This document shows positions 1 through 32,186 of a stretch of 32,186 nucleotides of DNA, one piece after another. The stretch's first letter is position 1; each line of letters opens with the position of its first letter. The stretch spans positions 1 through 32,186 of IMG/VR virus record IMGVR_UViG_3300025138_012222. One strand, written 5' to 3'. The notes below the pieces were generated by a model. That model saw only the letters and a list, made by a program, of their open reading frames with translations, was not told where the DNA came from and did no database searches. The DNA comes from a virus. The position numbers and the translations under genes are program-made.

Positions 1-315
1 GATGATGAAGAAATAGACAAATATTCTGAAGACTCTTATCAAGCGTACAAAGACTTGATGGATTTGGGCATGAATATAGAACCAAGATTTGCAGGTAGAA
101 TAATGGAAGTGGCATCATCAATGATGGGCAATGCCATCAATGCAAAGAATATCAAGGTTGATAAAAAGTTAAAAATGATTGAATTACAGTTAAAAAAGTT
201 AAAATTAGACCAAAACAAGCCAGAAGATGAAGCAGTAAGCGGTACAGGCACTGTGGTAGCAGATCGTAATGAACTCATAAAACAAATACTCGCGGCGAGC
301 AAAGACGATAAATAA
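1..315 (+). CDS. 16: Terminase small subunit gp16, 5' end cut by window
   Basis: The reading frame is open from the first base of the window, so the true start lies upstream and only the last 104 residues are visible. The small terminase of T4-like phages recognises viral DNA and regulates the large subunit during packaging into the prohead. The visible part has an acidic start, a helical stretch (GRIMEVASSMMGNAINAKN), then a Lys/Leu-rich probable coiled coil (KKLKMIELQLKKLKLDQ) and a polar tail, as in gp16 proteins of marine T4-like phages. The assignment rests on this helical/coiled-coil pattern plus position one gene upstream of gp17. No sequence comparison could be run, so the family call is probable rather than certain. 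It ends one base before the ATG of the next gene. Confidence 0.72.
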   Translation, partial: DDEEIDKYSEDSYQAYKDLMDLGMNIEPRFAGRIMEVASSMMGNAINAKNIKVDKKLKMIELQLKKLKLDQNKPEDEAVSGTGTVVADRNELIKQILAASKDDK

Positions 316-316
316 A

Positions 317-985
317 ATGATGAAAACTTACAAACAATTTCTTGCAGAATCATCTAAGACATATGCACACAGAATTAAGATTGCTGGTGAATTACCAGAA
401 AACTTCGAATCAAGATTAAAAGATTTTATGACCAAATACGAGACTGTTGAGTTTAAAAAAGTAGCATCAACTCCTGTACAAGAACACCCACATGAGTTTC
501 CAAGAATTGTTAACAAAGAAGTTACAATGTATGACATCGAAACATCGTACCCTATTGGATTTAAAGTGTTAGAAGATGTACTTAAAGAAGAGTTTGGAAT
601 TGCACAAGACCACTTAAAAGTTAAACATCCTGCAGATCCAACTGAAATACCTTTGCTACCAGATGGCCAAGGCGAATATGTTTCAAGATTACAAGACAAT
701 GAATTCAAAGAAGCACCTGATGCAGAAGGAACATTATTTGGTGATGAATACAACATGAGTATGTTCAAAGAATTAATGAAGGATCGCTCAAGTCCAGTAA
801 TAGGAGCATTTGGCAACGAAGATGTTGACAAAGAACGCAATGGCGAAATTGTTAGTCATCCTATCGATAATCAAAAATCACCTATACCTGGTGATGCCAG
901 TAAAGACAAAGACTTTCCGATTATGCACACCAATAGCAACTACAGTGCTGGTTCAAAGCCTGCTGGTTCAAAGCCTACCAACTAA
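317..985 (+). CDS. Unknown protein between gp16 and gp17 (222 aa)
   Basis: I do not recognise a domain. The protein starts MMKTYKQFLAES, a type of N-terminus (MK-T-x-K-Q-F-L-x-E) common in small accessory proteins of marine T4-like phages. It is polar and acidic with no membrane segment or signal peptide. Residues 1-100 could form a compact alpha/beta fold (RIKIAGELPENFESRLKDFMTKYETVEFKKV...). From about residue 150 it becomes low complexity and probably disordered, ending in two AGSKP repeats. It sits one base after gp16 and 24 bases before gp17, so it is probably co-expressed with the packaging genes and may be a packaging or head accessory factor. That role is inferred from position only. 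Confidence 0.8.
   Translation: MMKTYKQFLAESSKTYAHRIKIAGELPENFESRLKDFMTKYETVEFKKVASTPVQEHPHEFPRIVNKEVTMYDIETSYPIGFKVLEDVLKEEFGIAQDHLKVKHPADPTEIPLLPDGQGEYVSRLQDNEFKEAPDAEGTLFGDEYNMSMFKELMKDRSSPVIGAFGNEDVDKERNGEIVSHPIDNQKSPIPGDASKDKDFPIMHTNSNYSAGSKPAGSKPTN
946..975 (+). repeat. 15-bp tandem duplication, two perfect copies
   Basis: TGCTGGTTCAAAGCC occurs twice back to back. It is in frame and gives the repeated AGSKP peptide at the C-terminus of the gene that ends at 985, probably from slippage in a disordered tail. Confidence 0.95.
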
Positions 986-997
986 AAATATTATACC

Positions 998-1004
998 TTA
1001 AATA
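998..1004 (+). promoter_or_regulatory. Candidate late promoter element TTAAATA before gp17
   Basis: TTAAATA lies five bases before the gp17 ATG. The T4 late promoter, read by the gp55 sigma factor, is TATAAATA. The same TTAAATA motif occurs at similar distance from ATG codons at 13418, 23913 (minus) and 23940. There is no Shine-Dalgarno sequence between motif and ATG, so a transcript from here would be almost leaderless. Confidence 0.4.
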
Positions 1005-1009
1005 ACAGC

Positions 1010-2590
1010 ATGGCACAGAGTCTACAAGGTAATCTCACCAAAAAGGCACATTCTAAAGTTAAGTTTACAGGAGATCAAATTCTTGAACTTAATAAATGTA
1101 TGGATCCCAAAACAGGGCCAATATATTTTATGAAAAAATATTGCATGATACAACATCCTACCAAAGGATCTATGCCATTTGAAATGTTTGACTATCAAAC
1201 TCGATTGGTGTCTACATACCATAACAATAGATTTTCTATCGCAATGTTGCCAAGGCAAACAGGCAAAACAACATGTGCGGCCGCTTACCTTGTTTGGTAT
1301 GCAATGTTTGTACCAGACTCACAAATACTGATTGCGGCACACAAGTTTACAGGTGCTCAAGATATAATGAATAGAGTAAGATTTACCTATGAATCGTTGC
1401 CCGATTTTATTCGTGCTGGCGCATATTCCTATAACAGAAACACATTAGAATTTGATAATGGATCAAGAATCAAAGCAACCACTACAACAGAAAACACTGG
1501 TAGAGGTATGTCATTGTCTGTAATATATTGCGATGAGTTTGCATTTGTGCAACCACCTTCCAAAGCAAGTGAATTTTGGACTTCGTTAGCACCAACACTG
1601 GCTACTGGTGGTAAATGTATTATCACATCTACGCCAAACTCGGATGAAGATCAATTTGCTTTAATTTGGAAAGAAGCAAACAAAAAATTAGATGAGTATG
1701 GCAATGAATTGCCCATAGGGAGAAACGGATTTGCGGCTTTTCAAGCATCATGGAGAGAACATCCGGATCGAACAGAAAAATGGGCAAAAGAAGAACGTGC
1801 AAGAATAGGTGAAGAAAGATTTAGACGTGAACACGACTGCGAATTTCTGATCTATGACGAAACGCTGATCAAAGCAACCAAATTAGTTGACCTAGAAGGG
1901 GTAGAACCTACAGAAAGACATGGACATGTACGTTGGTACAAAAAAGTACAAAAAGGCAAAGCATATATTTTTGCTCTAGATCCTTCTTTAGGCACAGGAG
2001 GTGATTATGCCGCAATACAACTGTATGAACTGCCAACAATGACACAGGTTGCTGAATGGCAACACAATAACACGCCTATTCAGGGGCAAGTAAGAATACT
2101 GAAAACAATGATTGAAGAAGTTGCCGATAGTCTCAAAGAGCAAGGTATTGTGCAACCGGAAATATATTACTCAATAGAAAACAACACCATAGGAGAAGCA
2201 GGACTGGTTGCTATCAGTGATATAGGAGAAGAAAACATTTCTGGACAGTTGCTTTCAGAAGCAGTGAAAAAAGGACATGTAAGAAGATTCAGAAAAGGTT
2301 ACAATACCACACACAATTCCAAAATGAGTGCCTGTGCTAAGTTCAAACAGATGGTTGAAAATGATAGCATGGTAATAAAATCCAAAAATTTAGTGTCAGA
2401 ACTTAAAAATTTTGTGGCATCTGGGAACAGTTTTAAAGCAAAACCAGGCGAACATGACGATTTGGTGATGAGCACACTTTTAGCAGTGCGTATGGCATCT
2501 ACAATCAGTGCATGGGATCAAAAACTATTCGAAAGATTGCGAGATTCCGAAGAAGAACTGATAATGCCTATGCCTATTATAATGTCATAA
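1010..2590 (+). CDS. 17: Terminase large subunit gp17 (ATPase-nuclease packaging motor)
   Basis: This is the motor that pumps DNA into the prohead and cuts concatemers to headful length. In 526 residues, the N-terminal ATPase has a Walker A LPRQTGKTT at about 80-88 (T4 type has RQLGKTT), Walker B VIYCDE at 171-176 with the catalytic Glu next to the Asp, and the coupling motif TSTPN at 207-211. The C-terminal RNase H-like nuclease shows D324 in FALDPSLG, E390 in SIENN and D483/D484 in GEHDDLV, matching the D-E-D triad of T4 gp17. Length is somewhat shorter than T4 gp17 (610 aa), mainly at the N-terminus. All catalytic residues are present, so it should be active. It follows the gp16 region and precedes two probable virion genes. 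No strong ribosome binding site is seen before the ATG. Confidence 0.97.
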   Translation: MAQSLQGNLTKKAHSKVKFTGDQILELNKCMDPKTGPIYFMKKYCMIQHPTKGSMPFEMFDYQTRLVSTYHNNRFSIAMLPRQTGKTTCAAAYLVWYAMFVPDSQILIAAHKFTGAQDIMNRVRFTYESLPDFIRAGAYSYNRNTLEFDNGSRIKATTTTENTGRGMSLSVIYCDEFAFVQPPSKASEFWTSLAPTLATGGKCIITSTPNSDEDQFALIWKEANKKLDEYGNELPIGRNGFAAFQASWREHPDRTEKWAKEERARIGEERFRREHDCEFLIYDETLIKATKLVDLEGVEPTERHGHVRWYKKVQKGKAYIFALDPSLGTGGDYAAIQLYELPTMTQVAEWQHNNTPIQGQVRILKTMIEEVADSLKEQGIVQPEIYYSIENNTIGEAGLVAISDIGEENISGQLLSEAVKKGHVRRFRKGYNTTHNSKMSACAKFKQMVENDSMVIKSKNLVSELKNFVASGNSFKAKPGEHDDLVMSTLLAVRMASTISAWDQKLFERLRDSEEELIMPMPIIMS

Positions 2591-2593
2591 ATA
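2586..2593 (+). promoter_or_regulatory. Weak candidate late promoter CATAAATA
   Basis: CATAAATA differs by one base from the T4 late consensus TATAAATA. It overlaps the gp17 stop region and lies 27 bases before the next ATG, which has a good Shine-Dalgarno (AAGGGG). AT-rich sequence makes chance matches likely. Confidence 0.3.
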
Positions 2594-2620
2594 TAAGCAA
2601 ATTACAAGGGGAATAAAATT

Positions 2621-3223
2621 ATGGGCGTAACATTTATAAGTGACGAAGTTGCTACTGATGATAATGGTATAACAGCCGCAGCCGCCGTCGGTAACAATGC
2701 CGCATTCACTTTAGGTGGTGCACTTGCGAGTGGTGGTACTGTAACATTTGCTTCAGCCAGAAAAGTAGAAGTAACAGCAGGAGGCGATGATCGGGCAATT
2801 GCATATGATATTACTGGCACTGACCTAAGAGGCAATGTTCAAACTGAAAGATTAACTGGTGGCAATAGTGCGGCCACAGTGACTACTGCTTTTTTTAAAA
2901 CCGTTACTGCAATAACAGCAGTGGGTGACCCTGCAGGCAATCCAATTGCAGGCACAGAAGCTGCCGGAAATATCGCTGATGTGGTGCTTACTACTGACTG
3001 TAGACTAAAAGGATTTTCTATTGTGTCAGGAGGTACTGCTGGTGTAGTTGAATTCCGCAAAGGCAGTGAAACTGGAACAATATTATTCAAAGCCAGAACA
3101 CTTGGCACTGACAACACAACTGTTGATCACACAATACCAGGAGATGGAGTATTATTTGAAGGTGGCTGTTACGTGACTTATACTGTAGCTACTATTGACA
3201 TGATGACTTTTTACTTCAATTAA
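2621..3223 (+). CDS. Probable virion structural protein, Ala/Gly/Thr-rich (200 aa)
   Basis: I do not recognise a named family. The protein is rich in Ala, Gly, Thr and Val with short alternating segments (GGTVTFASARKVEVTAGGDDRA, written here in part), typical of an all-beta protein such as a head decoration or tail-associated protein. There is no membrane segment and no catalytic motif. The end (YVTYTVATIDMMTFYFN) looks like a terminal beta strand. A good ribosome binding site (AAGGGG, about 9 bases before ATG) and the location between gp17 and another large unknown protein suggest high late expression and a structural role. GC content is slightly higher than its neighbours because of the many GCN and GGN codons. 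Function remains inferred. Confidence 0.82.
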   Translation: MGVTFISDEVATDDNGITAAAAVGNNAAFTLGGALASGGTVTFASARKVEVTAGGDDRAIAYDITGTDLRGNVQTERLTGGNSAATVTTAFFKTVTAITAVGDPAGNPIAGTEAAGNIADVVLTTDCRLKGFSIVSGGTAGVVEFRKGSETGTILFKARTLGTDNTTVDHTIPGDGVLFEGGCYVTYTVATIDMMTFYFN

Positions 3224-3225
3224 TT

Positions 3226-4776
3226 ATGGATCTCAACGCAGTAGCACAGGACTTATTTGACGAATTAAAGAGTCGTTACAGCGAACTAACGTTGGGTGAC
3301 GATACAGCACAGACAACAATCGATCCACAAAGTGCAAGATTTTTTAAGTTTTCTTGGAACAATAATGCAGTCAGTATTTCATTAGATGAAGAAACTTTAA
3401 GACTTGTTTACAACAAAGATTTAACCAATTCTTTAGATGAAGATCAAGAACAAGACTGGTATAATTTTGCAAGAACTATGCGAGAATTTGCAGTGACACA
3501 TAATTTAGGATTTAAGCCACAAGACGTGGAAAAATTAGACTTAGAACAAGGGGACTTTGAATTCATGTCTCAAGTAAATACAGTACAGGAAAGCAACATG
3601 CACGGAACATCTAAAACATCTTACAACAAACTAGACAAAACTAAAATGATCATACGTCACTCGAAACAGGTAGACGAAGCAGTGCCTGGTGCTAGATCAA
3701 GAAATATTGATGTGATATTCATTGAAAATGCAGTAGGTGAAAGATTCCGTTTCCCATACAATTATCTACAAGGCGCAAGAGCCATGCAGATGCATGTAGC
3801 AAAAGGTGGTAATCCGTATGATGCAATAGGCGAATCTATTATCACAAAGGTGCATGAAATTGCACAATTGAGAAACTTAACCAAATATGCAGTATCCAAA
3901 GGCCTGCTAGATGAAAACACACAACCTTATATTGATGCCGCCCAGAAAAAGATAGCAGAAGCAAAGAAAACTTTACACCGATTACAAAAGGCTTCGACAT
4001 ATGAATCAGCTGCTGAAGAAGTAAAAATACAAAATGCTCTAGTAAGTGAAGAAGAAATAAATGATCTTAAGAAATTGTTCACAAAAGAAACTTTTGATGA
4101 TTCAATTGTGGACGCATTTAGATTTTTACCAATTAATGAATTAAAATCATCGGACGATGACGAAATGGACAGAACTGACATAATGAAGGGCACTTCAACT
4201 GCATCTAGATATGCTCAATATGTAGAAAAATTTTTAAACAATCCTGAAAGCAGACTTATGCTTAAAAAAGACAGAGGCACAGACGAACTGCAAAATAGTT
4301 TAAGATCACAACAAAAAGATCTAGAAACAAAATTAGGTACTATCATGAGAGATATTGCTTCAAGATTTCTTTCAGCAAATCCAGAAGATGATGCTGTTGC
4401 AAACTTTGCATCTGACATGGAACAACAATTATCGATGAGTGGTGAACTTTTTTCGAAACCAAATCCTGAAATGAAACGATTAAAAGGCACAGCAATTCAA
4501 CTAGCAAACATGTATTTGCAAGATATGAAAAAGATTAAGACAGATGATGATTATGCAGATCAAGTAAGAAAATCACCTGAAGACATCAAGGCATTTAAAA
4601 ATATTAAAGGGCAAGAAATAGGCAAAGGCAAACTGGCAACACAATACAAGAGAAAATACAAAGACGAATCAGAACAGTTCGAAGCATGGATTGATGCAAA
4701 AGTGAGTGAGATGGATATAAATCTTGACGATGAAGAAGTAGAACGCTCACAATACGCCAATCCTTTTGCCAAATAA
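3226..4776 (+). CDS. Unknown large acidic/helical protein, probably virion-associated (516 aa)
   Basis: No family is recognised. The first ~120 residues are mixed (DLFDELKSRYSELTLGDD...). Around 150-200 there is a beta-rich part (IDVIFIENAVGERFRFPYNYL). From ~200 onward it is largely helical and highly charged, with likely coiled coil around 230-280 (AQKKIAEAKKTLHRLQKAS). It has no membrane segment or signal peptide. The start is two bases after the previous stop, so it is co-translated with the probable structural protein at 2621. Large proteins with this composition next to terminase genes in marine T4-like phages are usually virion or head-assembly proteins, but nothing here proves it. The next gene has its own promoter, so this is the end of the late block. 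Confidence 0.82.
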   Translation: MDLNAVAQDLFDELKSRYSELTLGDDTAQTTIDPQSARFFKFSWNNNAVSISLDEETLRLVYNKDLTNSLDEDQEQDWYNFARTMREFAVTHNLGFKPQDVEKLDLEQGDFEFMSQVNTVQESNMHGTSKTSYNKLDKTKMIIRHSKQVDEAVPGARSRNIDVIFIENAVGERFRFPYNYLQGARAMQMHVAKGGNPYDAIGESIITKVHEIAQLRNLTKYAVSKGLLDENTQPYIDAAQKKIAEAKKTLHRLQKASTYESAAEEVKIQNALVSEEEINDLKKLFTKETFDDSIVDAFRFLPINELKSSDDDEMDRTDIMKGTSTASRYAQYVEKFLNNPESRLMLKKDRGTDELQNSLRSQQKDLETKLGTIMRDIASRFLSANPEDDAVANFASDMEQQLSMSGELFSKPNPEMKRLKGTAIQLANMYLQDMKKIKTDDDYADQVRKSPEDIKAFKNIKGQEIGKGKLATQYKRKYKDESEQFEAWIDAKVSEMDINLDDEEVERSQYANPFAK

Positions 4777-4786
4777 AAAATAATTC

Positions 4787-4814
4787 TTGACATTTAAAAG
4801 TTTCTGTATATAAT
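4787..4814 (+). promoter_or_regulatory. Sigma70-type promoter for gp32
   Basis: TTGACA (4787-4792) and TATAAT (4809-4814) are both perfect consensus hexamers with a 16-base spacer. The transcript would start near 4821, giving about a 40-base leader with a strong AGGAGG ribosome binding site before the gp32 ATG. This fits early or middle expression by host RNA polymerase. Confidence 0.85.
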
Positions 4815-4859
4815 ACAGATTATAGTGATACACACTAGGCAACAAAGGAGGCTTACATT

Positions 4860-5843
4860 ATGGCAACACTAGCAGAAATAAGAGCTAAATTGCAGGCTCA
4901 ATCAGCAAAACCTTCAGGAGAAGGCGGCGGTGACAATGCAATATACCCACACTGGAACATTCCAGAAAATTCAGAAGCAATTTTAAGGTTCTTACCAGAT
5001 AAGGATCCTAACAACACATTTTTCTGGGTGGAAAGAGCAATGATAAAATTGCCATTCAACTCAGTGAAGGGTGATGCTAATTCAGGTCCAGTACAGGTAC
5101 AAGTGCCTTGTATGGAAATGTATGGCGATGCTTGTCCAATACTTGCTGAGGTCAGACAATGGTTCAAAGATAAATCATTAGAAGATCTTGGTAGAAAATA
5201 TTGGAAAAAGCGTTCATATGTGTTCCAAGGATTTGTAGTGAATTCACCACTGCAAGAAGATGCACCAGCCAATCCAGTCAGAAGATTTATTATAGGTCCA
5301 CAGATCTTTAATATTATTAAATCTGCACTGATGGATCCGGAGATGGAAGATCTGCCAACTGACTACACTAGAGGAGTTGACTTTAGAATCAACAAAACTA
5401 CAAAAGGTGGTTATGCTGATTATTCAACTTCAAAATGGTCGAGAAAAACTTCTCCACTTACTGCTGAACAGAATCAAGCAATAGAAACAAATGGTTTACA
5501 TACTATGGGTGACTTTTTACCTAAGAAACCTACAGAAGTAGAACTAAAAGTGATGGAGGAAATGTTTAGAGCATCAGTGGATGGCGAGCCTTACGACGCT
5601 AACAAGTATTCACAATACTTTAGGCCCGCTGGATTGAAAGCGCCTGCTACAGGAAGTGGTACAACTGCACAGACTGAAACTGCGCCAGTTGCTCCTACAC
5701 CAACTGCAGAGCCAGCACAACCTCAAGCACAACCTCAAGCACAACCGCAAGTTGAAACAACTCCTGCTCCACAGCCTGAATCTACAGGTAACTCAAAAGC
5801 AGAGGACATACTTGCAATGATCCGTGCAAGACAACAAAAATAA
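4860..5843 (+). CDS. 32: Single-strand DNA-binding protein gp32
   Basis: gp32 coats single-stranded DNA during replication, recombination and repair and contacts UvsX/UvsY, polymerase and helicase loader. In 327 residues, the N-terminus (LAEIRAKLQAQ) resembles the basic cooperativity region. The core has the family pattern (YPHWNIPENSEAILRFLPD at ~29-47, FFWVERAMIKLPF, then RKYWKKRSYVFQGFVVNSP). Around 84-95, CMEMYGDACPIL corresponds to the zinc region of T4 gp32, but only two cysteines (C84, C92) remain and the final Cys of T4 CPVC is Leu, so the zinc site is probably weakened or absent. Residues ~260-310 are a Pro/Gln/Ala linker with AQPQ repeats, ending in a short helix (AEDILAMIRARQQK) instead of T4's very acidic tail. 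Strong AGGAGG precedes the ATG. Confidence 0.93.
   Translation: MATLAEIRAKLQAQSAKPSGEGGGDNAIYPHWNIPENSEAILRFLPDKDPNNTFFWVERAMIKLPFNSVKGDANSGPVQVQVPCMEMYGDACPILAEVRQWFKDKSLEDLGRKYWKKRSYVFQGFVVNSPLQEDAPANPVRRFIIGPQIFNIIKSALMDPEMEDLPTDYTRGVDFRINKTTKGGYADYSTSKWSRKTSPLTAEQNQAIETNGLHTMGDFLPKKPTEVELKVMEEMFRASVDGEPYDANKYSQYFRPAGLKAPATGSGTTAQTETAPVAPTPTAEPAQPQAQPQAQPQVETTPAPQPESTGNSKAEDILAMIRARQQK
5716..5751 (+). repeat. Three tandem 12-bp units inside gp32
   Basis: CACAACCTCAAG occurs twice, followed by CACAACCGCAAG. In frame, the units code for a Gln/Pro/Ala repeat in the flexible linker before the C-terminal helix of gp32. Copy number is likely variable between relatives. Confidence 0.92.
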
Positions 5844-5850
5844 ATCAATT

Positions 5851-5868
5851 GGGGGTAGAAATACCCCC
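5851..5868 (+). terminator. GNRA-capped hairpin after gp32
   Basis: GGGGGTA and TACCCCC form a 7-bp stem closed by a GAAA tetraloop. It lies 7 bases after the gp32 stop and directly before the -35 box of the uvsX promoter. There is no T-run after it, so it may act as an mRNA 3'-end stabiliser rather than a classic intrinsic terminator. Confidence 0.6.
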
Positions 5869-5869
5869 G

Positions 5870-5898
5870 TTGACACAACTTTGTATAGAACATATAAT
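5870..5898 (+). promoter_or_regulatory. Sigma70-type promoter for uvsX operon
   Basis: TTGACA (5870-5875) and TATAAT (5893-5898) are perfect hexamers with a 17-base spacer. Start would be near 5905, with a short leader containing GAGAGG before the uvsX ATG at 5917. Confidence 0.85.
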
Positions 5899-5916
5899 AA
5901 TAGAGAGGTATAAAAC

Positions 5917-6999
5917 ATGGTCAAACCATTTGATGTAACAAAATTTAGAAAAAGTATTACTAAGTCAATTGATGGCTTAGGCATAGGATTTAATGATCCT
6001 ACAGATTGGATATCTACAGGCAATCATGCATTGAACTATTTGATATCAGGAGATTTTTACAAAGGCATTCCACTAGGCAAAGTAACAGTATTTGCCGGCG
6101 AGTCAGGATCTGGCAAATCTTATATTTGTTCAGGTAATATCATAAGAGAAGCACAAGCACAAGGCATATTTGTTATCCTGGTAGATTCAGAAAATGCACT
6201 TGACGAAGCATGGCTCAAAGCAGTTGGTGTTGATACAGCAGGAGACAAACTGCTACGATTAGGAATGAGCATGATAGATGATGTTGCAAAAACAATATCC
6301 AACTTTGTTAAAGAATATAAAGCAGATTATGGTGATAAAGATCCAGAAGAAAGACCTAAAGTATTATTTGTACTAGATTCACTAGGTATGATGATGACTC
6401 CTACTGATGTAGATCAGTTTAACAAAGGAGACATGAAAGGTGATTTAGGTAGAAAGCCTAAAGCATTAACATCACTGGTTCGTAACACAGTTAACATGTT
6501 TGGTTCGTTGAACGTGGGCATGGTGGCAACCAATCATACATATGCGTCACAGGATATGTTCGATCCAGATGATAAAATATCAGGTGGGCAAGGATTTGTA
6601 TATGCATCAAGCATAGTGGTTGCAATGAAAAAATTAAAACTAAAAGAAGACGAAGCAGGCAATAAAATTACTGATGTAAGAGGTATCCGAGCCGCTTGTA
6701 AGGTAATGAAGACAAGATTTGCTAAACCTTTTGAAGGAGTACAACTAAAGATTCCGTATGAAACAGGAATGGATCCGTATTCAGGACTTTTAGACTTGTT
6801 TGAGAAAAAAGGTCTAATTCAACAACAAGGAAATAGATTAAAATATATAACAGCAGAAGGCAAAGAAATATTAGACTTCAGAAAAGCCTGGGGCAAAGAC
6901 AACTTAGAAATTGTTATGCAAGAGGTAAGTAATGAGATCACAAAGGGGCCAGTTGAACAAACTGTTGTAGAAGAAGATGGAGACGCAGATGCTAATTGA
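5917..6999 (+). CDS. uvsX: UvsX, RecA-like recombinase
   Basis: UvsX forms filaments on single-stranded DNA, drives strand exchange and recombination-dependent replication, and works with UvsY and gp32. The 360-residue protein has the RecA core: Walker A GESGSGKS at 61-68, the Asp/Glu region VDSENALDEAW at ~89-99, Walker B VLFVLDS at 149-155, the L1/L2 region around 160-230 (GMVATNHTYASQDMF, then SGGQGFVYASSIV), and a C-terminal domain. Length is close to T4 UvsX (about 390 aa). It has its own consensus promoter and overlaps the next gene by about 11 bases, so it is the first gene of a uvsX / small acidic / uvsY operon. Confidence 0.96.
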   Translation: MVKPFDVTKFRKSITKSIDGLGIGFNDPTDWISTGNHALNYLISGDFYKGIPLGKVTVFAGESGSGKSYICSGNIIREAQAQGIFVILVDSENALDEAWLKAVGVDTAGDKLLRLGMSMIDDVAKTISNFVKEYKADYGDKDPEERPKVLFVLDSLGMMMTPTDVDQFNKGDMKGDLGRKPKALTSLVRNTVNMFGSLNVGMVATNHTYASQDMFDPDDKISGGQGFVYASSIVVAMKKLKLKEDEAGNKITDVRGIRAACKVMKTRFAKPFEGVQLKIPYETGMDPYSGLLDLFEKKGLIQQQGNRLKYITAEGKEILDFRKAWGKDNLEIVMQEVSNEITKGPVEQTVVEEDGDADAN

Positions 7000-7201
7000 T
7001 ACTTGGAATTTACTTAAAGCATATGTACCTGCAAAGGACAAAGCCATTGTCGCTACAAGATTTGTAGATATTGCTATGGATAATGGCATACATGATGAAG
7101 AAATAAAAGAAATGATTGGCAATGATGATGAACTAGATGAAGCCATCCGTTATAATCTTGATCTTGAAGAAGACGATGAAGAAGAACTGTATGAAAGTTA
7201 A
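6989..7201 (+). CDS. Small acidic protein between uvsX and uvsY (70 aa)
   Basis: I do not recognise the family. The sequence begins MLIDTWNLLKAYVPAKDKAIVATRF and ends in a very acidic tail (DLEEDDEEELYES). I chose ATG 6989 because GGAG at 6979-6982 lies six bases upstream. An ATG at 6977 in the same frame would add four residues. It overlaps the end of uvsX and ends on the A of the uvsY ATG (TAATG), so all three are co-translated. The acidic tail recalls DNA-mimic or protein-interaction tails in recombination proteins and it could modulate UvsX/UvsY. That is inferred from position and charge. Confidence 0.82.
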   Translation: MLIDTWNLLKAYVPAKDKAIVATRFVDIAMDNGIHDEEIKEMIGNDDELDEAIRYNLDLEEDDEEELYES

Positions 7202-7656
7202 TGAACTGGTTCTCTTTAGTATCACAAGATATTTCTAAAATACCTGAAGCAATTTTACATTTTGAATCTGAGTTAGATCAAGCATCTGCCGAGGTGAAAT
7301 TGCATGGCAACATCGAAAGACAATCAGCATCAATGCCAGGAGTTGTTGAAGAACGTTTTAGACAACTACAAGAGGTTGAAGGTATCCTAAAACATTTGGA
7401 AATACAACATCGAAGATTAAGAACCAAACACTACAAAAAATATTTAGAAAACTACCAACGTGCATTAACATCACGTGATGCTGAAAAATATGCAGAAGGC
7501 GAAGATGAAGTCTGTGACTTTGAAGCCATCGTTAACGAATGGGCACTGTTGAGAAACAAATGGTTGGGTGTGATCAAAGCACTTGATCAAAAACAATGGC
7601 ATCTCACAAACATTGTTAAACTAAGAGTCGCTGGCATGGAAGATGCCAACCTATAA
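7201..7656 (+). CDS. uvsY: UvsY recombination mediator
   Basis: UvsY loads UvsX onto gp32-covered single-stranded DNA. The 151-residue protein is almost fully helical and highly charged. Its middle and C-terminal parts follow the UvsY layout: a basic helix (HRRLRTKHYKKYLENYQRAL at about 71-90), then a helix pair around NEWALLRNKWLGVIKALDQKQWHLTNIVKLR, corresponding to T4 UvsY's LQYWGILLDFCSGALDAIKSRGF-type C-terminal helices that form the heptamer. T4 UvsY is 137 aa. Overlap by one base with the upstream gene and the operon with uvsX support the call. Sequence similarity to T4 is low, so the assignment combines pattern and context. Confidence 0.82.
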   Translation: MNWFSLVSQDISKIPEAILHFESELDQASAEVKLHGNIERQSASMPGVVEERFRQLQEVEGILKHLEIQHRRLRTKHYKKYLENYQRALTSRDAEKYAEGEDEVCDFEAIVNEWALLRNKWLGVIKALDQKQWHLTNIVKLRVAGMEDANL

Positions 7657-7789
7657 GATTATCACATAATTCCCATGTAAATTTTAGTTGTGTTTTTTTT
7701 GCACGACTGTCATAGTTTTTAAACACTGTATTTTATCAATTTACTAGTATAAATTAATACTGAAGATGACAACAGTCAATAGGGGACAC
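7657..7789. other. Intergenic stretch after uvsY
   Basis: No open frame of note. It contains a run of eight T (7693-7700) inside a weak 6-bp inverted repeat (7687-7692 with 7702-7707), and a TATAAATT late-promoter-like box at 7748-7755. It probably separates the recombination operon from the tiny genes downstream. Confidence 0.6.
7748..7755 (+). promoter_or_regulatory. Candidate late promoter TATAAATT before the tiny-gene cluster
   Basis: Seven of eight bases match the T4 late consensus TATAAATA. It lies 34 bases before the ATG at 7790, with an AGGGG ribosome binding site in between. No good -35 box is seen. Confidence 0.45.
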
Positions 7790-7894
7790 ATGAAAACACT
7801 AAACTACATAACAAGACTTTTTTTTAATCTAAGCAAAATGATGCAATTAGGTCAAGCAAAAAATACCAAAAAAGCATTTAAGTTTATAGGTTAA
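7790..7894 (+). CDS. Tiny basic protein (34 aa), unknown
   Basis: MKTLNYITRLFFNLSKMM then a Lys-rich end. The ATG has AGGGG five to nine bases upstream, and the stop codon overlaps the region of the next ribosome binding site. It is an amphipathic basic peptide with a short hydrophobic stretch (ITRLFFNL). No family is recognised. Support is the good ribosome binding site, the promoter-like box upstream, and the packed series of similar tiny genes after it. Confidence 0.6.
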   Translation: MKTLNYITRLFFNLSKMMQLGQAKNTKKAFKFIG

Positions 7895-7907
7895 TGGAAG
7901 GAATACG

Positions 7908-8072
7908 ATGGCAGAGCAATTTAAGAAATTTGGTCGTATGTTTAGCAATATGTTCGGTGTGTCTGATAAGGGCATCGAACACTTTTGCAGAACCGAATAC
8001 GGGACTGACTGGTTTTGGGCGTATAGCGAACTTAAAAAACGAGGAAAACTCCCTCGTCAATATAAAAAATAA
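7908..8072 (+). CDS. Small protein (54 aa), unknown
   Basis: MAEQFKKFGRMFSNMF, then an aromatic-rich central part (CRTEYGTDWFWAYSELKK) and a basic end (RGKLPRQYKK). GGAAGG lies about seven bases before the ATG, and the gene ends just before the AAGGAG ribosome binding site of the next one. A longer open frame covering the same bases in another frame (7894-8085) has no ribosome binding site and is judged a shadow. The family is unknown; small proteins like this in T4-like phages often act on host functions early in infection, but nothing specific can be said here. Confidence 0.72.
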   Translation: MAEQFKKFGRMFSNMFGVSDKGIEHFCRTEYGTDWFWAYSELKKRGKLPRQYKK

Positions 8073-8081
8073 GGAGATACA

Positions 8082-8183
8082 ATGACAACAACAAAAGATT
8101 ACAAAAATTCTATTTTTAATCCACTTAGAATTAAATTTGCTGGCACAATTAAGCCATCTAATAAAAGCAAAAGAATAGCATGA
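8082..8183 (+). CDS. Tiny basic protein (33 aa), unknown
   Basis: MTTTKDYKNSIFNPLRIKFAG followed by a Lys/Ser-rich tail. AAGGAG lies five bases before the ATG, which is a strong signal. The stop (TGA) overlaps the ATG of the next small frame (ATGA). No family is recognised. Confidence 0.6.
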   Translation: MTTTKDYKNSIFNPLRIKFAGTIKPSNKSKRIA

Positions 8184-8359
8184 AGGAGGAAGAGTCGTAC
8201 ATCAACAGGAGTTGGGGACAGGCTTGGAGAATGTACAACAACATGACTTGCCTAGGATACAATCCTAAATGCGTAACACACGAAACACACTACGAAATAA
8301 AATGGAGGAGACCAATTGAAAATACTAACGAAAATAATAGACTCACTGTTAACAAGTAA
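8180..8359 (+). CDS. Small protein with Cys/His spacing (59 aa), unknown
   Basis: MKEEESYINRSWGQAWRMYNN, then CLGYNPKCVTHETHYEI and a polar end. The start is in ATGA overlap with the previous gene, but no ribosome binding site precedes it, so translation would depend on coupling. Two Cys (24, 31) and two His (34, 37) could bind a metal, though this is only a spacing observation. The 3' end overlaps the next small gene by 44 bases in another frame, which lowers confidence in one of the two. Confidence 0.5.
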   Translation: MKEEESYINRSWGQAWRMYNNMTCLGYNPKCVTHETHYEIKWRRPIENTNENNRLTVNK

Positions 8360-8462
8360 TTACGATCGAAGAAAAAAGTGGGCAGAATCATATCTTGCTA
8401 AATCTGTAGATCTTACTGACTTAGAATACAGACAAAGAGAACTTACACGTATGGGGTTATAA
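8316..8462 (+). CDS. DUF3563-like small protein, TTG start (48 aa)
   Basis: The start is TTG 8316 because a strong GGAGGA (8304-8309) lies six bases upstream and no ATG is nearby. The translated end, YLAKSVDLTDLEYRQRELTR, fits the pattern I know from DUF3563 proteins (YLA-SVDL-DLE-R-R-LDR), small bacterial and phage proteins of unknown function. The N-terminus is basic and hydrophobic (KILTKIIDSLLTS). The stop codon is inside the loop of a hairpin (8446-8475). It overlaps the previous small frame by 44 bases. The family call is from memory of the motif, not from a search. Confidence 0.65.
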   Translation: MKILTKIIDSLLTSNYDRRKKWAESYLAKSVDLTDLEYRQRELTRMGL

Positions 8463-8475
8463 AACCTCTTACGTG
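8446..8475 (+). terminator. Long hairpin over the stop codon of the DUF3563-like gene
   Basis: A 13-bp stem (8446-8458 with 8463-8475), with one T-T mismatch and one G-T pair, is closed by loop ATAA. The TAA stop at 8460-8462 is in that loop. No T-run follows. It is likely a transcript end or RNA-stability element, closing the tiny-gene cluster just before the promoter at 8489. Confidence 0.6.
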
Positions 8476-8488
8476 GGCCACTCGGCCA

Positions 8489-8517
8489 TTGACACCTAGC
8501 CTTTAAAAATATATAAT
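8489..8517 (+). promoter_or_regulatory. Consensus promoter directly on the aminotransferase start
   Basis: TTGACA (8489-8494) and TATAAT (8512-8517) are perfect hexamers with a 17-base spacer. The expected transcript start (~8524) is only about two bases before ATG 8526, so the message would be essentially leaderless. It is the first promoter of the glycan block. Confidence 0.8.
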
Positions 8518-8525
8518 TGACGTAT

Positions 8526-9656
8526 ATGCGTGAAATCAACAGTTTCCAAAAATTTGTTATCGACAGTCAACTTGTAACAAAAACCTACGATTACACTATT
8601 GAACTGAAAGATGGTACAAAACTTATTGACACATTAAGTGGTCTATGGTGTACTCCATTAGGGTACAGTCAAGACACTCTAAAAACTGCGGCATATGAAC
8701 AAAGTTTAATCAATCCTTACTACAACAATTACCTACATACTAACAATGAAGTGACAGAACAATTTGCCATAGAACTTTGCGAAATTACTGACACTGAACG
8801 TGTATATTTTACTACATCGGGCAGTGCCGCAGTCGAAACAGCAATAAAAATTGCTCTGCATATCAATCCAGGTACTAATCAATGTATTGTGTGCAAACAC
8901 AGTTATCACGGTTCTACAATACTATCAGCAAACGCAAGTGATCACAAAATAAACAAATGGGCAGGAAATATACAAGATCCTTTAGTCACACACAAATTTG
9001 CAAACGCAGAAGAATTAGAACAATTAATTAATTTAGATGTAGCGTTTATTATTGTCGAACCAATTATAGCAGCCGGAGGTGTGTACCAACACTCTCCAGA
9101 AGTATTCAAACTGCTGAAACAAGCACAAGATAAAAATACAATCATTATCTTTGATGAAACAGTGACCGGATTTGGCAAGATTGGACCAATGTTTGCACAA
9201 GATCATTACAATTTCAAACCTGATATTTTAGTCTTAGGCAAAGGCATCAGTAATGGTTATTTTCCGTTATCTGCTACACTGTTAAACAAAAAAGTCAGTG
9301 ATCAGATAAAGTTTTTCAACCATGGTTTTACTGCCAGCGGACATCCAATTGGTAGTGCAGTTGGTCTAGAGATGTTGAAACTGTGTAAAAAAGGATTTGA
9401 TCATTCAAGATTCGATATTCATCTAAGCCATGAAAAACTAGTTGAACACAGACATATAGGTTGTATGGGTGCTGTGCAGTTTAAAAGAATGACTGTTGCA
9501 TACAAATTTGTACAAGCAATGCGTGAAAAAGGTTATATGCTAGAAGTTGGTAGTGAAAATATCAGCAGTGTGTGTTATTGCTTGCCTTATATCATCTCTG
9601 ATCAGGATTACAAGCAGTTTATGGATACTATTTTACAAACCATAGATCAAATATAA
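8526..9656 (+). CDS. Class III (PLP-dependent) aminotransferase
   Basis: The enzyme moves an amino group between an amine donor and an aldehyde or ketone acceptor using pyridoxal phosphate. In 376 residues from ATG 8526, the fold type I class III pattern is clear: TSGSAAVETAIKIA at about 97-110 (phosphate contact), SYHG at ~126-129 (ring stacking), EP at ~178, FDETVTGFG at ~209-217 with the PLP-ring Asp (D210), and LGKGISNGYFPLSA with the Schiff-base Lys (K239). It is shorter than BioA or ornithine aminotransferase (about 420-450 aa), with a reduced C-terminal domain, so substrate cannot be told. A TTG at 8517 is in frame but lies on the -10 box, so ATG 8526 is preferred. Its neighbours are radical SAM and PP-loop genes, suggesting an aminated small molecule or sugar. 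Confidence 0.88.
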   Translation: MREINSFQKFVIDSQLVTKTYDYTIELKDGTKLIDTLSGLWCTPLGYSQDTLKTAAYEQSLINPYYNNYLHTNNEVTEQFAIELCEITDTERVYFTTSGSAAVETAIKIALHINPGTNQCIVCKHSYHGSTILSANASDHKINKWAGNIQDPLVTHKFANAEELEQLINLDVAFIIVEPIIAAGGVYQHSPEVFKLLKQAQDKNTIIIFDETVTGFGKIGPMFAQDHYNFKPDILVLGKGISNGYFPLSATLLNKKVSDQIKFFNHGFTASGHPIGSAVGLEMLKLCKKGFDHSRFDIHLSHEKLVEHRHIGCMGAVQFKRMTVAYKFVQAMREKGYMLEVGSENISSVCYCLPYIISDQDYKQFMDTILQTIDQI

Positions 9657-9669
9657 GGTACATAAATGT

Positions 9670-10539
9670 ATGTACACTCCACAAAAATGGCATATTGAAC
9701 CAACTTCAAGATGTACTTTAGAATGCCCAGGCTGTGACAGAACTTGGTTTAAGAAAACATTTAAAAAAAGTCTTATACATGATTTAGATGTTGATGAGAT
9801 TATAAATTTTTTTTTAGACAACAAATTTACTAATCAACACATAACACTTTGTGGAAATAATGGTGACCCTATCTACCATCCAAAGTTCATTTATCTAGTA
9901 CAAGCATTAAAAGCCATAGGAAGCACACTCCATATACATACAAACGGCTCAGCAAAAACTCCAAAATTTTGGAAAGAATTATGTTCTTTCTTGACTGTGA
10001 AAGATAAAATTACTTTTGCTATCGACGGCTTGCCTAGCAACAATCATGTCTATAGAATTAACTCTAACTGGAAACAGGTAGAACAAGCAATCAAAATCAC
10101 CAGCCAATCTTATGTGCAGACTTGTTGGCAATACATTGTGTTCAAATACAATCAAGATCAAATACAGGAAGCACAACAATTGTCCAAAAAATTAGGCATT
10201 GATGAATTTAAAATTCTTAAAAGTCACAGATGGCAAGATGACAGTGTTCAAAGTTATATGCCAGATGCTACATATGTTACCAAGCAAAGTGTGGGGCAAG
10301 ATATGCAACCAGATTGTATAAAAGAAAAAGAAATATACATCGACGCAGAAGGGTTTTTATATCCATGTTGTTATACAGCGGCTCATAGAACCAAAAGAAA
10401 AACTGTATTCTTTAAAAACAGGTTGCATATAACAGATAAAAATTTTGCATTTTTGCCTTGTCATACACAATTTGTAAAAAATGCACAAGATTATAATACT
10501 GCGGATCTAATTTGTAAAACACACTGTTCTCAGTTATAA
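9670..10539 (+). CDS. Radical SAM protein with SPASM-like Cys-rich end
   Basis: This is a 4Fe-4S/S-adenosylmethionine radical enzyme. The cluster motif CTLECPGC gives C15-x3-C19-x2-C22. A GGE-like position is CGNNGDP, and the barrel continues through HIHTNGS and FAIDGL. The C-terminus has further cysteines (YPCCYTAAH, LPCHTQF, ICKTHCSQL) like the auxiliary-cluster SPASM/twitch region. At 289 aa it is compact. It is clearly related to the second radical SAM gene at 26272 (shared layout: CG-x3-GDP-x2-HP-x-F, then IHTNG, IDGL, NH-YR, IVFK-N--QI). The substrate is unknown. It follows the aminotransferase by 13 bases and precedes the tRNA pair. A ferredoxin gene at 13049 could supply electrons. 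Confidence 0.88.
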   Translation: MYTPQKWHIEPTSRCTLECPGCDRTWFKKTFKKSLIHDLDVDEIINFFLDNKFTNQHITLCGNNGDPIYHPKFIYLVQALKAIGSTLHIHTNGSAKTPKFWKELCSFLTVKDKITFAIDGLPSNNHVYRINSNWKQVEQAIKITSQSYVQTCWQYIVFKYNQDQIQEAQQLSKKLGIDEFKILKSHRWQDDSVQSYMPDATYVTKQSVGQDMQPDCIKEKEIYIDAEGFLYPCCYTAAHRTKRKTVFFKNRLHITDKNFAFLPCHTQFVKNAQDYNTADLICKTHCSQL

Positions 10540-10549
10540 TTAAAAGCAC

Positions 10550-10625
<76 letters not shown>

Positions 10626-10628
10626 AAA

Positions 10629-10718
10629 GGAAGGATGGCAGAGTGGTTGATTGCAACAGTCTTGAAAACTGTCGAAGGTGCAAGCCTTCCGTGAGTTCGA
10701 ATCTCACTCCTTCCGCCA
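10629..10718 (+). tRNA. tRNA-Ser (anticodon TGA), CCA encoded
   Basis: Class II tRNA, 90 bases: acceptor GGAAGGA with TCCTTCC, anticodon stem ACAGT/ACTGT with loop CTTGAAA (TGA at 10663-10665), long variable arm with stem GAAGG/CCTTC, T arm GTGAG-TTCGAAT-CTCAC, then GCCA. All stems pair well. It reads TCA, a frequent Ser codon here. Only three bases separate it from the tRNA-Thr. Confidence 0.97.
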
Positions 10719-10731
10719 ACTAACTATTTTT

Positions 10732-12072
10732 ATGTTTGATGCAAATAAAGAACTATTCTGGTGGCCCTGGACGTTGAGTCTACAGGACACTGTGGTTACA
10801 TCTCCCAAACAATTGCAAAATTTTTGGAAAAGTTTGGATATTGTAAAACATGAAAATATGTTTAATCAAAGAGCATTCTACTGTAATTCTAGATTTGATA
10901 CAAAAAAGGTACAAGTGTGTGATCAAATTATACGCACTTTGGATTATATACCACCCAACAATTGGTCATCTGATAGCAAATTTACCATAAAAGATTATCA
11001 AACTTATGCATTGGAAAAATTTGATCGACAGATGCGTTCTATTGTGGAACATGCAAACACAGACAATATATGGTTGGCAATGAGTGGTGGCATAGACTCA
11101 ACGATGTGTGCGGCATGGTTGTATCATAACAAGATAAATTTTACTGGATTTTCAATGATAAACGTTCATGTAGACGGATATTATAACAAACTGACATACG
11201 AGATTACTGCAAAAAAAATTTGTGATACATTAGGCATTCCGTTTGAATATGTAGATGTGTCAAGTGAATACAATGACGGAATAAACCCAATAACTGATTA
11301 TTGTAGTGCGGACAACTATGCTATTCCACAAACAAATCATCATGTAGAAGCCACGTGGACATTGCAATCTGTAAATTCAAGATCAAAAAATTACGATGGC
11401 GCATGTATAATAGAAGCCAACGGTGGTGATAATTTATTCTTACACAACCAATGCACATGGGATAGAATGATTCCAAAAACACATGCTAAATTTTTAGAAA
11501 ATAATAATTTTCCTTATTCAATGTTGAACAACTATGATTACCTAAATGGCAGATATAGCGATACTTGGAAAAAATATGCTAAATTAGCAAATTGCGATCA
11601 TGGCCAACATCAGTTATTTTCTCCTGCTCTAGAACACAATATAGGGCCATCACTAACCAAAGACGAGTTATACAATTGCACATACACTCCTTTTTTAAAC
11701 AAAGAATGGTATGATATGTGGCACAGCATACAGTTCGATGATATTAATTACGACACTTGGTTTGACTTGACTGATGTGCAATGGCTTAAAAAACAGATAG
11801 CGTATTACACATCAAACGAAATAGCAGATACGGTCAAGCATTTTCCTTGTGTAGAAACTTTTTACACTCCGGGCGAATTTAATCACAATTGGTTTATGAA
11901 CGAATTCAAAAAATTTATAGACATATTTGCGGAATCAAAACATGTGTACATCAGTTTATACTGGACTATGGCTAGCGAAGTGTTACACAATTATAAAAAA
12001 ATATCGCCAGATACCATGCAAAGATTACACGCTACTAATTGGTACTTAAAACATGGCAAGTCAAAATTCTAA
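10732..12072 (+). CDS. Asparagine-synthase-like PP-loop ATPase without glutaminase domain
   Basis: The protein has the ATP-pyrophosphatase P-loop SGGIDST at 118-124 (MSGGIDSTMCAAWLYH), as in the synthetase half of asparagine synthetase (SGGLDS), and a later GGDNLF segment that resembles the GGDELF segment of that family. There is no N-terminal Cys nucleophile or glutaminase domain, so it would adenylate an acid and use free ammonia or another amine, or need a partner. Length is 446 aa. The ATG at 10732 is chosen; an upstream frame extension starts inside the tRNA-Ser and is rejected. The ATG is only 13 bases after the tRNA CCA and has no ribosome binding site. It overlaps the next small gene by 20 bases. 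A full AsnB-like protein is encoded at 19810. Confidence 0.83.
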   Translation: MFDANKELFWWPWTLSLQDTVVTSPKQLQNFWKSLDIVKHENMFNQRAFYCNSRFDTKKVQVCDQIIRTLDYIPPNNWSSDSKFTIKDYQTYALEKFDRQMRSIVEHANTDNIWLAMSGGIDSTMCAAWLYHNKINFTGFSMINVHVDGYYNKLTYEITAKKICDTLGIPFEYVDVSSEYNDGINPITDYCSADNYAIPQTNHHVEATWTLQSVNSRSKNYDGACIIEANGGDNLFLHNQCTWDRMIPKTHAKFLENNNFPYSMLNNYDYLNGRYSDTWKKYAKLANCDHGQHQLFSPALEHNIGPSLTKDELYNCTYTPFLNKEWYDMWHSIQFDDINYDTWFDLTDVQWLKKQIAYYTSNEIADTVKHFPCVETFYTPGEFNHNWFMNEFKKFIDIFAESKHVYISLYWTMASEVLHNYKKISPDTMQRLHATNWYLKHGKSKF

Positions 12073-12304
12073 AGATTTTGATTCAAAATATAGTTGGAGA
12101 ATTGAAATTCCTGTGGGCGGTTGGCCTAATGGGGTTAATCGTGCATTCAAAATAAAATCGCAGTATGATGCATGGTTAGTAGAGAATGACATTGATGGTG
12201 ATTCATATTATAATTTTTTATATTTGCAAAATGAAATGGATGTAATATACTTTAAACTAAGTTGGATATATAATCAAAACTACAGGGCAATTAAACTACG
12301 ATGA
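12053..12304 (+). CDS. Unknown small protein (83 aa)
   Basis: MASQNSKDFDSKYSWRIEIPVGGWPNGVNRAFKIK, then YDAWLVENDIDGDSYYNFLYLQNEMDVIYFKLSW. It reads like a compact alpha/beta protein rich in Tyr and Trp. There is no known motif and no membrane segment. It overlaps the PP-loop gene by 20 bases upstream and the glycosyltransferase by 4 bases (ATGA) downstream, so it is part of the same translation chain and may be a partner of either. Function is unknown. Confidence 0.72.
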   Translation: MASQNSKDFDSKYSWRIEIPVGGWPNGVNRAFKIKSQYDAWLVENDIDGDSYYNFLYLQNEMDVIYFKLSWIYNQNYRAIKLR

Positions 12305-13023
12305 AAAACGCAATAATACAATACGATGTAGACTCTAACAAATATGATGATCCACGATTCAACAATTTGACAAGATCTGACATAATAAAGTACTCAACAC
12401 ACAGCATTGGTGAATACTGTAAAAAATATGATATTGATCATGTGGTAATAAATCAACCAAAACTAGAAAATATAAAACATCCAGTGTTCGAAAGATTTGA
12501 TTTAATTTTAGATGATACTTGGTGGAACAAATATGAACAAATTTTGCATGTTGATTCAGATGTAATTGTACATGAGTCTGTGCCAAATTTTTTCGAAGAA
12601 CATTCAAATCCTGTGTCTATGAAAACTGCAATATATCCCAAGTACAACTCCAGCAGTCAGCAATGGTGGCAAGCAAACGTAAAACACAGTCTATATAAAA
12701 AATTGAATCCTGCAGACTGTGTAGAAAGATTTTTCCAGACAGGAGTATTTGGGTTAACCAAACACAGTGCAAGATGTTTAAGACCTTACATTAAAAATTT
12801 TAGGATGTTGGATTCGTGGGATGATGGACAAATTATCAATTGGGCATTTATAGCCTCTGGAGTACAACATGAAAAAGTATCACAAAAATGGAACTTTAAA
12901 CTGCGAGACAAATTAGTGCCTAATAATAAGACTGCATATTTTATACATCCTGCAGGTGGAAGAAAGCATCGCAAAGACAGTCATATACAAAAATATTGTA
13001 GAGCAAGATGGCCCAATTTATAA
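12301..13023 (+). CDS. Glycosyltransferase, GT8-like (DSD motif)
   Basis: The 240-residue protein has the GT-A layout: a Rossmann-like start, FERFDLIL-DD-WW-KY, then the metal and nucleotide-sugar motif LHVDSDVIVHESVP (D85-x-D87), and a C-terminal HPAGGRKHRK. It would transfer a sugar from a nucleotide-sugar donor. It is clearly homologous to the minus-strand gene at 30904-31614: both have YST-S----Y, HP-FER-DLIL-D-WW-KY, D-D-V, and R-F--GVF. No membrane segment is seen, so it acts in the cytoplasm. The acceptor and the sugar are unknown. Confidence 0.8.
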   Translation: MKNAIIQYDVDSNKYDDPRFNNLTRSDIIKYSTHSIGEYCKKYDIDHVVINQPKLENIKHPVFERFDLILDDTWWNKYEQILHVDSDVIVHESVPNFFEEHSNPVSMKTAIYPKYNSSSQQWWQANVKHSLYKKLNPADCVERFFQTGVFGLTKHSARCLRPYIKNFRMLDSWDDGQIINWAFIASGVQHEKVSQKWNFKLRDKLVPNNKTAYFIHPAGGRKHRKDSHIQKYCRARWPNL

Positions 13024-13048
13024 CAAATGCTAAAGGATAGATAGTAGT

Positions 13049-13396
13049 ATGACTTATGTAGTAGGCCAAGAGTGTATCAAATGCAAACACACTGACTGTG
13101 TAGAAGTTTGTCCTGTGGATTGTTTCTATGAAGGCAAAAACACACTAGTTATAAATCCCGATGAATGCATCGACTGCGGAGTATGTGAACCAGAATGTCC
13201 TGTAGGAGCAATTGCTCCTGACACAGTTGGTGGCACAGAATTAGAATATTGGATGAAGTTCAATGCAGAACGTTCAGAGATATGGCCTGTGATTACTAAA
13301 AAGAAAGATCCATTACCAGAATCCAACGAATACTCACCAGAAAACTACAAAGAGGATAAGAAAGAATTACTAATAGATGAGCCTTGGCAAGATTAA
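13049..13396 (+). CDS. fdxA: 7Fe-8S ferredoxin, FdxA type
   Basis: Small electron carrier with one 3Fe-4S and one 4Fe-4S cluster. The Cys pattern is that of bacterial FdxA / Azotobacter ferredoxin I: C9, C17 and C50 for the 3Fe-4S cluster and C21, C40, C43, C46 for the 4Fe-4S cluster, with the extra C12 and C25 also kept ([18 protein letters not shown] and [15 protein letters not shown]). Length is 115 aa, normal for the family, including the acidic C-terminal extension ending DEPWQD. This is a host-type metabolic gene in a phage. Possible partners are the two radical SAM proteins. It is separated from neighbours by short gaps, with a weak ribosome binding site (AAAGGA). Confidence 0.93.
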
Positions 13397-13399
13397 TTT

Positions 13400-13414
13400 G
13401 TATTAAATACGTAC
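13400..13414 (+). promoter_or_regulatory. Candidate late promoter GTATTAAATACGTAC
   Basis: The box TTAAATA (13403-13409) lies 8 bases before ATG 13418. The whole element is almost the same as the minus-strand sequence before the gene starting at 23913 (GTATTTAAATACGTAC), sharing the core AAATACGTAC. The shared sequence before two unrelated genes points to a regulatory site. Confidence 0.5.
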
Positions 13415-13417
13415 ATA

Positions 13418-13867
13418 ATGATATTGATATCACACAGAGGTAACATCAACGGAAAAATACCTGAAAGAGAAAATACACCACAGTATATTCAGGAAGCACT
13501 AGATCAAGGATATCATGTTGAGGTTGATGTATACTCCACAGAGGTAAGCGGCTTTTATCTGGGACACGACAAACCAGACCATTTGGTATCAAGCACATGG
13601 TTAAAAATAAACTCAATCTGGTGTCATGCTAAGACTTTCAATGCTTTAGAAGGACTGGTTGCACAAGGTATACACTGTTTTTATCATCATGCAGACAAAT
13701 ACACACTAACATCAAAAGGATATATTTGGGCATTTCCTGGTCAACTAGGAGGAAAAAACACCATTGCTGTGCATCCAGATCAACTTACAGAAACAGAATA
13801 TCTAGAATGTTCAGGACTGTGCAGTGACTACGTTTCCAAGTATAAACATTTAGAGGATCAAAAATGA
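13418..13867 (+). CDS. GDPD-like (glycerophosphodiester phosphodiesterase family) short protein
   Basis: The start ISHRGNINGKIPERENTP, then HVEVDV and LGHD, carries the family's catalytic set: H6-R7 (HRG), E35 and D37, and H50. These bind the metal and act as general acid in hydrolysis of glycerophosphodiesters. The protein is only 149 aa versus about 240-300 in full enzymes, so the C-terminal half of the barrel is short or missing. A minimal variant or a changed function is possible. It overlaps the nucleotidyltransferase by 4 bases (ATGA). In a sugar-activation operon it could act on a phosphodiester intermediate, but that is inference. Confidence 0.68.
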   Translation: MILISHRGNINGKIPERENTPQYIQEALDQGYHVEVDVYSTEVSGFYLGHDKPDHLVSSTWLKINSIWCHAKTFNALEGLVAQGIHCFYHHADKYTLTSKGYIWAFPGQLGGKNTIAVHPDQLTETEYLECSGLCSDYVSKYKHLEDQK

Positions 13868-14580
13868 ACATAATAATACCTATGGCTGGAGCCGGATCAC
13901 GTTTCCAATCAGCCGGATACACTTTTCCCAAACCGTTGATTGCAGTAGAAGGTCAACCAATGATACAAAAGGTTGTAAACAATTTAAACATACAAGGTCA
14001 CTATATTTTTTTAGTGCAAAAAGCACACTACGAAAAATATAATTTAGAGTCATTGTTAAACTTAATTGCGCCAGGATGTACAATTGTGCAACTAGAGGGC
14101 ATGACTGAAGGTGCGGCCTGCACTGTGTTAACTGCAAGAGATTTGATAGACAATGATGAACCATTAATAATTTCTAATGCTGACCAATATATCGAATGGA
14201 ATGCTTTTGAAACATTGAGCGAATTCAATCATGAAGGTGTTGATGGTGGTATATTAACTTTCAACAGTGTGCATCCAAAACATTCATTTGCAAAAATTAA
14301 CGGTGACGGATATGTGACTGAAGTTGCTGAGAAAAATCCTATATCTACAAATGCCACTGTCGGCATATATCATTGGCGTAAAGGTTCAGACTTTGTAAAA
14401 TATGCAGATCAAATGATAGAAAAAAACATTCGAACCAATAATGAATTTTATGTGTGTCCTGTGTATAACGAAGCAGTACAAGATGGCAAAAAAATATTAA
14501 CAAGCATGGTTGATGAAATGTGGGGCATGGGTACACCAGAAGAACTTGATACATTCTTAAACCATAATAGGTCGAAATAA
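13864..14580 (+). CDS. Sugar-phosphate nucleotidyltransferase
   Basis: The enzyme joins NTP and a sugar 1-phosphate (or similar) to make an activated nucleotide sugar. In 238 residues the family signature is complete at the start: IIPMAGAGSRF (nucleotide-binding loop, ~4-14) and FPKPLI (21-26) with the key Lys. The metal-binding Asp is in SNADQY (D107), followed by EVAEKNP and the C-terminal TPEEL segment. It is of the short type without a trimerising left-handed helix. Start and end are both overlapped (ATGA with the GDPD-like gene, and the RuBisCO-like ATG starts on the last A of its TAA). This strongly couples it to the RuBisCO-like protein. The specific sugar cannot be read from sequence. 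Confidence 0.86.
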   Translation: MNIIIPMAGAGSRFQSAGYTFPKPLIAVEGQPMIQKVVNNLNIQGHYIFLVQKAHYEKYNLESLLNLIAPGCTIVQLEGMTEGAACTVLTARDLIDNDEPLIISNADQYIEWNAFETLSEFNHEGVDGGILTFNSVHPKHSFAKINGDGYVTEVAEKNPISTNATVGIYHWRKGSDFVKYADQMIEKNIRTNNEFYVCPVYNEAVQDGKKILTSMVDEMWGMGTPEELDTFLNHNRSK

Positions 14581-15770
14581 TGCAATTTTATAATCCTAAC
14601 ATAGACAAAAGCAAATATGTTATCGCAACATATTTTATGAAATCAAGAAATGCTGACCTAAGGAAAGTTTCATGGGATTTAGCAATTGGTCAAAGTGTTG
14701 GAAATCCAAATGTGCGAAACCGTTGGGAAACCGAAGAACTTTTTGAACGATCATCTTGTGTAATTGTCCACGAAAAAGATAATTTGAAAGGGTTGACTGA
14801 AGGCAAAGTTAAAATTGCTTTTCCTATTATCAACACAGACTGGGAAGGTGACGGCATAAGTCATTTGCTGTGCCAATTGATGGGCGGACAAATGGACATA
14901 GACACATTTGATTCTTGTAGATTGATAGACCTTGAATTTCCTGCAGAGATAAAATCTAAATTTTTAGGTCCAAAATATGGTATCTCTGGCATGAGAGAAT
15001 ATACCGGGCAGTATGACAAACCATTTTCCGGAGCAATTGTTAAACCAAAAACAGGCATGGATGCAAATACACTATTAGACATGGTGAAAGAACTTGTAGA
15101 CGGAGGATGTGATTTTATTAAAGAAGATGAAATTATGAGTAATCCAAGTTTTTGTCCAATAGAAGAAAGGGTGCCATTAATTGCAGATTGGATGGCAAAA
15201 CAGAGTAAAAAAGTTGTATATGCTGTATGTATAAATGGTGATCATGATCACATATTAAAAAGAGCCACTAAAGTTTCAGAATTAGGCGGAAATGCTGTAC
15301 ACGTAAACTTTTGGGCAGGACTAGGAGTATATGGAGCAATACGTAGACTTGATCTTCCGTTGTTTATACACTTTCAGAAGTCAGGGGACAAAGTTATTAC
15401 AGATACTAGACATGCATTTGGTATAGACTGGAACGTTATCTGTCAGTTGGCTGGAATGCAAGGAGTTGATACCATACACGCAGGCATGTGGGGAGGATAT
15501 CTTAGTGATGATGAAGACGATCTTAAAAAAACTATTTCAACACTGCACAACCACAATGTCGTGCCAGCACTCAGTTGTGGAATGCATCCTGGGTTGGTAC
15601 AAGCAAATGTGAGACAGTTTGGCAATGATTTTATTGCAAATGTAGGTGGAGCAATACATGGACATCCAGGAGGCACTTTGGCAGGAGCAAAAGCCATGCG
15701 TCAATCAGTAGACAAAACTGGCGGAGATGAGTATGAACAAGCAATTGCTAAATGGGGCCTAATAAAATAA
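14580..15770 (+). CDS. RuBisCO-like protein (form IV-like, non-carboxylating)
   Basis: RuBisCO large-subunit fold, 396 aa. The active-site strand KPFSGAIVKPKTG matches RuBisCO GxxxKPKxG, with K155 and K157 (spinach K175, K177). FIKEDE has the carbamylated Lys K181 and the metal ligands D183 and E184 (K201, D203, E204). H300 in DTIHAG matches H327. S332/G334 (LSCGMH) and GG356-357 (NVGGAIHGHPGG) match the phosphate-binding loops. But the loop-6 Lys (K334) is Tyr307 (GMWGGYLSD), the H294-R295 pair is Q-K (IHFQKSGD), and the N-terminal TTW and Asn123 contacts are missing. So it should not fix CO2; RuBisCO-like proteins typically enolise or isomerise sugar-like phosphates. It is coupled to a nucleotidyltransferase upstream and an unknown gene downstream. 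Confidence 0.92.
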   Translation: MQFYNPNIDKSKYVIATYFMKSRNADLRKVSWDLAIGQSVGNPNVRNRWETEELFERSSCVIVHEKDNLKGLTEGKVKIAFPIINTDWEGDGISHLLCQLMGGQMDIDTFDSCRLIDLEFPAEIKSKFLGPKYGISGMREYTGQYDKPFSGAIVKPKTGMDANTLLDMVKELVDGGCDFIKEDEIMSNPSFCPIEERVPLIADWMAKQSKKVVYAVCINGDHDHILKRATKVSELGGNAVHVNFWAGLGVYGAIRRLDLPLFIHFQKSGDKVITDTRHAFGIDWNVICQLAGMQGVDTIHAGMWGGYLSDDEDDLKKTISTLHNHNVVPALSCGMHPGLVQANVRQFGNDFIANVGGAIHGHPGGTLAGAKAMRQSVDKTGGDEYEQAIAKWGLIK

Positions 15771-16489
15771 TGAAATCTGATGAGATTGCTGTTTGCGTCT
15801 CAGGACTTGCTCGACCGGGATACAAAAAAGCATTAGAAATTGCAAAAAAAGTTTTTCCATTTGATACCTTTTACATGCAGTGGCAAGGTTATGAAGCACC
15901 AGAAGTAGAAGATTGTCGTTTTTTTGAAGAGCCTGTTTACAACTATCATAATCTTACAGAAACAAAATACAAACCAGACTGCCATATATGGCGCAGATAC
16001 ACAAAACCTGCTGTAGGTAAAATTTACAAGAGAACAGGATTGTATGAAAAAACGAAACACAATTCCAAACAGACACTTGCACACTATTGGTTGACCAAAA
16101 CACTTCCAGAAAAATACAAAACTATAATAAAGTTAAGATATGACACTTTACTCAGTTTAAAGGAAGATTTTATGCCTTTGTTGGAAAAAACTGTGAAAGA
16201 TCAAACTGTTATTGGCATTGCAGGAAGTGCTCCTGGTATTGATGTTGATGCTCCATTAAAGATACACACATATCAAGACTGTAAAAGATGTCCTGGACCA
16301 TATCTTTGGGACCACATAATATTTCATCCTAGATACAAATTACAGAATGTGGAAAAACTTTTTAACGAGCAAAATCTTATGGGTGCTGAATGGGGATGGT
16401 ATCAAGTGTTACATCATCAGTGGGAAGATCACAACTATCTCAATGTGCAAGGTGGTAATGTATTGACAGCACATGCAAATCCTGTATAA
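15770..16489 (+). CDS. Putative glycosyltransferase-like protein (239 aa)
   Basis: The start is ATG 15770, which shares its A with the stop of the RuBisCO-like gene (TAATG). The protein begins EIAVCVSGLARPGYKKALEIA, resembling sugar-transfer or exostosin-like proteins that open with VCxSGxxR. It contains IIKLRYDTLLSLKEDF, an R-x-D type motif (KLRYD) common in phage and bacterial glycan-locus proteins of this size. The C-terminus has WDHIIFHPRY and GAEWGWYQVL. No membrane segment is seen. The fold is probably GT-A like, but the family is not certain. The promoter of the following gene is inside its last 30 bases. Confidence 0.7.
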   Translation: MKSDEIAVCVSGLARPGYKKALEIAKKVFPFDTFYMQWQGYEAPEVEDCRFFEEPVYNYHNLTETKYKPDCHIWRRYTKPAVGKIYKRTGLYEKTKHNSKQTLAHYWLTKTLPEKYKTIIKLRYDTLLSLKEDFMPLLEKTVKDQTVIGIAGSAPGIDVDAPLKIHTYQDCKRCPGPYLWDHIIFHPRYKLQNVEKLFNEQNLMGAEWGWYQVLHHQWEDHNYLNVQGGNVLTAHANPV

Positions 16490-16490
16490 T
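16463..16490 (+). promoter_or_regulatory. Consensus promoter inside upstream gene; start on GTG
   Basis: TTGACA (16463-16468) and TATAAT (16485-16490) are perfect hexamers with 16-base spacing. Counting seven bases from the -10 box gives a transcript start at 16497, exactly the G of the GTG start codon, so the message would be leaderless. No Shine-Dalgarno sequence is present. Confidence 0.75.
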
Positions 16491-16496
16491 AACTGA

Positions 16497-17222
16497 GTGG
16501 ACACATATGATTATTATGGGTGGGATATCAGTGATAAGACACCTTTATATAAAAAATTATTAGAACAAAACTCAAACATAGTCGAAGAAGATTATGACGC
16601 AATTGATAGATTAATTAATCAATTTGTGAAAAACAAAAGTGTGGCGTTAGATATAGGTTGTCATTATGGATTTACTACGAAGTTCTTGTGCAGTAAATTT
16701 GCACACGTACACGCATTCGACTTTGATAATCACGTACACGAGTGTGCAAAACTTAACATGAAAAAATTCAATGTTACAAATGCTACATTTCATCCATATG
16801 GACTAGGCAAAGATAATAAATCTGTAGCCATTACAAATGTAGTGCAAAAATTAAAAAGAAAGACTAATGGTAAAATAAAGAGATGGGCAGTAGTAGGAGA
16901 CATAGGCACACATGTGGATACAAAAAATCAAGAAGATAAAACACAAAATATAAAAACACTTGACTCGCTGAACATAACCAATATTGGATTGATGATGATA
17001 GACACAGAAGGATATGAGTTGCATGTAATAAAAGGAGCTAGAGAAACAATTGCGAGAGACAAACCAGTAATTGTTTGTGAATATCATAAAGGTAAAAAAT
17101 TGACAAGAAGATATGGATATTATGCACATGACATCACAGAGTATTTGCGGGAACTAGGCTATAAATCAATAGGACATATAAACAGGGCAGACAAATTGTT
17201 TGTGCATGAAGGAGTACAATGA
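16497..17222 (+). CDS. FkbM-family methyltransferase (GTG start)
   Basis: S-adenosylmethionine-dependent O-methyltransferase of the FkbM type, typical for methylating hydroxyls on sugars or polyketides. In 241 residues, motif I is ALDIGCHYGFTT (~50-61), followed by VHAFDFDNHVHECAKLN (motif II) and the family hallmark MMIDTEGYELHVIKGA, then VIVCEYHKG. The GTG start is forced because it is the first start in frame after the previous stop, and a consensus promoter points exactly to it. It overlaps the next gene by four bases (ATGA). There are three FkbM genes in this window (also 18510 and 28014), all different, which suggests several methylation positions. Confidence 0.88.
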   Translation: MDTYDYYGWDISDKTPLYKKLLEQNSNIVEEDYDAIDRLINQFVKNKSVALDIGCHYGFTTKFLCSKFAHVHAFDFDNHVHECAKLNMKKFNVTNATFHPYGLGKDNKSVAITNVVQKLKRKTNGKIKRWAVVGDIGTHVDTKNQEDKTQNIKTLDSLNITNIGLMMIDTEGYELHVIKGARETIARDKPVIVCEYHKGKKLTRRYGYYAHDITEYLRELGYKSIGHINRADKLFVHEGVQ

Positions 17223-17770
17223 CAAAAATAATACTAACTGACATAGACGGAGTTTGTTTGGATTGGAGCAAACAATTTAACAAATATCTAGAATTTTACC
17301 ATCCAGGCAAAAGTGTCAATGATCCTACTGAATACAGTGACTATGCTCACATAGAAAAAGAAATGCAGGCACACAATCATTCAGCCTGGTTCGGATACAT
17401 GGAACCGTTGCGTGATGCCGCAGAAACTCTTAATAGACTGTCAGCAGAAGGATGGGAAGTGCATGGTTGCACAGCAATGGGACATGATCCATATGCTATT
17501 TCATTAAGGAAAAGAAATCTTGAAATGTTTTTTCCTAATGTGTTTAATCGCCTAGACACAGTTGGATTCGGGCAAGGCAAAGAAGAATGGTTGGAAAAGT
17601 ATAGGGGACAAGAATGTATATGGGTAGAAGACAAATGGGCCAATGCTCTAGTAGGTGCTTCCATGGGTATAAAAACATTTCTTATGCGTCATTCATACAA
17701 TGCATCATATGATGATAAACGCATTGTCAAGGTTGACAACTGGCAACAGATATATTACTATATAAATTGA
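17219..17770 (+). CDS. HAD-superfamily phosphatase
   Basis: Aspartate-based phosphohydrolase, 183 aa. Motif I is LTDIDGVCLDW with nucleophile D8 and D10. The conserved region ECIWVEDKWANALVGASMGIKTFLM gives the acidic motif IV pair and the typical G-I-K end. The cap is small and helical, as in 5'-nucleotidase-type phage HAD proteins. In this block it may dephosphorylate a sugar phosphate. It is translated by coupling from the methyltransferase (ATGA). The promoter of the next gene overlaps its 3' end. Confidence 0.82.
   Translation: MTKIILTDIDGVCLDWSKQFNKYLEFYHPGKSVNDPTEYSDYAHIEKEMQAHNHSAWFGYMEPLRDAAETLNRLSAEGWEVHGCTAMGHDPYAISLRKRNLEMFFPNVFNRLDTVGFGQGKEEWLEKYRGQECIWVEDKWANALVGASMGIKTFLMRHSYNASYDDKRIVKVDNWQQIYYYIN
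17733..17761 (+). promoter_or_regulatory. Candidate promoter for the gene at 17772
   Basis: TTGACA (17733-17738) is perfect; the best -10 at 17-base spacing is TACTAT (17756-17761). The start would be about 17768, four bases before ATG 17772. Weaker than the other promoters. Confidence 0.45.
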
Positions 17771-17771
17771 C

Positions 17772-18503
17772 ATGACAGAAATGAAAGTATTCATAGGCTG
17801 GGATTCCAGAGAAGACATAGCCTACCAGGTAGCAAAATACACTATCCAAAAACATAACCCCGACGTTAAAGTATATCCACTTAAATTAGATACACTAAAA
17901 GAAATTGGTGCATACACTCGTGACGCGGATAAAAAAGCATCAACAGAATTTACATTCAGCAGATTTATGGTTCCATATCTTACAGGATACAAAGGATGGG
18001 CACTGTTTATTGATTGTGACTTCCTGTGCAAAGCAGATCTTAAGGATCTCTTCAATCAAGCAAATGACAACTATGCTGTCATGGTTGCTAAGCATGATTA
18101 CACACCAAAAGAAGGCACAAAAATGGATGGCAAACAACAGTTGCAGTATCCAAGAAAGAACTGGTCATCATGTGTGTTGTGGAACTGCGAACACCCTGCT
18201 AATAAACTGCTAGATCTTAATGCACTCAACAGCAACGATGGATTATGGCATCACAGATTTGTTTGGTGTGCTGATAACGAAGTAGGTCAACTATCACATG
18301 AATGGAACTGGCTAACTGATTGGTATGAAGAGCCAACTGATGGTGCACCAAAAATGTTGCATTACACAGAAGGCGGTCCTTGGTTCGATCATCTACAAGA
18401 TGTACCTTATGCTAAAGACTGGCTTGATGCAAGAGCAGAATACGAAGCATCACTAGGTGACACTGTACAAGATAAAATTGCAAAAGATGATGGTGGCTGG
18501 TAG
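17772..18503 (+). CDS. Glycosyltransferase, GT8-like (DCD motif)
   Basis: The start MKVFIGWDSREDIAYQVAKYTI is typical of GT8-like bacterial transferases (hydrophobic strand, then W-D-S-R). The metal motif is FIDCDFLCKADLKDLF with D81-x-D83, followed by NWSSCVLWNC, and the C-terminal HYTEGGPWF fits the conserved H-x-x-G-x-K/P-W region of GT8 that binds the donor phosphates. The 243-residue protein has no membrane segment. It is a different subgroup from the GT pair at 12301 and 30904. ATG 17772 is one base after the stop of the HAD gene. Confidence 0.83.
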   Translation: MTEMKVFIGWDSREDIAYQVAKYTIQKHNPDVKVYPLKLDTLKEIGAYTRDADKKASTEFTFSRFMVPYLTGYKGWALFIDCDFLCKADLKDLFNQANDNYAVMVAKHDYTPKEGTKMDGKQQLQYPRKNWSSCVLWNCEHPANKLLDLNALNSNDGLWHHRFVWCADNEVGQLSHEWNWLTDWYEEPTDGAPKMLHYTEGGPWFDHLQDVPYAKDWLDARAEYEASLGDTVQDKIAKDDGGW

Positions 18504-18509
18504 TCACTT

Positions 18510-19196
18510 GTGCCCAAACTAAGAACAACATCAGATAAAAATTTTACAGCAAAAGTTTTTAATAAATCTTGTTCATTTGTAAATTTAAAAAATGAACCCA
18601 CCTACGTACAAAGCAGAGTATCGAGAATACTCACCAAAGAGCCTGAAACTATAGAGTGGATCGGTTCAATGTCCAAAAATTCTGTATTTTTTGACATTGG
18701 CGCAAATATAGGTATCTACACAATAAGTGCCGGTTTGCTAGGCATTCAAACATATGCATTTGAGCCACATGCTGGCAACTATTTTTTATTGTGTCAAAAT
18801 ATCAACATAAACAATTTTAAAAACGTCACTGCTTATTGTGTTGGACTAGGTCAGGACACAAACTTTTCACACATCAACATCAAGAATTATCATCCAGGAG
18901 TTGCAGACAATGTCATCGATCAAGAAGGGCAGTTCACTCATGGTGTTGTACAAAAAACACTTGATGATGTTGTGTTGTTACTAAAACAACCCACTCATAT
19001 AAAGATTGATGTAGATGGATATGAATCTAATGTGTTAAATGGTGCTACAGAAACATTAAAAAATGCAACTTCAGTGTTGTTTGAAATTAGTGATCAACAT
19101 TTGCACATAGTGGATAAAATGCTGTCTTTTGGTTATAAAATAAAAGGCAAATATAAACGCAACGAAAAAGAAAACAATTATATTTTTTCTAAATAA
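18510..19196 (+). CDS. FkbM-family methyltransferase (GTG start)
   Basis: 228 aa. Motif I VFFDIGANIGIYT at ~59-71, then TYAFEPHAGNYFLLCQNI (motif II, acidic residue contacting SAM) and IKIDVDGYESNVLNGATETL, the FkbM hallmark, then VLFEIS. The GTG at 18510 is the first plausible start after the previous stop six bases before; no ATG is available near the family's usual N-terminus. It is convergent with the minus-strand oxygenase and the two coding regions overlap by 8 bases at their ends. It probably methylates a sugar hydroxyl. Confidence 0.87.
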   Translation: MPKLRTTSDKNFTAKVFNKSCSFVNLKNEPTYVQSRVSRILTKEPETIEWIGSMSKNSVFFDIGANIGIYTISAGLLGIQTYAFEPHAGNYFLLCQNININNFKNVTAYCVGLGQDTNFSHINIKNYHPGVADNVIDQEGQFTHGVVQKTLDDVVLLLKQPTHIKIDVDGYESNVLNGATETLKNATSVLFEISDQHLHIVDKMLSFGYKIKGKYKRNEKENNYIFSK

Positions 19197-19797
19197 AACG
19201 TTTGCCTCGTTTGTCACTCATAATAAAGTAATTCAACGTTATTCTATTAGTTGATTCACTACTTTCATACGAGTGCCAAGTTTTGCCTTTTTCACCACAA
19301 AAAACAAATGTCGAATTTGGTTTCCAAGGTGCTTCTGCTATAAAACTAGACTCATTTTTTGTCGAATACATTTTTGTACCAATGTTTTTTATCGGTGTCA
19401 CATAAGTCACAGCCGACCAAATTTTTTCCAGTCCTTCTTCATGAATATCAAACTTATAAGGTAAAGGCGGTGTTATAGAAATGTGTGCATACACTGTTAA
19501 ACTATTGTACCATCTTGGATTCGTGTACAGGTCTTTGACCAATGCTTTTGCATTATCTAATATGGTTTTGCCTATGTCATACACTTCGTCATACAAATCA
19601 ATGCCATACTGATCAAATTCATCTGGAAATATAAATCTTAAATTACCACCATTGTCCATGTTAAGAAATTGTTGACATTGAGATTGTAATCTATCAAATA
19701 CATCTGTTGGAATAGTATCATCTATAATTTGGTGTTGCCATGGATCTTGCAACACAGGAGATGTCAGTATTTTATCTAGGAAGTATTGGCCTGCCAT
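19189..19797 (-). CDS. 2OG-Fe(II) oxygenase-like protein
   Basis: Oxygenases of this kind use 2-oxoglutarate and iron to hydroxylate proteins or small molecules, and they are common in marine T4-like phages. The 202-residue protein has a plausible facial triad: FDIHEEG gives H119-x-E121, then GKTWHSYES gives distal H175, and NRITLNYF gives R185 for 2-oxoglutarate binding. HxE instead of HxD is rarer but allowed. The strand pattern WSAVTYVTP...NSTFVFCGEKGKTWH fits a double-stranded beta helix. ATG at 19797 is chosen because a longer frame to 19881 would run over the start of asnB. The two genes then diverge with only 12 bases between their starts. Confidence 0.72.
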   Translation of the reverse strand: MAGQYFLDKILTSPVLQDPWQHQIIDDTIPTDVFDRLQSQCQQFLNMDNGGNLRFIFPDEFDQYGIDLYDEVYDIGKTILDNAKALVKDLYTNPRWYNSLTVYAHISITPPLPYKFDIHEEGLEKIWSAVTYVTPIKNIGTKMYSTKNESSFIAEAPWKPNSTFVFCGEKGKTWHSYESSESTNRITLNYFIMSDKRGKRFI

Positions 19798-19809
19798 ACA
19801 TATATTTAC

Positions 19810-21537
19810 ATGTGTGGTATATACGGCATAACAAAACGTGACCCCGAATTTATTAGATCCTATATAGATAGTTGCAGTCATAGAGGCCCAGATGGCTCAG
19901 ACATTTGGTATGACGATCACGTAACTTTAGGACACAATCTCTTATCAATTACTTCCGAACCTGAAGTTGGCAAACAACCATGGCACACTGATAAGGGTAA
20001 TATACTAATTTACAATGGAGAAATATTCAACTATGATCATGTGATATGGTTATATAGGAACAGCGGATGGATCCCAAAAACTACATGCGATACAGAATTA
20101 TTGGCATTTTTATTGGACTCATTTTATGTGGACATTATCAACAGCAACATTATTGATTCAATGCATGCCTATGCATACTATGATAAAGAACAAAAAACAA
20201 TTACACTGTCAAGAGATCATGCAGGAATAAAACCTCTGTTTTATGCAGAGACATCCGACGGATTAGTTTTTGGTTCTGAGATTAAAGGCATGATTGATAA
20301 AGTACCAGGCGCCAGATGTATTGATGAATTTGCAAGTGCATCAATGAGTTATTCAGGTATTAACATCTCTGCCAACACAATGTTCAAAGGCATCAAAAAA
20401 GTTTTACCAGGACAGACTCTAGTATATGACATTCACAAACAAAAATTTACCAGAACTTCGCGATGGGTTATTAAACCTACTTCTAAGAAAGGATTTGATC
20501 CAGAAGAATTTAGACAAGAAGTACATGAAACTGTTAAAATGTGTACGCTTGGTATGCGTAAATTTGGTGTGTTTCTATCAGGCGGTTTAGATTCAACTAT
20601 GATAGCACACGAACTAAACAAGATCCTACCATCTGTTGATTCTTTCACAAATGAAATGAATCCTAATGTTATTATAGGCGAGGATCATAACGATGATGCC
20701 AAACATGCAAAATGGTTTGCTGATCACTATGGCTTCAATCATCATCCTATTCAAGTTACTCCCGAGACTGTCAAGTCTTGTTGGAATGACTCAATGTTCA
20801 CAATGGAGCAACCCGTGTATAATATGAGTATGCCAATGTATTATCACACCAACAAAGTGCTGAGTCAACACGATGTAGTAGTAACCATGGCCGGAGATAT
20901 GGGTGACGAATTATTAGGAGGTTATCCCAAATATTGGAAACTAAAAAACAACTTGCCTACATCATTTGAAGAATGTGTTTGGCGATGGATGCACAGAATA
21001 AAACGTCCTGTGCAATTGAGTAAAAAAGTCGATGCAAAAGCAATACATGGCGAACTGTGTAAAATTATCCCACAAGAACTTTGGAATCCGGAAGATCCTA
21101 TCAATTCTTATATGGCTATCGATTGCATCACACAAGTGCCTGAAGAATTCTTTTCCCGCAATGATCAGTTCGGGATGAAATTTGGCATGGAGGGAAGATT
21201 TCCTTTGGCTACTCAACGCTTTATGAAATACTGCATGGACATTCATTCTGATCATAAAATAGGCAAAGACAAATCTGATACAAAATTATTAAGCAAAATT
21301 GCATACAAAGGCCACATGCCTGATTACATCATAAACAAAATGAAAACAGGTTGGACTGTGCCTTTAATTTATTGGCTGGGCACAAACAAAGATTTGGATG
21401 ATTTTGCAATGTCATATATGAATGCAGATGACTGTTTAAAAAACACAGTGTCTATGGACAATTGGAAAAATAAAAAAACAAGAGTTATTTCTTGGATGAT
21501 GCGTTCTTGGGCACAGCGTTATTCAATGACACTGTGA
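19810..21537 (+). CDS. AsnB-like glutamine-dependent amidotransferase
   Basis: Two-domain asparagine-synthetase family protein, 575 aa. The start at MCGIYGI leaves Cys as the N-terminal nucleophile of the glutaminase. HRGPDGSD, IYNGEIFNY (N69 type) and CDTELL (D94 type) are present; the upstream extension to 19786 would bury the Cys and is rejected. The synthetase half has the P-loop VFLSGGLDST (SGGLDS at 257-262) and AGDMGDELLGGY. The Arg that binds glutamine in E. coli AsnB (AHERLSI) is replaced by Leu (GHNLLSI), which may lower glutamine use. In glycan loci such proteins often amidate uronic acids rather than make asparagine, so that is a fair inference here. It is convergent with the next gene, overlapping 19 bases. 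Confidence 0.88.
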   Translation: MCGIYGITKRDPEFIRSYIDSCSHRGPDGSDIWYDDHVTLGHNLLSITSEPEVGKQPWHTDKGNILIYNGEIFNYDHVIWLYRNSGWIPKTTCDTELLAFLLDSFYVDIINSNIIDSMHAYAYYDKEQKTITLSRDHAGIKPLFYAETSDGLVFGSEIKGMIDKVPGARCIDEFASASMSYSGINISANTMFKGIKKVLPGQTLVYDIHKQKFTRTSRWVIKPTSKKGFDPEEFRQEVHETVKMCTLGMRKFGVFLSGGLDSTMIAHELNKILPSVDSFTNEMNPNVIIGEDHNDDAKHAKWFADHYGFNHHPIQVTPETVKSCWNDSMFTMEQPVYNMSMPMYYHTNKVLSQHDVVVTMAGDMGDELLGGYPKYWKLKNNLPTSFEECVWRWMHRIKRPVQLSKKVDAKAIHGELCKIIPQELWNPEDPINSYMAIDCITQVPEEFFSRNDQFGMKFGMEGRFPLATQRFMKYCMDIHSDHKIGKDKSDTKLLSKIAYKGHMPDYIINKMKTGWTVPLIYWLGTNKDLDDFAMSYMNADDCLKNTVSMDNWKNKKTRVISWMMRSWAQRYSMTL

Positions 21538-22322
21538 GCGTACCCAGACGCCATTTCTTCTAATGTAAATTGACTGTGGGCCAAACTGTTCAACCATGGC
21601 TGTCTATCAAACGTTTGTAAATCTTCTATAGCATCTAGTGTGTTGCTTACAGGAAATGCCGCACATTCAGGACCGCACACAACTGGAATACCCTCCATTA
21701 TAGCAGTCACACCAACACCTGAATTAAAAGTTACTACACAATGTGCATCAGCAAGATCTTCTGCCAGTGCTTTATCTTCTTTTGTTTTGATAAAACCATT
21801 AATGGTTGTTACTCCGTCAATGCGTTTTACTTGTGGATTCATTGGCTTGTCTCTCACCACAATTTCACGGTCAGTTTTCTGTTTTAAAGCATCTACAGTG
21901 GTGTTGAGCCAATCCCGAGTATCAAACATCCACTCCATTGCTCCTGTGGGTGGACACACTATTACTTTGTTGCCTGATCGCCATGGTTTAATAGATTTGT
22001 TAAAGTGTTTGTGCCATCTGTCTGAAGTGCGATTCAACAACTTATTTTGCACATGATCATTTTTGGTTACTCTGTACCAGGATGGTTTTTTGTTATGTCC
22101 TGCATCAAAATAGGCATGATCAATAAAATAGTAATCATAATTTTTTTGTATGCATTTTTTAATCATATCGCCAGCGCCTCGTAAAACTCCTAAAAAAGCA
22201 TAAGTGTCATGGGGCATGTCTTGACCATCTTTGATTGGATTAATAATAGTACCGTCACAACCTTTGGCCCATGAATTTATTATTTTTTCTGTAGCAGGCC
22301 GCATTGTTCTAACGCATTTCAT
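21519..22322 (-). CDS. Capsule-transferase-like protein (paralogue 1)
   Basis: 267 aa. The C-terminal half contains VVTFNSGVGVTAIMEGIPVVCGP, the pattern (Ser/Asn, G-x-E-A/E, G-I/K-P-V) seen at the donor-binding site of capsule polysaccharide transferases of the KpsC/KpsS kind. It is followed by FDRQPWLNSLAHSQFTLEEMASG, a segment shared with the genes at 22309 and 23940. The N-terminus (YYFIDHAYFDAG) fits a GT-B-like first domain. No membrane segment. It overlaps the upstream minus-strand gene by 14 bases. Likely transfers or handles a sugar of the block's glycan; substrate unknown. Confidence 0.68.
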   Translation of the reverse strand: MKCVRTMRPATEKIINSWAKGCDGTIINPIKDGQDMPHDTYAFLGVLRGAGDMIKKCIQKNYDYYFIDHAYFDAGHNKKPSWYRVTKNDHVQNKLLNRTSDRWHKHFNKSIKPWRSGNKVIVCPPTGAMEWMFDTRDWLNTTVDALKQKTDREIVVRDKPMNPQVKRIDGVTTINGFIKTKEDKALAEDLADAHCVVTFNSGVGVTAIMEGIPVVCGPECAAFPVSNTLDAIEDLQTFDRQPWLNSLAHSQFTLEEMASGYAHSVIE

Positions 22323-23100
22323 TATACAGGCCTTCCATTATCTCTTTGAACAATCCTGATTGTATTTCATCATGAGTGTATTGGTGATAACTGAGTGTTG
22401 CTAACCATTCTTTGCGTTGCTCTGAATAATTAGGTTGTCCAAAATTTTCTACGGATTGTGCAATAGGCCAAGTGGCTCCTCTAGGCAGACTGTAAACAGG
22501 AATGCCTTCTATGGCCGCTTCAACTCCGACCAAGGAGCATGAGGTTACAACACATGACGCTTTGGCAAGATCATCTGCCAACGGCACAAGAGCATAAGCA
22601 GGACCGCTTCTGCCAGCACCTCCTCGAGGTTTGTATCTGATTTTTATAGGCATATCTGTTTTTGTTTTTAATAATTCTATTGTTTCTCTTTCCCAATTTT
22701 GCCTTCCAACAAACCCATTAATAGAATCAGATGAAGGTGCAAGTAAAATGTACTCACCTTTCGTTCGCCAATCTTTTATTGATATGTTTTTTATTCTGTC
22801 GTGAGGTAGACCTTCGTGTATTTTCGTTACATGAATATCTTTATAAATGGTTCGCCAATAGTATTCACCATTAGGACTTACTGATTCTTTTAGAGGATTC
22901 CAACGGCCCCAGTATGGCATGTCGCAAAACAACCAAGGCTTATTGTTAATTACACATTCTCTAGCACGTCTATGATTGGCTAAACGCAATCCCCACATAG
23001 TAGGTATTCCTTCATCATGATGATATTTTTTTAGTGGACGCAGAGTGTACCAAGCTTTGCTTTCAGGCCCGTGCCCATTGTTGATAATGTTAAGTTTCAT
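22309..23100 (-). CDS. Capsule-transferase-like protein (paralogue 2)
   Basis: 263 aa, homologous to the previous gene and to 23940: CVVTSCSLVGVEAAIEGIPVYSLPRG corresponds to CVVTFNSGVGVTAIMEGIPVVCGP, and EWLATLSYHQYTHDEIQSG corresponds to PWLNSLAHSQFTLEEMASG. The N-terminal part starts MKLNIINNGHGPESKAWYTLRPLKKYHHDEG. YILLAPSSDSINGF is the interdomain region of a GT-B-like fold. It is transcribed with the genes at 21519 and 23104 on the minus strand with minimal spacing. The role is inferred as glycan transfer. Confidence 0.68.
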   Translation of the reverse strand: MKLNIINNGHGPESKAWYTLRPLKKYHHDEGIPTMWGLRLANHRRARECVINNKPWLFCDMPYWGRWNPLKESVSPNGEYYWRTIYKDIHVTKIHEGLPHDRIKNISIKDWRTKGEYILLAPSSDSINGFVGRQNWERETIELLKTKTDMPIKIRYKPRGGAGRSGPAYALVPLADDLAKASCVVTSCSLVGVEAAIEGIPVYSLPRGATWPIAQSVENFGQPNYSEQRKEWLATLSYHQYTHDEIQSGLFKEIMEGLYNEMR

Positions 23101-23103
23101 TTG

Positions 23104-23913
23104 TTACTGGATTTTGTTCCAGTAGTCGTTGTTGTGTTGAATATAGATGTCAGTGCGTTTTGAATGTCCATCTTGTTTGCGTTTGCCTTTAAGATGATCC
23201 ATATATTCCCCTAGGGGAGAATTTATAAACACATGCACGCCGGGTCGATGCGGATGATTCTCAGATATGTTATGTGACTTTAATCCTTGTGCTTCGTACT
23301 TTTCTTTTATTGTTTGAAATGCAATACAATCATGGTATTCTACCAAATCAAATATTTTATCAGAGTTGTACAATTCTTGCCAATCTTTCATAAACTGTTC
23401 ATTGTATGGACTGGTTGTGTCATAGATTACAAATCCACATTCAGGATAAATTTTTTGTCTGCCTAAGTAAGCACAGTAATTGTCTTGGGGTAAGAGGCTC
23501 TCAATAAATTCTGCTGGAATAGGATTATGGGTAACAACATCCGCGTCCAACCAGACTATTAAATCTGATGAACTATTAAGAGCCTCGTGTGATACACAGT
23601 ATGATTTATGTGCAAACTTGATTGCGTCCCACAAATATGATCCTTTGCGTTTTAGGTCACTACCTATTTTATGACCTTTTGCATGTGGATTATCTTTATG
23701 TTTTGTTTTGAATGCTACTAAATCAGGACATACTGCATTGAGATCTACCCATTCGACTTGATCACCATAATCTACATTAGGTTTTACTTCGTAATAAATT
23801 TTTAATTTTATTTCTTTTGGCCAATATTTTACAAAAGTCTCTACCATACGTTTGCCATACTCGTCCCACCCGGTAGAAGAAAAAGTTGTAATAACCGTTA
23901 TTGCCCTTGTCAT
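23104..23913 (-). CDS. Glycosyltransferase, GT-A type (DAD motif)
   Basis: 269 aa. The start RAITVITTFSSTGWDEYGKRMVETF is typical of phage and bacterial GT-A proteins. The metal motif LIVWLDADVVTHNPIP gives D123-x-D125, followed by CAYLGRQKIYPECGFVIYD (acceptor side) and a C-terminal HPHRPGVHVF and RTDIYIQHNNDYW. It is the first gene of the three-gene minus-strand group. The ATG at 23913 is preceded by the palindromic TTAAATA element shared with the gene at 23940. Confidence 0.78.
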   Translation of the reverse strand: MTRAITVITTFSSTGWDEYGKRMVETFVKYWPKEIKLKIYYEVKPNVDYGDQVEWVDLNAVCPDLVAFKTKHKDNPHAKGHKIGSDLKRKGSYLWDAIKFAHKSYCVSHEALNSSSDLIVWLDADVVTHNPIPAEFIESLLPQDNYCAYLGRQKIYPECGFVIYDTTSPYNEQFMKDWQELYNSDKIFDLVEYHDCIAFQTIKEKYEAQGLKSHNISENHPHRPGVHVFINSPLGEYMDHLKGKRKQDGHSKRTDIYIQHNNDYWNKIQ

Positions 23914-23921
23914 TTAAGTAC

Positions 23922-23933
23922 GTATTTAAATAC
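23922..23933. promoter_or_regulatory. Palindromic divergent promoter candidate GTATTTAAATAC
   Basis: A perfect 12-base palindrome in the 26-base gap between two divergent genes. It gives TTAAATA on both strands, 9 bases before ATG 23913 (minus) and 7 bases before ATG 23940 (plus). The minus-strand flank continues as ACGTAC, as at 13400. It could be a two-way late promoter. Confidence 0.5.
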
Positions 23934-23939
23934 TGTGCA

Positions 23940-24917
23940 ATGAAAGTTGAGATATTTCGAAACACTGTAAAAAGAAGAGGCAAAGGTGCTTCCTTTGAAA
24001 TGATGAAAGCGTGGCGAGATGGCATTGCATCTGCTGGTGACGAGCCTGTTTGGATTGAAGGTAAAGGTGATGCTGAACGCTGGATGGGACCTCCTAAAGA
24101 AAAAGTTGCTGTGCATTTTGGTTATGGTCCTGACAATGCCGGATCATTTTTAAAAGGCAATCGTAGACAGATCAGACAGCACATGGAACAGACTGGCGGA
24201 GTGCCTATTGTGTTCGACGGAGGACTGTGGACATCCTTTGGCAACAGAGCAACAGACCCAAACACACACTACTTTAGGTGTGCTCTATGGTCGCCTATGC
24301 GTAATGGAAACTTTTTGAATGCAGATTGTAATGGTGATAGATGGCACAAAATTAAATCCGAATTCAACATACCAGATCGTCCATGGCGTAAAGAAGGCAA
24401 GTATATTCTGCTGTGTTCTCAACCAAAAGACAATTGGTCCATGGCGCAAAAAGATCCATACGTATGGATTGACGAGGTTGTAGAACAATTAAAAGCAGTG
24501 ACTGATCGACCAATAATGTTGCGACCACATCCTAATCATGCCGACAAATGTGCAGAAGATATTAAAAAAAGACATCCGCAAATAAAAATTGCAGACATGA
24601 CCCGAGGTGGTGGCATGTTTCATGGTTATAGATGGACTTTCTTAGAAGAACTTAATGATATTCACTGCATGATCACACACAATTCTACTGCGGCTGTCGA
24701 TGCCGCCACATATGGTGTGCCTGTGTTTATGACTTCTGATTTGTGTCTTGCATGGGACATAGGATCAAACAATTTAAAAGACATAGAAAATCCACATATG
24801 CCAGACCGCACACAGTGGTTACACAATCTTGCTTATACCAATTGGACATTGCAAGAAGTACGCGATGGCACTGTATGGAAAAGATTCAAACCACACGTGG
24901 AGCAAATGATTAAATGA
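23940..24917 (+). CDS. Capsule-transferase-like protein (paralogue 3)
   Basis: 325 aa from ATG 23940; a 13-residue extension upstream runs over the divergent start and the palindrome and is rejected. It begins MKVEIFRNTVKRRGKGASFEMMKAWRDG. It shares with the genes at 21519 and 22309 the C-terminal block: CMITHNSTAAVDAATYGVPVFMTS, then DRTQWLHNLAYTNWTLQEVRDG. RPHPNH in the middle is a common segment in capsule and Kdo-type transferases. It is longer at the N-terminus than its paralogues. It overlaps the GT25 gene by four bases (ATGA). Probable transferase in glycan assembly. Confidence 0.7.
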   Translation: MKVEIFRNTVKRRGKGASFEMMKAWRDGIASAGDEPVWIEGKGDAERWMGPPKEKVAVHFGYGPDNAGSFLKGNRRQIRQHMEQTGGVPIVFDGGLWTSFGNRATDPNTHYFRCALWSPMRNGNFLNADCNGDRWHKIKSEFNIPDRPWRKEGKYILLCSQPKDNWSMAQKDPYVWIDEVVEQLKAVTDRPIMLRPHPNHADKCAEDIKKRHPQIKIADMTRGGGMFHGYRWTFLEELNDIHCMITHNSTAAVDAATYGVPVFMTSDLCLAWDIGSNNLKDIENPHMPDRTQWLHNLAYTNWTLQEVRDGTVWKRFKPHVEQMIK

Positions 24918-25543
24918 AAGCGTTTATAATATACCTCAAAGAAGTTCAATCTACTGTGGACTCTGCACTGGACTGTAAACTGTCAGCAAGACAACATGGT
25001 CTTGATGCATGGCTGATGGAGGGATTTACTCCTTCACGTGCTGACAAATTTATTGCCGAACAAAATCTTCAACCTTATCTACCGGGACCTAAACTGTACA
25101 AAATAAAATGGCAAAAAGGTGGTGTCCGTGGTTGTATGATTTCACACTACCATGTCTGGAAAAAATGTATCGAACTGGATGAGCCAATTGTGGTATTAGA
25201 ACACGATTCGCGTGTGGTAAGTGATTCATATGATCAAGACTTCCAAGATATTTTACATCTCGATGGATACAGATTTGAAGAAGATCCATATATGGGTCAT
25301 GATCCATTTGTTGAAAATTTTGTCAACATACGCAAAGGCGAAAATCAACTGATGGGCACATATGGATATGTTATTAAACCGCATGCGGCCCAACGCTTAA
25401 TTAAAGGTGCTCATGAAGATGGTATTACAGCATCAGACATGTTTGTCAAAGACAAGTATGTAAAAATAGAAGTAGTTAAGCCACGTGCAGTGGTTGTCAA
25501 CAGCCAGGACAGTTTGACTAGCAATAGGGCATTCTATATATAA
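24914..25543 (+). CDS. Glycosyltransferase family 25-like
   Basis: 209 aa. GT25 enzymes are LPS or lipooligosaccharide galactosyl/glucosyl-type transferases. Signature: GGVRGCMISHYHVWKKCIELDEPIVVLEHDSRV, where GC-x-x-SH (73-78), the W, and the E-x-D (96-98) are the family positions. Then TYGYVIKPHAAQRLI, the donor-side segment also typical of GT25. It is translationally coupled to the preceding gene. It most likely adds a hexose to the glycan. Confidence 0.83.
   Translation: MKAFIIYLKEVQSTVDSALDCKLSARQHGLDAWLMEGFTPSRADKFIAEQNLQPYLPGPKLYKIKWQKGGVRGCMISHYHVWKKCIELDEPIVVLEHDSRVVSDSYDQDFQDILHLDGYRFEEDPYMGHDPFVENFVNIRKGENQLMGTYGYVIKPHAAQRLIKGAHEDGITASDMFVKDKYVKIEVVKPRAVVVNSQDSLTSNRAFYI
25514..25542 (+). 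promoter_or_regulatory. Weak candidate promoter inside the end of the GT25 gene
   Basis: TTGACT (25514-25519), 17-base spacer, TATATA (25537-25542). The start would fall on ATG 25548. It is AT-rich and could be chance, but repeats the leaderless layout of 8489 and 16463. Confidence 0.35.
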
Positions 25544-25547
25544 AAAT

Positions 25548-26285
25548 ATGCATATCACACTCACAGGCTCACATGGTTTCATAGGAACACATGTACGAAA
25601 ATATCTAGAAGCAAACGGTCACACTGTTGACTGTTGGGATTTACTCATACAAAAAGACATTGGCAATTTCAATATTGACCCCAAATCAGATCTTTGTATA
25701 CACTTGGCGGCAAAAGCAGACATTCGTGAAAGTTTTTCAAAACCGGATTTATATTGGCAAGAAAATGTTGCAAAATGTAGAACAGTGTTCAATGAATGTG
25801 CCAAACACAATATAAGAGTAATATATGCATCTTCTTCTGCATGTATAGAGTGGCACAGAAATCCTTATGCTTTATCAAAATATGTAGACGAATTTATTGC
25901 ACCAAAAGATTCTGTTGGTTTACGTTTTTCAACTGTATGGGGCGACGGTGCTAATGAATACATGTTGATTTCTAAATTAAAATTAGGTACAATTACATAT
26001 GCAACAACACACACTAGAGATTTTATCCATGTGTCGGATGTTGTAAGTGCTATACAAACGATAATGAACAATCCAGAAGAACAGGGAGTGTTTGACTGCG
26101 GTTGTGGTATAGCATTTAAAGTAGACCAATTGGTAGCACAAAACGGATATGTGGTGCCAGTCACAGAAGGAGAAGACTTCGAATTAGAGTCTAATGTTTT
26201 ACCATCTGTGGAACTAAGAGCATTAGGTTGGCTACCAAAAGTAAATGTAATGGAAGAAAAGCTTAATCGGAATGATAAAATTTAA
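25548..26285 (+). CDS. NAD-dependent sugar epimerase/dehydratase (extended SDR)
   Basis: 245 aa. TGSHGFIGTH at 6-15 is the NAD(P)-binding GxxGxxG loop. HLAAKAD is the family's second nucleotide contact. The catalytic pair is Y107-x3-K111 (NPYALSKYVDE) with SSS at 95-97. TRDFIHVSDVV is also typical of sugar epimerases. It is shorter than the usual 300-330 residues, with a reduced C-terminal substrate domain. It changes the configuration or oxidation of a nucleotide sugar; which one cannot be read. It overlaps the radical SAM gene by 14 bases. Confidence 0.86.
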   Translation: MHITLTGSHGFIGTHVRKYLEANGHTVDCWDLLIQKDIGNFNIDPKSDLCIHLAAKADIRESFSKPDLYWQENVAKCRTVFNECAKHNIRVIYASSSACIEWHRNPYALSKYVDEFIAPKDSVGLRFSTVWGDGANEYMLISKLKLGTITYATTHTRDFIHVSDVVSAIQTIMNNPEEQGVFDCGCGIAFKVDQLVAQNGYVVPVTEGEDFELESNVLPSVELRALGWLPKVNVMEEKLNRNDKI

Positions 26286-27408
26286 TTTAGATGAAATCAC
26301 AGAATGGCAATTAGAAATTACAACAAGATGTAATGCCGCCTGCCCACAGTGTCCCCGAAATATCAATGGTGGCAAAGTAAATCCTCACATGCCATTAGTC
26401 GATATGGATATTGAATGGATAAAAAAGGCATTCACTCAAGACATATTGGATAGATGCAAACAGATATTTTTCTGTGGCAGTTATGGTGATCCATCTGTTC
26501 ACCCGCAGTTTTTAGAAATATTACAATGGTTTAGAGATCAAAGGGCAGACTTGTGGTTATACATACACACCAATGGGGCCAAACGTAAAGAAGGTTTTTG
26601 GGAAGAGATTGCAAAAATTATGAACGGCTATGGACAAATTGACTTTGGCATTGATGGATTAGAAGACACTAATCATCTGTACAGAGTAGGAGTGAGATAC
26701 GAACATGCAATACAAAATGCTAAAAATTTTATCAACACAGGCGGAAGAGCCAAATGGAACTTTATTGTGTTTAAACACAATGAACATCAAATAGAAACTG
26801 TAAAAAAACTAGCAGAAGAATATAACTTCGTCGAATGTCTTGTACGCAAAACAGGAAGATTCTTTGATCAGAAGAAACTAGAACCCATGGAGAAATGGCC
26901 CGTGAAAAACAGTGTAGGTCAAACAGTACGCCATTTAGAAATGCCAGACAATCCCGAATATAGAAACGATAGTGTCAGCAGAGTAAATGAAGTGAAAGAA
27001 AAGTATGGCTCAATGCTTGACTATTTCAAACAAACTGATATTACCTGTGATGCATTGCTAGGTAACAAAGTAGTAATAACAGCAGAAGGCATAGTGATGC
27101 CTTGTAATTTCTTTGAACATAATCTGTATGATGCACGGTTTCATGAGGAAGCAGATCCTGGTTCATTTGACCCGTTAGAAGAAAACAAGTATAATAATCA
27201 AATCACAATGATGTATAAAAAATATGGAAAAGAAAACTTACAAGTACAAAACAAATCAATGATAGAAATATTTGAAAACAAGTTTTGGCATGATCTAGTA
27301 GACAGTTGGAGTAAAAAAGATTTCAAAGCCGGTAGACTATTTGAATGTGCCTTCACATGTGGACAGACGTTTAACAAATGTTGGGACCAAGGAGGCAGTG
27401 TAAGATGA
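26272..27408 (+). CDS. Radical SAM protein with SPASM-like end (paralogue of 9670)
   Basis: 378 aa. CNAACPQC gives C20-x3-C24-x2-C27 for the 4Fe-4S cluster. FFCGSYGDPSVHPQF, YIHTNGA, FGIDGL and HLYRV mirror the smaller gene at 9670 segment by segment. The C-terminal region has VMPCNFFEHN and a Cys-rich end CAFTCGQTFNKCWDQ, as in SPASM auxiliary-cluster proteins. SPASM proteins act on peptides or on aminoglycoside-type sugars (epimerisation, dehydrogenation). In a glycan block, a sugar substrate is reasonable but unproven. It ends in ATGA overlap with the short SDR gene. Confidence 0.88.
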   Translation: MIKFNLDEITEWQLEITTRCNAACPQCPRNINGGKVNPHMPLVDMDIEWIKKAFTQDILDRCKQIFFCGSYGDPSVHPQFLEILQWFRDQRADLWLYIHTNGAKRKEGFWEEIAKIMNGYGQIDFGIDGLEDTNHLYRVGVRYEHAIQNAKNFINTGGRAKWNFIVFKHNEHQIETVKKLAEEYNFVECLVRKTGRFFDQKKLEPMEKWPVKNSVGQTVRHLEMPDNPEYRNDSVSRVNEVKEKYGSMLDYFKQTDITCDALLGNKVVITAEGIVMPCNFFEHNLYDARFHEEADPGSFDPLEENKYNNQITMMYKKYGKENLQVQNKSMIEIFENKFWHDLVDSWSKKDFKAGRLFECAFTCGQTFNKCWDQGGSVR

Positions 27409-27989
27409 AAATTCTTGTCACAGGCGGAAATAGAGGATTAGGCAAAACCATTGTAGAAACTTTGGGTGCAGACAGTATAAGCAGATCTACAAGCAATCAC
27501 GATATCACTAAGAACATTGACACTATAATTGAAAAAAGTTTGGATTATGATATCTTTATTAATAATGCATTTGATGGACCTCCTCAAGAAGATTGGGCAA
27601 ATTTTGGACAATCTATTTTGTTAATGAAAATGTTTGAGTCTTGGAAAGCACACAATAAAAGTGGTTGGCTGTTCAACATAGGCAGTATTGCTAGTGATGA
27701 TAACGTTGCTCCTGAACCTTCATGGGAAACTTATAGAGTATCAAAAAAAAGTTTAGAAGCGGCAAGCCTACAATGTAGTCGAGCATTTAGAAATAATCAA
27801 GTGTCTTTCAAAACAACATTAATCAAACCCGATAGATTGGATACTGAGTTGTCTAGATCAAGACCAACATGGACTGGTAACGGTGTTGATTGTAATGACA
27901 TCATAGCATTTATAAAATATTGTTTAGAGATCAGAAGCAACAGTCAAATAGATCAAGTAACTATTTCACTAAATTATGATTACAAGTAA
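27405..27989 (+). CDS. Short-chain dehydrogenase/reductase
   Basis: 194 aa from ATG 27405, whose ATG overlaps the previous stop (ATGA); an upstream in-frame extension is rejected. TGGNRGLGKT (6-15) is the classic TGxxxGxG loop, NNA (53-55) stabilises the fold, NIGSIAS holds the catalytic Ser, and Y110-x3-K114 (YRVSKKS) completes the active site. It is shorter than the typical 250 aa. It probably reduces or oxidises a sugar intermediate. Confidence 0.86.
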   Translation: MKILVTGGNRGLGKTIVETLGADSISRSTSNHDITKNIDTIIEKSLDYDIFINNAFDGPPQEDWANFGQSILLMKMFESWKAHNKSGWLFNIGSIASDDNVAPEPSWETYRVSKKSLEAASLQCSRAFRNNQVSFKTTLIKPDRLDTELSRSRPTWTGNGVDCNDIIAFIKYCLEIRSNSQIDQVTISLNYDYK

Positions 27990-28013
27990 CAAAAGTTTGG
28001 GAGAGTAAAAAAT

Positions 28014-28640
28014 ATGCAACTAGTAGAAGGATTATACATACCAGATGATGATCATCCAGAACATCATATTGCACAGTCAGTGAAAGATCATGACGGTGCT
28101 TTACATAAAGAAATTTTAGCACGTAGTAAAAATTTTCGACACATGGTTGACGTAGGAGGCAATGTAGGACGTTGGGCCATACAATATGCTCCGCACTTTG
28201 ATACTGTCACAGCATTCGAACCTGCACACTACAATATTGAATGTTTCAAAAAGAACTGTGAAAATTTACAAAATGTTAACCTAATCGAACATGGCTTGTC
28301 TGACAAAAATACTAGCGGAGTGTTAGATGTCAAAGTACCTAATCATCTGGGTTCGACCATGGTTGTAGAAAGATATAAAGGTGATATAAAATTATGTCCA
28401 ATGGATGAAATGCAGTTGACTAACGTGGATGTTCTAAAAATTGATGTTGAAGGAGCAGAATTACAAGTGCTTCACGGTGCAAAAAATACTATTGACTCTT
28501 CGTCGCCTTTGATATGTTTGGAACGCTGTGTGTTCAATCAAGGCAATGATGGCAAACAGGCAATCAATACCTGGTTGGAAGGCCTAGGTTATACTAGAGT
28601 CTATAAAATTACCAGAGACTGCATCTATCAAAGATTATGA
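28014..28640 (+). CDS. FkbM-family methyltransferase
   Basis: 208 aa. MVDVGGNVGRWAIQ (44-57) is motif I, TVTAFEPAHYNIECFKKNC motif II, and LKIDVEGAELQVLHGAKNTI the FkbM hallmark. It has a good ribosome binding site (GGGAGAG) about 8 bases before ATG, unlike most genes of the block, so it may be translated strongly. It overlaps the epimerase gene by four bases (ATGA). The third FkbM gene of the window. Confidence 0.88.
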   Translation: MQLVEGLYIPDDDHPEHHIAQSVKDHDGALHKEILARSKNFRHMVDVGGNVGRWAIQYAPHFDTVTAFEPAHYNIECFKKNCENLQNVNLIEHGLSDKNTSGVLDVKVPNHLGSTMVVERYKGDIKLCPMDEMQLTNVDVLKIDVEGAELQVLHGAKNTIDSSSPLICLERCVFNQGNDGKQAINTWLEGLGYTRVYKITRDCIYQRL

Positions 28641-29641
28641 AAATCCTAGTAACAGGATCTCTTGGATTTGTAGGTTCTCATCTTGCCAAACGATACCATG
28701 CAAAAGGTCACCGAGTAGTTGGCATAGACAATGGTGTTGGTGGTTATGATGATAATCTTACCGAAGTTCAAACATTAAGAATTGATTGCTGTGATCAATC
28801 TGCATTGGATCAACTGTTTGCACGTGAAAAATTTGATATTGTTATTCATGCGGCCTGTACAGCGTATGAAGGACTCAGTGTTGTGTCTCCTGTACTAGTT
28901 ACAAGAAACACGTACGATGCAACTGTGAATGTGTTAACAGCGTCAATCAAACACAATGTAAAACGATTTGTGTATATGAGTTCAATGGCACGGTATGGCA
29001 AACAACAGCCGCCATTCACAGAAGACATGAAGCCTGCTCCTGAAGATCCATATGGCATTGCTAAAGTGGCAGCCGAAGACACTGTGAAATGTTTGTGCGA
29101 AGTAAACAACATAGACTGGAGCATTGTGGTGCCTCACAACATTTATGGCCCTAATCAAGTCTATGATGATCCTTTTAGAAATGTTGTATCAATATTTTTA
29201 CATAGAAACTTGCAAGGCAAACCTTGTATAATATATGGAGATGGTGAACAAAAACGTTGTTTTTCTTACATAGATGACACACTGCAAATTTTTGATAGAA
29301 TTGTTTTTGACAAAGAAGCAGTTGGTCAAATATTTAATTTAGGTCCCGATGAAGATTATATTTCTATTAACGAACTCGCAGATCTCACAGCAAATGCAAC
29401 TGGTTACAATGGTGTACACCAGTACATGCCAGGAAGGCCAAAAGAAGTAAAGTATGCAACATGTTCATCAAATAAAATTAGAGAATATTTTAATTACAAA
29501 ACAGAGGTACAAATCAAAGACGGCATAACGCAGACTTTGGATTATATTAGAAATCGTGGCATAAGGAAATTTAATTATTCTTTGCCGATAGAAATTGAAA
29601 ATGAACACACACCAGAAACATGGACCAAGAAACTAATATAG
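28637..29641 (+). CDS. NAD-dependent nucleotide-sugar epimerase (UDP-glucose 4-epimerase-like)
   Basis: 334 aa, full family length. TGSLGFVGSH at 6-15 (NAD loop), HAACTAYEG, MSSMARYG (catalytic Ser/Thr position), Y139-x3-K143 (DPYGIAK), NIYGPNQ, and CFSYIDDT are all in the order seen in GalE/WbpP-type and related extended SDRs. It probably converts a UDP- or GDP-sugar. Translated by coupling from the methyltransferase; its end overlaps the next glycosyltransferase by 22 bases. Confidence 0.89.
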   Translation: MKILVTGSLGFVGSHLAKRYHAKGHRVVGIDNGVGGYDDNLTEVQTLRIDCCDQSALDQLFAREKFDIVIHAACTAYEGLSVVSPVLVTRNTYDATVNVLTASIKHNVKRFVYMSSMARYGKQQPPFTEDMKPAPEDPYGIAKVAAEDTVKCLCEVNNIDWSIVVPHNIYGPNQVYDDPFRNVVSIFLHRNLQGKPCIIYGDGEQKRCFSYIDDTLQIFDRIVFDKEAVGQIFNLGPDEDYISINELADLTANATGYNGVHQYMPGRPKEVKYATCSSNKIREYFNYKTEVQIKDGITQTLDYIRNRGIRKFNYSLPIEIENEHTPETWTKKLI

Positions 29642-30294
29642 TAATTTGTTGCCCAAGTCGAGGCAGGCCAGACTATGCTAAACGCATGGAACAATCTGCC
29701 TACGCCACTGCAAAATGGCCTAATCAAATAAAGGTAAAATTTTATCTAAATGAAGATGATCCAACACTCAAGCAGTACAAAGTTTTTGATGCAGACATTG
29801 GTATAGATAGAAGCACTGTTATGAGTTGGAATATGTTAGCCGAAAGCGAAAACAGCAAGATGTACATGCTGTGCGGGGATGATGCAGAATTTATTACACC
29901 AGGCTGGGATGAAATATTTCTTAAACAATATGAGAAATATCCGGATGGTATTTTTATGATTGGCACTGCTACAGGCAAAAAACATGGATTGACACATCGC
30001 ACATCACCGCATCCTGTCATTACAAAAGAATGGCGCAATGCTTTGGGATATCATTTTCCGCCACAGTTTCATCATTGGTACTTAGATGCATACACCAACG
30101 ATCTTGCAAATGCTGTGAATAGATATATTTTTATGGAAGATGTAATGATCAAAGTAAAAAAAATTACACAAGACGACACTGCTAAACGCATACGAACCAG
30201 TGCTGTGCATCAAAGAGATACTTGGGTATATAATAAAACTAAACAGTGTTACTTTGATTATGATGTCAGTAAACTTCGAAAGGCAATGAAATGA
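29620..30294 (+). CDS. Glycosyltransferase-like protein (GT-A type)
   Basis: 224 aa. NIVICCPSRGRPDYAKRM is the entry strand seen in GT2-like phage proteins, KVKFYLNEDDP follows, and MLCGDDAEFITPGWDEIF holds the acidic metal motif (D87, D88). Late in the protein, HHWYLDAYTNDLANA and MEDVMI fit the acceptor side. It has no membrane segment. It is coupled to genes on both sides (22-base overlap before, ATGA after). The sugar is unknown. Confidence 0.76.
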   Translation: MDQETNIVICCPSRGRPDYAKRMEQSAYATAKWPNQIKVKFYLNEDDPTLKQYKVFDADIGIDRSTVMSWNMLAESENSKMYMLCGDDAEFITPGWDEIFLKQYEKYPDGIFMIGTATGKKHGLTHRTSPHPVITKEWRNALGYHFPPQFHHWYLDAYTNDLANAVNRYIFMEDVMIKVKKITQDDTAKRIRTSAVHQRDTWVYNKTKQCYFDYDVSKLRKAMK

Positions 30295-30911
30295 ATCTAG
30301 CAGTGTTCGGCGATAGTTGGCCAATTGGCACAGAACTGCAACCAGGCGAGATCCCGTTCGGCGATCTTTTACATGTGAAATTGGAAACTGAAAATTTTTA
30401 CAATGAAGCGGAACAAGGCTCGAGCATCGACTCTTTAATTTTACAATTGGACAACTTTGCAAAACGTAAAATACAAAATTGTATTTGTGTATTTTTTATA
30501 ACGAATCCTACAAGATTTTTACATTTTCAAAACGGACAAAAACAGATTCTTAGACCAACCGGAGACAAAAGTGCATTGAATAGATTTTATTTCTTAGACG
30601 TACAGTCAGATGAATTGGATTATCATAGGGCAAATGTATCCATACTAGCAGTGCAAAGAATGTGCCAACAATTGGGTTACCAAGATTATTACATAGAAGG
30701 TTGGACCAACATAGATTGGAAATATGAAGGCATAGACAAAACAAAATTTATTCCACAAAGTGCTACTGAGATGTTTGGAGCCGACACAAATACAAAAACA
30801 TTAGAACTTACAAAATTTCAAGACAATGAATACATTAGGCCAAACAAGTATCATCCTAATCAAAAAGGTCACAGTCTTATAGCAGAAAAACTTTTTAAGT
30901 TTATTAGATAA
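30291..30911 (+). CDS. SGNH-hydrolase-like protein
   Basis: 206 aa. FGDSWPIG at 6-13 is block I with the nucleophile Ser9. Near the end, NKYHPNQKGHSLIAEKL is block V with H188 as the likely catalytic His. The Asp usually three residues before that His is Asn185 here, so the triad may be only a Ser-His dyad. The family includes esterases and sugar O-acetyl hydrolases or transferases, so acetyl decoration of the glycan is a reasonable guess. It meets the minus-strand gene tail-to-tail with an 8-base overlap. Confidence 0.76.
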   Translation: MNLAVFGDSWPIGTELQPGEIPFGDLLHVKLETENFYNEAEQGSSIDSLILQLDNFAKRKIQNCICVFFITNPTRFLHFQNGQKQILRPTGDKSALNRFYFLDVQSDELDYHRANVSILAVQRMCQQLGYQDYYIEGWTNIDWKYEGIDKTKFIPQSATEMFGADTNTKTLELTKFQDNEYIRPNKYHPNQKGHSLIAEKLFKFIR

Positions 30912-31614
30912 ATTCGTTTATGCAACGTCCACGTAGACGTTCATATTTCCTACGACCTACTGGCCCGCCTCTCATAGATTTACTCAATCCGTAGGCGTGA
31001 CAAAAATAGCCAGTCATACTCATTTTTTCGTTGAAGCGATAATTCATATATTTGGTTGGTACATTACTGTCCAGCATTGTGCGGATCAGTATCCTACTGT
31101 CATCATCATTCCAACTCTTGTAGTCGCAGAACGGCCTCATTGTTTTTGCAGAAGATTCATTTATCATAAACACACCTGCATTAAATCGTCTCGAGGCTAG
31201 TGTCTGCGGATCGTACTTTTCCAGAATAGTATTTTGTTTTTCCAACTGATGCCATTGAAGTTCTTTCTGTTCTGCCCGAACACTGTGTACCGGTTTAAAA
31301 CTGTCAGTGTCAGGGTACATTTCGAAACAGTTTGGAGCATCAGACCAAATGACGACATCAGTGTCCAGATACAACACATTATTATATTTGCTCCACCAGT
31401 CATCGTTGAGAATTAGGTCCAGTCTTTCGAAGGTTGGGTGTGTATGATTTACTCTTGCTTCGGTAATCAATTGATAATCAACTCCGCATTTTTCAGCATA
31501 TTTTTTTACAGAGAATGTAGAATAATGAAACAATTCATCTACATGGTTAATTTTATTGAAATCTGGTTGCACGTAATTGTCTGGTTTCACAAAATACTGT
31601 ACAATACAATCCAT
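30904..31614 (-). CDS. Glycosyltransferase, GT8-like (paralogue of 12301)
   Basis: 236 aa. HYSTFSVKKYAEKCGVDYQ, HPTFERLDLILNDDWWSKY and VLYLDTDVVIW (D84-x-D86) match the gene at 12301 step by step. RRFNAGVFMINESSAKTMRPF and the final HAYGLSKSMRGGPVGRRKYE also have counterparts there. It is alone on the minus strand between two plus-strand genes. The shared family on opposite strands, 18 kb apart, points to duplication or separate acquisition. Confidence 0.8.
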   Translation of the reverse strand: MDCIVQYFVKPDNYVQPDFNKINHVDELFHYSTFSVKKYAEKCGVDYQLITEARVNHTHPTFERLDLILNDDWWSKYNNVLYLDTDVVIWSDAPNCFEMYPDTDSFKPVHSVRAEQKELQWHQLEKQNTILEKYDPQTLASRRFNAGVFMINESSAKTMRPFCDYKSWNDDDSRILIRTMLDSNVPTKYMNYRFNEKMSMTGYFCHAYGLSKSMRGGPVGRRKYERLRGRCINEFI

Positions 31615-31626
31615 TCCATATATAAT
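31598..31626 (+). promoter_or_regulatory. Candidate promoter for the gmd-like gene
   Basis: TATAAT (31621-31626) is perfect, with a partial -35 TGTACA (31598-31603) at 17-base spacing. The transcript would start near 31633, one base before ATG 31634, again leaderless. The -35 box lies in the minus-strand gene's start. Confidence 0.5.
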
Positions 31627-31633
31627 TATTGTA

Positions 31634-32186
31634 ATGAAAAAAGTAGCATTCGTAACCGGCGTGACCGGACAAGATGGCCCATATCTATCTAAACACCTGT
31701 TGGAAAATGATTACAAGGTTTATGGTCTAATTAAACGATATTCTAATCCTAACCTGGAAAACCTAAGATATCTCGGCATTGAAAATGATATTGAATTATT
31801 AACTGGAGATATTACTGACAGTTCAGCAATGAACCATTTAGCAAAAACACTGAAGCCAAATGAATTTTACAACTTAGCGGCACAGAGTTTTGTGAAAGCA
31901 AGTTGGGATTTGACCATGGTCACCACAGAAGCAAACTCTCTGGGTGTGCTGAATATACTGACAGCACTCAAAGAAAATTCACCCAATACAAAATTTTATC
32001 AAGCAAGTACATCTGAACTGTATGGCAACAGTTCTGTAAATGGCAAGCAAGATGAAGACACTCCTTTCAAACCAAGATCGCCATATGCTATTTCAAAATT
32101 ATATGCATATTGGATGACTGTGAACTTTAGAGAAAGTTATTCTATGTATACATCTAACGGTATACTTTTTAATCATGAGTCACCGT
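31634..32186 (+). CDS. gmd: GDP-mannose 4,6-dehydratase, 3' end cut by window
   Basis: The frame is open from ATG 31634 to the window end, giving the first 184 residues of an enzyme usually about 340-370 aa long. It converts GDP-mannose to GDP-4-keto-6-deoxymannose, the entry to fucose, perosamine and rhamnose-type sugars. VTGVTGQDGPYLSKHL (7-22) is the GMD-type NADP loop. NLAAQSFVKASWD is the characteristic strand, STSELYG (125-131) has the catalytic Thr/Glu, and PRSPYAISKLYAYW has Y151-x3-K155. FNHESP at the end of the window is the usual next family motif. This shows that at least one GDP-deoxysugar is made by the block. Confidence 0.94.
   Translation, partial: MKKVAFVTGVTGQDGPYLSKHLLENDYKVYGLIKRYSNPNLENLRYLGIENDIELLTGDITDSSAMNHLAKTLKPNEFYNLAAQSFVKASWDLTMVTTEANSLGVLNILTALKENSPNTKFYQASTSELYGNSSVNGKQDEDTPFKPRSPYAISKLYAYWMTVNFRESYSMYTSNGILFNHESP

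Follow-up and report, generated by a model that had tools for sequence, protein, structure and literature searches.

A start-proximal box resembling the T4 late promoter, and a palindrome built of two such boxes, in an uncultured clade of T4-related phages

What does a perfectly self-complementary site do between two divergent genes, and do other genes of the same phage use the heptamer that it carries? The site is located in the virus record IMGVR_UViG_3300025138_012222, which is analyzed here over its complete length of 32,186 bases and termed the window. The window is a fragment of a T4-related phage; this label is based on the genes for terL, gp32, UvsX and UvsY, which are grouped in one block. 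The initial annotation described a self-complementary site in which TTAAATA faces both ATG codons, and this arrangement is confirmed at 23922-23933. The features of the locus are the following.

23922-23933, no strand assigned: perfectly self-complementary palindrome GTATTTAAATAC, two overlapping opposite-strand putative late boxes with the core TATTTAAATA
23926-23932, plus strand: putative late -10 box TTAAATA of the rightward gene, 7 nt 5' of ATG 23940
23923-23929, minus strand: putative late -10 box TTAAATA of the leftward gene, 9 nt 5' of ATG 23913
23940-24917, plus strand: rightward gene, 325 aa, family 0; no Shine-Dalgarno (SD) sequence, predicted leader of 0-2 nt
23104-23913, minus strand: leftward gene, 269 aa, family 1; predicted leader of 1-4 nt

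Neither of the proteins of the divergent genes (325 and 269 aa) matched a Pfam or PHROG profile, and a nucleotide search of phage records with the palindrome region gave no match. Distant tblastn matches of the rightward-gene protein are found in Caulobacter and Pelagibacter phages.

TTAAATA is present in five copies on the two strands of the window (998, 13403 and 23926 on the plus strand; 23923-23929 and 29331 on the minus strand), compared with 14.1 ± 3.5 copies in dinucleotide shuffles. Four of the five end 5, 8, 7 and 9 nt before ATG 1010, ATG 13418, ATG 23940 and the minus-strand ATG 23913, respectively, so the earlier observation of four start codons with the heptamer 5-9 bases upstream is borne out, as is the distance of 5 bases that had been given for gp17 (998-1004, ATG 1010). 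When the palindrome is counted once, three of four independent sites lie 5-9 nt before an ATG (p ~9e-8 against uniform placement, with 36 called starts). An extension of the minus-strand copy had been said to recur before an unrelated gene; TTAAATACGTAC indeed occurs at 13403, and again at 23929-23918 on the minus strand. The T4 late box TATAAATA has no copy in the window. The remaining boxes, and the genes that follow them, are listed below.

998-1004, plus strand: putative late box TTAAATA, exactly 5 nt 5' of the terL ATG; transcription predicted to start at the A of this ATG
1010-2590, plus strand: terminase large subunit (gp17, terL), PHROG 36964, E 8.5e-119
13403-13409, plus strand: putative late box TTAAATA with downstream CGTACATA, 8 nt 5' of ATG 13418
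13418-13867, plus strand: gene after this box, PHROG match to phrog_34507
308-314, plus strand: putative late box ATAAATA, 5 nt 5' of the in-frame ATG 320; the longest ORF starts at 317
320-985, plus strand: virion structural protein (phrog_14802), start re-assigned to 320
2586-2593, plus strand: putative late box CATAAATA, 27 nt 5' of ATG 2621; a leadered exception

Related sites are found in relatives. TAARTA lies shortly 5' of the terL ATG in many of them, a CRYAYATA-type downstream sequence resembling CGTACATA also precedes other families, and the family 16 orthologues of the gene at 320-985 have TAAATA 5-8 nt 5' of ATGAAA. The leadered exception can be followed in one related contig, G009, where the late box is situated 6 nt 5' of the ATG of the family 8 gene, which comes next after terL. 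In the window, an extra gene (2621-3223), which has an SD-like leader sequence AAGGGG and precedes the family 8 gene at 3226, separates that gene from the matching box. The longer distance from box to ATG in the window than in G009 suggests that the same promoter has been paired with a leader.

The nearest cultured terL sequences are those of Pseudomonas phage PA5oct and its kin (54.5%), Phosso (50.6%) and Atu_ph07 (48.4%). The terL tree places the window inside an uncultured clade of 27 rows (support 88/98; some branches are long), which adjoins PA5oct, Atu_ph07/Phosso and Munch/Vibrio 2.275 and is remote from T4 and from the cyanophage/pelagiphage group. A search for the host through the sugar-epimerase gene gave matches of only 27-37% in unrelated phyla, and no host is indicated. 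Two samples of relatives were used. The first is made up of the window plus eight related contigs (499,879 bases; 505 genes in 211 families), in which genes were called by a simple codon-usage caller and every start was taken as the first ATG. The second, wider sample covers the neighbourhood of terL in 80 relatives with identities from 90% down to 59% (926 genes).

TAAATA is the top hexamer by excess at 5-9 nt 5' of ATG, being present there in 33 of the 211 families compared with 2.1 families per 5-nt upstream bin in the control. The spacer between TAAATA and ATG has its mode at 5 nt, the counts for 4 to 10 nt being 2, 23, 18, 12, 8, 9 and 3. ATG is the enriched triplet after the box (98 at 5-9 nt, compared with 15-26 in control bands), while TTG is not enriched and GTG is enriched weakly at most. 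Since the relatives share orthologues, gene-level p-values overstate independence; the family-level tests, and the tests on single contigs that are significant on their own (G007, p 3e-23; G009, p 2e-29), are still strong. The proposal of a shared element would be undermined by a heptamer equally common away from start codons. The reverse is observed: TAAATA lies 5-9 nt upstream of 70 of the 505 genes, where 0.5 is expected from uniform placement over 500 kb, and over the whole sequence it is found 209 times against 504 expected, 0.41 of the Markov expectation. TAAGTA is at 0.53 of its expectation in the relatives, and TATAAT and ATAAAT are at 1.0. Avoidance of TAAATA elsewhere is what harmful stray copies would predict. 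A milder deficit (0.66-0.76) is seen in T4, HTVC008M, PA5oct and Atu_ph07, and none in S-PM2.

Start regions are A+T rich, and other A+T hexamers (ATAAAT, AATAAA) are also raised near starts, as would be anticipated if the motif were a by-product of translation or composition, that is, of an A+T-rich unstructured start region or of the TAA stop of the preceding gene. Dinucleotide shuffles, however, place TAAATA at this distance in only 4.5 ± 2.0 families (maximum 10 in 300 shuffles) against the observed 33. The TAA within the motif is the called upstream stop at 3 of 78 sites, and at 37 of the 78 no gene called on the same strand ends within 300 nt. Three further points weigh against such a by-product: the palindrome faces a gene in each direction, the motif is depleted away from starts, and no start-proximal peak of this kind is seen in T4, S-PM2, Phosso and Atu_ph07. 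An origin in composition or stop codons is hardly credible on these grounds.

TTAAATA was rejected as the exact consensus. The relatives give a TAARTA core preceded by A, T or G, that is DTAARTA: position -12 is A (0.45), T (0.40) or G (0.14) and almost never C, position -13 is loose, and the agreement of TAARTA with T4 positions -11 to -6 is built into the search. The suggestion of a shared late element thus holds with respect to its start-proximal position and the virion genes that it precedes, but the heptamer is only one version of DTAARTA. In the wider sample, TAARTA lies 4-10 nt 5' of ATG in 246 of the 926 genes and at 15-45 nt in 120. The larger contigs of the wider clade have mixed box spacing, and some clade genes have the box 20-40 nt upstream.

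Which polymerase would read this box? The late sites have a flat upstream profile with no conserved -35 region. The motif genes with informative PHROG matches encode terminase, head-tail adaptor, tail tube, tail fibre, baseplate wedge and virion structural proteins; PHROG families of unknown function account for several further matches, and family 6 matches a radical SAM family. A second promoter set, TTGACA-N16-18-TATAAT, is also present in the relatives, and 32 of its 64 members within 60 nt of starts are situated 5-9 nt 5' of ATG. A representative in the window, read from the sequence, is

8489-8517, plus strand: sigma70-type promoter TTGACA-N17-TATAAT, ending 8 nt 5' of ATG 8526 (aminotransferase)

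The sampled genes of this sigma70 type encode primase, helicase, part of DNA polymerase, dNMP kinase, SbcD and gp55; portal, a structural gene with a TATAAT-type promoter, is an exception. TAAATA resembles TATAAT, and true sigma70 promoters of the clade stand at equal spacing, so that the host holoenzyme might read the box as a normal sigma70 -10 element, in which case the genes would be leaderless but not late-specific. This is in contrast to the distribution of the -35-like (TTGACA-like) hexamer, which accompanies 1 of 78 late sites (2.7% at random) and 20 of 32 TATAAT sites. The gene classes differ as well, virion genes on one side and primase, helicase, dNMP kinase, SbcD and gp55 on the other, and the genome-wide avoidance concerns TAAATA and not TATAAT. 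Reading by the host holoenzyme is therefore very unlikely.

Homologues of the late sigma factor gp55 are found in relatives (phrog_12791 and phrog_234), phrog_12791 in 9 of the 15 records searched, all of which are fragments; none was found in the window fragment. In L104 the gp55 gene spans 1084-1869. The clade gp55 has a weak phmmer match to T4 gp55 (PDB 7d7c; E 6e-5). Searches for a sliding clamp in the clade (G007, G009 and others) with PF02916, PF09116 and S-PM2 gp45 gave none; PF09116 also found none in PA5oct, which makes this a weak test. A PHROG scan of candidate proteins in the clade gave no clamp. Three features of T4-type late promoters are seen in the clade: a conserved -35 is lacking, the genes downstream are late ones for virion and packaging proteins, and gp55 is encoded in relatives. 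This combination supports the view of the initial annotation that the element may be the late promoter of this phage group, distinct from that of T4.

The distance to the start codon bears on the leader of the messages. Of 83 motif genes, only one has an SD-like sequence, compared with 116 of 422 other genes (Fisher p 1e-9); the contrast is weaker with one member per family (median p 0.004). In T4 late promoters an 8-bp TATA box begins at -13, about one turn 5' of the start, and a conserved -35 is lacking (PMC2988020). The last A of the box is accordingly at -6, so that a 5-nt spacer would set +1 on the A of ATG and spacers of 6-9 nt would give leaders of 1-4 nt; the sites with spacers of 8-9 nt would keep a 3-4 nt leader. 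Leaderless bacterial genes have been recognized by a -10-like box ~12 bp 5' of the start codon (PMC3160421). The motif genes show three features of such TA-led genes, namely a box peak at a spacer of 5-9 nt, no SD sequence in 82 of 83, and an AUG start. It can be strongly inferred from the T4 geometry that the late messages are leaderless or near-leaderless, with 0-4 nt. The near-leaderless late messages suggested earlier are in line with these computed spacings, and the prediction extends to the sigma70-type promoters: those of the replication genes and of the late sigma gene also stand 5-9 nt 5' of ATG, and both classes look leaderless.

We propose, with a probability of about 0.85, that the heptamer is the -10 box of a gp55-dependent, T4-type late promoter, DTAARTA, placed 5-9 nt 5' of ATG so as to give leaderless or near-leaderless virion mRNAs. 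DTAARTA, with less constraint at T4 position -12, would be the clade consensus of the late -10 box. The box is presumably read by the phage gp55; RNA polymerase with this factor would start on the A of AUG or 1-4 nt before it, and the virion-gene mRNAs would be translated without an SD sequence or the usual ribosome-binding leader.

At 23922-23933, two such boxes would stand back to back and overlap, one site serving two divergent genes. A perfect 12-bp palindrome between divergent genes is the classic layout of an operator, and the site could on that account bind a dimeric repressor or activator and be unrelated to late transcription. The 10-mer TATTTAAATA is unchanged in the window and in ten further records with the divergent pair, while the spacers to each ATG differ. 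Invariance is limited to these 10 bp, which are made of the two boxes, and the flanks vary; a 12-bp operator should keep its outer bases, and the palindrome is better described as two overlapping late boxes. The same half-site also stands alone, in direct orientation, before terL and many virion genes, and in families 34/36, another divergent late pair in the clade, the two boxes are set apart and non-palindromic. An operator is highly improbable in view of these observations, and the rivals considered here (upstream TAA stops, composition, a sigma70 box and an operator) are largely rejected by the tests. In three records (L093, L095 and L097) the rightward gene lacks such a box at comparable distance. 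With overlapping back-to-back late boxes, polymerase would be expected to occupy the palindrome in one orientation at a time.

Bidirectional sigma70 promoters have been defined by start sites 7-25 bp apart (PMC10268837). The palindrome has symmetric -10 boxes, and its divergent start sites, predicted from sequence geometry, are ~21-25 bp apart, which would place it among bidirectional promoters. Overlapping symmetric boxes and divergent transcription are shared with the promoters with symmetrical -10 elements reported in PMC10268837 and PMC12825309. Those promoters, however, use the host sigma70, whereas the palindrome is of the putative late type and both of its directions enter coding genes.

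The late promoters of T4 and of the clade are alike in a box that ends in ATAAATA/TAAATA, the lack of a conserved -35, service to mostly virion genes on either strand, and a gp55 homologue, found in the relatives for the clade. They differ in that the clade box, compared with TATAAATA, has A, T or G at -12 and a loose -13, no SD sequence follows, and a clamp was not identified. Aeh1, another T4-type phage, likewise varies at -13/-12 (PMC2988020). The distance from box to ATG is mainly 20-29 nt in T4 and 5-9 nt in the clade; in PA5oct, Atu_ph07, Phosso, Vibrio 2.275, Melnitz, P-SSM2 and S-PM2 the box lies mainly 20-59 nt 5' of ATG. The TA-led leaderless bacterial genes (PMC3160421) share the -10-like box ~12 bp 5' of the start codon and the lack of an SD sequence; the main box of the clade differs in that it belongs to a virus, is a putative late-sigma element of the phage and occurs together with a sigma70-type class. 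The phage AR9 study, with leaders of 26-491 nt, describes the opposite case. In the open-licence literature searched, no paper on leaderless late promoters in T4-like phages was found, only tangential ones.

A further close parallel is the Pelagibacter (SAR11) phage HTVC008M (KC465899), in which the spacing of TAAATA boxes, about half of which are TATAAATA, has its peak at exactly 5 nt 5' of ATG; 10 of 12 near-start boxes are at 5-9 nt (records KC465899; L143, L153-L158). It differs from the clade in being distant by terL, in having SD sequences in 56% of its genes, and in TATAAT boxes that are not near starts. The distance by terL and the mostly leadered state of its kin Melnitz and P-SSM2 suggest an independent gain, and HTVC008M has apparently acquired the same 5-nt layout on its own. 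We consider it somewhat probable that the clade lineage builds most of its regulated transcription, sigma70-type as well as gp55 late, on leaderless messages, so that a single short element would combine promoter strength with translation initiation and SD sequences would serve mainly the downstream genes of operons, the late half of this scheme being convergent in the SAR11 phage.

Most late mRNAs of the T4-type phages in this comparison have space for both a leader and an SD sequence. A widespread, large uncultured clade of aquatic and marine phages with predicted leaderless expression of late and sigma70-type genes would count among the clearest examples of systematic leaderless expression in viruses. 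Efficient translation of leaderless mRNA by the hosts, or modification of initiation by the phage, is suggested by this layout. In metagenomic phages, the box can also serve as a working rule by which start codons are corrected and late genes are classed. The clade, in addition, offers a compact natural set of putative bidirectional late promoters.

Several observations were made in passing. The sigma70-type promoter of the gp55 gene has a -35 element (TTGCAT) that overlaps the late box of a divergent virion gene, at the following places.

L104, 1015-1104: overlap of gp55 promoter and late box
L113, 1474-1562: overlap of gp55 promoter and late box
L127, 19014-19098: overlap of gp55 promoter and late box

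Late polymerase at this overlap could possibly shut off gp55, as a built-in switch. A third start-proximal motif, [GAC]ATAATTA, is found 4-9 nt 5' of ATG in 24 genes of 17 families, with no -35; these are mostly sugar, radical-SAM or unknown genes and include the minus-strand gene 30904-31614 of the window. The motif is perhaps another promoter class or a late variant. The window also carries tRNA-Thr(TGT) and tRNA-Ser(TGA) genes at 10550-10718; an ORF with a GTG start at 10678 overlaps the tRNA-Ser gene, and the start of the QueC-like gene is more likely further downstream. A long run of asparagine synthase, glycosyltransferase, nucleotide-sugar epimerase and radical SAM genes at 19786-31614 suggests surface-glycan or sugar modification functions.
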